Assembly: GCA_947561395.2 (NCBI GenBank)
Contig: OX387185.1
Location: forward strand, 47,440,602 to 47,504,601
Reading direction: 5' to 3'
Length of the DNA: 64,000 nucleotides
DNA from: Buxus sempervirens
Lineage: Eukaryota > Streptophyta > Magnoliopsida > Buxales > Buxaceae
In this document: positions 1 through 64,000 of the stretch, piece by piece
How the letters are laid out: each line of letters opens with the position of its first letter
Position numbering within the stretch: position 1 is the stretch's first letter
Position numbers and translations under genes: made by a program
The notes under the pieces: model-generated
The model's input: only the letters and a program-made list of their open reading frames with translations
Databases searched by the model: none
What the model was told of the DNA's origin: nothing

Positions 1-3000
1 ATTGATGGAGTGTTGAAGGGATCACCCCATATGTGTGAAGCCATGGGCGTCCAAGAAGGACATTATATGATGTGTCAGCATCAATCACATGAAAAAGGGC
101 ATCGGAATATAACTCTCCAATTTCCACTTTAAGGGCGATCGTACCACATACTTTTTGTCCCATTTGATTGAACCCTTGAATTGTCATCATGGATGGTGAC
201 AATTGCTTGGGATTAATTCCCATGACTTTGAGGGCTCTTGAGGGAAGTATATTTACAGCTGAACCACAATCCAGTAGGATTCGGTTTAAGTAAGCCTCAC
301 CAATAAACCCCTTGACATAAAGAGGTCTGTTGTGGTTTCCTGACCCAAGTTGCAAATCTTCATCTGTGAAGGTAATGCATGCCATGCATGAGGCACACAA
401 ATTTGATGACTTTGATTGAACCTCCACTTGATTAATTTCTTCCTTGTACAGGTCAGGGCTTGACAAAGCCTCAACTAGTGCTTTCCTGAGATCCTTGGAT
501 AGCAGCAAAGCATCATAGACACTTAAAAGTGCTGGGATGCGCTTGAGATGCGCTACCACATCATATTTGACCCCATGATCAATCTTAGGATTTTCATCGG
601 CTTTAGCCTTGGGGTTGCTTTTTAAAGCTTTTTCTGCTGCCCCTTTGTTAGGAACATTATTTTCTGGTTCAGGGTTTCCCAAGCGCCGTCCAGAACGAAG
701 TGTTATTTCATCCACTTCTTGGTTTGGTTCGGCCTCCTCATTCACCTCAAAAGAGGTCATGCAGCATGGCATAACCTCTTCCTCAAGCAAGTCGTCTTCT
801 GACAAATCAAGCTCGACATAGTCTTTCAAAGTGAATGGTGTTCTTTCAGGCTGTTCGTACTCGTTCTCTGGCGGGACTGGTACTTTCTTTTGTGCCTTCT
901 TCTTCTTCTTGGAAGCCTTCTTTTTCTTTCCAAACCATCTGCGGCCACGAGAGGTCATTTCTAAGGAATCCCCTGGTTGAGAATCAGGTGCAGCTTGCCT
1001 TTGTGTTCTTTTGCTTCTGTAGGTTTGCCAACCATCCCCCACTTCATCTTCTGTGACTGAAGAGTCATCCCAATACTCCAAATTTGGTTCAGTCATGAGC
1101 TCATAGAGCGTGGGAATATTGGGATTACCACAACGTGGCATGTCCGGATAGGCATAGACAATAGTTGTGTCATCACCCGTTTTGAATTCCACCGGAATGG
1201 CCGCTGGTGGGAGTGAGGCGGTTTGTACTGGTTCCCCGACCAAGGACACATTATTTGATGCTGCAGTAGATTCCTTTTTAGGAGGCCCTGAAATTTCAAT
1301 TTCCCCTTTGTCAATCATACTTTGGATTATGTCCTTAAGAACAAAGCAATCGCTAATGGTATGACTGACCATGCGATGATATCGACAATACTTGGGATCA
1401 GTAGTCTTATCAACATCTGCAGGTCTCTTTGGCTCAGGGAGCTTTATGACCTTTTCTTGAAGCATATCCTCAAATATCGATTCCACATCATCATCATCGA
1501 AAGAGTATTTCTTTTCCCTTCTTTCTTTCAAAGTTTTGGGAGGATTCTTTGGTTTCCCATTCCCACTTCCGTTTCCATTTTCTTTCTGTTTGTTGGTTTT
1601 TATGAAAGTAGGCATGGCCTCCTTCTTTGTTTCTTTTCTTGTTTCTATCTTGCCACCTGTTGCAATAGTAGGAGACTTCTTGGTCATTGTTGACTTTTGA
1701 CGAGCCATTTGCCGTTCGACATTTCCTGCTTTTGACACCAGTGCATCAAACGACTGTGGCTCAGCGGTCCCCACAAATGTGGCAATTTCTGGCAACAGAT
1801 TATTAGCACACATTTGAACAGCAGATTGTTCTGTTAGCTTTTCGGGGCATTGGAGATTAAGATTTCGCCATCTGGTTATGAAATCATTAACGCCCTCATT
1901 GACCTTCTGCTTTGCATCTGCAAGGTCAATAATGGAAATCTTCTTTTTTGAGCTAACAAATTGAGCTAAGAAAGCTCTCTGCATGTCGTCCCATGTGAGT
2001 ATGGAGCCAGGAGGTAACTGAGTGTACCATGTGAAAGCAGCTCCTTTGAGTGATTGCACAAATTGCCTTATCAACAAGGCATCTGTTAGTGCCGATTCCC
2101 CACATGCAGAATAGAAATGGGCTAAGTGCTCTTGAGGAGAGCCATTTATCCCATCAAACTTTTCAAAATTAGGTTTTTGATACCCATGCGGGAATGGCAC
2201 TATGTCATAGTGTGCAGGGTATGGCTTTCTATAGCCAAGCACAGGTGGCGATATGGAAGCTTGGAATTCCCTGATTCCTTCAGCAATCAGGGTTTTAAAA
2301 TCCACTTGGGGTGGAGGAGCTGCCGATGTCGAGGCTTCTTGCTGTGCTGGCCTTTGATTTGAACAACTGGCTTGTGCTGCCAATTGAGCTGTGAGGGATG
2401 CAATTTCTGCATCTTTCTCAGCCATCTTTCTTTGGAGTTCTTGTAACTGCTCTTCAACGTTGGACGTGCCTGCTACCATTACTGACATGGTTTTAGGTTC
2501 ACCGTCTGAAGAAGAGCTTATGTTCAATTTACTTTGGAATTCCGGTGACAAACCCTCCGGAAATTCCTCTTCTTGGAATATTGATTCTGAAGCCCCATAA
2601 AGCGGATTCACAGAAGAGCTCATTGTTGAATCTGATGGGCTCTCCTCAGAACATGATCCACCGCTTGAGGAATCAGAGTGGTCTGATAACAGCAGCTTTG
2701 CTTTAGACCGTGTAATGGGGCCTGTGTAGTCTTTTGGTTTATGAGACACAGGGCTTGGTTTGAAACTGCATGGTATCCCTGCTTCCTTTGCAAATACAAA
2801 ACCAGACATGAAGGCCCATTTCTTTGCTTCCTGATCCGCCTTGGCCTTGTTGGCTTCTTTGGCGGCAAATGCAGTTAGCGGGGGCAAAGATGCCCCCATG
2901 GGTAGCTTATCTGTTGGACGCTTTGTTGTTTGCGTCCTCTTCCTCTTTGGGATGGCCGGCAAACTGCCGATTTTTATGGTGGAACCAGGACTTGTACAAT

Positions 3001-3730
3001 CCTTGGGGGATGGTCCCAGTTGGAGTACCCTAGGAAGGTACGGAGTTGTTGAAACACTCCCTTCTGCTATGGGAGTTGAAATTCTCTTTCTGCGGGGAAG
3101 GGATTTGCTCCCTTGGCTGCCCGAGCTTTCTGCTGACTTTGACGTCTTTGGTGTAGCTGGAGGAGATGTTTCTTCAATCTCCTTGATTGTCGTCATCATG
3201 GATGACGTTATGGTGACTGGAACAGCTGGAACGATCACCTTGTTGATTGGGACAGTCCCAATCATAATCTGGGTCGGCATAATGACCCTGGCACGAGGCA
3301 TGGTGGGCACCTTAGGGCTTTCTGCCTTGGGTGCATCCTTGGTGCTCGTAGCCTTGGTGATGGGAACCGTCGGGCTTGGTGCCTTAGTCTTGCGGCTTGC
3401 CTTCCCGCTTTTGGACTTCTTGGTCTTTGGGACCGGTCCGTATTGCTTGGCCGCATTGATCATAGCCACGACCCGAAGGTCCATTTCTTTCTTCGATGCC
3501 TTTTTATTCTTTCGGCTCCTCCTGGTCTTGAGTGACTTTTTAGGAGTAGCCATGGTCTTTGTGACCTTCTTGTTCTCAAGAGTGGGCATCTGGAAGTCCG
3601 ATGCTTCAATTCCCAATGGGGAACGGCTAATGGAAAAAGTGGCACAGTAGCCAGTCTTCTTCTTTCTTTCTCCCGTTCCTTCATTAGTGGTTTGAAGCTT
3701 GTGGTAATATACTGTCACTTGTGGTGCCAT
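1..3730 (-). CDS. Ty3/gypsy gag-protease polyprotein, continues past the window start
   Basis: An ATG at 3730 opens a frame that I read on the minus strand without a stop down to base 1, about 1,243 codons. Residues 1-350 are Lys/Ser/Pro-rich and match nothing I know. A heptad-like segment near residues 424-453 may be a coiled coil. The gag capsid region spans about residues 500-680 and includes PHGYQKPNFEKFDG, a motif style common in plant Tat/Athila-type gag. A CX2HX4HX4C knuckle lies near residues 779-793. The aspartic protease has DCGSAVN near residue 1154 and LLGRPW at about 1224-1230. The active-site triad reads D-C-G where D-T/S-G is usual. Reverse transcriptase would lie to the left of the window. 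An AG just before the ATG (TTGTGCAG) could be a splice acceptor. I am sure of the family and less sure of the lineage (Tat-like). The unbroken frame suggests a fairly young copy. Confidence 0.88.
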   Translation of the reverse strand, partial: MAPQVTVYYHKLQTTNEGTGERKKKTGYCATFSISRSPLGIEASDFQMPTLENKKVTKTMATPKKSLKTRRSRKNKKASKKEMDLRVVAMINAAKQYGPVPKTKKSKSGKASRKTKAPSPTVPITKATSTKDAPKAESPKVPTMPRARVIMPTQIMIGTVPINKVIVPAVPVTITSSMMTTIKEIEETSPPATPKTSKSAESSGSQGSKSLPRRKRISTPIAEGSVSTTPYLPRVLQLGPSPKDCTSPGSTIKIGSLPAIPKRKRTQTTKRPTDKLPMGASLPPLTAFAAKEANKAKADQEAKKWAFMSGFVFAKEAGIPCSFKPSPVSHKPKDYTGPITRSKAKLLLSDHSDSSSGGSCSEESPSDSTMSSSVNPLYGASESIFQEEEFPEGLSPEFQSKLNISSSSDGEPKTMSVMVAGTSNVEEQLQELQRKMAEKDAEIASLTAQLAAQASCSNQRPAQQEASTSAAPPPQVDFKTLIAEGIREFQASISPPVLGYRKPYPAHYDIVPFPHGYQKPNFEKFDGINGSPQEHLAHFYSACGESALTDALLIRQFVQSLKGAAFTWYTQLPPGSILTWDDMQRAFLAQFVSSKKKISIIDLADAKQKVNEGVNDFITRWRNLNLQCPEKLTEQSAVQMCANNLLPEIATFVGTAEPQSFDALVSKAGNVERQMARQKSTMTKKSPTIATGGKIETRKETKKEAMPTFIKTNKQKENGNGSGNGKPKNPPKTLKERREKKYSFDDDDVESIFEDMLQEKVIKLPEPKRPADVDKTTDPKYCRYHRMVSHTISDCFVLKDIIQSMIDKGEIEISGPPKKESTAASNNVSLVGEPVQTASLPPAAIPVEFKTGDDTTIVYAYPDMPRCGNPNIPTLYELMTEPNLEYWDDSSVTEDEVGDGWQTYRSKRTQRQAAPDSQPGDSLEMTSRGRRWFGKKKKASKKKKKAQKKVPVPPENEYEQPERTPFTLKDYVELDLSEDDLLEEEVMPCCMTSFEVNEEAEPNQEVDEITLRSGRRLGNPEPENNVPNKGAAEKALKSNPKAKADENPKIDHGVKYDVVAHLKRIPALLSVYDALLLSKDLRKALVEALSSPDLYKEEINQVEVQSKSSNLCASCMACITFTDEDLQLGSGNHNRPLYVKGFIGEAYLNRILLDCGSAVNILPSRALKVMGINPKQLSPSMMTIQGFNQMGQKVCGTIALKVEIGELYSDALFHVIDADTSYNVLLGRPWLHTYGVIPSTLHQ

Positions 3731-3823
3731 GTCTGCACAATGAAACAAGAAACAAGTTAAAAAAAAATTTTAAAAGTTAGAGATGAAAGGGAGAATGGGT
3801 CCCACCGGGCGTGCCAAAAATCA
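3731..3823 (-). other. Leader with candidate primer-binding site of the minus-strand element
   Basis: Reading on the minus strand, the LTR ends in CAACA at 3824. It is followed by TGATTTT and then TGGCACGCCCGGTGGGAC at 3816-3799. The position and the leading TGG fit a tRNA primer-binding site, but I could not match it to a specific tRNA from memory. Only about 70 bases separate it from the gag ATG. This short leader includes a pyrimidine-rich stretch ending in a possible 3' splice site. Confidence 0.7.
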
Positions 3824-4269
3824 TGTTGAACAAAAAATTGTAACCTTTGATCGAACACAATTTCACCCATTTGTTGTGGGTTTTTATTTTGTAGGGAACG
3901 GACCCATTCAAGACCATTGGCCTCTTAATTACATCCTAGACTCTAGAACAACCCTTTGATTCTAACTCTCAAAGTAATCAAGAAATATTTGATTTAATTT
4001 GTGTTTTTTTGTTATTGTGGCTGAACCCAATGTTCGGGCTGCCTACGTACCCAAGTATTTGGGATCAAGCCATATCGTAGTTCAAATGGGGTTTTGAATT
4101 GAATTTGATTTGGGTCACAAGGATCCGATTTAGGTTTGGTTTGAACTAGAAATTTGAACCATAGAAGAAATGGTTTGGCTTTTAGTCTCTTTTGAAGTAT
4201 AGGTTGTGCGGGAACTGGTTTGAACCGGTTTTAGTTGTTTGATTTATACAAGGCTTGGTTTGACTTGTA

Positions 4270-5092
4270 CAACTTTAGTTTAAAGACGATCTCGGTCCAA
4301 TTTAGTTTTAAGGACGATTCCGGTCCGATTTAGTTTAAAGGAAGATTCCGGTCCGCTTTAGTTTAAGGACGATTCCGGTCGGACTTAGTTTAAAGGACGA
4401 TTACGGTCCATTTTAGTTTAAAGACGATTCCGGTCCGTTTTAGTTTAAGGACGATTCCGGTCCATCTTAGTTTAAGGACGATTTCGGTCCATTTTAGTTT
4501 AAGGACGATTCCGGTCCGACTTAGTTTAAAGGACGATTTCGGTCCATTTAGTTTAAGGACGATTCCGGTCCATCTTAGTTTAAGGACGATTCCGGTCCAA
4601 CTTAGTTTAAAGGACGATTACGGTCCATTTTAGTTTAAAGACGATTCCGGTCCGTTTTAGTTTAAGGACGATTCCGGTCCATCTTAGTTTAAGGACGATT
4701 CCGGTCCGACTTAGTTTAAAGGACGATTTCGGTCCATTTAGTTTAAGGACGATTCCGGTCCATCTTAGTTTAAGGACGATTCCGGTCCATCTTAGTTTAA
4801 GGACGATTCCGGTCCATTTTAGTTTAAAGACGATTCCGGTCCGACTTAGTTTAAAGGACGATTACGGTCCATTTTAGTTTAAAGACGATTCCGGTCCGTT
4901 TTAGTTTAAGGACGATTCCGGTCCATCTTAGTTTAAGGACGATTCCGGTCCGACTTAGTTTAAAGGACGATTTCGGTCCATTTAGTTTAAGGACGATTCC
5001 GGTCCATCTTAGTTTAAGGACGATTCCGGTCCATCTTAGTTTAAGGACGATTCCGGTCCATTTTAGTTTAAAGACGATTCCGGTCCGTTTTA
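4270..5092. repeat. Tandem array of about 27-bp units inside the LTR
   Basis: About 30 copies of a 26-28 bp unit with the plus-strand core GGACGATTCCGGTCC, joined by variants of TTAGTTTAA. Variants such as GGACGATTACGGTCC recur near 4396, 4611 and 4857, so the units are grouped into a higher-order period of roughly 215-245 bp. The array fades into degenerate TTGGTTCAATT-like copies up to about 5,280. It lies downstream of the predicted start of transcription, so it would be transcribed. Confidence 0.92.
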
Positions 5093-6167
5093 ATATGGAG
5101 GCTTTGGTTTAGTTTTAAAAGAATTTTGGTTCAATTGGAACTCATTTGGTTCAAATTGTGATATTTGGGTTTGATTTGAAAGGCTTTGGTTCAATTGCAA
5201 GAGGGATTGGTCCAATTGAGGACTTTGATTTAATTGCAAAAGAGTTTGGTCCAATTTAGGACGTTTTGAACCACTTTTAATGAAGGAAAGAGAGGCATTT
5301 GATTTTTGTATCACTATTTGGAGTGAATTTTGGGTGGATTTGGGCTCTAAGAGGCTTCAGGGATTTTTGGGAATTTTTCTGGATTTTTCTGGGGCTTGAA
5401 AATGGGTCAAAACCCAAAAATAAGGCTTTATGGGTCATATGGGGCATACGGGTCGGTTCCGACCCGCGGTTCTAGTCGAACCGAAGGAGCACGGGCCGCG
5501 GGCATGCATGCGGGTCCGATTTCAGGGCCCGCGCCCTTTTTTTTTATTCTTGGGCCGCGCGGATCTTCTGCGCCCGGTCCCGATCTGTGGGGCGAAGTGA
5601 CCCGCGCGGGTCTTCTGCGCCCGGGCCCAGAGACCGGTCCGGCGCTCCTAAGGGCCTGTTTGGCCTGTTTTCTCCGGAAAAACGCCTGCAACATCCATAT
5701 TTTGGCCGGAAAACCACTGTGTTCGCCTGAAAATGTTGTTAAGCACTACCATGGCGCCTCAGGCACTCCCAAACGGACGAACACGCTGGGAATTTGCACC
5801 TGAGCGCTACCAAAGTGTCTTAAATGCACTTCAAGTAGTGGGGGTTGAAAAAAACGGATTATTATTCTTCTTCTTGCATCTTCCATTTTTGTTCTTGCCT
5901 TGTCATGCATTCTCCCACATATGGATCTGCAGATAAAGATCAGATATATCTTCTAATCCTTATCTCATTCCCTTTTGCCCCATTCTTTTAGAACCTGTAC
6001 GTTAGTATTTAGAGAGAATTTAAAATAGCAGATTGAAACGTATCTTACCTCCTTTATCTCCTGGAAGCCTTTCACCTTTATCTGCTAAAATCTCTCTGAA
6101 TCCTTAATCTTCTTCCCGATCTTTTCAACTCCAGCCTTCTAACCCCCTTATTTTAGAAGCTTATCAC

Positions 6168-6175
6168 TTTTTATA
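6168..6175 (-). promoter_or_regulatory. TATA box of the minus-strand LTR
   Basis: The minus strand reads CCCTATAAAAAGTG here. It is the best TATA match in the LTR and lies about 450 bp inside the proposed 5' end, which is a normal position for a long plant LTR. Confidence 0.6.
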
Positions 6176-6380
6176 GGGGATAGGGTAGTTACCCAACTAC
6201 CCAATACTTGCCCATTGAAGTGGGCGTGTGTGGGAAGTTAGAAAACTTCCCACATGCGTCCCCACTTCTCTTTTACCCTTTTTTTTTTTGAATTATCTCC
6301 TCCCTTGATATTTGAATATTATTTTAATTGAAAAGGAGGGGTTCGTTGATGAGCCCCCCCCCCTTTTCAAGGCTTTTCAA

Positions 6381-6402
6381 GGGTCGTGCACATGCACGAC
6401 CC
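6381..6402. repeat. Palindrome GGGTCGTGCA..TGCACGACCC, first copy
   Basis: Perfect 10-base arms (GGGTCGTGCA and TGCACGACCC) separated by two bases. It lies in the U3 part of the LTR, upstream of the TATA box in the minus direction. Confidence 0.85.
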
Positions 6403-6500
6403 ATGCAAACTTTTAAATTTATTTTCTTTTTATATATAATTTTTTGTTAATTGAAGAAGAGGGGGGACGTGGGTGAAGTCCCCCCTTTTATGGGTTTCAT

Positions 6501-6524
6501 GGGTCGTGCACACATGCACGACCC
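6501..6524. repeat. Palindrome GGGTCGTGCA..TGCACGACCC, second copy
   Basis: The same 10-base arms as at 6381-6402, with a four-base spacer. The surrounding 110 bp (a G/C-run stem, a TTTCA-like stretch, then the palindrome) is a diverged tandem duplicate of the first. Confidence 0.85.
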
Positions 6525-6623
6525 ATTCAGATTTTTTATTTATTTATTTTATTTTCATTTTTAATCATCATGATTATATATATATATATATATATATATT
6601 TTTTTGAAAAGTGGGGCCCAACA

Positions 6624-7397
6624 TACTTGAGCCCCTGAAGTTCTATGTATATATATATTATATATATATGATATTATTTTAACCCCTCTATTTGTGAAAA
6701 TGAGTAGTAAGAGATAAGTTTTTGACGGTATTTTCTAAGAAATTTTTTTAAACATTAAAATGATATTTATTTTTAATTATATTAAAAAGTGTAACTACTT
6801 TGTAATTACCAAAAACTAAATGACTCAAAGAAAGAGCGTAGTTTTGTTTTGGTAGCGAGAGGAAGCGCGTAGTTGGGACCGCGCAACACAAACGTGAAAC
6901 ACAAAACCGTAGACTACATTGTGGGGATCATTGTACCAAACACGCGTTGTTAAGTATCTGTCGCTTTTTCTTCTGTTTTTTTAAATCTGACGTGCGGAAC
7001 GGGCTGATGTGTCACCTCATTTAAATAAAACACCATTAAATCTGAATTAGTTGGAAAAACTTATCAGTTGAGCATTAAATTGGGGGACGTATCGACTTAA
7101 TTTAAATAAAATACCCTTATATTTGAATTATTTTGAAATTTTGTCAGTAAAGCATTAAACGGGGGGACGTGCGGAATAGGGTGACGTGTTGATATTATTT
7201 TTCTATCAAAAAAAAATGTTGATCTTATTTAAATAGAATATTATTAAATCTGAATTATTTTAAAAAATTATCACTAAAAACCAATTTTCCTTTTTTGCTG
7301 TAACCCGAATTCCAAGGCACACGCAAGCCTAACACATCAACCCCAAAACCGTGCGAGCCTATCACTTAAAGACGCCACCCTCGTCCCGTTTAATATA
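6624..7397. repeat. Intergenic, with a diverged repeat of about 100 bp
   Basis: No gene seen. From about 6,990 to 7,270, three diverged copies of a roughly 100-bp unit are visible. Each has a GACGTG-type start, a TTTAAATAAAA-type middle and a TCTGAATTA-type end. The rest is AT-rich and unremarkable. Confidence 0.55.
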
Positions 7398-8871
7398 ATA
7401 AATAGCTATTGTAAATATCTTTAAAAAAATTAATTTATGAATGAGTATGGCTTTGACTTGGTGCTTTCCTTTTCTGCCTTTTTATTTTGGGTGTGATGGT
7501 CTTCTGATTAGGGGATAAACACGACGGAAATCGATGGTCCTCGCTGTGATTTGTTAGAATAGAGTAGTTGGATTTTGTGGGTTACATTAAAAACTTAGCT
7601 AAACTCACACGCGCTCGCGAGAATCCCTTGTTTCTTTCTCTAGCAATTTTTTTCTTTTCCCCACGCGCTATGCAAGCGAGAATCCTAAATCTTTTGTTCT
7701 TTCTCTTTTGAAATCCCAAGCACAACCACAAGGAGGTGGTTCATGGATCATATGGCCCAACAAACCCTCAAAAAAATAGAAAATGAACCCTTTTAATAAT
7801 GTTGAAATCTCTGCTATGTTTACCTGAGTTGATACCTGCTGTGGCTGTGAGATGATAACCTCATGGTTTTTTAGTTCCTAAAAAAATTCAAAGGAGCCCA
7901 CATGAAAAGAAAAAAACCACAAACCATGAGCTACTCCCCATATTAGAATCTCACTGCCATAATAAGCAGTAAACCACATCCTTCGTAACATGCTGCATTG
8001 TGTAGCATATGGCAGGAATCATTATATCCAGGTAAGATTCATATCATTTACATCTACAATTGAATCGGTAAAAGGGTTCATCTATAGCTTATTGTTACTT
8101 ACCATCTAGACAAGCAACACTACTCAAAACATGAAAAAAAAAAAAAAATTCATTTTTTTATACAAGAGAGAGAAACTTTTTCTTTTTTCACATTTTGGGA
8201 AGTGTTGCTTACCGTTGAACCCTTTTAGAGGTTATGAATCCATTTTACAAAAGCAGTTTCCTTTTCCCTTCTTACTTTTATCCAAAAATGTAAACTTTTC
8301 AGCACCTTGTATGAACTGATTTAGTGGATCCCATGGTTTATCCAGCTAGAGATGCTCCCTGTCGAGTAAGACAGCGAGATCGTACAAATATTGGAAAATC
8401 TGTTCCTTTTCTATTGTGTTTTTCCTCTTCGTCCATAGACAGGTTTCCACTTTGGAGTTTGGAGGGACGAGCCCATCCGCACTTCAGTGACCAGGGATTT
8501 TAAAAATCTCAAGGTCCATGTTTCGATGAGCAAATAAACACGCTAGTTTTGGATTAAGCTTCTTGTCTAGTGTGGCTGGGTTTAAACCCAAACTGTAACT
8601 CAATTCTTTTTTCAGAAGGCTGATACGTTATTACAATCATAATTTTCCTCAACGTTTCAGATATTTGATTTCTCTTTTTCTTTTGTAAAGATTGATTGGT
8701 GCGTGAATTAATTTAATGGGTTAATCTAACTGCACTGGAAACGAATAAAACGTTTAATTAATTAAGCACATGACATGAACTTCAGTTGCATCAACATTTT
8801 TTCACCATCAAGGTGAATTAGATCACTAACGCAGCAATTAAAATCCAATGGAACGTCAAAATGTTCCTCGA
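7398..8871. repeat. Duplicated non-coding block, copy 1 (empty-site copy)
   Basis: The part from 7398 to about 7830 is closely similar to 35753-35950 plus 38302-38560, in the same order and orientation. Shared stretches include TATGAATGAGTATGGCTTTG and AGAATCCCTTGTTTCTT. Copy 1 lacks the 2.35-kb PIF/Harbinger insertion at the point matching 35950. Weaker similarity continues to about 8,620, matching parts of 38,560-38,660 and 40,170-40,300. I see no coding region. Confidence 0.8.
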
Positions 8872-9110
8872 TTACTTTTTCATAAGGGTGGATGTTAGGT
8901 CCTCGAATTCCATTTCCTCCGCGGGAAAATCGGGCTCTTGAGGACGCCAGCCGCCGAAGGACGGGAACTCAATAAACACGTCGTTCGGAAGGGCATCGTC
9001 TGACAGCATCTCACATGAGGGGGGTGAGGCCCCCCAATTAATAAACGTGTCGTTCGGGCAGTCAATGAAATCGGACGCTGCAGACAGTCTCTCCCATAAG
9101 GGGGGTGGGG
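8872..9110 (-). pseudogene. Severed 3' end of the S-like RNase T2 gene
   Basis: On the minus strand this open stretch ends in TAA at 8874-8872. It continues the reading frame of the RNase last exon across the target-site duplication of the retroposon at 9111-10284. It encodes a second FIDCPNDTFINWG-type module, then the conserved IEFPSF-like end of plant S-like RNases, then an acidic tail of about 27 residues rich in Glu and Asp. With the retroposon in place, it can no longer be translated with the rest of the gene unless the insert is spliced out. Confidence 0.8.
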
Positions 9111-10284
9111 GAGTGTCTGCGATCGAAGAGGCGATTGAAGAGGCGATTGAAGCCTGGAACCAAAAGGCGAGAGTTCCTTGCCAGATTTCCGTGTCTGCGA
9201 GAGTTCCTTGTGAGAGTTCCTTGCCAGAGTTCCGTTTCTGCAAGGGTTGCTTGCGAGAGTTCTTTGACAGATCTCCGTTTCTGCGAGAGTTCCTTGCGAG
9301 AGTTCCTTGCGATTGAGCCCTAGATCCTCGAGGTTTGAAACCCTTCATTCTATTTTCGTTCAGGTTTAGGTTTGAAACCCTACATTCAACTTCCGTTCCC
9401 GTTTCGTCCTATAAACCCTAGAAACCTTGAGAGAGTTCTGGTTGGGGAACGGTTCGGTTCCTGTGGTGCCTCTAAGTCTTTGGTCAGCTAGGTTTTGGGG
9501 GAATAGCTTTTATTTCCATTAAAGCTCTCGAGGAGCTTGTTAATTTTCAGTGTTAGCAGAAGAAAATCATAGGCATCTGTGAAAGGTTCTTTTGCTTGGT
9601 GGCTATTCTTGTCGTCTGGGCATCGGTTTGTCAAGTCTGGTGGTCTTCGTTTTGTATCTTTCGAGTATGGCTTTGGAATCGGAGGATGAAGAGGAAGACC
9701 CTGATGGGGAAGAAGACGGGGAGGGTTTGCTCAGTTTTAAGCCGTCTTGGTTCGTCAGGACCTGGGGCGTTGAGGATTTTGTCGCAGCAACTCCCTGCCC
9801 GTGAAGCCAACCTTATGGTGTTTTGGTTTGTTTTTGTTTATGGTGAAATCAGTTTTTTTGTGTTGTTTTTAGTTAGTTTTTGTGTTGTTAGGTATCGGAG
9901 GGCCTCGACCCTCCTTGTCCAGGTGCAGTTCTGGGTTCGGATGTGTCTCGGTTTACCGAGCACTCCTTTTCTGGCTTTTTCATCTTTGACGAAGCCTTCT
10001 CTCCCGTTAATGGGAATTTCAATCCGTGTTTCGACGGACCCTTCGTCCGACCTTACCCCTGTTCTTCAGGTGGTTTCATGCTGCTTCGGCGCAGGGTCGG
10101 ACACTTTCATTCAAAACTGCATCCAGACTACTGGGGTTGATGTCTCTCCTTTATCCTGGTCTCTTTTGTTCCTTCACTTTTTTGGGTATATGATCGTTGT
10201 ATTCTGCCTTGAAGCAGCAGCTATTGTAACACTGTTTTCATCTAATGAAGATAGAGCCTAGCTCAGCTTCCCATCAAAAAAAAA
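9111..10284 (+). mobile_element. Polyadenylated retroposon, probably an internally deleted L1-type element
   Basis: A 1,174-bp insert ends in about ten A residues and is flanked by the 15-bp direct repeat ATAAGGGGGGTGGGG (9096-9110 and 10285-10299). Both are marks of LINE-type target-primed integration. The 3' end (..TCATCTAATGAAGATAGAGCC..CCATC plus poly-A) looks like plant L1 tails. The 5' part has several near-repeats of GAGAGTTCCTTGC. A 45-codon acidic ORF starting at 9667 is followed by stops, and no endonuclease or RT domain is seen, so the element is non-autonomous. It could instead be a retrocopy of a host transcript. The open frames at 9592-10261 match nothing I recognise. Confidence 0.85.
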
Positions 10285-11673
10285 ATAAGGGGGGTGGGGC
10301 CCCCCAATGAATACTGGCCGTGTCGTTCGGGCCGCAACTGCAATGTCGGCGACGAGGGCAGTGAATGAAATTGGACGCTGATTTGTCTACACAAAGAGAG
10401 ATCTGGTAAAGCTGCTTTTTGCTAGACTGAGGCACATAACAGCAATGAATTCGCGGAGTGTACCCAATTCTTTCTTTTATGGCTTTTTTGATGCGCCCTA
10501 AGCTGTAAGAATTATTTGTATCTGGTCCCCCTGGTGTGATTCCTGTATCATTATGGTGTTTAATTAAGACATAAGGAATTAAGATGCAAGTGTTAAGAGA
10601 TGCACATAAAACAATCGCAGAAATGTTATGATCTATGGATATTACCTTCTTTCGCAAGGGCTCGTAAGAGATTTGCCTTTCTCTTAAGCTCGAGTGCTTT
10701 TTCGAAGTAGCTGCGTTGGTCGAGGACAGACTTTGAACAGGTCCCGTGCTTCTCCCATTCATGTGACCAAAACCTGTAGCCGTCTCTACTGGGGCAGTTA
10801 AAGGATGGCCAACTCCTCTCCAGTTCGTCCCTCACGTTTCTGATCTGTTTATCAACGAGTAGTTTTGCTTTAATATGAAACGAACACAAAAGAGTTTTAC
10901 CCACAAAATAAAAAGGGGGAAATATTCATTATTCGTTGACAGCCCTATATTAAACTAGGTAAAATCACCCAAGGAAGATACGGATAAAGCTTGATCAAAA
11001 CTGTTGCTGGTAAGGTACTATCTACTACAGTTGTTAAAGAAATTTCAAATTCAGATTGGGGCCGATGTACACCGCCTCAAAGTCAACTGGGTAAACTCAA
11101 GTTACACAAATAGGCATTTCGTACAAGAAATCTATTAAAGATTAGAAGGTAGAAAAGGGATGGAGAAAACAAATCGAAACGAGTATGAGCATGTTTTGCC
11201 TGCGATTTATTAGACTCTACATTTCATTTTAATCATCCACATACATAACCCCAAAGGATTCAAAATTTATATATAGAACCTCGAATGACTGAAATGAGTA
11301 CTAAATGGAAAATAAGTACTTCATACGTCAAGTGGACTAAGATGACTGCTGTTGTCACAGTACGACGGGTCGGCTCCGCTTCTGTAGCTAGGCCAAAGCC
11401 CATGAACGTAGAAATCGTTTTCAGTTTCTGCCCACCCGCTGGGACGGCAGCAATGACCGTTCATGTTACAATAAGTTTCTGGCCACTGTAAACAAATTAA
11501 GCAGAAGGCAAGAAATATTAGGAGAAACCAATAAAAGCAAAAGATACGGTGGAAGGGAGGAACATGAGAGTTTGTTTCTCAACCTGCTGAGCAAAGGAGA
11601 AGAAATCGAAACCTTGTGCAACACATAGTGCTGCAAGTTGTACTACGAAAACCAGAAAGAGAACGGATTTCAT
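10274..11673 (-). CDS. S-like RNase T2 (secreted ribonuclease), last exon truncated by a retroposon
   Basis: Four exons on the minus strand: 11673-11584, 11485-11327, 10844-10646 and 10542-10274, all with GT..AG borders. Exon 1 encodes a signal peptide (MKSVLFLVFVVQLAALCVAQ) and the FDFFSFAQQ start typical of RNase LE-like enzymes. Exon 2 carries catalytic site 1, HGLWP, with the active His at about residue 58, plus several Cys for disulfides. Exon 3 carries catalytic site 2, FWSHEWEKHGTC, at about 108-119. Exon 4 encodes YSLGRIKKAI, a CVDKS..NFIHCP segment and the first copy of a duplicated tail module. The frame then enters the retroposon poly-A tract and stops after PPPLFFF, giving about 238 residues. 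These enzymes cleave single-stranded RNA, mostly in the secretory or vacuolar space, often in phosphate starvation or defence. All catalytic residues remain, but the conserved IEFPSF end is lost. Confidence 0.88.
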
Positions 11674-11842
11674 GGTTCTTTCAATCGGTGGGATATCCTT
11701 TGTTTTGGATTGATGTGTTTTGGTAACCCATGATGGAGCCATATATGTAAGCAAGAAGTCGATGATGTGGTTGGAATATGCGATCAAGTAGACCCCAGTT
11801 CCCAGTTGCTTGTTGAAAGCAACGTAAGCGCGTTCGTACAAT

Positions 11843-12015
11843 TGAAATCCTATGGATCTTTTATCTAGACTCCTTATGTGGATCCTCCACAAGATTATGC
11901 CATGTGCCCCTCGAATGGTGTAAATGTAACTTTCTTAGATGCTTCAAGGGATACATGGCACAATCTTGTGGAGGATCCACCTAAGGAGTCTAGATAAAGG
12001 ATCCACAGGATTTCA
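11843..12015. mobile_element. Foldback MITE upstream of the RNase gene
   Basis: About 63-bp arms that are near-perfect inverted repeats: GAAATCCTATGGATCTTTTA at the left and its complement, with a few changes, at the right, both including TCTAGACTCCTTA and GTGGATCCTCCACAAGATT. A 45-bp centre separates them. It lies about 170 bp upstream of the RNase start codon. I could not fix its target duplication or family. Confidence 0.8.
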
Positions 12016-12065
12016 ACTCACATTTGTAACATGATTCCATATATACTTAAAAAACCCCAGTTCCG

Positions 12066-12622
12066 ACTACAAAAATACGAGCTTTCACCGGCGGTAAGCT
12101 ACCGCCAGTGAAAGCTAGATTACCGCCGCCTCTCGCTCCTAAATAGCTTGACGCTAAAGGTTATAGCAGCGATAAATAATCTACCGCCGCTATTGCTCCA
12201 TCATTAGCGACGGTAATTTACCGCCATAAAAGTCATTTTCCTTTTTTTTAAAGAAATGGCCATTTAGGAGTGGTAGTGAGTTTACTGCCCCTAAAAGTTG
12301 TTTTCATTTTTCACTAAAAGTATTATTACCAATGGCTTCTTACTGCCGGAAACAAGTTTTTATTTGGCGGGAGCTTATCGCCAACTTGTTACCGGCAGTA
12401 GGCATATTAGGGGCGGTAAAACTTAATATAGCGGTGGTAGAGACCGCCGCTAAAGGCTATTTTGAGCTCAAAAAACTCAAGCCATATGTTTTTCGCGCGA
12501 AAAAAAATGATATATTAATTTTCAGGGACGGAAAGTGTAATTACAGCTGGTAATGGTGCTTTTAACGACGGAATTTGCTTACCGCCACTAAAAAACATCG
12601 CTAATTCTCCTCGTTTTTACTG
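12066..12622. mobile_element. Small non-autonomous DNA transposon with CACTA-like subterminal repeats
   Basis: The segment starts ACTACAAAAATACGAG and ends in a diverged inverse (CTCCTCGTTTTTACTG). It is filled with many copies of GGCGGTA and TACCGCC in both orientations, the dense subterminal repeat pattern of CACTA elements. No transposase frame is present. The flanks share CCCAGTT, which does not fit the 3-bp CACTA duplication, so the family call is tentative. Confidence 0.55.
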
Positions 12623-12639
12623 GGCCCAGTTGGGAAGCA

Positions 12640-13180
12640 GTTGTGGAAAATTGGAAGATCTCGAGTCATTTATATTTTAAAATGAAAAGAACTGATTTTA
12701 ATCCTGTTAATATTTTAGAATGGCTATAAAAGTTGGTTAAGGAAGATCTTTAGTCATTTATCTTGACAAAGTAATATGATTCCGTACTTAAAAATGTGAT
12801 ATATGATATATCTTTAGAATGGCTAATTAACTTTTGCTATTTGTTATTATTTTTTAGTTCTAAGCAAATTATAATTTATCCTAATAAATTTTTTCTTATT
12901 ACTTTTAGCTCCCATTAAAAATTATCCTAAAAATTGGAATTTACAATATAGAAGCAAGTTCGGATTCATTAAAGTGCGTTGTTAAAAGGAGATGGCAACA
13001 CCGGAGCGGATGTATTTTTTTTTTTATAATGAGAAAATTTTTAAAACTATCCATCACTGATTAAACATCTATTTACGTTTTCAACCTAAAAAGTCATCCC
13101 CAAAAAGCTAACAATTTCATTTGGAAAATTACATAACCAATATCAGGAAATTTTGTATAATGCAAAAATTAGGTAGATGG
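12640..13180. repeat. Dispersed repeat copy A, left part
   Basis: Aligned by eye with 49870-50540 (copy B) and in part with 52900-53135 (copy C). Shared stretches include AAAATGAAAAGAACTGATTT and GGAGATGGCAACACCGGAGC. Non-coding. It continues at 32157 after the 19-kb retrotransposon. The last five bases, GATGG (13176-13180), are the left target-site duplication. Confidence 0.85.
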
Positions 13181-13568
13181 TGTAGACACCCCAAATTGCA
13201 CAAACAATCATCAAAAATCATTATCTCCTGGAAGGCCAGCACAAAATTTGAAGAAAATACACTTTTACCTGTATCCGGATTGAGTATCCGGATACAAGTA
13301 CCCTTTCCCGTATCCGGATAGTCATACCGGATACGTGTGAGCCTTAGCGTATCCGGTACCATGTACCGGATACCTTAAGGCCCTTTGTTATCCGGTCTGA
13401 TATACCGGATACCTTAAGTTTGCTCAAAATTAGGGTTTTCCGAGAGCTTTTCACTTTTACCATCATGTCCCTCATTAAATGAGGGGAAATCGCGGAAATA
13501 ACCTTAGGGTTTAGGTTGGAGGGGTTCTAGACATTAAGTTGTGTCTACCAATGACCTTAGCCCTTGCC

Positions 13569-13576
13569 TATAAATA
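13569..13576 (+). promoter_or_regulatory. TATA box of the 5' LTR
   Basis: CCTATAAATAGGAG context, with the same sequence at 30274-30281 in the 3' LTR. Transcription should start near 13,600, leaving about 390 bp of U3 upstream. Confidence 0.75.
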
Positions 13577-15370
13577 GGAGCCTCCTCCTTGAGCAAATGG
13601 CACACAACTCTTGTTTTGAATTCTCGCAAAGAAGAACTCCAAGAGAAGAAGAAAACCGCTGTGGAATCGCCTCCAGCACTCAGGTAAGCCTCAACTTTTC
13701 TTTTTATTTTCTGTCTTTACATTCCTAGATCTAGATCTCTTCTTCTACCTTTCTGTAGTGTAAAGCCTTGTTTGTATGTGTGGAAATCCTTCCCCGGCTC
13801 AAAGTATCTCAAGACTCCCCTAGCCGTAAAACGTGAAGGCGGATCTAGGAGAAACGAGACTGGGGATTGACCCTAGTGCTAGAACCTATGTAGCATAAGG
13901 CCTTTTTGATTGATTGTAAACCGTTCCATATTCAAAGTACCCTTGATTATCTTAAAGAGAACAGAGGGAAACGATAATGGAACGGAACCCTAGGCTATGC
14001 TAGAACCTATTTTATTGAATCTATATGCATGTGTATAGATCTTGCTAGGTTTTTTTCACTTTTGCACACATATCACTATTTTGGCGGGGTAGGCTCATAT
14101 TTGGGGTTTATTGCATTTTTTGTGATAAAACTCAAATAAATGACCTCAATCAATTCTGAAATGCCTTTCGGATGATTTTAAAGCATTTGTGTTCATATTG
14201 CACGAATTTCATTTTTATCAATTTTCGGATTTGGTTTTTACTCAAAAATGGCTTAGCTTGACAGCACCTGTACCCTTACTTCGGACGCCCGTAACTTCAT
14301 CATCCGGATGAATTTTGGGGTGATTCCAGAACCATGGGAAAGGTGAGGCTGTCTAGTTTATGTCCACCAAATTTCATGAATTTCTATTTAGCCGATTTTT
14401 GACACCTCTCTGTCGAAGTTAAGTGGACAGTTCAGGTTCAAATACAGAACTTGTCACTTCGACGGACCGCCATGTGTTCGTTTTAAGTCCGATTCGAGGG
14501 GTTTTTATTTCTGAGTACTCCTTTTTGAGTCTATTTTCAAATCCAGTTGGTTTCATAATTTTTGGATTCCATTTGAATTATTGGTAGCCGATTTACTCAG
14601 AACTGCTCATTTGCATTTTTCTGGGTAAATCTGTGATCTTCGGGGCCTGTTCGGGAGACCACCCAAGGCACATCCGAAGGGATTTTTGTATGAGGCTAGT
14701 TTCTGTTGAAAGATGGCCATACATACTTCAATCACACCAAATTTCGTGGATTTCTATGTAGTGGATTTTTCTAGACAATTTTCCAAAGTTGCCCACTTAC
14801 TACTTTTAAAAATCCCCAACAGCAACTTCAAAGGAGCATAACTCCTGGATTTTTCATCGGAATGAAGTGAAATTTTGCATGAGACTCTTATTTACCCTAA
14901 TCTTTCAAATGGATTTGATTTGGTTCAATTTAGAATTGGATTTGAATGATTTCAATGCAAATGGCATACTTGTTACCGAATTTTCCGGATTTGATTTAAC
15001 TAGGTTTTATGCAACCTCTACTTTGATTTCCATCTCTTGAAATACTCCAGAAGTGATATTGACATAAGAGAGGATCTAAAATCCATTTAGATCTTCATGT
15101 GAAAATATCATACATTTGACCTTTTTCAAGGTTTCTCATGATTTTTAGCAAGCTTTCTTACTTTGTTTTTGCATGAACATACACTTGGCAACCACTTCGT
15201 GTGGATGAATGGGGGTGCCTAACACCTTCCCCCGTTCATAATCTAATCCCCTTACCCATCTCTGGATTTGATTTTCAAGTAGGGTTATTTTACCCTAGAA
15301 TGTGTCTTTTGGCTATTTTTGCCTACTTTTGTATCTTTGGTGTCCATTCTCACCCCAAAATCATGAATGG

Positions 15371-15380
15371 TGGCGACTCT
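15371..15380 (+). other. Ten-base copy of the primer-binding site inside U5
   Basis: TGGCGACTCT here equals the first ten bases of the true primer-binding site at 15455. It also occurs at 32075-32084 (3' LTR), 34900-34909 (solo LTR) and 27290-27299 (solo LTR of another family), each 55-81 bp before the LTR end. Confidence 0.85.
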
Positions 15381-15454
15381 CCCAATTTTTGCGTTGAGCC
15401 CGTGTGTTGACGGAGGGACGATCACCCCGGTGATTTTTTCCCATGTCTCACAAC

Positions 15455-15473
15455 TGGCGACTCTGCTGGGGAC
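15455..15473 (+). other. Primer-binding site, tRNA-Arg type
   Basis: TGGCGACTCTGCTGGGGAC starts two bases after the LTR. It is close to the complement of the 3' end of plant tRNA-Arg(ACG) (..CCCAGTGGAGTCG plus CCA), with two differences. tRNA-Arg priming is known for Ogre/Tat elements. Confidence 0.8.
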
Positions 15474-17274
15474 TTGTGGATTTAAGCCTATTTGTGTATA
15501 TTCATGCTTTTTCATCACTTTTGAATGCTTGCTATTTTGTTTACTTTATTGGTGTATATTGGTGTATTCTAAATCTGATTGGGATACTTTTAAATTTTAC
15601 ATGGATGAAGGCATGTGTGTATGCTTGGATATGCTAAGGATCATGTTTAGGGCCTTACCTTGTTGTGCATGCCTACTTGTTTTTGTTTGCCTTGTGTTAG
15701 GAGGTTCTTAGTGCCATGATTTGAGCATGAAAAATGATGAGCAAAAATCTGTAAATACAGTAGCCATTAGGATGGTTTTCTAGCATGCTTTACCTCATTA
15801 AAACACTTTTGTATCATGTCAAGTAGTTGCTAAATTTTTAGGCATTAATTTGGGGTATAAGGGAAGCACTTTTGAGCATGAAAATTCTGGAAATTTTAGT
15901 GTATATTTGGGGGATTTCAAGCATGTTTTACCTCATTGAAACACTTTGGTATCATGTCAAGTAGTGCTAAAATTTTAGGCTCCAATTTGGGGTAGAAATG
16001 GTACACTTTGAGCATGAAAAAGAGCATGAAATCTGGGATTTTAGGGAATGCTTTTGAGTTTCAAGCATGCTTACATGATTTAATGGTTGTTTGTAAAAAT
16101 GACATGTTTTGTATAACACTTTTTGGGCATGTAATATTTTTTGTGCATATTTGGTGCTTGCTTGCTTGTATTTAGCTTCATTATTTTGTCATATATGCCT
16201 TGGCTTGAAATTGAATGCATGGCTACGAAAAAGAGTGGCAAGGGGCTGGGACGTTGTGAATGTTACCACAATTTAAAATTGCACTTGAGCACTTGAAACA
16301 ATTTGCACAGCCTACCCTTTACCTATTAGGAAGTTGAACCATGAATGTGTGTAGCTTGGCGCACCGAGGTCGTGACTTCGGAAAGCGAAAGTGAAAACAT
16401 TTACCTTAGAATTTGGGTCAATGATGTGATGACAATGGGATCTGTGATTCGATTCCGGGCATCACTAGACTTGAGTTCTAAGTTGCCAATTAAGCCAAAA
16501 CCCAAAAACCATACGCTTGAAGGTGGAGAAACACGTTTTTGGCTAAAAGCACACAATTGCGTTTGGGGAATTGGGTGTAAATGTGGGAAGGCCGTTTGCA
16601 TGTTTTACAGGCCAAGGTATAATGTGCATACCATATTGAATGAAGGTAATACAAGGTGGCAAGGTAAAGCCATGTTCTTTTCCTAAATTTGGGGAATTTT
16701 GCAAGTATGATGTCCAAGCCCAATTTGGGGCAAGTTTTGAAGGTCAAATTAAGGTGAACATCAATTGGGAATGAAAAAAATCAAATCTGGTGAAAAAATG
16801 AGTCAAAAAGGGCCATTTCGGCAATAACCGGCAACTCAGGCCGGTTAATAACAGCTCTAATCATATCCGGTACATATTTCCGGATACAAAGACATATGCG
16901 GATATCCGGTTAGATTGACCGGATACAATAAGGCATATTCTTATCCGGAATAATATACCGGATACGTTCAAAAATGCACAAATTGGCTTTTCAGCCCAAG
17001 TTTTCAGAATAAAATGCCTAAAACACTGTGGATAATCCTTAGGCACCCCGAAAAGAACATAAGAAATGTTCCCAAAAATACAAAAAAAAAGAAGAAAAAC
17101 AAAAAAAGAATAAAATAAAATATTCTTTCAGGATTTAACCTAAGTTTGAAAATCAAAGAGGAAACCAAGGTGTCATATTTTTTGACACCAACTCAACTCA
17201 AACATATGTCAATCCAGCTTTAGAACTTGAAAATCTTCTAAAATGCGTCAGATTTCAAATAACAAAAAAAAAAA
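15474..17274 (+). other. Untranslated leader with a tandem repeat and a U3-like patch
   Basis: Non-coding leader. Between about 15,720 and 16,060 a unit of roughly 150-180 bp is repeated two to three times, marked by GAGCATGAAAA and CATGTCAAGTAGT. At 16,845-16,970 a cluster of seven TATCCGG/CCGGATA motifs repeats the pattern of the LTR U3. No gene seen. Confidence 0.7.
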
Positions 17275-17960
17275 GTGGGACACTTGGAAGCCCTAGAATA
17301 TTCCATGAGAACCTTGGTTGGTTATTTTTATCAATCAAATAAAAAAAAAATGAAAACCTTTGGTTGGTTATCAAAACATTTGTGGGATACTTGGATAGAG
17401 TATTCCAAGACACCTTTGGTTGGTTATTTTTATCAATCAAATCAAAACATTTGTGGGATACTTGGAAGCCCTAGAATATTCCAAGACACCTTTGATTGGT
17501 TATTTTTATCAATCAAATCAAAACATTTGTGGGATACTTGGATAGAATATTCCAAGACACCTTTGGTTGGTTATTTTTATCAATCAAATCAAAACATTTG
17601 TGGGATACTTGGATAGAGTAGTCCAAGACACCTTTGGTTGGTTATTTTTATCAATCAAATCAAAACATTTGTGGGATACTTGGATAGAGTAGTCCAAGAC
17701 ACCTTTGGTTGGTTATTTTTATCAATCAAATCAAAACATTTGTGGGATACTTGGATAGAGTAGTCCAAGACACCTTTGGTTGATTATTTTTTAAAAAAAT
17801 GGGACACTTGGAAGCCCTAGAATATTCCAAGATGCCTTTGGTTGGTTATTTTTATCAATCAAATCAAAAAAAAAATGAAAACCTTGGTTGGTTATTTTTA
17901 TCAATCAAATCAAAAAAAATTGGGACCCTTGGAAGCCCTAGAATATTCCAACTCAAAACA
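17275..17960 (+). repeat. 71-bp tandem repeat in the retrotransposon leader
   Basis: About nine copies of a unit with GGGATACTTGG, CCAAGACACCTTTGGTTGG and TTATTTTTATCAATCAAATC. Central copies from 17,519 to 17,800 are nearly identical and spaced 71 bp apart. Outer copies are variable, with A-rich joints. Because all reading frames stay partly open, the array yields spurious ORFs. Confidence 0.92.
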
Positions 17961-18150
17961 AAAAAAAAACAAAAAAAAACAAAAAAATTTTTCTGGCTGG
18001 TGTTCACCTAACCTACTGGTTTACATATATAGGGGTGTGACTCAAGTTAAGTGGAAACTAACATGTTCTATTCATTTTTTTCCCTCAGGTACATTCAACC
18101 CAGGTGCACTTGCAATCATTGCTCCAGTAACTAGATCCAAAGCAAGAACA

Positions 18151-20355
18151 ATGAATACTGAAGAGAACCAAGCCCAAGCTACCGTCCCTGCTCAGGACTT
18201 TACTCAACTGCAGGAGCAAGTGGCCGGTCTGGCCAAAATGCTGGGGGACCTACTGGCGGCTCAGGCCCAACAGGCCCAAGCCCCGAACCAGGCATCTACT
18301 TCCCATCAGGCACCACCACCTCAGGCCTACATTCCGCCTCCGGTTCAGCCCATGCCTGAGCCCATTTCTGAACCAGTCCCTGAACCCATTCTGATCAGGG
18401 AAAATATGGCGGAGTCTGAGAAAGAACTGGAAAAAGAAAAGGCAAGGGATGAGATGGAAAGGAAAATGCTGCTGAGGATAGAAAGAATCCAGGCAGAGCT
18501 GAAAGAGGTGAAGGGGGGAGGCAGCCATGCAGGCACCACCTTTGAAGACCTGTGCATGTACCCGGACGTCTGTCTACCGGCTAAGTTCAGGTGCCCAGAC
18601 TTCGATAAATTTGATGGCACGGGCTGCCCATTGAGCCATCTGAAATTATACTGCGGGGCCCTGTGCCAGTTTGGCCGGGACGATGGAATACTGATCCAGC
18701 TCTTCCAGAGGAGTCTGACCGGGTCAGCCCTTCGGTGGTTCGCTACAGTGGACCATGGAAGAATCAGGAGGTGGAAGGACCTAGCCGACGCTTTCCTGGA
18801 CCAATATAAGTTCAACTCGGAGATCGTGCCAGACCGGTACGACATGATGAGGATGACCAAGGGGAAAGATGAACCGGTACGGCAGTACGCCAAGAGATGG
18901 AGAGAGGCCGCCTCCCAGGTCAGGCCACCTATGCAAGAGCCGGAGATGATCTCCACATTTATGGGCACACTAGGGCAGCCCTTTTACAACCATCTGGTGG
19001 GCCAGATCACCACCAACTTTACAGCCCTGGTGCAGGTGGCTGACCGGATCGAAGAAGGGGTCAGGTCAGGAAGGCTGATAGACTACTCTACTTTGACTGG
19101 GCAGTCTGAGTCCTCGGCCTCCATGGCCCAGAAGAAAGGGGCCGGATTCAAAAAGACGGGGGCCCGAAAAGAAGGGGAGGTGAACCTAGTCCAGGCTCCT
19201 CCAGCCAAGAAGCCACTGCACGTCAACATCTCTGCACCCCAACAGGCCCAGCAGGCCCAGCAGTCGTACCAGACCCCGCTGAATGTCAACTTCCCTCCCT
19301 CTGTGCCAGCTAACACAAGGAGGACTTTTTCTAAGGAGGAGCGGGATGCCTGGTTCGCAGCAAGAAAGAACCGGGTTTTCACCCCTCTACCCATATCTCT
19401 TTCCCAACTATTGCCAACCCTGCTAAAGGGTGAGTACTTGACTCTGAAAGAGCCCAACCCGAATGCCACCAGGGGGAGGAATTTTGACACATCGGTCACC
19501 TGTGATTTCCACATGGGTGCACCGGGGCATTCTACAGATACCTGCTGGGTATTGAAGCATGCGGTCCAGGACCTGTTGGACCAGAAGGCTTTGGTCTTTA
19601 ACACTGCTGCACCCGCCCCGTCGGGGAATGATATTGGGCAGAATCCTCTGCCTTACCACAATGGGGCAGGCCCATCCAACTCCATCACGGCCATATCCAC
19701 CACCAGAAGGGCCTTTGACCCATCACAGCTCATAGCCCCTGTGGGGACCACAGTCCAGGTCCGATTTTTCCCAGAAGAGGAAGAGGAGGAGATCAACATG
19801 GTCTCTCAAAAAAATAATAATCTTGCTGCTGAGGACATAAGTTCCTCTCTAAACCGGGTCTCTTCACTCATGGCCCAGATGAATACTGCAAGGCCCGCAT
19901 TGGTCTTCAATTGCAGTCCACCCACTTATTCTCCATCCAAGCCGTCTAAGGCTCCACTGGTCATCAATCTTGACCCCACCACTGCTTCCATCACTTCTTC
20001 TGTCCCCACCAAATCCAAACTTCAACCCCTGGTTGTAAATGTGCAGCCAGCCCATACTATCCCTAAACCGGCCCATACATCCCGGTCCAGACTCCAGCCA
20101 CTAGTGGTTGACATCCCTAAATTAGCCTATTCAGAGGCCGCTGTACCATGGAACTACAGCGAGGGAATCACGGCTACGGTTCCAATGGTCAGGAACCAGA
20201 ACCAGGAGGAGGTGAACCTCATGACGAGGTCAGGGAGATGTGCAGGGGGTGAAGAGAAAGAAAAAGAGACAGAAGTGGAAAAAGAAAAAATAGAAAAAGA
20301 AAATGAAAAAAGAAAACAGAAGGGAAAAAATAAAGTGGGAGAAGACACCCCCTAG
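18151..20355 (+). CDS. Gag polyprotein of the Tat-like element
   Basis: I take the ATG at 18151 as the start. The same frame is open upstream to 17842, but only through the 71-bp repeat array. A pyrimidine-rich stretch ending CCCTCAG at about 18,088 could be a splice acceptor just before it. The protein has about 734 residues. Residues 1-100 are Gln/Ala/Pro-rich, then a charged helical stretch, then the capsid region at about 134-310 (FDKFDGTGCP, LTGSALRWF, QYAKRWREAA). A knuckle-like CDFHMGAPGHSTDTC lies at 451-465. The C-terminal 40 residues are a Glu/Lys run. Gag packages the element RNA into particles. The frame ends in TAG at 20353-20355, and the protease follows in the same frame. Confidence 0.9.
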   Translation: MNTEENQAQATVPAQDFTQLQEQVAGLAKMLGDLLAAQAQQAQAPNQASTSHQAPPPQAYIPPPVQPMPEPISEPVPEPILIRENMAESEKELEKEKARDEMERKMLLRIERIQAELKEVKGGGSHAGTTFEDLCMYPDVCLPAKFRCPDFDKFDGTGCPLSHLKLYCGALCQFGRDDGILIQLFQRSLTGSALRWFATVDHGRIRRWKDLADAFLDQYKFNSEIVPDRYDMMRMTKGKDEPVRQYAKRWREAASQVRPPMQEPEMISTFMGTLGQPFYNHLVGQITTNFTALVQVADRIEEGVRSGRLIDYSTLTGQSESSASMAQKKGAGFKKTGARKEGEVNLVQAPPAKKPLHVNISAPQQAQQAQQSYQTPLNVNFPPSVPANTRRTFSKEERDAWFAARKNRVFTPLPISLSQLLPTLLKGEYLTLKEPNPNATRGRNFDTSVTCDFHMGAPGHSTDTCWVLKHAVQDLLDQKALVFNTAAPAPSGNDIGQNPLPYHNGAGPSNSITAISTTRRAFDPSQLIAPVGTTVQVRFFPEEEEEEINMVSQKNNNLAAEDISSSLNRVSSLMAQMNTARPALVFNCSPPTYSPSKPSKAPLVINLDPTTASITSSVPTKSKLQPLVVNVQPAHTIPKPAHTSRSRLQPLVVDIPKLAYSEAAVPWNYSEGITATVPMVRNQNQEEVNLMTRSGRCAGGEEKEKETEVEKEKIEKENEKRKQKGKNKVGEDTP

Positions 20356-21861
20356 GGTGCAGAAAATGAGGCAGCCGACCTCATAAAAATAATCAAGAAA
20401 AGTGAATTCAATCTTGTGGATCAGCTGAACAAGGTCCCGGCCCAGATTTCAATACTGGGCCTTTTGCTGAATTCCGAAAAGCATAGGGATGCATTGTTAA
20501 GGGTGCTACAGAGTGCACACGTATCCCAGACAATTGATCCAGACCAGCTTGGTAAAATGGTTGGTCAAATCTTGTCACATAATGTGATAAGTTTCTCAGA
20601 GGCTGAGATCAGCCCAGGTGGGTGTTATCATGTGGACCCTTTGCACATCACTGTGCTTTGTAAGGGCTGCATGGTTGCACGGGTTTTAATCGACAACGGG
20701 TCAGCGTTAAACGTTTGCCCGTTAATCACTTTTACCAAGCTGGGTCTGGACCAGTCAAGGATCAAGCAAAATGGGCGGATAGTAAGGGCTTTTGATAGCT
20801 CCAAGACCCACTCCCTAGGGGAGATTGAACTGCCGGTCACAATTGGGCCGAATATCTTTAACATCACATTTGAGGTGATGGATATACCCGCAGCCTTCAA
20901 TCTGCTCCTAGGAAGGCCGTGGATACATTCGGCTAGGGCAATACCATCCACGCTCCACCAGAGGGTGAAATACATAAGAGGGCAAAGGGTGATAACAGTC
21001 CTAGCTGAAAACTTGGTGCCGCCCATTGTGTCACCTGATGTACCCTTGATCAATGTGGACCTAACTGTCGACAAGATTGCATTCCACTCATTTCAATTTG
21101 AGGCGGTAAATTACATACCTGGGGGGTGTGAGAAAAAGAAAGAAAAGGGAACCACTGCAGAAAGGATGGTCAAGAAAGTGATGGAGAAATACCACTTTCA
21201 CCCAGGGAAAGGCCTGGGGATCAATCTGCAGGGTATGGTGGAGCCAATCACGGCTAAGAAACTGATCCCTAAGGTAGGGTTGGGCTTCAAGCCCAGAGGC
21301 TGGAGAAGAATGAAGCACGAAGAAGGGGAGAGCAGAAGCAAAGGAAAACTCCCACATCTGAGGGTGAACTTCCCAAAACCCGCTTATATAATCCAAATTT
21401 CTCCTCCTATGGACCAATCAAAACCTCCCTACTACAATGTCAACCCATTTCAAAAGCCTCCTGTTTCGGCCCTCCAACCCTATAACCCATCTCCAATACT
21501 GGAAGCAGTGGATGGGCCTGGACCACAGCCCGAGCAGCAGGTGGACTTTTCTGAAGATGTTGGAGCCTTCTTCGCCATGACTGAAGGCGAAAAGACAGGG
21601 GCAGACATAGAACTGCCATTTATTGACTGGGCCGCAGTAAAGGTTCCAGACAAGGTCATTTCTGGATTGGGCCCCGCAGCAGAAAAGGGCAGTACCCACC
21701 CGGTGATGATGGCATCGGATGCTGGGCTTGAAGAGCAGGCTTTCCCTATTTCCCCTGCTCCCCAAAATTTTGTACTGAACAATTGGGAGGAAACTCCCCT
21801 TACCTTTGAAGCAGCGTTAGTTCGGCAAACTGACGCGGCTTCCAAAAAAAAACTCCAATAG
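20356..21861 (+). CDS. Aspartic protease region with G-patch-like segment
   Basis: Same frame as gag, straight after the in-frame UAG, open to TAG at 21859-21861. No ATG sits near the start, so expression would need readthrough or a lost sense codon. The protease core has LIDNGSALNVCPL, with the active Asp codon at 20692-20694, and LLGRPWIHSA further on. DNG instead of DTG or DSG is usual for Tat-type proteases. At about 21,180-21,300 a G-patch-like stretch (HPGKGLGINLQG .. VGLGFKP) is present, a feature of several Tat-group elements. The last part is a low-complexity linker. The frame ends just past a run of nine A residues, and RT continues in the -1 frame. Confidence 0.85.
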   Translation, partial: GAENEAADLIKIIKKSEFNLVDQLNKVPAQISILGLLLNSEKHRDALLRVLQSAHVSQTIDPDQLGKMVGQILSHNVISFSEAEISPGGCYHVDPLHITVLCKGCMVARVLIDNGSALNVCPLITFTKLGLDQSRIKQNGRIVRAFDSSKTHSLGEIELPVTIGPNIFNITFEVMDIPAAFNLLLGRPWIHSARAIPSTLHQRVKYIRGQRVITVLAENLVPPIVSPDVPLINVDLTVDKIAFHSFQFEAVNYIPGGCEKKKEKGTTAERMVKKVMEKYHFHPGKGLGINLQGMVEPITAKKLIPKVGLGFKPRGWRRMKHEEGESRSKGKLPHLRVNFPKPAYIIQISPPMDQSKPPYYNVNPFQKPPVSALQPYNPSPILEAVDGPGPQPEQQVDFSEDVGAFFAMTEGEKTGADIELPFIDWAAVKVPDKVISGLGPAAEKGSTHPVMMASDAGLEEQAFPISPAPQNFVLNNWEETPLTFEAALVRQTDAASKKKLQ

Positions 21862-23954
21862 TGGAATGCCATTTCCCTGAAGGTTCTAATGGGCCTTCGT
21901 CTTCAGGGGAATTATGTTTAGAAGGCCCACAAAAAACCCAAAAAGATTTTTCTATTTTTTCTAGAAAATTTAATTTTTTCAAAAAGGTCCAAACCGCTTA
22001 TGAACCATATAATCAGACCGAATTGGACCAGGTTGAATATGACTTCGACCTTGAGCTCGACTTTGATCTCATGGGGGTCGAAGAAGAGACCAAGGTCGAA
22101 GAAGAAGACGTTCCAAAAGAAATTGAATACCAATTAGAACGTCATGAAAAGGGGGTCCAACCTAATATTGAGGAGACCATAGCCATAAATCTTGGAACCA
22201 AGGAGGACCCAAAAATGGTGAAAATCGGGTCATGCTTGTCTGATGTGCAGAAAAATGAAATGTCACTGTTCTTGGCAGATTACAAGGATGTGTTTGCTTG
22301 GTCATATCGGGACATGCCGGGGTTGGACACTGACATGGTGGTGCACAAGTTGCCAATTTTGCCAGGGGTTAAGCCGATTAAGCAGAAGCTGAGAAGATTG
22401 AAGCCTGAATGGACCTTGAAGGTCAAGGACGAAGTGGTCAAACAGTTTCAGGCGGGATTTTTGGCAGTCTCTACGTACCCAGAGTGGCTTGCGAACATAG
22501 TGCCGGTACCAAAGAAGGACGGGAAAGTCCGGATGTGCGTGGACTATAGAGACTTGAACAGGGCAAGCCCAAAGGACGATTTTCCGCTTCCACACATCGA
22601 CATTCTGGTCGATAATACTGCGGTACATAGCCTGTTTTCCTTCATGGATGGTTTCTCAGGATATAATCAGATCAAGATGGCTAAGGAGGATCAAGAGAAA
22701 ACAGCATTTATCACACCTTGGGGCACATTCCACTATACAGTCATGCCATTCGGACTCAAAAACGCTGGGGCAACATACCAGCGGGCCATGACTGCACTAT
22801 TTCATGACATGATCCATAAGGAGATGGAGGTCTACGTGGACGATATGATTGCCAAATCATGCAAAGAGGAGGACCACTTGATCAATCTAAAGAAAGTGTT
22901 TGATCGGCTCAGGAAGTACAGTTTACGGCTTAACCCGGCTAAGTGCGTCTTTGGGGCTACATCAGGAAAGTTGCTTGGGTTTATAGTGAGCCGAAGAGGA
23001 ATTGAAATTGACCCGGCTAAAGCCAAGGCCATAATTGAAATGCCAGCACCCAGAACCGAGAAGGAGGTCAGGGGCTTTCTGGGAAGGATTCAATACATAA
23101 GCCGGTTCATAGCACAGCTCACTGCTATCTGTGAACCGATTTTCAAACTTTTGAGGAAAGATAACCCGACGGTTTGGAATGAGGACTGCCAGCAGGCATT
23201 TGACACAATAAAGAGGTATTTGCTAAACCCACCTGTGCTAGTGCCACCAACTCCAGGAAGACCACTGATCCTGTACTTGTCAGTGTTGGAAACGTCGATG
23301 GGATGTGTCTTGGGGCAGCATGATGAGACTGGTAGAAAAGAAAGGGCAATTTACTATCTGAGTAAAAAATTCACAGAATATGAAGCCAAATACTCACCAT
23401 TGGAGAAGACTTGTTGTGCTCTAGTGTGGGCCACTCAGAGGCTAAGGCATTATTTCCTTAGTCACTCCACACTATTGATATCCCGGATGGACCCGCTGAA
23501 ATATTTATTTGAGAAACCGGCACTGACTGGCAGAACGGCTAAGTGGCAACTACTATTGTCCGAGTTTGACCTCACATACATCACCCAGAAGGCGATCAAG
23601 GGTCAAGCCATAGCTGATCACCTGGCTGCACATCCTCTGCCAGAATATCAACCCTTGAAGACCAATTTTCCCGATGAGGCTATTCTGTACACTGAAGAGG
23701 ACAGTGAGAGTTCTTGGCAGATGTTCTTCGATGGGGCCGCCAACATGAATGGGAACGGAATAGGGGCAGTCTTGGTTAAACCAGATGGTTCACACATCCC
23801 AATTGCAGTAAAGCTGAGATTCCAGTGCACCAATAACATAGCAGAATATGAAGCATGCATAATTGGATTGCAAGCAGCCATGGATCATGGAGTAGAGGAA
23901 CTTGACGTATATGGGGATTCGAGTCTTATCATCTTCCAAACAACTGGTGAGTAG
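21862..23954 (+). CDS. Reverse transcriptase and RNase H
   Basis: This frame is -1 relative to the protease and overlaps it at the A9 run near 21,845. An acidic linker comes first, then RT: VPVPKKDGKVRMCVDYRDLN, FMDGFSGYNQI, MPFGLKNAGATYQR and the catalytic YVDD at 22833-22844. The connection and first RNase H region follow (YYLSKKF, ATQRLRHYF). A second, canonical RNase H has FDGAANMNG, NIAEYEACI and YGDSSL, and such a dual RNase H is characteristic of the Tat group. The frame stops at TAG 23952-23954 inside this domain, where relatives carry Trp. The same frame reopens at once into integrase, so this looks like a nonsense mutation. Confidence 0.92.
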
Positions 23955-25310
23955 AAAACCAAGGATCACAAATTGATCCCCTATCACCAGTACTTGGAAG
24001 AAATAAGCACAAATTTCACTCGAATTTCCTTCAACTATATGCCAAGGGCTAAGAATCAGTTTGCGGATGCTTTAGCAACCTTGGCTTCAATGGTCAGCAT
24101 ATCAGAAGGAGTAGACATCAGACCACTGGAAATTGAGGTTAGAGATGAACCGGCTTACTGTCTCGTTCTAGAGGGAGCACCAGAAGAAGAAGCACCATGG
24201 TTTCAAGATATCAAGAATTTCTTGAATAATCGGAGTCTGCCAGAAAATGCCACTGCTACTGAGAAGAGGACAATACAGAGATTGGCTGGTCAGTTTCTGC
24301 TAAGTGGTGGACATGTGTACAAGAGATCACATAACGACATTCTGCTCAGATGTGTTGCCAAGGCTGAATCAGAAAGGCTGATTGAGACTGTACATGGAGG
24401 AGTTTGTGGGCCCCATATGAGTGGGCACATGCTGGCTAAGAAGATCCTGAGGCTGGGATACTACTGGACAACCATGGAGCATGATTGCTGTATACATGTC
24501 AGGAGGTGCCACCAATGTCAGATATATGCAGATAATAAGCATGCACCCCCAGGTGAGCTGCACAACATGACATCGCCCTGGCCCTTCTCTATGTGGGGCA
24601 TAGATGTCATTGGCATGATCTCCCCTAAGGCATCGAACGGGCACAGATTCATCTTGGTGGCGATTGATTACTTCACTAAGTGGGTGGAAGCAGCATCATA
24701 TGCAAACATCACTAGCAACCATGTTATTAAATTTTTGAAGCACAACATTATTTGTCGCTATGGACTGCCAAGTGCCATAGTATCAGACAACGCTTCAAAT
24801 ATTAAGAACAAGGACATGAAGAAAATGTGTGAGCAGTTTCAGATCACCCACCACAAGTCAGCTCCGTACAGGCCAAAGATGAATGGGGCAGTAGAAGCAG
24901 CAAACAAAAACATAAAGAAAATCATTCAGAAGATGGTAGTGAGCTACAAGGATTGGCATGAAATGCTGCCACTTGCTCTGCATGCATACAGAACCTCGAT
25001 CCGGACCTCAACTGGAGCAACCCCGTATTCCCTAGTCTATGGAATGGAAGCAGTCTTGCCAGTGGAAGTAGAGATCCCATCACTCCGAGTGCTCATGGAA
25101 GCAGAACTAGAAGAAGCCGAATGGATCCAGTCGAGACATGATCAACTTAACCTAATAGAAGAAAAGCGGTTGAAAGCACTTTGCCACGGACAGTTGTACC
25201 AGAAGAGAATGGCCCGGGCCTACAATAAGAAGGTGAGGCCCAGAACTTTCCAAGAAGGAAACTTAGTGCTAAAGAAAATTCTACCATTTTTGGAAGATCC
25301 TCGTGGTAAG
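23955..25310 (+). pseudogene. Integrase, main part, interrupted by a solo LTR
   Basis: Same frame as RT, after the UAG at 23952. The zinc-binding HHCC region is present (VHGGVCGPHMSGH .. CHQC). The catalytic core has Asp at 24603 (GIDVIG), Asp at 24786 (VSDNAS) and Glu at 24894 (GAVEAANKN), so the DDE triad is complete. The C-terminal region runs to DPRG and stops at the GTAAG target site at 25306-25310. There a 2,035-bp solo LTR adds a few foreign residues and a stop at about 25,337. The rest of the domain lies at 27351-27485. The enzyme would insert element cDNA into host DNA. As it stands, it lacks its tail. Confidence 0.9.
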
Positions 25311-27345
25311 TGTCAGCACCCCATTTTTGCACTATAAAATTGCCCAAGAAGCATATCTTAAACTGACATATATGTGGGCACGTAAATCGAGGTTTTTATA
25401 GTGGACCCATCTTTTTGAAATAACAAGCCCATAACAAAGAGAATTCTTAACCGATTCCGATGCACCGAACCGTGCTCAAATCGGATGTCAGACGGCTAAG
25501 TTATGAATAAAATAAATAAAGGGTAGTTTGAGGATTTTTACAAAACCGAAATTGGATGCCACATGGCAGCCACGTGTACACCATGGTGGCTGCCATGTAA
25601 CCAATGACAAATTAAAATTTTGTGGGGTTGTTTTAGTAAATAATTAAGTTTCCTAATGGGGTTTCTTATGCAAATAAATAACAAAGTTAATAAAAGATTA
25701 AGATTAAAAAAATAATAATAATAAAAATAAACAAAGAGAAATGAGTTGGACGAATTGGTCCAACTCATATTCTCTTGAGATATTGAAACTAAACCTAAAA
25801 AATATAAGCCTAATAAAAATGGGGGACAATATAGACTTTGACCAAACCTAAATGAATGAAGGGTTTAAGAGAGGAATAGGAGTTAGGAGTTAGGAGTTAG
25901 GAGTTTAAGTGTTTAAGAGGAGAAGTTAAGAAAATGAGAGGTTTAAGAGAGGAAGAGGAGGAGTTAGGAGTTTAGGTGTTTAAGAGAGGAGTTAGGAGTT
26001 TAGGTGTTTAAGAAAGGAGTTAGGAGCTTAGGTGTTTAAAAGGAGAAGTTAAGAAGTTGAATGGGTGAGAATCCTCTATAAAAGGGCTTGAAGTTGAGAG
26101 CAAAAGGGCAAGTAGGAAGAAGTGGAGAAAAGAAGAGGGACGTCTACTAGCAAGGAGGGAGAAAGGAAAACTGCTGTTCACGACACACCAAGGCTCCAAG
26201 ACTTGATTTGAAGTGTCAATCCATAACAGGTGAGTCATTTGTTTAATACATTGTATGAGACCTCTCTTTCATTACAATTTTTGAGATAAGATTACATGAT
26301 TGATGAGAGACATGTATATATGTTTGATGGCTTTGGGTAATTTTATCATGTAAAAAAAAAAAAAAAGACAAAGATGTAAAGTTCTGAATTTTTTTCCTGC
26401 ATTAGGTTTGCACCTGTTTTCCAGATAAACTAATTTTTTTCACCTTGTTCTAGTTTGATTCAATTCTGGAGTCCTTCATGAGATTTGTGGTATTTTTATT
26501 TTAGTTTAATCTAAAAATACGCTCGAGACCTTACACTATGAGTAGGTATTTTATTTTTAATTTTCTTTGGTTCAGATTTTCAATTGGAAATGTATAACAG
26601 TAACTTTTGGAGTTTCATATCTCTTAAATGAAAATGAATTTTTGAAAACTGCTATAGGTTATTTTAGTGTTTAAAGTCATGATTCTAAGGAATCAAATTT
26701 TGCACAATTTGGTTAAGAATTGAGGGAGATATGAATCTTTGAATGTGGATAGCGCAGTAATTCAGGTTGTTTCATTTTGTTTGTTTCCTTTGTAAATTAG
26801 TAATTAGGCCATGGTTAAAAGTAGTTCAGGTGGTCTCATTTTCTTACTTTGTAAATTAGTAATTAGTTAATCTTGCATGATAAAAACAATAGAAAACAAA
26901 ACAAAACAAAAAATAATAAATAATAAGAAAGGGAAAAAGCAAATGAAACAAGCATTGAAGCGATGATTCTTTCTTGTGGTTGAAAATTGTTTTAGCATGG
27001 TTTTGTTTTGTTCATATGGTTTTACTTTCAATGTAATTTTGTGGAGGCCATGTACATATAGATTAATATTTGTTGTACGCTTAAAATGAAAAAAAAAATT
27101 AGAAAAGAAAAAAATAAAAATAATAAATAAGAGAGCTCATTAAATATCCAACTAATTTAAGGGAATCCATTTCGATGGGACAACCCAGGGTGTTCAAGGA
27201 CTTCCCTAGGTTGTAATCTGGTCACTTAACCGGAATCACTGGTGCAGACCAAAAATCAACAAGGTGTCTACCTGCACCATTTCAGGTAGTGGCGACTCTA
27301 TAACAGATTGTAACGCGCTTTTTCCGCGCGCCCGAGGTGCGCACA
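25311..27345 (+). mobile_element. Solo LTR inserted in the integrase region
   Basis: Begins TGTCAGCACCCC and ends GGTGCGCACA (imperfect inverted ends). It is flanked by GTAAG at 25306-25310 and 27346-27350. Removing the insert restores the integrase frame exactly. A TATA box lies at 26077-26084 (CTCTATAAAAGG). A short repeat based on GAGTTAGGAGTTTAGGTGTTTAAGA fills 25,860-26,045. TGGCGACTCT at 27290 matches the tRNA-Arg primer site, so the parent was probably also Tat-like. No internal region remains, which fits LTR-LTR recombination after insertion. Confidence 0.9.
26077..26084 (+). promoter_or_regulatory. TATA box of the inserted solo LTR
   Basis: CTCTATAAAAGGGC context, about 770 bp into the LTR. 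It gives the LTR the same orientation as the host element. Confidence 0.65.
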
Positions 27346-27350
27346 GTAAG

Positions 27351-27485
27351 TTCAAGCCCAATTGGGAAGGCCCATATGTCGTCAAGAAAGTCCTATCAGG
27401 GGGAGCACTCATCTTAGCAGAAATGGATGGGTCAGATTTTCCTGAGCCCATTAACTCTGATGCGGTAAAAAGGTATTTCCCTTGA
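27351..27485 (+). pseudogene. C-terminal end of integrase, severed
   Basis: This open stretch continues the integrase after the second GTAAG. It encodes FKPNWEGPYVVKKVL and ends at TGA after AVKRYFP, the usual closing motif of Tat-type integrases (IKRYYP-like). It has no start codon of its own. Confidence 0.88.
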
Positions 27486-28401
27486 GTGAATATTTCTAGG
27501 AAATGATCCGAGGCCATTTTTCTTTATTTCCTTCAAAAATTTTAATCCCTAGTCTAGCCAAGTTGAGCCGGTTCGTTTCTTTGATCAACCTAAACCGGAT
27601 TTACAGTCAAATTGGGGCAAAAGTGAGGAAAGAAAAAGAAAAAGAGAGGAAAAGCAATGGAAATGGCAAATGAAAGCCAAGTGTGAAAAATGCAAAAAAT
27701 GCAATTTGGGGAAAAAGGATTAAATTTATCATGACTGTAAATCCGGTTGACCTATTTCCACACTTGAAAATTTTGGGCCTTTAATACCCTTTCTTTCATA
27801 AACTGAGCCTAGCCTTTATTTCGTTCTATTTTTAAGCCCTCGGTGATCTTAGCTTGTTCATTCAAATATCAGAGTAAGATGGGTGATGACGGAATTCAGA
27901 AGCCGGCCCTAGTGAAAACCGTAACTGGCGCTAGGGGCAATATTGGCAAAAAGGCAAAAAGAAAAAAAAAGAAAAATGAAAGAAAATCAGAGGTTGAGTT
28001 GATCATGGGGATCCGAGCTTCAAGCAAAGTTGGCATGAGTAGAATGGGGCAGTTTTGGCATTTGGGAATGACTCTAAAGGTCCTAAGATGGACGGTTCTG
28101 ATCCCTCAGTATTTTGTGGACTACCCTTTTCATTATTTAACCTGGTTTTAATTCCCTTAATTATAGGTGATTAAGTGCATGGACCAAATTTCAAAAAATA
28201 CAAAAAAAATATAAAAAGGAAAAATTATACTTTGGCCAGTGATGAGAAATCAAATACTTTTCATAAAACCTTTGTTTTTACAAGCATCTGAGCATTCTGA
28301 GGCCAATAATATAAAAACTTTATTTTGAATTAAATCCTTTGTATTCCCACTATTGGAGTTCAATTTTGTACAAAGGTATGAAAAATGTGCAGGAAATAAA
28401 G
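27486..28401 (+). other. Spacer between pol and the antisense ORF
   Basis: AT-rich and purine-rich spacer of the retrotransposon. A short open stretch at 27843-28151 is Lys-rich and matches nothing known to me. I see no domain. Confidence 0.5.
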
Positions 28402-29279
28402 CTAGTCTCCTAGCCGCTCCTCAAGCTCCCGAATCCGAGCTGCCTGAGCTGCAATGACTCCTGAAGCCCCCTCTGCAGCGGGATCACTCAAGAAGGAAAT
28501 GACCTCATCTGAAAGGGCCTGCCTGATCCGCATACTCCTAAGGCTGGCCAAAGTATCCTGGTACTTCTGCCGGATCATACGGACCTCGAAGCGACGGGCC
28601 TGCCTCTGCTCCTCCAGCTTCTCTTCCACAGCAATACGGCGTGAGATCTGCTCCTCAAGCTGCCTCTCCAGATAAGCGCCCTGTATCCTGAGCTCCTGGG
28701 CCTCCCGCACCCATATCTGCTGAAGCCGCTTATGAGAAGCCCACTCAGACTCTAGAATGTCCTCATAGATGGGAGCCAAGACTACAGGAGGATCTTCGGG
28801 TACTGGGGCCTGAGTCTGTATCTGTTCCTTGATCCAGAAGAGATAATCCTTCACATGGGCTTCTGAGAAGACTGGACCATGCATAAAGCGGACATAGGAC
28901 CACTCCTTCATCAACCAGGCATTCATCTTCATAGAAAGGGGCCCAAGACGATCCTCATATCCACATGGGATGATGATCCCCTGGGTCGCTCGGAACTGAC
29001 GAAGGACCCGCAGAGGAAGATACAGCACTGCATGCTTCAGGCCCGCCAGAATCAAAAAGTTGCGGTCACGGAAGCTAATCACTGTCTCTGCATTAGGCTG
29101 ATAAGTACCAGGCCATCTCACCTGGTCATCCTGAAGCGAGCCCAAGAAAGTGAACCAGCCCTGTTTGCCCCCTGGAATATCGGGGCACCCCCTGTTGCTC
29201 ATCAAGAGAGGGACTTTCAGACTCGGGAAGAAGTGTCGATTGATCTCTTCAATCTGGCTCAAATGATCAAGTAGCCAAA
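28402..29279 (-). CDS. Antisense ORF of the retrotransposon, plant-mobile-domain-like
   Basis: An open frame on the strand opposite to gag-pol, between integrase and the 3' LTR, ending in TAG near 28402. It begins LWLLDHL, directly after CTCCCTTCCTTTGCAG, a strong splice acceptor, and has no ATG at its start, so an upstream exon is likely. The core LPLRVLRQFRATQGIIIP matches the RVLRQFG..Q..P signature of the plant mobile domain (MAIN/MAIL and related DUF families). The C-terminal 130 residues are a charged, probably coiled-coil stretch of Glu/Arg/Gln. Tat-group elements are known to carry extra, often antisense, ORFs here. The frame is intact although pol is broken. Its function is unknown. 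It could be a captured host gene that now travels with the element. Confidence 0.8.
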
Positions 29280-29309
29280 GCTGCAAAGGAAGGGAGATAT
29301 GTCAGCACA

Positions 29310-29340
<31 letters not shown>

Positions 29341-29885
29341 CAGAGAAAAAAAAACAAGAAAAAGAAAAAAGAATAGACAAAAAAAAAAAAGGAGAAAAGA
29401 ATAGAAAAAAAAGAGAAAAAAAAAAGCAGAAAAAAAAGAAAAAAAAGAAAGAAGAAGAAAATAGAAAAGAAAAAGCAAACTTGTGCTATAATTCTTACTA
29501 TTTTCTCAAAATCCTATTGTTGTCTTGAAATCCACCTCACAGCCACGAGAGCTCTGTGGAATTTAGGAAAACCTTGGGAAGTGTGCCTGGTCAAAAGGAG
29601 GATATCCACTCAATCTTCAACTTGGTTTGATAAAAAATCAGTTTTTCAAAAAATCCTATTTTTGGGCTTAAAATCCACTTCACAGCCACAAAGGGCATAG
29701 TGGAATTTAAGAATTCTTGGAGAGATGCCCCCTTAAAGTGAGGGCCTTTTTGGCAAATCTCCACTCAAAAATTGTTTTCTACAAAAATTGAATTGAACCG
29801 AGCAAATCATGCTCATGGGAATGCAATTTGGGCTTGTCTACTCTTTGCAGCTCACTGCTTCGCAGCTCCCACAAAGAGGGGCAGT
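29280..29885 (+). other. Purine-rich 3' region and polypurine tract
   Basis: From 29,310 to 29,480 the plus strand is almost only A and G, with a run of over 25 A. On the minus strand this is a long pyrimidine stretch leading to the splice acceptor of the antisense ORF. From 29,505 to 29,760 a unit of about 120 bp with AAATCCAC..TCACAGCCACGA is present twice. The polypurine tract for plus-strand priming is probably AAAGAGGGGCAG at 29873-29884. Confidence 0.7.
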
Positions 29886-32156
29886 TGTAGACACCCCAAA
29901 TTGCACAAACAATCATCAAAAATCATTATCTCCTGGAAGGCCAGCACAAAATTTGAAGAAAATACACTTTTACCTGTATCCGGATTGAGTATCCGGATAC
30001 AAGTACCCTTTCCCGTATCCGGATAGTCATACCGGATACGTGTGAGCCTTAGCATATCCGGTACCATGTACCGGATACCTTAAGGCCCTTTGTTATCCGG
30101 TCTGACATACCGGATACCTTAAGTTTGCTCAAAATTAGGGTTTTCCGAGAGCTTTTCACTTTTACCATCATGTCCCTCATTAAATGAGGGGAAATCGCGG
30201 AAATAACCTTAGGGTTAAGGTTGGAGGGGTTCTAGACATTAAGTTGTGTCTACCAATGACCTTAGCCTTTGCCTATAAATAGGAGCCTCCTCCTTGAGCA
30301 AATGGCACACAACTCTTGTTTTGAATTCTCGCAAAGAAGAACTCCAAGAGAAGAAGAAAACCGCTGTGGAATCGCCTCCAGCACTCAGGTAAGCCTCAAC
30401 TTTTCTTTTTATTTTCTGTCTTTACATTCCTAGATCTAGATCTCTTCTTCTACCTTTCTGTAGTGTAAAGCCTTGTTTGTATGTGTGGAAATCCTTCCCC
30501 GGCTCAAAGTATCTCAAGACTCCCCTAGCCGTAAAACGTGAAGGCGGATCTAGGAGAAACGAGACTGGGGATTGACCCTAGTGCTAGAACCTATGTAGCA
30601 TAAGGCCTTTTTGATTGATTGTAAACCGTTCCATATTCAAAGTACCCTTGATTATCTTAAAGAGAACAGAGGGAAACGATAATGGAACGGAACCCTAGGC
30701 TATGCTAGAACCTATTTTATTGAATCTATATGCATGTGTATAGATCTTGCTAGGTTTTTTTCACTTTTGCACACATATCACTATTTTGGCGGGATAGGCT
30801 CATATTTGGGGTTTATTGCATTTATTGTGATAAATCTCAAATAAATGGCATCAATCAATTCTGGAATGCCTTTCGGATGATTTTGAAGCATTTGTGTTCA
30901 TATTGCACGAATTTCATTTTTATCAATTTTCGGATTTGGTTTTTACTCAAAAATGGCTTAGCTTGACAGCACCTGTACCCTTACTTCGGACGCCCGTAAC
31001 TTCATCATCCGGATGAATTTTGGGGTGATTCCAGAACCATGGGAAAGGTGAGGCTGTCTAGTTTATGTCCACCAAATTTCATGAATTTCTATTTAGCCGA
31101 TTTTTGACACCTCTCTGTCGAAGTTAAGTGGACAGTTCAGGTTCAAATACAGAACTTGTCACTTCGACGGACCGCCATGTGTTCGTTTTAAGTCCGATTC
31201 GAGGGGTTTTTATTTCTGAGTACTCCTTTTTGAGTCTATTTTCAAATCCAGTTGGTTTCATAATTTTTGGATTCCATTTGAATTATTGGTAGCCGATTTA
31301 CTCAGAACTGCTCATTTGCATTTTTCTGGGTAAATCTGTGATCTTCGGGGCCTGTTCGGGAGACCACCCAAGGCACATCCGAAGGGATTTTTGTATGAGG
31401 CTAGTTTCTGTTGAAAGATGGCCATACAGACTTCAATCACACCAAATTTCGTGGATTTCTATGTAGTGGATTTTTCTAGACAATTTTCCAAAGTTGCCCA
31501 CTTACTACTTTTAAAAATCCCCAACAGCAACTTCAAAGGAGCATAACTCCTGGATTTTTCATCGGAATGAAGTGAAATTTTGCATGAGACTCTTATTTAC
31601 CCTAATCTTTCAAATGGATTTGATTTGGTTCAATTCAGAATTGGATTTGAATGGTTTTAAGGCAAATGGCATACTTTTTACAAAAATTCCCGGATTTGCC
31701 TCAACTTGGTTTTGGCCACTTGTGCTTTGATTTCCATCTTTTAAGATATTCCAGAAATGATATTGACATAAGAGAGGATCTAAAATCCATTTAGATCTTC
31801 ATGTGAAAATATCACACATTAATCCTTTTTCAAGGTTTTCTATGATTTTAGCAAGCTTTCTTACTTTATTTTTGCATGAACATACACTTGGCAACCACTT
31901 CGTGTGGATGAATGGGGGTGCCTAACACCTTCCCCCGTTCATAATCTAATCCCCTTACCCATCTCTGGATTTTATTTTCAAGTAGGATTATTTTTATCCT
32001 AGAATTTGTCTTTTGGCTATTTTTGCCTACTTTTGTATCTTTGGTGTCCATTCTCACCCCAAAATCATGAATGGTGGCGACTCTCCCAATTTTTGCGTTG
32101 AGCCCGTGTGTTGACGGAGGGACGATCACCCCGGTGATTTTTTCCCATGTCTCACA
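29886..32156 (+). repeat. 3' LTR
   Basis: Same ends as the 5' LTR, 2,271 bp, TATA box at 30274-30281, followed by GATGG at 32157-32161. Differences from the 5' LTR are scattered and few up to about 31,640. They become dense between 31,650 and 31,760 and moderate after that. Confidence 0.95.
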
Positions 32157-32161
32157 GATGG

Positions 32162-32498
32162 TCATCAACCATGTTTGCTTCTCAAAAAATGTTTTGAGTA
32201 CAATAACAAGATCAGCAGCAACAACAAAATTTTTATCTCAATTGGTTGTCGCTGTTAATGTGAATCTTGTTCCTACATCCTAATTTGTCAAAAAACCATA
32301 AGTATTCAGGTCTGTTATGATTGATTCCATCCAAGTTTTTCTTAGTCTTTTTCTCACCCTCTTAGATCCTTCAATAGGTTTTCCACTTATGGCATCTTAT
32401 AATTGTGTCCCTAGGTCTTCACTTTATATGATATAGTCTTAACATACTTTTTTTTATCTGATCTTCTATTTGAGCAACACAAATACTTTCGCTAATGT
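32162..32498 (-). mobile_element. RTE-type LINE 3' remnant, copy A
   Basis: On the minus strand this reads like the decayed 3' end of an RTE-clade LINE: a GAGGGTGAGAAAAAGACTAAG stretch (an arginine-rich KTW-type peptide in relatives), then the end of the coding region, then GTTGTTGCTGCTGATC-type triplets as the 3' tail. The same remnant sits in copies B (50555-50870) and C (53145-53460), so it predates their duplication. Decayed and non-coding. Confidence 0.6.
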
Positions 32499-34975
32499 TG
32501 TAGACACCCCAAATTGCACCTCAATATAAGAGAATACTCAAAGGGGGCTTTAAATGTCTTATTTGAGCATTGACATTTTTCAAAAAACTCAAAAACTCTC
32601 AAAAGTGGTGCTAACCGTACTGAATGAACGGTTTTTGTAATTTTGGTCTCCACCGCTCTGTATGTGCGGTTGTAACCGCACACACAGCACGGTTGATATT
32701 CATGCTTGTTGCGTGAGCTGCCACGTGGCTTCGCGAAGCTTCGGCCGTTAGGCCACGTCGACAGCAATCATGACGAGCGTAACTGAATTGAACCGCCCTG
32801 TATGTGCGGTTTGGTTAAATTTGTATAGAAACCGCACTTATAGTGACGGTGCTGTGGAAACCGCACTGTGTATGCGGTTTTGGCTGTTTCGAGGATTTGT
32901 GAAATGGCTCGATCTCTGAGCCTTATTTACGCATATTACCTCTCTCTCAGGGACTTGAACTCCCTATTTCACCCTCCGAAACTTCTAGTATTACACCAAT
33001 TCAAGCCTTTGAGGAGAATTGGAATAATCTAGAAGGCTTTTTAGGCCTACCCTTGGGACTCTTCTACCCTTGGCTTGGCCTATAAATAGAGGGGTCCTCC
33101 TCTTGCAAATGACTGACAATTTGAGGCATAGAAGCTCTGCAAGAAGAAGGAGAAACTCTGCTGGATTGTCTACTGAAGGCTCAAGCTACCAAGGTAAAGC
33201 TCCTTTAATGTTCCAGTACTCTCTTTACAATTCCAACTCCCATCTTCTACCTTTCTGTAGTGTAAGGCCTCCTTGTGCATTTTTGTAGCCCCAAACCTCT
33301 TCCAAAGTACCTGGGATTTCTCTCTAGCCGTAAAACGTGAAGAGAGAGCCTTGGGAAAAGGAACCTGGGATTTCTCTCTAGCCGTAAAACGTGAAGAGAG
33401 AGCCTTGGGAAAAGGAAGTAGGAATGGATCCTTTAGGCTTAGAACCTACAAGTGATGAAGAGCATGCTATGTGGTTATTTTCAACCTATGGATGTTTGTT
33501 TTCTGATGTTTTTGCATGTGTTTCTGGAGAAGTTGAGTGAATCCTTGCTCTCAATAGCAATGGATTCCAAACTTCTCCTAGAGAGCTGATTTCCACCTTT
33601 ACACACACTTTTCACCATTTCTCGTCAAGTAAGCTAAATCTAGGATTTCCATGTTTAATACGGGAAATTTGGATTTATTAGCTTCAGAATGAATTTTGGA
33701 ACTTCATGAGGTGATTTTGATTGATTTCTAAATGTTTGGTCGAAATCATATGCACACATGCACCATTTTAGCTTTCTATTCAAAAATATTTCAAAACAGG
33801 ACAGCATCTGTGGACTGTCTTGGAATGCTCGTAATTTCATCCTCCGGATGAATTTTTGAATGATTCCAAGGACATGTGATAGATGAGTTGGCCTATTTCA
33901 TATCTGGAAATTTTCGTTTACTTTTATGTAGCCAATTTTTGACACCATCTGTTCAAAGTTTGTAAGTCAGTTCAGCCCAAATTGCTGAACTTGCCACTTT
34001 GATGGTGCACCGTTTGCTCAATTTTAATCCGTTTTGAGTGATTCTAATTCCTGAGTTTTCCTTGAGAAGTCTATTTTCATTTCTAATTGGTTTCAGCAGA
34101 TTTTAATCTGTTTTGTGCCTTGGGTGCTCAGTTGAGTCAGAGGTGCTCGCTGGCATAGTCCAGAGCTAATCTGTGGTCTTCTAGGCCTGTTCAAGAGAGC
34201 ACACAAGTCACATCCGGATAGAGTTTGGTGCGAGGCTTATCTCTTTGGAAAAATGGCACTACATACTTCTCCCATACCAATTTTCATGAAGTTTTATTGA
34301 GCCAAACTCCACGAATAGGACTTTGAAAATGCCTACTCATCACTTTTTCTGAGTTATAAACAACAAATTTCAGATGTGGATTTCTCTCTCATTTTGAATC
34401 GGATTGAGCTGAAATTTTTACTGTACACTCTACTATATACCAGTTTTTAAATGGCTTTGGTTTCGTTGGATTTGGATTTAAATTGAGTGAGTTATGGTTA
34501 ATCGAAGCTTTCAAGCTCTTTTGATCTAATTTCTCCTGATTTGCCTTAACTTGATTTTTCTTCATTTTTACTTTGATTTCCATTCACTCATGAAGTTTTA
34601 GAAGTGATGAATCCATGAAGAGAGTCTAAGTTCATTGGACTTCTCATGTGGAATGGTCACACACATCGTGCTTGTTATAAGCACCTCTTTGTTCATTCTC
34701 ATTAGCAAACAATTTTTCAAGCATAAGCAAACATTTGGCAACCGTCTTAGACGGATGAGTGAGGGTGCCTAACACCTTCCCCTGGTCATAAATAATTCCC
34801 CTTACCCAATCTCTGGATTTTTCCTTATCTTAGAGCTACTTTAGCTCTATTTGATTTCTATGAACCCTTTGGTGTCCATTCACACCTTAAAAAGGATGGT
34901 GGCGACTCTTTACATTTATCGATCCCCGCGTGACGATATCGAAAGTCATCCTAGATGACATTTCCATGTCTCACA
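32499..34975 (+). mobile_element. Solo LTR of a related Tat-like family
   Basis: Begins TGTAGACACCCCAAATTGCA and ends CCATGTCTCACA, the same ends as the 19-kb element, but the interior is mostly different. It is flanked by AATGT at 32494-32498 and 34976-34980. TATA box at 33081-33088. A 54-bp unit around CTAGCCGTAAAACGTGAAG is duplicated at 33310-33417. U5 keeps GGTGCCTAACACCTTCCCC and TGGCGACTCT (34900). Copies B and C lack it. Confidence 0.93.
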
Positions 34976-34980
34976 AATGT

Positions 34981-35480
34981 CCACTTGATTTATATTCCCT
35001 ACGCTTTCCACAAATCCATCTCAACATCCTTACTTGGATATAAATATGTTTACACAAGAAGTAGGTTATTAGAATCTTAATTTATGTTTTTTCATCAACT
35101 CAAGACTAAGGACTTGACCGGTCCACATCAATAACAATATTGACTAGCCAGATTGGCCTAGTCCAAATGATTGGTCTGTTCGATCCTCATGAAAGAAGGA
35201 CCAAAATATTAAAGAGAAAAATCAGAAAATTTGAGATGTAAATTACGTGCTTGTTAAGATTAATAAAAACAAGCTTTATATATTTAGAGAAAATGCTCTT
35301 GCTTAATATTGACTAGACAGTTTGGCCCGGTCCAAATGATTGGACCGTGTGTTGGGTTCTAATGAATAGACCAAAATATTAAAATAAGCATCAGAAAATT
35401 TCAGAAGATGTAAATTACAATGCTGTGAATATTAATAAAAACAATTTTTTTATGCATAAAGAAAATGTTCTTGATTTGCT
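34981..35480. repeat. Dispersed repeat copy A, right part
   Basis: Continues copy A after the solo LTR. Similar to 50885-51345 and 53475-53985, with shared stretches such as CATCCTTACTTGGATATAAAT and GGACCAAAATATTAAAG. Two internal sub-repeats begin GACTAGCCAG/GACTAGACAG. No coding region seen here or in the next 270 bp. Confidence 0.8.
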
Positions 35481-35752
35481 TTTTAACTCTCTCAAGTGCT
35501 TGTCTTTTTATGCAAATTACCTGCTAGACCTTTTGTTTGGATTATCTTGATGAGCATGGTGCACGTGCAATACTGCATGTATGTTGAGGATAAGGAATTA
35601 TTAAAACGTACTCTTTTTGAAAATGAAAAAGCAAATAGACAAATTAACTGTATTAAGACAAGAATGACATTAGAGGATTATTTTAGGAAAAATAAATATA
35701 TTAGTTTGGCACACTTCCCAAGAGGGTGCATAGCGTTATATACAATATAATA

Positions 35753-35947
35753 TAGCTATTGTAAGTATCTTTGAAAAAATTAATTTATGAATGAGTATGG
35801 CTTTGGCTTGGTCCTTTTCTTTTTCTCCTTTTTAAATTTGGGTGAGATGGTCTTCTGATTAGGAGATTAGCACGACAAAGATCGATGGCTCTCGCGGTGA
35901 TTTGTTGGCATGGAGCAGTTGGATTTTGTGGGGGACCTTAAAAACTC
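35753..35947. repeat. Duplicated non-coding block, copy 2, left of the transposon
   Basis: Matches 7398-7595 of copy 1. Its last bases before the TTA duplication align with the uninterrupted copy 1 sequence around 7590. Confidence 0.85.
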
Positions 35948-36523
35948 TTAGGGTCCGTTTGGATCGCAGGAATTAGAAGGTAAGAATTGGAATTGGTAGC
36001 TGAGAATTTCAATTCCTGTGTTTGGTTGACCAATCCCCACGAGAATTAGAAGTCACGTGTGAATTCTTTGGTCTCAATTCCCATGATCCATAAGAATCAT
36101 AATTCAGATGGTGGGGGCGTTTTTTATAATTCCTGTGTATTAAGATTCATGGAGGAATTGAAATCGGGTTTCGATTTCGACTCTCTGTCGACCTAAAATT
36201 TACAGACCAAAACCTTCATGGCAAAACCTTTGAGAGCACGTCTTCGTCGTTGTTCTGAAGCCTTCGTTTAAGTCTCTTCTCCTTCGTCTTACTTCTAAAA
36301 CTGCAACATTTCTTCTTCTCTCGCCCTTGTTTTCTTCTTCTTCTTCTTCACAAGAGAAACTGGGAAAGAAAGAAAGGAACCAGAGCGAAGCAACAGGTTG
36401 ATCCCAGAGATTAAGATGATTGATTCTCCAAGACGCTTGTATCGTCCACAAGTTCAGCAAGAAAATGAAGTAGAAGAAGAAGAAAGGGAAGAGCAAAACG
36501 GGGCACCTCCTCAACAATGACTT

Positions 36524-37044
36524 TGCGATTTCTATGGAGAATCACGAACTCTTCTGTACTTCCGAGCGGATTCTACGAAGCTCTGTTTCTCATGTGACCG
36601 TCAAGCCCATCTAGCCAACCCACTATTCATCAAGCATACCCGATTTGCTGCTCTGGGACGCTTGTGACTCGAACTTAGCTTCAATATTTTGTTCCACGCA
36701 GAGTCTAGTTTTGTGCCAGAACTATGATTGGGACACTCATGGTCTATCGTTAGGTTCCTTGCACAACTGAAGGCCTATTGAGGGGTTTTCTGGGTGTCCT
36801 TTAGTGATTGAATTGTCGAACATTCCTGAATTTGATAACTTGGGGCACAAGTCTCCATTTCTGGCAGAGAAGCATGGCGATGATTGCTTAGTGAGTTCTG
36901 AGCCGTACGGATCGGTATGGTTGGTCGATGGATTCTTGAATCCCTTTGTGGGATACTCCGCCTATAGTTAGCCTTGATGATCTGATTGCTTCCATTGATT
37001 CTAACCATAATTTCCTAGCTACGGGGATTCCTCCTTTGCCTAAG
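36524..37044 (+). pseudogene. Captured CONSTANS-LIKE (B-box) exon fragment, decayed
   Basis: Read in pieces, the plus strand encodes a degenerate tandem B-box: CDFYGESRTLLYFRAD .. LCFSCDRQAHLAN, then CDSNLASIFCSTQSLVLCQNYDWD..HGLSL, then RPIEGFSGCP..ELSNIPEFDNLG, and near the end VSLDDL..IPPLPK. These are hallmarks of exon 1 of the COL9/10/14/15 group of zinc-finger transcription regulators. At least four zinc-ligand Cys are replaced (Tyr, Phe, Trp, Tyr), there are at least two frameshifts, and a stop sits before RPIEG. The exon still ends in CCTAAG followed by GTATTAAG, a splice donor, so the capture was from genomic DNA and not from mRNA. It cannot make a functional protein. Confidence 0.8.
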
Positions 37045-37173
37045 GTATTAAGTTTCGGAATTCGATCCTATGCTGGTCTCTAAGTTCTTCGATTCTCGTT
37101 TTTAGGTTTGTGGTTGGCTTTGATTTTTCTTTCTTTATTTCTCTCAATTTTGAATTCATCATAGTTTGTATCA

Positions 37174-37500
37174 TTGGTATTGATTCAAGGCCTGGATACT
37201 CAATCTACTGGAATTGCTGCTGCTACTGCTGGTGCAAAAATAAGGTACAAAGACACACCATGCAATGGTTTTATAGCAGAATGCAATGGAGACGAAGAGC
37301 TGGCAATGGAGTCTGTAACAAGTGGAAAGATTCTTCAAGCAACTGCAGATCCTATATTCATCCCTCCAGGGGCTCCGAACCGTGAAAAACGAATCTGTCC
37401 TCCACCAGGTCAACCCTACGGTGCTAAAGATTGCGTTGGTCTTCCATCAAACGTTTGAGGCCGAGGCTGCCACAAAAATGATAATTGTGTGACTTCCCTA
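37174..37500 (+). pseudogene. Captured RALF-like peptide gene fragment
   Basis: The open stretch contains CNGFIAECNGDEELAMES, close to the conserved pro-region start of plant RALF precursors (CNG.IAEC..E.E..MDSE). Further on come ICPPPGQPYGAKDC and, after an in-frame TGA at 37456-37458, GRGCHKNDNC, which matches the final C-x5-C disulfide loop of RALF peptides. There is no ATG or signal peptide in frame, so the 5' end was not captured or has been lost. RALFs are secreted Cys-rich signals perceived by CrRLK1L receptor kinases. The fragment lies 130 bp after the COL exon inside the same transposon. The RALF call rests on motif spacing and is moderate. Confidence 0.6.
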
Positions 37501-38301
37501 CTCAATAAAAATGATAATTGTGTATGCAGTTATATGGTCTGTTATATTATTAATTAAGTAGCTCGGATTATGCATTAATTTAGTTCGGTTCCGTCTGTTT
37601 AAGACCATTAATTCGGAGTTAATTTCTATGCGTATTAATGCATTACATGCATACCCACTTGGGGCAGAATTCCTTTGGTGCTCTATTATGTTAATCCTTG
37701 CAAATTTTGTTTGATTTGTACCTTTTTAAGGCTAAAATCTTGTATTATCTCAATGGAATTGTCTCGATTCGTCATAAATTGTTTAAATATCAATAAACTC
37801 CATTTTGAGAGGCACTAAATCTTTTTGATGAAATGAGACCTTCAACTTGCAGGTTGATAATGATTTTCAAATTAAACAAGTTCTTACTCTTTTGAATAGA
37901 GTTGAATATATATACTCTTTCATCTTCTTATAGGAAGAATCTATACTGTTATATAAAGCTGACCCCTGTTTTCTGCTTGAATTTTTTATGGGGGAAGCAT
38001 ACATATACTAGTGATGCAAAAGGAATCAAATGGTGTCTTGCGTGAGTGGGGTGGTTGAGAAAATGCAGTTGGGTTACATAGGTTTAATTTGCTCAAAGTG
38101 TTTAAATATTTCAATTCTTAAAGATTTCATAGCGTCCAAACGGTGGAATTGGAATTCACGTGTGAATTTCAAGTAAATTCCATAAACTTAGTCAAACACC
38201 AAAATTTTAATATTTATGTATTCAAATTCATTAGATTTCAAATTCATGTGTATTTGAATTCTCATGAATGTTTAAATTCATGCGATCCAAACGGACCCTT
38301 A

Positions 38302-38739
38302 GCAAAACTTACACATGCTCGGGAGAATCCCTTGTTTCTTCCTCTAGCAATTTTTTTCTTTTACCCACGCGCTATGCATGGGGAATCTTACGGCTTTTGG
38401 TTTTTTTTTTTTTTTCTCTTTTTTCTTTTGAAATAACAAGCACAGCCACAAGGAGGTGGCCCCATCTGATCCAACACACTCAAAAAAAAAGACAAAAAGA
38501 AGAAAATGAGTCCTTTTTTACAGTGTTGAAATCTTCTATTACGTTGAACCGTAGAGTTCAACTATAACCTGTTGTTGCTTGTCTAGGTGACAAGCAACGT
38601 CCTCAAACAGTTAAAAGGAAAAAACTTTTTCATATTTTAATGCAGAAAAACTTTTTCTCCTAAGCAAGGTCTTATCAAGAGATAGGGCACGAGAGACGTC
38701 TTTGTTGGATGGGGGAGGCCTTTTTCATTTTTTTTGGGT
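38302..38739. repeat. Duplicated non-coding block, copy 2, right of the transposon
   Basis: Continues the match to copy 1 (7598-7830): GAGAATCCCTTGTTTCTT, CCCACGCGCTATGCA and AGCCACAAGGAGGTGG are shared. Similarity decays after about 38,560. The LINE fragment follows. Confidence 0.75.
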
Positions 38740-39960
38740 GGGAAAATGTCAAAAAGATTATATTAACCAGAATTTACAATTCTAACCCAAGTACCTCCAA
38801 TGGCATCTCCATAGAGGTTAAGACACAAAAAACTTGGGGGTTTAACTAACTGGATATAAGGGAAACCATCAATAGCAAAGTTTGCTAACTCGTCTGCCAC
38901 CTTATTGGCTTCTCTAAACACATGCTTCACTAAGAAAAACTCAAAACAAAGACTCAAGAGTTTGGCTTCTTCCAAGATGTTGTCCACGTTCCAAATACCA
39001 TGATGGTTTTGGTCCTTCATAAGAGCTGCAATTGTCGATGAGTGTGTTTCCATTTCCACCCTAGAGATCCCCAACCCTTTAGCAATTCTTATGCCTTCCA
39101 GAATCCCAAATGCCTCTACTACAAGAGCTGATGTGTTACCCAGAAAAATGGCAGCAACAACAATGAACTCTCCTTGACTTCCTCTTAAGATTACTCCACA
39201 TGATGCTCTTCCCGTACTACCCCTAGATGCTCCATCGCATTTACTTTGACATTTGATTCACTTGGCCTGGTCCACCTTATTAGCATCTGCTCCTTGCTAG
39301 TCTTTATTCCAACATGCTTGGAAAAAACTCTTGAGTCTTCCTGCAAGGCAAAGAAAGTAGCAATACATGAGTTTAAATTTTCATTTGTTGCTTCAAAGAA
39401 TACCTTATTTCTCACCTTCCACACGGCCCAACAGCAATTTGCCCATGCAGCAACCCTTTCCATATTGTCAACATTTTCATTTAGTCTATCACTCCACCAA
39501 TCTTTGATGTTGTCTCTGCTCTCCAATTCGTCTAGCTTTCCCCCACATGCTGCAAACCAAACAGACCTCATGAAATGGCATTCAGTGAACAGATGGAGAG
39601 CTGAGTCTGGTTTTTCCTTGCAAAGGACACACTCTTGGAGTTGTGATCCCAATCTCTGATGGAGTAGCTCACTAGTAGTTAGACCATTGTGGGAAGTCTT
39701 CCATATGAAAAACTTAATTTTCTGTGGGCATTCCAACTTCCACAACCTATACCAAAAACTGTTAGTGTCCAAAGATTCAATGTTAGCAAGCAAATTATAC
39801 GCAGATTTTACCGAGTATAGCCCCTGGTTCCTTCCTTCCATATCAGCTCATCGTTGTCTCTATTGTGGCTTGTATGAATGGTCTAAATGACATTAACAAC
39901 TTCCTCTGGCCATATTCTCTTAATTAGTTGGATGTTCAAGCTTTAGATTCAAGATACATC
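38740..39960 (-). mobile_element. L1-type LINE fragment (3' half of ORF2), decayed
   Basis: On the minus strand the order is: a region reading ELIWK..YSVKSAYNLL; a zinc-binding RT-associated domain with CVLCKEKPDSALHLFTEC (39,600-39,850); then an RNase H domain with a CDGASRG-type start near 39,230 and HVFREANKVADELANFA near 38,900. These are the C-terminal domains of plant L1 ORF2 proteins. At least two single-base shifts and one stop break the frame. RT and endonuclease are missing, so the copy is 5'-truncated. A T-rich stretch at 38,722-38,740 may be the remains of the poly-A tail. Confidence 0.85.
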
Positions 39961-42126
39961 AAATCAGCAACTCTTTAAACTCCAGAAAACTGACACGCGC
40001 AAAGTCCCAGACGTTTCAACATCCACATGCATAACACATGATGTCCTTTAACAACCTTGACCTGGGCAGACCTTTTGGTTGGTCAGATCCAATAACGTTT
40101 CCATATATCTTTTAATTTTGCTTTTAGAAGGAATTGATTATGTTCTTTCTTCTTATTTTTTTTTAACTTAGAGGTTCCCTTTTGGAGGGACAACCCCATA
40201 CGTACTCACTGATTGAGTTTGAAAAATCTAATTGACTCCCAGCCAATAAACATGCCAGTTTTGGACGAATCTTCTTCAATCTTGACCCGTTAGGACGACA
40301 GTTCTAACTAGGCCCAAAGCAACATTACTTGCATGCCCAAAGTAACACTGACACAAACTTCAGCCCAAACCTGATCCAAAATCAATTGATTGATTTCATG
40401 CTGGGTTCAATATGGCCCAAGATAAATTCCTTCTTTTATAGAAAAAAAACGTTTTCCTATAAAATAACCCATTGTTTAAAATGGCATATTATTTAACAAA
40501 TCTAGTTAGATGAGATATTTGTTTAAGACATCATAGATTTTCAAGAATAAAAAAAAAATCATATTCATTGCTTAAAGGTTGCTCTATTATTTATTTGAAA
40601 TTTATTAAAATGAACTAAAACATGATAATATTGTACCAGCACTATAATCTTGTTATAAAGTTAACTTATGGTAATATGATTTAAGTAAGTTTTGAGCTGG
40701 ACTAGGCTAATTAGGGCTGTAAAAATTTCTATCTTATCTCAATTTCAGGTTTAAAAATGAACATTGACCATTCTCAAACACAAATAAGTTATATGGTTGA
40801 GTGAGCAGCTGTGAGCTTAGACTAAGTCGTCCAAAAGCTATAGCTCTAACTATATTAAATTAACCCATTTTATATGAACATATTTCTGTGTATGTTTCAA
40901 AATATAATAAATATTGCTTCTGAATAATCATATATGTACATATTGTATATTTATAAAAATTTACAGTATATGGAAAAAAAGAAGACTAACTGGATTAGGT
41001 GATTACACATGTTAAAGGGTGTTATATTCAAGTTTACATCCCAACCCGTTTAATAAAGTTGAGCATGAGTAGGTGAATTCCCAATAGAAAACTAAGTCCG
41101 ATCCCCAAAATTCAACCCGTTATTGGCAATCCAAGATGGACAATTCCAGAACCAGCCCATGATTTTAAGAGACCAACCCAAACATGTTTAAATCCAGTTG
41201 TAGTCAGGCGGACCTATTGTCGGATTAGATTCAGGGGTGGCAACAGTTCGGTTGCGTAAAAAACCAAAACTGAACCGACAAGTTTACAATCGAAACCGTA
41301 ACTGTTACAGTTTACTAATTTTAAAACCAAAACCATTTAACTTTCATATTCTTAATATTGTAACTGAATCTAACCGAACCATTTCACCTTTTTTGAAAGT
41401 TCAAATAGATTAAATTCACATTATTTCCATCGTGTCTACATAGATATGTGTTAATGAAACACTGTATCAAAAGAATTTCTATAGAAATACAACGAAAAAT
41501 AAAAATTCAAGTGAAATTTTTTGTTTCAAAAACTATTCAAGACCATTCAACTCTAGAAAGGATACGTCATCCCTAGCGGACTAATCAGTTAAGGGGTTGT
41601 ACAATGGTCGGGTTAGAAGCCAAGCTACCACCCTTCACAAGGTTTACCATTCTCATCCTGATCCCCGCTCTACAACCGTAGAAATAAACAAACATTAAGC
41701 TTCTTGGTTACTTGGCATCACATGAGTGATCCATTAGTCACGATAAACACCAGTAGAGAAAATCCAATTAATGATTTCCGCTTGCCCACGTGTATGGTCA
41801 ATGTGAGATTAAAATCTTCTTTGAACACTTTTTGAGTCTAGAAATATCCCATGCTCCACCAAATTCATGCACTAACAATCGAACATTAGTCTAGATCCTT
41901 CAAGAATCAAGATAGCAAGGGAAATTGGAAAAAAGACAAAGCAACGCGAAGCCTTAATGGAAACATCCCCACTTCCATCTATTTAATTAAGCTCCTCTTA
42001 ACATCCCCTCCGGAACAGTTACCTCTGCAATAAAATTGTCCGTCAAAAAGGAAAAAGAACAAAACAAGTCCCATAAACAGAGAATCTCACTCTCTATCTC
42101 CCAAGCTTTAATTTCATCTAGGAAAA
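39961..42126. other. Intergenic region upstream of the FTSH6-type gene
   Basis: No gene seen. 40,160-40,300 has weak similarity to 8,440-8,600 (TTTGGAGGGACAACCCCATA..). 40,440-41,600 is AT-rich with short AACCGAAC-type repeats. The last 250 bp should contain the promoter of the gene at 42127, but I see no clear TATA box. Confidence 0.5.
41899..41906. promoter_or_regulatory. Possible heat-shock element core
   Basis: TTCAAGAA fits the TTCnnGAA core, about 220 bp before the ATG. Two near matches, GTCTAGAA and CTCTAGAA, lie further upstream. FTSH6 is heat-responsive in Arabidopsis, so this is plausible, but two-unit cores are common by chance. Confidence 0.3.
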
Positions 42127-44504
<2,378 letters not shown>

Positions 44505-44589
44505 TCAATCCCATAGATGTTGAGAACTAGAGATGATGTAAATCCCCTGTAACATACATGCATGATAGAAAAAAGTATCACCACTCCTT

Positions 44590-45120
44590 CCATTTGGTCA
44601 AGTTTTAGTCCACATCTATATTACTATATAAAGTCAACCCTCCAACTTTCTTGCTAAAGTTCAATTTCCAAAAGGCAGTTCAAATTTTTTCTTTTTTTAC
44701 AATTTTACTATAATACCAAGTGTGTTACCGCCGCTTCGTCAGTAATCAGTATCATAACTAACTGCCCACATAACCCTTCCTTGTTTCTAATTCTTTTATT
44801 GCACGTATAGCGCCTGCATGCCCCTATTTCTCTGTCGTTTGCGTGTGCCACCTATAGCAGCATGCCATGTGGCAGAGGAATAAGGATAGGGAATTCGGAG
44901 TGGTGAGCAACTTGGTTTACATAATAAAAATATACTGAATTAAACGTGGCAAGGCGGACCTTGGCTTCTTTGATGATACCAAAAAAAAACTCCAAGGAAT
45001 TTGTAGTAGAGTGGTCTTTTAAAATAACAATGATGATCTGGAATCTCCTTCAATGATTGTTTTTCCAATACCATAGCTTTGAAGCATTTTAATACAGGTT
45101 GAAATCTTCTGCTATGTTTA
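44590..45120. repeat. Local tandem duplication, first copy
   Basis: Matches 45215-45800. Shared stretches include TCAAGTTTTAGTCCAC, CTTGTTTCTAATTCTTTT and CTTGGCTTCTTTGATGATAC. It lies just after the FTSH6-type gene, is non-coding, and lacks the 155-bp insert present in the second copy. Confidence 0.85.
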
Positions 45121-45214
45121 CTTGAAATGGCTCTTGCTTTGGCCATTAGATGTTGCCATATGGAGCATCTCATAGTTAGTGTTTTTTCACTGTTTGAAAA
45201 GGCAATGACTGTGT

Positions 45215-45800
45215 CAAGTTTTAGTCCACGTCTATACTATTATACAAAGCCAACCAAATTCTTGCTGATATACTATTTCCAAAAGGGGTACAAATTTTTT
45301 TTTCAATTTTTCTCTAATACACAAGTTTGTTACCGCCACATCAGAATCATAAATAACTACCCACATAACTGTGACATCCTGATCTCACATCAAAAGCGGA
45401 TGAAATCTTGATAAGGTATAAAAGTTAGGGAGAACACTTAACTTAGTGAGGCGTATTTTGGGGGACAAAGACTTGCGGGCTTGGGCCCAAAACGGACAAT
45501 ACCTCGTTGGGTTGGGTCATTTCAAATAACCCTTTCTTGTTTCTAATTCTTTTGTTACACATTTAGCACGTGCATGCCCCTAGTACAAGAGTAATGATAT
45601 CTACAACTTGATTTGCTTCTCTAAATAAATGATGAAAATGTACTGAAATGAACGTGACAGTGGATCTTGGCTTCTTTGATGATACTGAAAATACTCCAAG
45701 GAATTTGCAGTAGAGTGATCTCTTAAAATATTAGTGATGAGTTGGAATCTCCTTCAATTATTGCCTTTTCAATTCCCCAACTGTGAAGCATCTTAAGACT
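45215..45800. repeat. Local tandem duplication, second copy
   Basis: Diverged copy of 44590-45120 carrying the TRIM-like insert at 45371-45525. Its right edge, about 45,815-45,890, is an inverted copy of 45,095-45,180 (GGCCAAAGCAGGGCCATTTCAAGTAAACATAGC and its inverse, in part). Confidence 0.85.
45371..45525. mobile_element. 155-bp TRIM-like solo LTR
   Basis: Begins TGTGACATCCTGATCTCACA, a start common in small plant TRIM LTRs, and is flanked by ATAAC at 45366-45370 and 45526-45530. The sister copy at about 44,770 reads CCCACATAACCCTTCC without it. The right end reads TTTCAA rather than a clean CA, so the exact end is uncertain by one base. Confidence 0.75.
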
Positions 45801-45976
45801 GCTTAATTTGGTTACATTCATTGGCCGTAAGATGCTCCACATGGCAACATCTCACGGCCAAAGCAGGGCCATTTCAAGTAAACATAGCATATGATGTTAT
45901 CTATCTTTATATTTTCTAAAACAACACTTGCTTATGCTAAGAAATGCTTGGACTTGAAATCTGTTGGAGCCCTAGG

Positions 45977-46075
45977 CTGGAAGATCTGCTTGTCCAACGG
46001 CAATGCATGTGTCCACATAGGTGTGTGAAACTGACGTGCACACATGCATTACCGTTGGACCAGCAGATCTTCCAG
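45977..46075. repeat. 99-bp near-perfect hairpin
   Basis: Two 36-base arms (45977-46012 and 46040-46075), inverted to each other with 34 of 36 positions matching, around a 27-base loop. The arms start CTGGAAGATCTGCT and include GTCCAACGG and AATGCATGTGT. It could be a short MITE or a foldback of the size of a small-RNA precursor. No flanking duplication is obvious. Confidence 0.85.
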
Positions 46076-46183
46076 CAAGAGGGTGCAGGTGATATGATCT
46101 CAAAATGCTTGTGGTACACTGAATTTCTTGACAAGAACCTTTTAGAAACCTTTCATATTTGTTTCTACGAACTACTCCAATAG

Positions 46184-49100
46184 TTGTAGCCCATAAACAC
46201 CCTTTGCCGTCACATAAAAAATGAACATGCGATAGCCCTCATTGGTTATCGTGCCAAACCTAAATCAAACTAAATTATGTTGATTAAAACTAAAAACCTA
46301 ACTAAACTGAATTTCAACTTATGATTTTAAAACCAAAAACCAAATCGAAATTAATTGATAACCCATAAACCAAAAGCAAAAAACCGAAAGCTTATGTCGG
46401 TGTTCACTTGTCCACACAATTTATTGCTATGTAAGGAAATAACATTGATTGTTACAAAAATTGGTTTTTTTTTATATATATTATATTATATGTAAATGCA
46501 ATAATATAGTTCTGGTTTTTGGTTCAATTCAATTTATCAACCACCTATACTGTAAATCAAACCAAACTAATTCAAGTTAAACTTTTTCAAACCAAACTAT
46601 GAGTTATTGTTGTGATAATGTTTCTTGGAATGCATTTCTATTTCCTTAGAAATTCGTAGTTTTGTTTTGCTAACTGATCAGGTATCTCTTTGTTGATTGT
46701 ATGGTAAGAGTTTACAAATTTGGTTGAATCACTCAACCATCTTTTCGAAGATTAACGTTGCTTTTATTTAGTAAAAAATTTCTGATCTTTTCCCTTTTGT
46801 AACGAATCCATTTTTATTCTTGCCTCATTTGGCTCTTGAGAGAATATTGGAAAGCAGATCTTATGCGACCGAAAATCAGGCCTTTGTGAGCAAAGAAACA
46901 AAAAATGGAAGTTTTTATTTCCTTCTTTAGAGGTGGCTCCAATCCTTTCAAATAAAATGTGAAACTAAAATGGAAGCTTTTTCATTTTGTTTCCTTTTTT
47001 CCTCTCAAACGAGTGGTGGGCCCTATGCTTCCTACCATTTTCCAAGTACACATGATATCTATGTATTAAACTAACATGGAAGTTTTTGTTTCCCTTTTCT
47101 CATAACAGAGGTGGGTCCCATGCCTTTTATCGCTAGTACATATGAGATGTATGAAACTGAGAGTTAGACTCACTCATCTCTCCCATTTCTTCTGACCCAA
47201 AATCACAAACTTTCCATGGCATGGGTAATAACCAGCTTGAAAAATAAGTACTATTTTCGGTAAAGTTATCTCAAATTCCAATGTGCACGTGCATATACTC
47301 TGCCGTACCCAGTCCGAGGAAAATCCCAACCTAATCCCTATTCGTTTGAGTTTGGATTGGTCAAAACAGTCAAGTCCGTATTGGGTCCTGGTGAAACCCT
47401 AGACGGACCTATAAGAGTCCCCATGAATGAGTTCAACTCTGCTTCAACGTTCACCTGGGTCAGAACTGTTTAGTGGTGATGATCTGGCATGTTGGCCCCA
47501 CCTAACCCATGCTCCGGACCGAAACTCCGTTTATGGAAACAAGAGAAGAGAAGAAGAAACACACCTGTCATGTGGGACAATCCTTTTGTCAGCCGAGTGT
47601 GACCACGAGGGGCCTTCTAAGCACAGATGAAACGGAAGAGTGAGCAGAGATTCATGCGGGCTTCAATGTTGTGTTCTTGGAGAATCCGCTTAGGGTTTGG
47701 TTTCTTTTTTTCGTTTTTTCAATCTGTTCTCGGTTTCATGAAGCAATGAACCGTCAATTACTATGTCTTCTGGTACGCTATACGATATTTTTATATCTTT
47801 TATTCATTTTGCTTTTGTAAAATCACAGGTCTCATTCTTTGTAATTTGAATTTCACGCACGGAGCTTTAGTATTGGGATAGAAACTTCTGCATATACCAT
47901 GTAAATTTGAATTCGAGCTTGGGTTTCGGTGACGATTGTAATATTGTTACTATGTTGTGCCATCATCTTTGAATACTGATAGGTTATTTGATTTTTGCTT
48001 GTTTTGAAGTTGTTGCTATGTTTGTTCCATTTTAATCTATAAATAAATATGCAATTGGATATTTTGAATTTTGAAACGGAATTCAACCATGGGTGCTTGA
48101 AAAGATCGGCCTTTTGTACTTGGTAATTGCGAAATTTCCGGAGTTTATATTATTACTTGACATAGAAACAAATTGAAGTTATGGTTTGCAGTTTAATCAA
48201 CTGTCTGACTTGGCCTAATGCATTTGGAATTCAATTCTGAGTGATCACTGGGATGATTCATGCATGGCGTAACTATTTATTTCCTCTATCGTACAGTGGT
48301 TTAATATGTCCCCTTTGACAGGCAGGTTATGCTTGTTATGTTCACAACATAGCCCGTAGGCACCTAGAAATAAAGATTAGACTATAATGCCAGGAAAAAG
48401 AAAAAAAAAGGGAAAGCATTTATTTTCCATTCGTCCACGTAGTTTAAAAAAAATTAATACCATGATTGAATGTCGTTTATCATATTAATGGCTTCTAAAG
48501 GAAAAGACTTAAGAGCTCGTTGTCTCAGCCAATTTATTGTGCTTTATGAATATGCCCAAAGCCTGTGACTTAATATTGTAATGATGTCTTTCTTCTTTCT
48601 TTGTAGGATAATACTGTGTACTTTATTGGAGTGATGATCTTGTAAATACATAATGAATATATGGGATGTGTCACGGGTTTTAACTTTGATGAATATCCTA
48701 AGAATTTTTTTACTTTTTAAGGTACCAAATCCTCTATAATGTTTTTATAATAAATATTGTGGAGGTTAAAAGGTTCCATTGGAATTTCACATTGTAAAGG
48801 TTTTATGTATTCTATGATATCAAATTATCAATATTTAAAAAGGCCAACATATATTGAAGTTTCTTCCTGGAAAGTCATTCCAGGGTGGAACCTCTTTATA
48901 GATGAAAAATGGTCTGATAGAGTGCACTGCTTCGTCCCCCTTTTTTCCTGTTCAATATGTTTTCCTTCACCCCATGAATGCCAACCATTATCACAGGCTA
49001 GCCTTTGTTGCGGTAGAACTTTGTTTGACCATCATTTTCTGTTTTTGTGTGTGTGTGCCACAGTAAGTTGCTTTTTATTTTTCTAGCTATCATCTTTTTG

Positions 49101-49864
49101 ATAGAACGGGCCATTTGTAATTGTCAGCGGTGAGTGACACGTAAGGGGAGGTTAAATACTTTGCTCATGAGAATGTGGTGAAGATATCAATGGATGCTAC
49201 TCCAGCTATTAGCTGACAGAAGAATACTAGGCTTGAAGCATCATTAGCTAGAACCAAGAATCGGGTTAAACATATCATAAGCTAACTTACTCTCAGAGAT
49301 TCAGAAATCAGTTTCTAGGAATATATTCTGATTATATCCTAACCTGAAATTTTAACTTTGGAGAGATCAATCTAACTTGTATATCATACTCTATGTTTTC
49401 ATTGAGTCACAGATAGATTTGGATTGATTTGTTAAAATAGTGTTGCCTTTTCCAATACTAGGATCATTAGGAAAGATAAGCAAACAATGAAAGATAAGGG
49501 AATTGATGGCATAATTCAGCATAGGAGAGTGAAGCCCCACTTTCGAATACAACTGCTTATTTACGTATGTGGTTGTGAGTGTTTGTAATACATGCAAAGA
49601 GGCCAATATGAGGCTCAAGTGGTCTACAATATACATGATTCCTTTCAATATAAGTTACTGAGAAAGTGACGACAAGCTACTAAGCAAGTTAGTGCTTACT
49701 TTTGGAGACCCATGAGTGGCTTTAGCTAATTATTTTTGAAATTGTCGCTGCCTAGTATTTGTGTATCTAACAAGTGATTTTTGTTGTGATTAAACATAAG
49801 AAATTGTCAAGGATGCAGTGGTGCATTAGAAGTGTGTCAAATTTTAATTTCTAGTGGTTAAAAT
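46184..49864. other. Intergenic, no gene supported
   Basis: AT-rich sequence. 46,240-46,620 is dominated by AAACCAAACC-type low complexity. 47,330-47,760 is less AT-rich and has a 5'-UTR-like look (CTTAGGGTTTGGTTTCTT) but no coding frame I trust. I see nothing else specific. Confidence 0.4.
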
Positions 49865-50236
49865 TCTTTTTGGGAAGCAGTTTGCTGAAAATTGGATATA
49901 TCGTTAATAACTGCTTCATTAAAATGAAAAGAACTGATTTTAAGCCTGTTAATATTTTGAAATGGCTAGAAAAGTTGGTTAAGAAAGAGCTTGAGTCATG
50001 TATCTTGACAAAGTAATATGATGCCGTACTTAAAAATATGATATGTGATATATCTAATGATAACAGGCAAATAACGAACATTTATAATTATAACTCAACA
50101 AGATTTGATAATTCTTTTGAAATTTGTTATTATTTTTGTAGTTCTCTTCATTTAGCACATTATAATTTATCCTAATAATTTTTTAATTAATTTTAGCTTC
50201 TATTAAAAGAATTTGCTAAGTATAATGTCCTCCGGA
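49865..50236. repeat. Dispersed repeat copy B, left part outside the tandem duplication
   Basis: Similar to 12640-12945 of copy A (GAAAAGAACTGATTTTAA, TATCTTGACAAAGTAATATGAT). Non-coding. This left part is not repeated in copy C. Confidence 0.8.
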
Positions 50237-52829
50237 CTGCTTCTTTCTACTGATTTAATATAATCCTTCCTATTACCGATCAAAAAAATAAAAATTATCC
50301 TAATAATTGGAATTTGCTTAATAAAAACAAGTTAGGATTCATTAAAGTGTTTTGTTAAAAGAAGGAGATGGCAACACCGGAGCGGATGTATTTTTTTCAT
50401 AAAGAGAATATTATTAAAACTATCTGTCACTGATTACACATCTATTTAGGTTCAACCTACAAAGTCATCCTCAAACAGCCAACAATTTCAGTTGGAAAAT
50501 TACATAACCAGTAGCAGGAAAATTTATATAATGCAAAATTAAGTTGATTGTTATCTACCGTGTTTGCTTCTCAAAAAATTTTTGAGTACAATAACAACAG
50601 CAGTAGCAACAGCAAAATGTTTTATCTAAATTGGTTGGTGCTGTTAATGTGAATCATGTTCCTACATCCTAATTTGTCAAAAACCATAAGTATCAAGGTC
50701 TGTTCTGATTGATTCCATCCAAGTTTTTCTTATTCTTTTTCTCACCCTCTTAGATCCTTCAATAGTTACCCACTCATACCTTCTGACTATTGCATCCCTA
50801 GGTCTTCACTTTATATGATATAACGTGTTAACATACTTTTCTTTATCTTATCTTCTATTTGGGCAACACAGATACTTTCAGTTATGCCCACTTGATTTAT
50901 ATTTCCTATCCCACAAATCCATCTCAACATCCTTACTTGGATATAAATATGTTTACACGACAAGTAGGACTTGACCGGTCCACACCAATAACAAGATTGA
51001 CTAGGCAGATTGGCCTGCTCCAATTGATTGGTTTGTTCGATCCTAATAAAGAAGGACCAAAATATTAAAGAAAAAAATCAGAAAATTTTAGATGTAAATT
51101 ACAAGTTTCTTAAGATTAACAAAAACAAGCTTTATATGTCTAGAGAAAATGTTCTTGCTTAGTTTTACTAGCCAGTTTGGCCTGGTCCAAATGATTGGTA
51201 CCATAAGTTGGATTCTAATGAAAGGACCAAAATATTAAAATAAAAATCAGAAAATTTCAGAAGATGTAAATTACAAGGCTGTTAATACTAATAAAAACAA
51301 GCTTTATATGCATAGGGAAAATGTTTATTTGATTTGATTTTTATCTTTCTTGATACTAATAAAAACAAACTTTATATGCATAGGGAAAATGTCTATTTTA
51401 TTTGATTTTTATCTTGCTTAAGACATTTTATCCTTTATCTTTGCATGTGAGTGATGGAGCACAAATTTGACTCTTATGCTAGTATTCGTTGGTTTTGAGT
51501 TGCTGCAATAAAAGCAAGCAAAATCTTCTTTTGTATATTTTGTTGTATTAATTTCCCTATATATGGTCGAAATTTGGCTACTGCCATGATGGCAGCATGA
51601 AACGTATTGGGAAATCGAGATTTCCCCATCTTTCCTAGATTTTGTGGTATGCCGGAAAATATCCGCAACATGCCGTGAAATCTTGGGAAAATTAAACATT
51701 CAAATCGAACGTTGATGTATTTTTATTTGACATTTAGTCATTTAGGGATGTGATGCATTTCATATATGATTTTACTGTGCTCTTATACTCTTCTGTATAT
51801 GTTGACTTGATCAGTATTCAGTGGATATGATGATGCTAGTGGATTTCCCTCAATTTTCTATATGCAATATCCATGAAATCACTTATACACCACATTTTCG
51901 GTGCCTTTCTTTATATGTTTTGGATGTGTTTTACACCCATATATGCACTATACATGAATTAAACAGAAAAACTGTTTCCCTACACTTGGGAAATTACCCA
52001 GATTCTGCCGGCATGCCAGTGACATGTTGACGAAAATTTTGCCAGAGGCTGCTGCTGGCAAGCCAGAAAAATGAGAAACATAAATCCTTAATTGATATTT
52101 AGGCATTCCGGAATATTATAGGAAATTTTACATTCACAATGAGTTTCTTAGTAGTAATGGGAAAGTTTAGAAAGACTAGAAAGTTCTCTAAATATAGAAA
52201 ATTGATGAATGTGTAGTCCTTTAATGTCAAGATAATAGGAAACTTTAGATTACAAGGAAATTCCTCAAGAAAATGGCAAACTTTTGAATGAATTAGAAAG
52301 TTTACGAACATACCAATTTCTAAATTATTTACAGCTCAATTAACTTAAAGATGATAGGAAATTTTAGATTTTTAACGAGTTTCCTAATAAAAGTAGGAGA
52401 ATTTAGAAAGATGAGAGTTTTAAATAAATAAAAAAAAAACTGTAAAATTACTCTTAGATCCTTGTTTTTAAATTTTTTGAAAAATTGACTGCTTATAATT
52501 TTCGTGATTACCTTAGGCTGCATATTTTAAAATAAACCTAAAGATGTTAAATATTTAGATGAGAAAGACCAAAAGATTTTTATTTAAAGAGACAATTATA
52601 AGGCTTTATTTTTTCAATGCTTTTTAATTTGAAAGTAAGTCTTCAACAGTTTTGATGGTTGTTTAAAATGTGGCAGCCGAAGGTAATTATGAATATCTTA
52701 AGCACCGGATGCCAAATTTAGATCTAAGCCTCCGAAGTTAATTTTTCATAAACAAAATTTGAAAATTTTCAGCCAACTCAATTAGCATTGTGAGAGGTGC
52801 CAACTGTTGTGAGTAAATTGTAATAATTG
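50237..52829. repeat. 2.6-kb tandem duplication, first unit (copy B)
   Basis: Begins with an L1-like tail (ACTGCTTCTTTCTACT .. CCTATTACCGATC plus A-run) and runs to about 52,829, where the same tail starts the second unit. Contains the RTE remnant at 50555-50870 on the minus strand, then sequence shared with copy A, then AT-rich DNA with AGGAAATTTTAGA-type short repeats from 52,110 to 52,420. No gene. Confidence 0.88.
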
Positions 52830-55391
52830 GACTGCTTCTTTCTACTAACTTAATATAATCCTTCCTATTACCGATAAAAAACAATTATCTTAATAATTGG
52901 AATTTACTGAATACAAACAAGTTAGATTTCATTAAAGTGCATTGTTAATAGAAGGAGATGGCAACATAGGAGTGGATGCATTTTTCTTTTATAAAGAGAA
53001 TATTATTAAAACTATCCATCCCTGATTGCACATCTATTTAGGTTCGACCTACAAAGTCATCCTCAAACAACCAACAGTTTCATTTGGAAAATTACATAAC
53101 CAGTACTAAGAAAATTTGTATAATGCAAAATTAGGTGGATTGTCGGCTACCGTGTTTGCTTCTCAAAAAATGTTTGAGTACAATAACAACAACAGCAGCA
53201 ACAACAAAATGTTTTATCTCAATTGGTTAGTGCTGTCAATCTGAATCTTGTTTCTACATCCTAATTTGTCAAAAACCATAAGTATCCAGGTCTGTTCTGA
53301 TTGATTCGATCCAAGTTTTTTTTATTCTTTTTCTCACCCTCTTAGATCCGTCAATAGGTACCCACTCATACCTTCTGGTAACTGCCTCCCTAGGTTTTCA
53401 CTTTATATGATATAACCTCTTCACATACTTTCATTTATCTTATCTTCTATTTGGGCAACACAAATACTTTCGGTTATGTCCACTTGATTTATATTTCCTA
53501 TTCTTTCCACACATCCATCTCAACATCCTTACTTGGATATAAATGTGTTTACACAACAAGTAGGTTATTAGAATCTTAATTTATGTTTTTTCATTGACTC
53601 AAGACTAAGGACTTGGCTGGTGCACACCAATAACAATATTGACTAGCCAGATTCGCCTGGTCGAAATGATTGGTTTGTTCAATGCTAATGAAAGAAGGAC
53701 CAAAATATTAAAGAAAAAAATCAGAAAATTTTAGACGTAAATTACAAGCTTGTTAAGATTTATAAAAACAAGCTTTATATGTATAGAGAAAATGTTCTTG
53801 CTGAGTATTGACTAGCCAGCTTAGCATGGTCCAAATAATTGGCACTGTACATTGGATTCTAATTAAAGGACCAAAATATTAAAATAAAAATCAGAAAATT
53901 TCAGAAGATATAAATTACAATACCGTTAATACTAATAAAAACAAGTTTTATATGAGTAGGGAAAATATTCTTACTTTGCTTTTTAACTCTCTTAAGACAT
54001 CTTATCCTTTATCTTTGCATGTGAGTGGAGCACAAATTTGACTGTTGGAATGCCAGTATTCATTGGTTTTGAGTTGCTGCAACAAGTGCAAGCAAAATCT
54101 TCTTTTGTACATTTTGTTGTATTAATATCATGGTTTACTGTGTCACAGAATTTCCCCGCATATGGTTGAAATTTCGCTACTGCCATGATGGCAGCATGAA
54201 ACATATTGGGAAATCAAGATTTCCCCATATTTCCTAAATTTCGTGGTATGCCAGAAAATATTGGCGACATGCCGCAAAATCTTGGGATAATGTAGATGTA
54301 TTTTTATTTGACATTTAGTCATTTGTGGATGTAATGCATTTCGTATATGATTGCACTGTACTCTTCTACTCTTTTGTAGTGTTGACTTGATCAGCATTTA
54401 GTGCACTGATGATGCTAGTGGATTTCCCTCAATTTTCTATATGCAATATCCCTGAAATAACTTATAAATCACATTTTCTATGCCTTTCTTTATATTTTTT
54501 GGATGTATTTTACACCCATATATGCATTATACATGAATTAAACAAAAAAACGGTTTCCCCACACTTGGGGAAATTATCCCAGATTTTGCCAGCGTGCTTG
54601 CAACATGTTGACGAAATTTTTCTGGAAGCTGCTAGTGGCATGCCGGTGAAATGAGAAACACAAATCCTTGATTAATATTTAGGCGTTCGTCAAGATGATA
54701 GGAAATTTTACATTTACAATGAATTTCTTAGGGATAATGGGAAAGTTTAGAAAGACTAGAAGGTTCTCTAAATATAGAAAATTTATGATTGTGTAGTAGT
54801 CGTTTAATGTCAAGATAATAGGAAACTTTAGATTACAAGGATTTTCCTCAAGAAAATGGCAAAATTTAGAATAAATTAGAGAGTTTATGATCATAAAAAT
54901 TTCCAATTATTTATAGCTCAATTAACTTAAAGATAATAGGAAATTTTAGATTTTTAAGGAGTTTCCTAATAAAAATAGGAGACTTTAGAAAGAGGAGAGT
55001 TTTTAATTAAAAAAACCGTAAAACTCTTAGATCCTTCGTTTTAAATTTTTTTTAGAAATTGATTGCTTGTATGTTTCATGATTACCTTAGGCTGCATCAT
55101 TTTAAAATAAATTTAAAGATGTTAAATTTTTAGATGAGAAAGGCCAAAATATTTTTTTTAAAGAGACAATTCTAAGGCTTAATTTTTTTTATGCTTTTTG
55201 ATTTCAAATTAAACCATCAACAGTTTTGATGGTTGTTTAAAATGTGGCAGCCATAGGTGATTATGGATATCTTAAGCACCTAATGCCAAATTTAGATCGA
55301 AGCATCCGAAGGTAATTTTACATGAGCAAAATTTGAAAATTTACAGACAACTCAATTAACATGGTGAGTGGGGCCAGCTGTTGTCAGTAAA
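52830..55391. repeat. 2.6-kb tandem duplication, second unit (copy C)
   Basis: Matches copy B along its whole length at an offset near 2,585 bp, with frequent substitutions and small indels. The RTE remnant is at 53145-53460. The junction with the first unit falls within GTAATAATTGGACTGC. Because both units have the L1-like tail, the duplication followed that insertion. Confidence 0.88.
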
Positions 55392-57426
55392 TCATGTTGT
55401 TATTTTGAAAGTCTAGTTGCTGCTTTTGAGAGTCCAAGTGCCTTTTAGAAATTTCCAATGATAGTCTTGAGAATTTTCCTTATTATGGCCTCAAATTTTT
55501 TTGATGAATGATTTAATAGCTTCAGTACAAGCATATTAATTTTAAATGTCTCAAATGATTTACTCGTATATTTACCAAAAGAAAAAAAAATGTAATCATC
55601 TTGTATGTACCAGTTATACCAGTTTTGACCAGACTATTATTGGCACATACTATATGACCTAACATGGTTTATACTTATTTTTGTACCACATTCTGAGGCG
55701 CATTCATGTACTGGCCAATAACCAAGGGCATGCATGTTAGCAAACTATATATTCATAAAAAAAAAGGAAGCTTCTGAAAATGCTAACATACTTGATTTGT
55801 TTTATGTGCCTTTCAAAAAATCATCTTATACGTTTTTTCTATTCTGTGTAAAAAAAAATGATCATTATTTACCCTGAAGAGTTTTGAACAATTTGAGGAC
55901 TTTCTCTTTTTCCTAGTAAAGTGGACCTCTCTTTGGGGGGGGGGGGGGGGGGGGGGGGGGATGTGCTGTGGAGTGGGGTGGGGCAGAGGGTAGAGGTGTT
56001 CGGAGTTGTTGGTCAGGGCAAGGTTTACCGTTTCAATGCCGATGGGCACAAAACAAAATTTCGGTGGCACGTCAAAATGCTGGAAAAATCGACAAAGACC
56101 AAAATTGGGAGTTATTTTTATTTTGAGGAAATTTTGTCAAATTTCGTGGGTACGCCGCCTTGTTTTGCCAGTACGCCACGAAAAAATTGCCAAAAAAATT
56201 TGTGTTCCCCCTGTATCGCTCAGCATGCCGTCCCGTTTCCCCGGCATGCCGCGAAAAATCCCTAGAAATTTAAATCGGCGATTTTCCAGCCGTGAAACGT
56301 ATTGCAACTTTTAAAAAAAAACGATTTTTTGGCGGTTAGAGGACTTGGCAAACAATTATTGCTTTCTTAAATATTTTTAAATAGAAAGAATTATACAACT
56401 TGCACTTTACTATTTTGAGGCCCAATTCAACATTTGCCCCAAAGCTGCATTATATCCTTCTAATTGTGGAATCACTCCTTCCTCTCAACGTAACATTCAC
56501 GGCACGGTTTTATGCCTTGGTTTTGGACCTTGTTGAGACTGATAGTATCAATATGTATTAGCCAATTTTGGTACTGGCCAAACCATGAAGGATTGGAGTA
56601 GTTTTATGTATCTGCCAATAGGAATATTTAGGTTTGCCATCAGCCCCTCACTGAAAAATTATGTCTTAGCTGATTTGTGTTGATTTTGGGCAAATCCAAG
56701 GAGTCAAAGTGGGACATCAACCATCTGTGTTGAGCACTCTTTTAAATCTCGATCAGTACCTAGACCTACGAGTTGGTACAACTTGGTGCTGGCCTGTATC
56801 AGTACCATCAAATACCAGTAAATACTGGCCCTTACAGTCTAATATGACCCGGTACTTGTTACAGCTGATACCACGACTGGTACCGAGATTTTAAAACTTG
56901 GTGTGGCATACTGTTATTGTGTGCTTGTATATGTGTTTAGATATATTTCTATTTGAAAAGTTCCTTTTTAGTAAGTCTGGAGGAAAATGTATTCAAAAAT
57001 GCTGCCACAACACAAAATCAAGGCTATGAATTGGAAAGTTGAGCAGATTGTCCATTTCCTGCGGAGAGAAAATATAAGCCTGAAAGGAATGTTATAAGTG
57101 TGATAATTTCAGATGAAGCCAACTCCATGAACATTTATGAAATTCACCAGGGGCTAGAAATTGCCCCTGATCATCTGTAATATGGGAAAATAGTTCCTCA
57201 TAAAACTGGAAACTTCCAATGGAAATACTTGATATTAAGACAATGCAACTGTTTCAGCATTTGGCAAGGAATAATCTGATTCTTTTGCTTCCTTCAAGCT
57301 CACAAGGAAGGCATCTCATTAGCAAAAGAAGAAGATTAGTGTGTGTCTGATGGTTTTCCTTTATGCTCAAGGACACTAATTTCAGAAAATGACATTTTGG
57401 TTGTAACAATTTGATGCTGACAATAG
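55392..57426. other. Intergenic, old repeat debris
   Basis: No gene. 55,600-55,720 and 56,520-56,880 contain short GGTACTGG/CCAGTACC-type words typical of decayed DNA transposons. 56,150-56,270 has several GCATGCCG and TACGCC words, also seen near 51,640. Confidence 0.4.
55935..55960 (+). repeat. Run of 26 G
   Basis: An uninterrupted poly-G tract, flanked by CTCTCTTT and ATGTGCTGTGGAGTGGGGTGGGG. Very long G runs are rare in plant DNA, are hard to sequence, and could form a quadruplex. Confidence 0.9.
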
Positions 57427-57580
57427 GGGGGTGGGATTCTTCTTATGTATAAGGTCCATATGAGGGGGATAAGTGTGCTTGTAAAGGGATGTGCTATAGG
57501 TATACTATTTGTGTACCTATAAAACAGTATCTATTCACTAATATAAGAATATAGCCTCATTACCTATCCAAAAAAAAAAA
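57427..57580 (+). mobile_element. Short polyadenylated retroposon
   Basis: A 154-bp insert ends in a run of 12 A, flanked by the 17-bp direct repeat TTTGATGCTGACAATAG (57410-57426 and 57581-57597). No tRNA-like A/B boxes, so not a typical SINE. The tail ..GCCTCATTACCTATCC plus poly-A fits a strongly 5'-truncated LINE. Confidence 0.88.
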
Positions 57581-57597
57581 TTTGATGCTGACAATAG

Positions 57598-58802
57598 ATT
57601 TTGAATGCCATTGGAAGAAGTTTATGACCATGAACATCAACCCGTTTTATTCCTTTGGTTTTATTATTTAAACTTTGCTTGTGAGTGAATTCCTTTGGTT
57701 TTATTATTTTAACTTTGCTTATGAGTGAATTTGATGATGTTGAACTTGTGAGAAATGGTAAATGGTCAACACTGAGAGCAACCTCATGAGATTGTTCAAA
57801 ATAAGAAGCAAGAATCACTTGAAAGGAGGAATTTGTTGTGCTTTGTCATTTTCTCTTGCACACAAGTACAATAGTGACATGCACCTTGCATTTGTTTATA
57901 AAATCATGCTATGAACTTACCTAATTCCCAGAAGCATCTTCTCCTTCCTGGTAAAGTCAATCTTTTTCAATTTAAGATATAGTTGGTGCCTCACTTAACT
58001 GTTACAGTGAGTATCTTAAATGAATGTATTCGTCAAACTGGCTGTTCTGAGATGTAAATTTTGATAGATGTTGATTAGACAGGCATTTAACTTTTTTAAA
58101 AGGATTTGGAAAAGGGACAAGTAGAATGTGGGGTGATGATGTGTGACTTCTGATTTTCTTCCTCCAAATATCTCCTCGTCATAAAAACCTCGCACGCTTC
58201 TTTATATATAAACTGATAAATTATCCCCTGTTTTAACATTCAGGTTTTATTTAATGGGAGAATGTATCGTGTAAATGCTTTCTGAGTCACTCACTCACAC
58301 ACACACACACACACACACACAAATGTATTTGTGTGTGTATCTATTCATGTATTGATATGCATAAAAGGTGCGTGTTGGTTATAGAGAGGGAGGGAGAGAT
58401 GGTGGGGGGAGAAAGATTCACATGTATCACAATATGTGGTACTCATATATTAAAAAAAAATTTTTTTTTTTGGGGTGTCTTACAGACTACATACTGATTA
58501 TAGTATCTAGTGTTGTCAATCTACCCTGTCATTAATCATTCCTTTTTATGCATGTTACAATTTAAACCATTTGATAGCATATTATTTGGACTAGGGGCAC
58601 TGAATAGTTTTTGTTGCACTTGATCAGATTTTTACCCTTTCCCTTTCTTATTCTTTTAGTATGAAGCAGTTTTAATTTTTTGTAACACCATCACAACAGC
58701 TGGAGGTGACTGTCACACTGAGAAAACCAATTTAAAAGTCAAAGAAGGCTTATAATTTCTGGTGAACAAAAGAAGATTATGTCTGAATCTGCGCATAAAC
58801 AG
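57598..58802. other. Non-coding, with a CA microsatellite
   Basis: No coding region supported. A 28-bp unit (GTGAATTCCTTTGGTTTTAT..) is repeated near 57,650-57,730. A (CA)13 tract lies at 58296-58321. This may be intron or promoter of the gene that follows. Confidence 0.5.
58296..58321. repeat. (CA)13 microsatellite
   Basis: Thirteen uninterrupted CA units. Polymorphic length is likely. Confidence 0.95.
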
Positions 58803-61800
58803 ATGCTTCAGATATCTGGCACGCAAAGAAACAGCAGGGTGATGTTGCATGTCAAGAGTGTGCTGCTATAGAAGAACATTATACTCTTCGTATTAAACAG
58901 CCCCTGGAATCTCAAGCCAGAAATAGGCATAAAATAGAAATGGTGGAAGAGAGAGCTTATCCAAATGGCAGAGGAGAGTTATATGAAGACTGGAGAAAAA
59001 TGAGACAGACTGCTGATAGGGAAACTGATAGTCTCTTGATACTTGCACACTCAGCTGCATTACTATTGGAATCTGGAGATAATTTCCACCAGTTGCAGAA
59101 CAATAATGAATACGAGGAAGGTTTGCCCCATAAAGATTTCATTTGTTGTTTCTGTTATTATGGTTTTCAATCATGTCATGTCATATTTGTAAGAATTTCA
59201 AATTAATAAGATTTCTTGCTGGTCACAACTTGGTTCTGTTTCATATATATATATTGAGATGATGAGATCAGGCTCTGTTGCTAATCCTTATGTTTGTTGT
59301 TTTCCACTTGTCTGTTGTATGCTCAATCTGAAGTTCACATGATGCAGAAAAGAAATTATTTTGACGAACTGATGAAATGAGATCCCCCCTCAACCCCATC
59401 CTCCATGATCCCCATTTTTCAGGTCAGGAACACATTGAGACAGATGAAATAGATGTGGAAACTAATTTGGAAATGGGAAGGGCAGCTTTATTCTTGGAAG
59501 GGAAAGTTCGCTTGAGTCAGGTCCGGCAACTAGCTCGGTCCAAGAACCGTCCATTAGCTCTACAAAAAAATGGGGTCCTCACATTGAACAATGAAACACT
59601 TGGAGATGAACATTTAGGTTAGTATTGAAGCAAGGAAACTTGTGACATTCCCAGTGTCAGTGCCTTTTCTCCATTTTGCAAAGGCAATTTTTGCATTTAA
59701 TCTGTTCAAAGCTTTTATGGCAACAATATCCATTGTAGCAAGCACCCTTGTTTTCAAGTGAGACATACAGGTTACGCTTGGAGATGTATAAGTGGTGAAA
59801 GTGCTTTTGTGTCCAAGTATCCCATGTTTTATGATGACATAACTTTGTAATTTCTTTGTAATTTCTGCATACAGTTGTCAATATTCTATTTATCTGCATT
59901 TTAATTAGATAATCATACGGAAGGCATGGCTGCTGGACATATTCAAGAAGCAATTGGTGTACAAGATAGTAAGTATGCCATTTTCTTGTCTTCATTTTAA
60001 CAATTATGTGAACCTTCATGTAATTTTATGCTGGAATAATTTAATTTTGATTTTCAGCATCAGTTGCAAGTTATAATTTCGAAGACGTAGATGGTGCTCA
60101 TGAATATGATGCAGGTATGTTACTGTTTAGTTTGATTTGTTCATGAAGGGACAATTTTTGGTATTAATCAACATATTTTAAAGTCATTTAATCTAGACAT
60201 ATTTAGTATCTTTTCTTCCAGCTGTATTGGATAATTTAACAATCTGATTGTTATTTACCCAAAAGGAAAAGAAAATGTAAAGCAGTGTTACAAGTGACAT
60301 TCTTTGTCATAAACTTCTAATTTTGTTTTCTCGTTCATCCTTTTGAAACACTCCTTGTTTATGTATCTTTCATTGGCAGTTATCAGAGAACTTTGTGATT
60401 CTCCAATAGTACATGGTATGCAGGAAACTAAAGTAAATGAAGAAAAGATGGGCCACAAAAATGGTGCAGATCATGCAGGTCTACTTTCATTTTCTATTTT
60501 TGCATTTGGTTTGTGGGAATGTATAGAATTGCTTTGATCTTAGAACCTCTCTCATTGGATTACCTGGTAGTACTCTTCAGATTTCGACAATCAGTCTTCG
60601 CCTTGTATTTTCTACAATGATTTTAGAGGTTCAATATTAGAGTAATTTTACTAATATGTTGCTTTGTTTCCAACATGAAAAATCAATATATTCACTCTGT
60701 GAACATGTACTGCATTTTTAATTATTAAAGCAGTTCCATGCTATGAAGGTACATCATCTCAATTTATTTGCCCAATGATTTTTTGAATTTAATTTGTGGT
60801 ATCAACAGCAGACTATATTTGTGTGAGTATTTGAGAGGATCCATGCTTATTAATCTATTGATAGATGTGCCTTTGAACTTGTTATTCCTCTTAATATAGA
60901 TATGTAGGATTTTAAGAAAAGGGTCAGTTTAGTATCATCTTAGTGATGTACCATGAAGTTAACAAACGTGAAATAACCATTTATGGCCTTAAGTAAGTTA
61001 AGGAGAAAGTTATAATTGGATTCAATGAGAGCTAATGTTGGTGGGCACTAGATGGATAGACTTTTGAGCAAGCATATTGATATTATTACTTATATCAGAA
61101 AATTTTCATTGTCATGAGACCATTAGCGGGTGATTTTTTTTTAAAACAAGTAAATGAATTGATATCATTAAGTGCATCAGTTAAGGGAACAAGTTTGAAC
61201 TCAATACTTAGGCTTGAAAATGGTGCTTGAGCTTGAAAATATGTTCATTTATTTAATGAGCATGAATTGAGATTGGATCTACTTGGTTCAGTCAAAGCAC
61301 AGCTCAAGCAATCTAAAAAGGGCTAGTCCAATGCACGAGGCTCCCACCACTGTGCAGGGTCTGATGTATGCAGCCTTACCCCTGCAAGTGAGGAGGCTGT
61401 CTCTTGTGACTCAAACTCGTGACCTTTAGGCCTAAAAGGAGCAACCTTAGGTTCATGTGGCCTATTACATTATTGGATGGAGTCAAGCTTTAACGAGCTG
61501 AGCCTGACTCTAGAAAATGTTAGTGAGCCTCAGAACGCCTGAGCCCAAAAATTTTAACAAGCTTAGATAGAGTTTTGCAAAGCTTAGTTCAGCTCTTTTA
61601 GAGCACACATTAGGAAGCTTTGACAATCATTAGAGCGGTTGATGGCTAGACCATGGATATTAATAGTTGTCTTAGGCCTATATCCTTAAGTTGGAGTCCA
61701 TTTTAATTAAAATTTGTTGTGTTTATTTTATCTGAAACCAAATTCTTTATGGTATCAATTGACAGCTTCTGTTAAAAGGCTTGCATGGGATATGTTATTT

Positions 61801-61863
61801 GTAGATAACCATAATGCACAAATTGGCTATGATCTGGCTCAAAGGAAGCCTGTTTTTTCATAG
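58803..61863 (+). CDS. Probable multi-exon gene of unknown function
   Basis: A chain of open exons with good GT..AG borders: to 59120 (frame open from 58803; ATG at 58940), 59423-59617, 59909-59968, 60058-60114, 60380-60478 and a last one from 61766 to TAG 61861-61863. Every junction is phase 1, and the internal exons (195, 60, 57, 99 bp) are multiples of three, so the frame holds throughout. A 15-bp microexon at 60734-60748 would also fit. The first exon contains ETDSLLILAHSAALLLESGD, and the second is rich in charged residues (GRAALFLEGKVRLSQVRQLA). I recognise no domain. Upstream, the frame breaks at TAA just before 58800, so earlier exons are likely. It may also be a decaying copy. Exon chaining is my inference from splice sites and frame. 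Confidence 0.45.
61311..61465 (-). mobile_element. Au-type SINE
   Basis: On the minus strand the order is AAGGTTGCTCC, GGTCACGAGTTTGAGTC (a diverged Pol III B box, GGTTCGAGTC in the consensus), ACAGCCTCC, GGGGTAAGGCTGC, CAGACCCTGCACAGTGG, GGGAGCCTCGTGCA and GACTAGCCC followed by TTTTT. This is the known structure of the plant Au SINE, including its short T tail. The 5' head is diverged. It sits in an intron or just outside the coding part of the unknown gene at 58.8-61.9 kb. Confidence 0.85.
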
Positions 61864-64000
61864 AATGAGCTATCTGTAGATGATGAGTAGGCAAATTATA
61901 AGGGAGAAGGCATATACAGAAATTTGAGAAGATGTAGTATTTCTTCTGAAACTAAGGTTTCTTTTTCCTTAAGAAATTAAGTCTGAGACCCATGTTGACC
62001 TTTTGGCCAAGAGTGTTGCTGAGGGAGTAGCCATGTTTAAAGATGTGCCCATTTAATATTTTTGCACAAGAAAGTATATCTTCTATTTTATTTGTTGTTT
62101 TTCTGCTCTTTGTTTTTATTTTCCTGATTTTCATCTAATTTGGTTTGACATACCATCATTTTTCTGTCCTAATATGTCTTTGTAATATACAAGGAAATTA
62201 ATGATAATAATAACGAAAAAAAAAAACTTGAAATGCATGCAATTAAACACTAGAATGACTATTAGTGTGGGTGGGGCAGCAATATTGGTTGATTGATTGG
62301 ATATTTCAAAGCATGGCTATTTTCAATATCTTGGCTTGACCATCCATAAGTTGGAACTGATCTATGTTGCTCATAGAATTATTGCTTGCTATCTAAAGCA
62401 GATATGAGTTTCTATTGCATTATTTGATTGTTGAGTTGTAACTAAATTGGAAAAGAGAGTTTATTAGACAACCATAATGAGTAATTATGATGAATGAAGT
62501 AGACTATGTGAAAAGTGAATGGTAAAGGGGAGTCCACAAATTGCTCCAATATGGGATAAAATGAAGGCAAGGCACTTGAAGCAGACTATACGTGCTAAAC
62601 CAGAGCCACTTACAGCACTAGTATTAAGTTGTTGAAGTTGAAAGGATAAGAAATTGAGAATTTCGGGGTTGCCAATTTGGTGGTTTCCTATTCATTCCTT
62701 TATCTTCTTTTATGCACTCGATTCATCGTTAGTAACAATTGGGCATCAGTGTGGAAAGACAGTTGTGTACTGTATCCCTTATAAGCATTATGAAAGGGCT
62801 GCTGGCACCAAATTATGAATAAATAAGAAATATCAACCGTTCTCTTATCCACTGTTCTCCACTCAGAAGGAGCAAGTAGCGGGAAATATCTCCAATACAA
62901 TTTCTTGCATTGTGTTGACATGTTTCTTTTCTTTATATTTCAATAGTTCTCTTTGAATTTGATGGTTTTTTTTTTCATGGGATTTTTGTCACGAGAACCA
63001 TAACGCTCATTGGCATAAATCACAAAATATTTAAGCCTGTGACATGAAAATACTCAAATTACCATTGGAGCTGACTTTCTTGAGGGGTTAATTCAATTGT
63101 CAGCTATTTGTAAATGAGACCACTGGACCTAAAATCATTACATATAGGATTAAGATTCTTATGAATCCTTTGCTTTGTGGATGCTTTTCTTGTTCAATCT
63201 GTTGTAAGTTGAAACCTTGACAATAATTTTGCCTCGCTATTTACAAATTCTGCTCATAAAAAAAATGCTTGTTTCATGAGCCCCTGCTGGTTCTGTCAAA
63301 CAATGTCAGCCATTTAGTTTACAGAATTTGATATGATGGATTAAACTATCTATATTGTTTGAATTCAAATCTAGAGTTAATGTACAGCCTTGGATTCTGT
63401 TTGTCTTGACTAGAGCATGGGGGATAGCTAATATATGTTGGGATCTTGATCCATTGGATGTGCAGATCATTGTTTGAGTGTAAGCCCTAAGGTGACCTTG
63501 CAATTTAAAATATGTTAGTTATCTTGGAAGGAAAAATGCAAATACACACTCAAACAAACACGGGCACAGACAGCACAAGTCCTTGATATATATATATATA
63601 TATATTGGTGTGGGTACTTACTTTTGATGTTAGTTCCAGTACTTGCCCTTGCAATGTGGTGAATCAAAGATGGTAATTCTTTAGTTCTACAGTTGCTTTC
63701 AGATTTTGTAGTTTTCTTGCTTGCCTCTCTGCCACGTGGATCAGACATAAAGAATGAAGGTCACCTGTAAGTTGTTGAATGGGCTTATTTAAATATAGAA
63801 TGATGGATTTGACGGAGTTGGACTTGCAACAGCCTAAACATTTGTAATTTTCACGCAACTGGCAGTGGCGTAAACATTTGAAATTTTCATGCAAAGTGGC
63901 TGCATTCAAGTTTGAACTTGCACTTTTATGCTGGTAACCTGAAGTTTATACCATGCATCTGGTGATGGCAAATATTTTGTGCCTGTTGGTGGATACATAA
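61864..64000. other. Non-coding to the window end
   Basis: AT-rich, with a short (TA)n tract near 63,586-63,605. I see no coding exon that I can support. It may be 3' UTR, intron or intergenic DNA of the preceding gene. Confidence 0.4.

Follow-up and report, generated by a model that had tools for sequence, protein, structure and literature searches.

Gene capture by PIF/Harbinger transposons, which the sequence-only reading of this locus mentioned as reported, is indeed in print for several plants. The Pifvine-3 PIF elements of grapevine were described in 2008 as carrying transduplicated exons and introns (PMC2528002), and Pack-TYPE members of the Harbinger-PIF group followed in 2022 from rice and maize (PMC8903248). 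The ends of such elements have been defined in a third paper as TIRs of 14-25 bp with a required G(N)5GTT motif (PMC2213677). Here we analyzed a stretch of DNA of 64 kb, hereafter the window, and found a unit that is very probably a Pack-type (transduplicating) DNA transposon of the PIF/Harbinger superfamily, non-autonomous and residing in a plant genome. It is a non-autonomous TIR element that contains host coding sequence, the host origin being deduced from the gene families involved: a CONSTANS-LIKE (COL) gene and a RALF gene.

The unit spans 35951-38298 (2348 bp), with perfect 18-bp TIRs and TTA directly outside each end (Table 1). Allowing up to three mismatches, the TIR occurs twice in the 64-kb window, against 0.02 occurrences expected from shuffled sequence. 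We also scanned the window for end pairs under strict criteria (a TTA/TAA duplication, a GG lead, at least 12 of 14 end bases matching and a spacing of 80-6000 bp), and this unit was the sole pair found. Loosening the match to 10/14 added four other pairs, and accepting any lead at 13/14 added one AT-repeat pair. The end-to-end similarity of the unit covers 24 bases with one mismatch, at which point a strict alignment stops. A long TIR was considered and rejected, as the similarity between the left and right subterminal regions was equaled by 28 of 200 shuffles and is not significant. No second copy of the unit and no autonomous partner was found within the window. A search of viral contigs for TTA plus the TIR gave 0 matches, and a plant element would hardly be expected there; RNA families likewise gave 0 matches at the gathering cut-off across 35000-39000.

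Table 1. Features of the unit and of the related empty site, in window coordinates
Feature	Position	Strand	Basis or remark
Paralogous related empty site, without the element	7392-7810	+	Alignment to the flanks of the unit; one TTA at 7595-7597
Target-site duplication TTA, left	35948-35950		Inspection; the related empty site has TTA once
Left TIR, 18 bp	35951-35968	+	GGGTCCGTTTGGATCGCA; identical 18/18 to right TIR
Left subterminal AATT-rich, MITE-like region	35951-36180		Inspection; inner boundary approximate
CONSTANS-LIKE first B-box, decayed	36521-36667	+	phmmer match to PDB CONSTANS
Second (partial) B-box and COL-like region after it, another frame	36615-36971	+	TGA at 36768-36770
End of COL exon-like piece (VSLDDL...PPLPK), third frame	36940-37044	+	COL assignment tentative
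Candidate intron (GT, pyrimidine-rich 3' part, AG)	37045-37164	+	Inspection
RALF precursor fragment	37195-37545	+	Pfam-supported at 37294-37488; outer limits by inspection
Degenerate internal copy of right terminus, same orientation	38126-38143	-	Terminus-versus-interior score 13
Right TIR, 18 bp	38281-38298	-	GGGTCCGTTTGGATCGCA; identical 18/18 to left TIR
Target-site duplication TTA, right	38299-38301		Inspection

The mobility of the unit and its exact borders are both best supported by the related empty site at 7.4 kb, which the sequence-only reading had not mentioned. The flanks of the unit (35744-35950 on the left and 38302 onward on the right) align to one unbroken stretch of the same window, with 180 of 203 aligned bases identical and 7 gap columns for the left flank; the right flank has 138 identical bases among 162 aligned, and 24 gap columns. 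The regions 35744-38540 and 7392-7810 are thus diverged paralogous copies of one stretch, of which only the former is interrupted by the element; the surrounding DNA has therefore been duplicated, and the unit is present in one copy only. Because this diverged copy of the surroundings lacks the unit and has a single TTA, the 2348-bp unit is an insertion. The occupied left flank has two extra bases relative to the empty site directly at the junction; copies this diverged may simply differ there by an ordinary indel. Insertion after the duplication would be the simple reading of the occupied and empty copies; alternatively, the unit may have been excised precisely from the 7.4-kb copy.

The superfamily assignment is based on the ends and the duplication, that is, on sequence features of the borders, and not on a transposase. 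The perfect 18-bp TIR, which starts GGGTCCGTTTGG, falls within the described PIF/Harbinger length range and carries G(N)5GTT, and the 3-bp TTA/TAA duplication typical of the superfamily is present as TTA on both sides, with one TTA at the related empty site. Furthermore, the TIR agrees at 15/18 positions with that of the Medicago PIF/Harbinger element MtPH-A6-3 (GGGTCCGTTTGGTTCGAGARTT). The sequence-only reading had proposed an element at 35951..38298 with 18-bp TIRs, TTA duplications and PIF/Harbinger-type ends, and both parts of this proposal are upheld: the first by the 18/18 TIRs, the TTA on both sides and the insertion visible at the empty site, and the second by the TIR length, the motif, the duplication and the likeness to MtPH-A6-3. 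A Pfam scan of 37 of the 38 ORFs of at least 40 aa that overlap the unit found no DDE/DDD transposase and no ORF1. Transposase and ORF1 are expected of autonomous PIF/Harbinger members only. Because no transposase was found among the 37 ORFs scanned, we regard the unit as non-autonomous. Sub-threshold Pfam matches in its other ORFs were taken as chance, the best being RPA43_OB at 38015-38176 (E=0.0025, 18.7 bits against a cut-off of 27.6).

Several other features of the window were recorded. ORFs with LTR-retrotransposon gag, RT/RNase H and integrase matches in Pfam occupy 17821-25337, and they lie between direct repeats at 13181-15457 and 29886-32161, spaced about 16.7 kb apart, which share 99%, 98% and 91% identity in three blocks among the matches listed (20 of 28 repeat families). 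A direct duplication of about 2.59 kb involves 49919-55392 and 34977-35482, and its copies also match DNA left of the element and at 12677-13172, among the matches listed. Just right of the element, two ORFs on the minus strand (38763-39847) have RNase H-like (RVT_3) and zf-RVT matches and are probably a decayed LINE. At 42112-44504, exons that match AAA and peptidase M41 apparently belong to an FtsH-type host protease gene; this gene type, together with COL and RALF, points to a plant as the source of the DNA. Additionally, a 27-bp tandem repeat array lies at 4304-5116, where a 244-nt reference has 22 copies in overlapping register among the matches listed.

Within the unit, the COL pieces cover about 36521-37044 on the plus strand in three reading frames. 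The peptide of 36521-36667 matched CONSTANS in the PDB (7vsq) at E=7.2e-11 and COL2 at E=2.3e-9, both whole-chain values in which the hits of one and the same stretch to the two B-boxes are summed; per B-box, the CONSTANS values are 0.0005 and 0.0014. The reversed peptide had no CONSTANS match in the PDB (best E 1.4). Joining the B-box pieces gave 5.8e-10 against PDB CONSTANS, which is no gain over the first piece alone. In Pfam, the joined pieces matched zf-B_box at 18.4 bits, below the cut-off of 24.1, and the E-value of 0.0025 is no better than that of the presumed chance match to RPA43_OB in the same unit; single ORFs of the COL pieces gave no zf-B_box match. The sequence on to 37044, across three frames in all and the TGA at 36768, reads like the middle region of COL13-15-type proteins, and the tentative assignment past the first B-box leans on this likeness. 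No match to a C-terminal CCT domain was found in the 37 of 38 ORFs scanned against Pfam, and peptide words from the COL pieces had no match in the literature. The ORF at 36299-36520, considered as a possible third captured gene, was rejected, having no useful Pfam or PDB match.

The RALF piece lies in one reading frame with an in-frame TGA at 37456-37458, and 37195-37545 shows the layout of a RALF precursor. With the stop read as X, it matched PF05498 (RALF) at E=1.5e-5 and 26.3 bits, above the cut-off of 22, over model positions 1-63 of 65. The match is significant only with the stop read over, and the part upstream of the TGA alone has no Pfam match. None of nine control peptides (eight shuffles and one reversal) matched RALF; a different family was hit weakly, below threshold, by one of them. 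Against the PDB, the piece had no RALF match, with weak matches to thrombospondin and cofilin only. By eye, no full signal peptide is recognizable, and no ATG-led ORF spans the precursor. An exact 17-nt direct repeat occurs in the 3' part of the RALF piece, at 37474 and 37507 (37474-37523; starts 33 bases apart), and produces an in-frame KNDNCV repeat.

The presence of a COL B-box and a RALF-like fragment inside the element, as the sequence-only reading had claimed, is supported by the PDB CONSTANS and PF05498 matches together with their controls. Its description of their arrangement holds in part: both fragments are read on the plus strand, but they lie about 150-250 bp apart, according to the start chosen for the RALF piece, and not 130 bp. 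The captured status of the pieces would follow from host-type genes lying inside an inserted unit. It is possible, although we consider it the less likely course, that COL and RALF were one contiguous stretch, either neighboring genes or a pseudogene array, taken in by a single capture and not by two. Their shared orientation, the short gap and the decay of both pieces would suit such an origin, whereas the two families are unrelated. COL and RALF genes are not known to share a conserved neighborhood.

Both pieces are broken, and in its present state neither can yield its normal protein; the longest ATG ORF in the unit is 50 aa on the plus strand and 77 aa on the minus strand. Since both are decayed, the unit is most likely passenger DNA without a protein product. 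On inspection, the candidate intron would put the last COL frame in phase with the RALF frame. We place little weight on this in-phase join, because chance alone would give the right phase in one join out of three, and the COL frame is already interrupted further upstream.

An internal copy resembling the right terminus sits 155 bp inside the right end. Comparing the right terminus with the interior, the score of 13 was reached by none of 500 single-base shuffles (best shuffle 12); when the inner and outer right ends were aligned over the whole stretch, 6 of 500 single-base shuffles reached the observed value. The 9-base core of this copy also has a single occurrence a long way from the unit, at 42709, and for this reason we treat the copy as suggestive only. 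A capture model based on a hybrid of two elements has been described for Pack-CACTA (PMC13317346). The internal copy may suit this model, and repeated subterminal motifs may explain it equally well. A full capture intermediate would require that 38126-38143 be the remnant of a neighboring element's end, that the unit be a hybrid of two nearby elements enclosing host DNA, and that the in-phase candidate intron let COL and RALF splice into one chimeric transcript; we consider this combination very unlikely.

The sequence-only reading had further suggested that antisense or chimeric transcripts could affect the parent genes, a claim that finds no support here, both pieces being broken. That the unit is transcribed into chimeric or antisense RNA acting on parent COL or RALF genes is speculation to which we assign a very small chance: the GT-AG candidate at 37045-37164 would join the two frames in phase, but the COL frame is interrupted upstream of it, no plus-strand ATG ORF exceeds 50 aa, and a promoter reading the plus strand would yield sense, not antisense, pieces. 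Hardly credible is the reading of the unit not as a single transposon but as host DNA between two MITEs that belong to one family and happen to be inverted. The terminus-like copy at 38126-38143 and the MITE-like subterminal regions would fit it. Against it, the TTA duplication encloses the unit in its entirety, and at the paralogous site, with its one TTA, no part of the unit is present; separate MITEs would have left the interior at the empty site, whereas the interior occurs nowhere else in the window.

We therefore return to a single non-autonomous Pack-type PIF/Harbinger transposon. Under this explanation, the COL and RALF pieces would have been copied earlier from host genes, and at the DNA level, because intron sequence seems to follow the COL piece from 37045 on. 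The unit went into a TTA, duplicating that trinucleotide, as its ends, the duplication and the empty site show. A PIF transposase encoded elsewhere would recognize the ends and move the unit, as the ends and the duplication suggest.

The unit is very probably one more case of a Pack-type PIF/Harbinger element, an ordinary kind of gene capture that is already known. It provides a well-bounded example from a group other than Mutator, and the 64-kb window also preserves an empty site; a single pair of captured gene pieces alters no general view. In the open-licence literature, we found no RALF piece in a TIR element; RALF is listed among transposed Arabidopsis genes, with nothing more on RALF in the part of that source available. 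No Pack-TYPE Harbinger elements in Rosaceae were found in that literature.

Among the known systems, the MtPH-A6-3 subfamily of Medicago truncatula resembles the unit in its TIR (15 of the first 18 bases) and in having the same duplication (PMC2213677). The likeness is one of ends and duplication, and the main text of that paper does not contain the words 'captured' or 'transduplicat' (PMC2213677). Pifvine-3 differs in that its family includes transposase-bearing copies, whereas none was found in the unit, whose pieces are COL-like and RALF-like. Both nevertheless share PIF/Harbinger ends, TTA/TAA duplications, and host exon and intron sequence inside. The Pack-TYPE Harbinger-PIF elements come from other hosts, and the pipeline described for rice and maize drops singletons and so requires similar copies. 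They are otherwise like the unit: non-autonomous elements with TIRs, matches to host genes and TTA/TAA duplications, the last being found in most of the rice and maize set.
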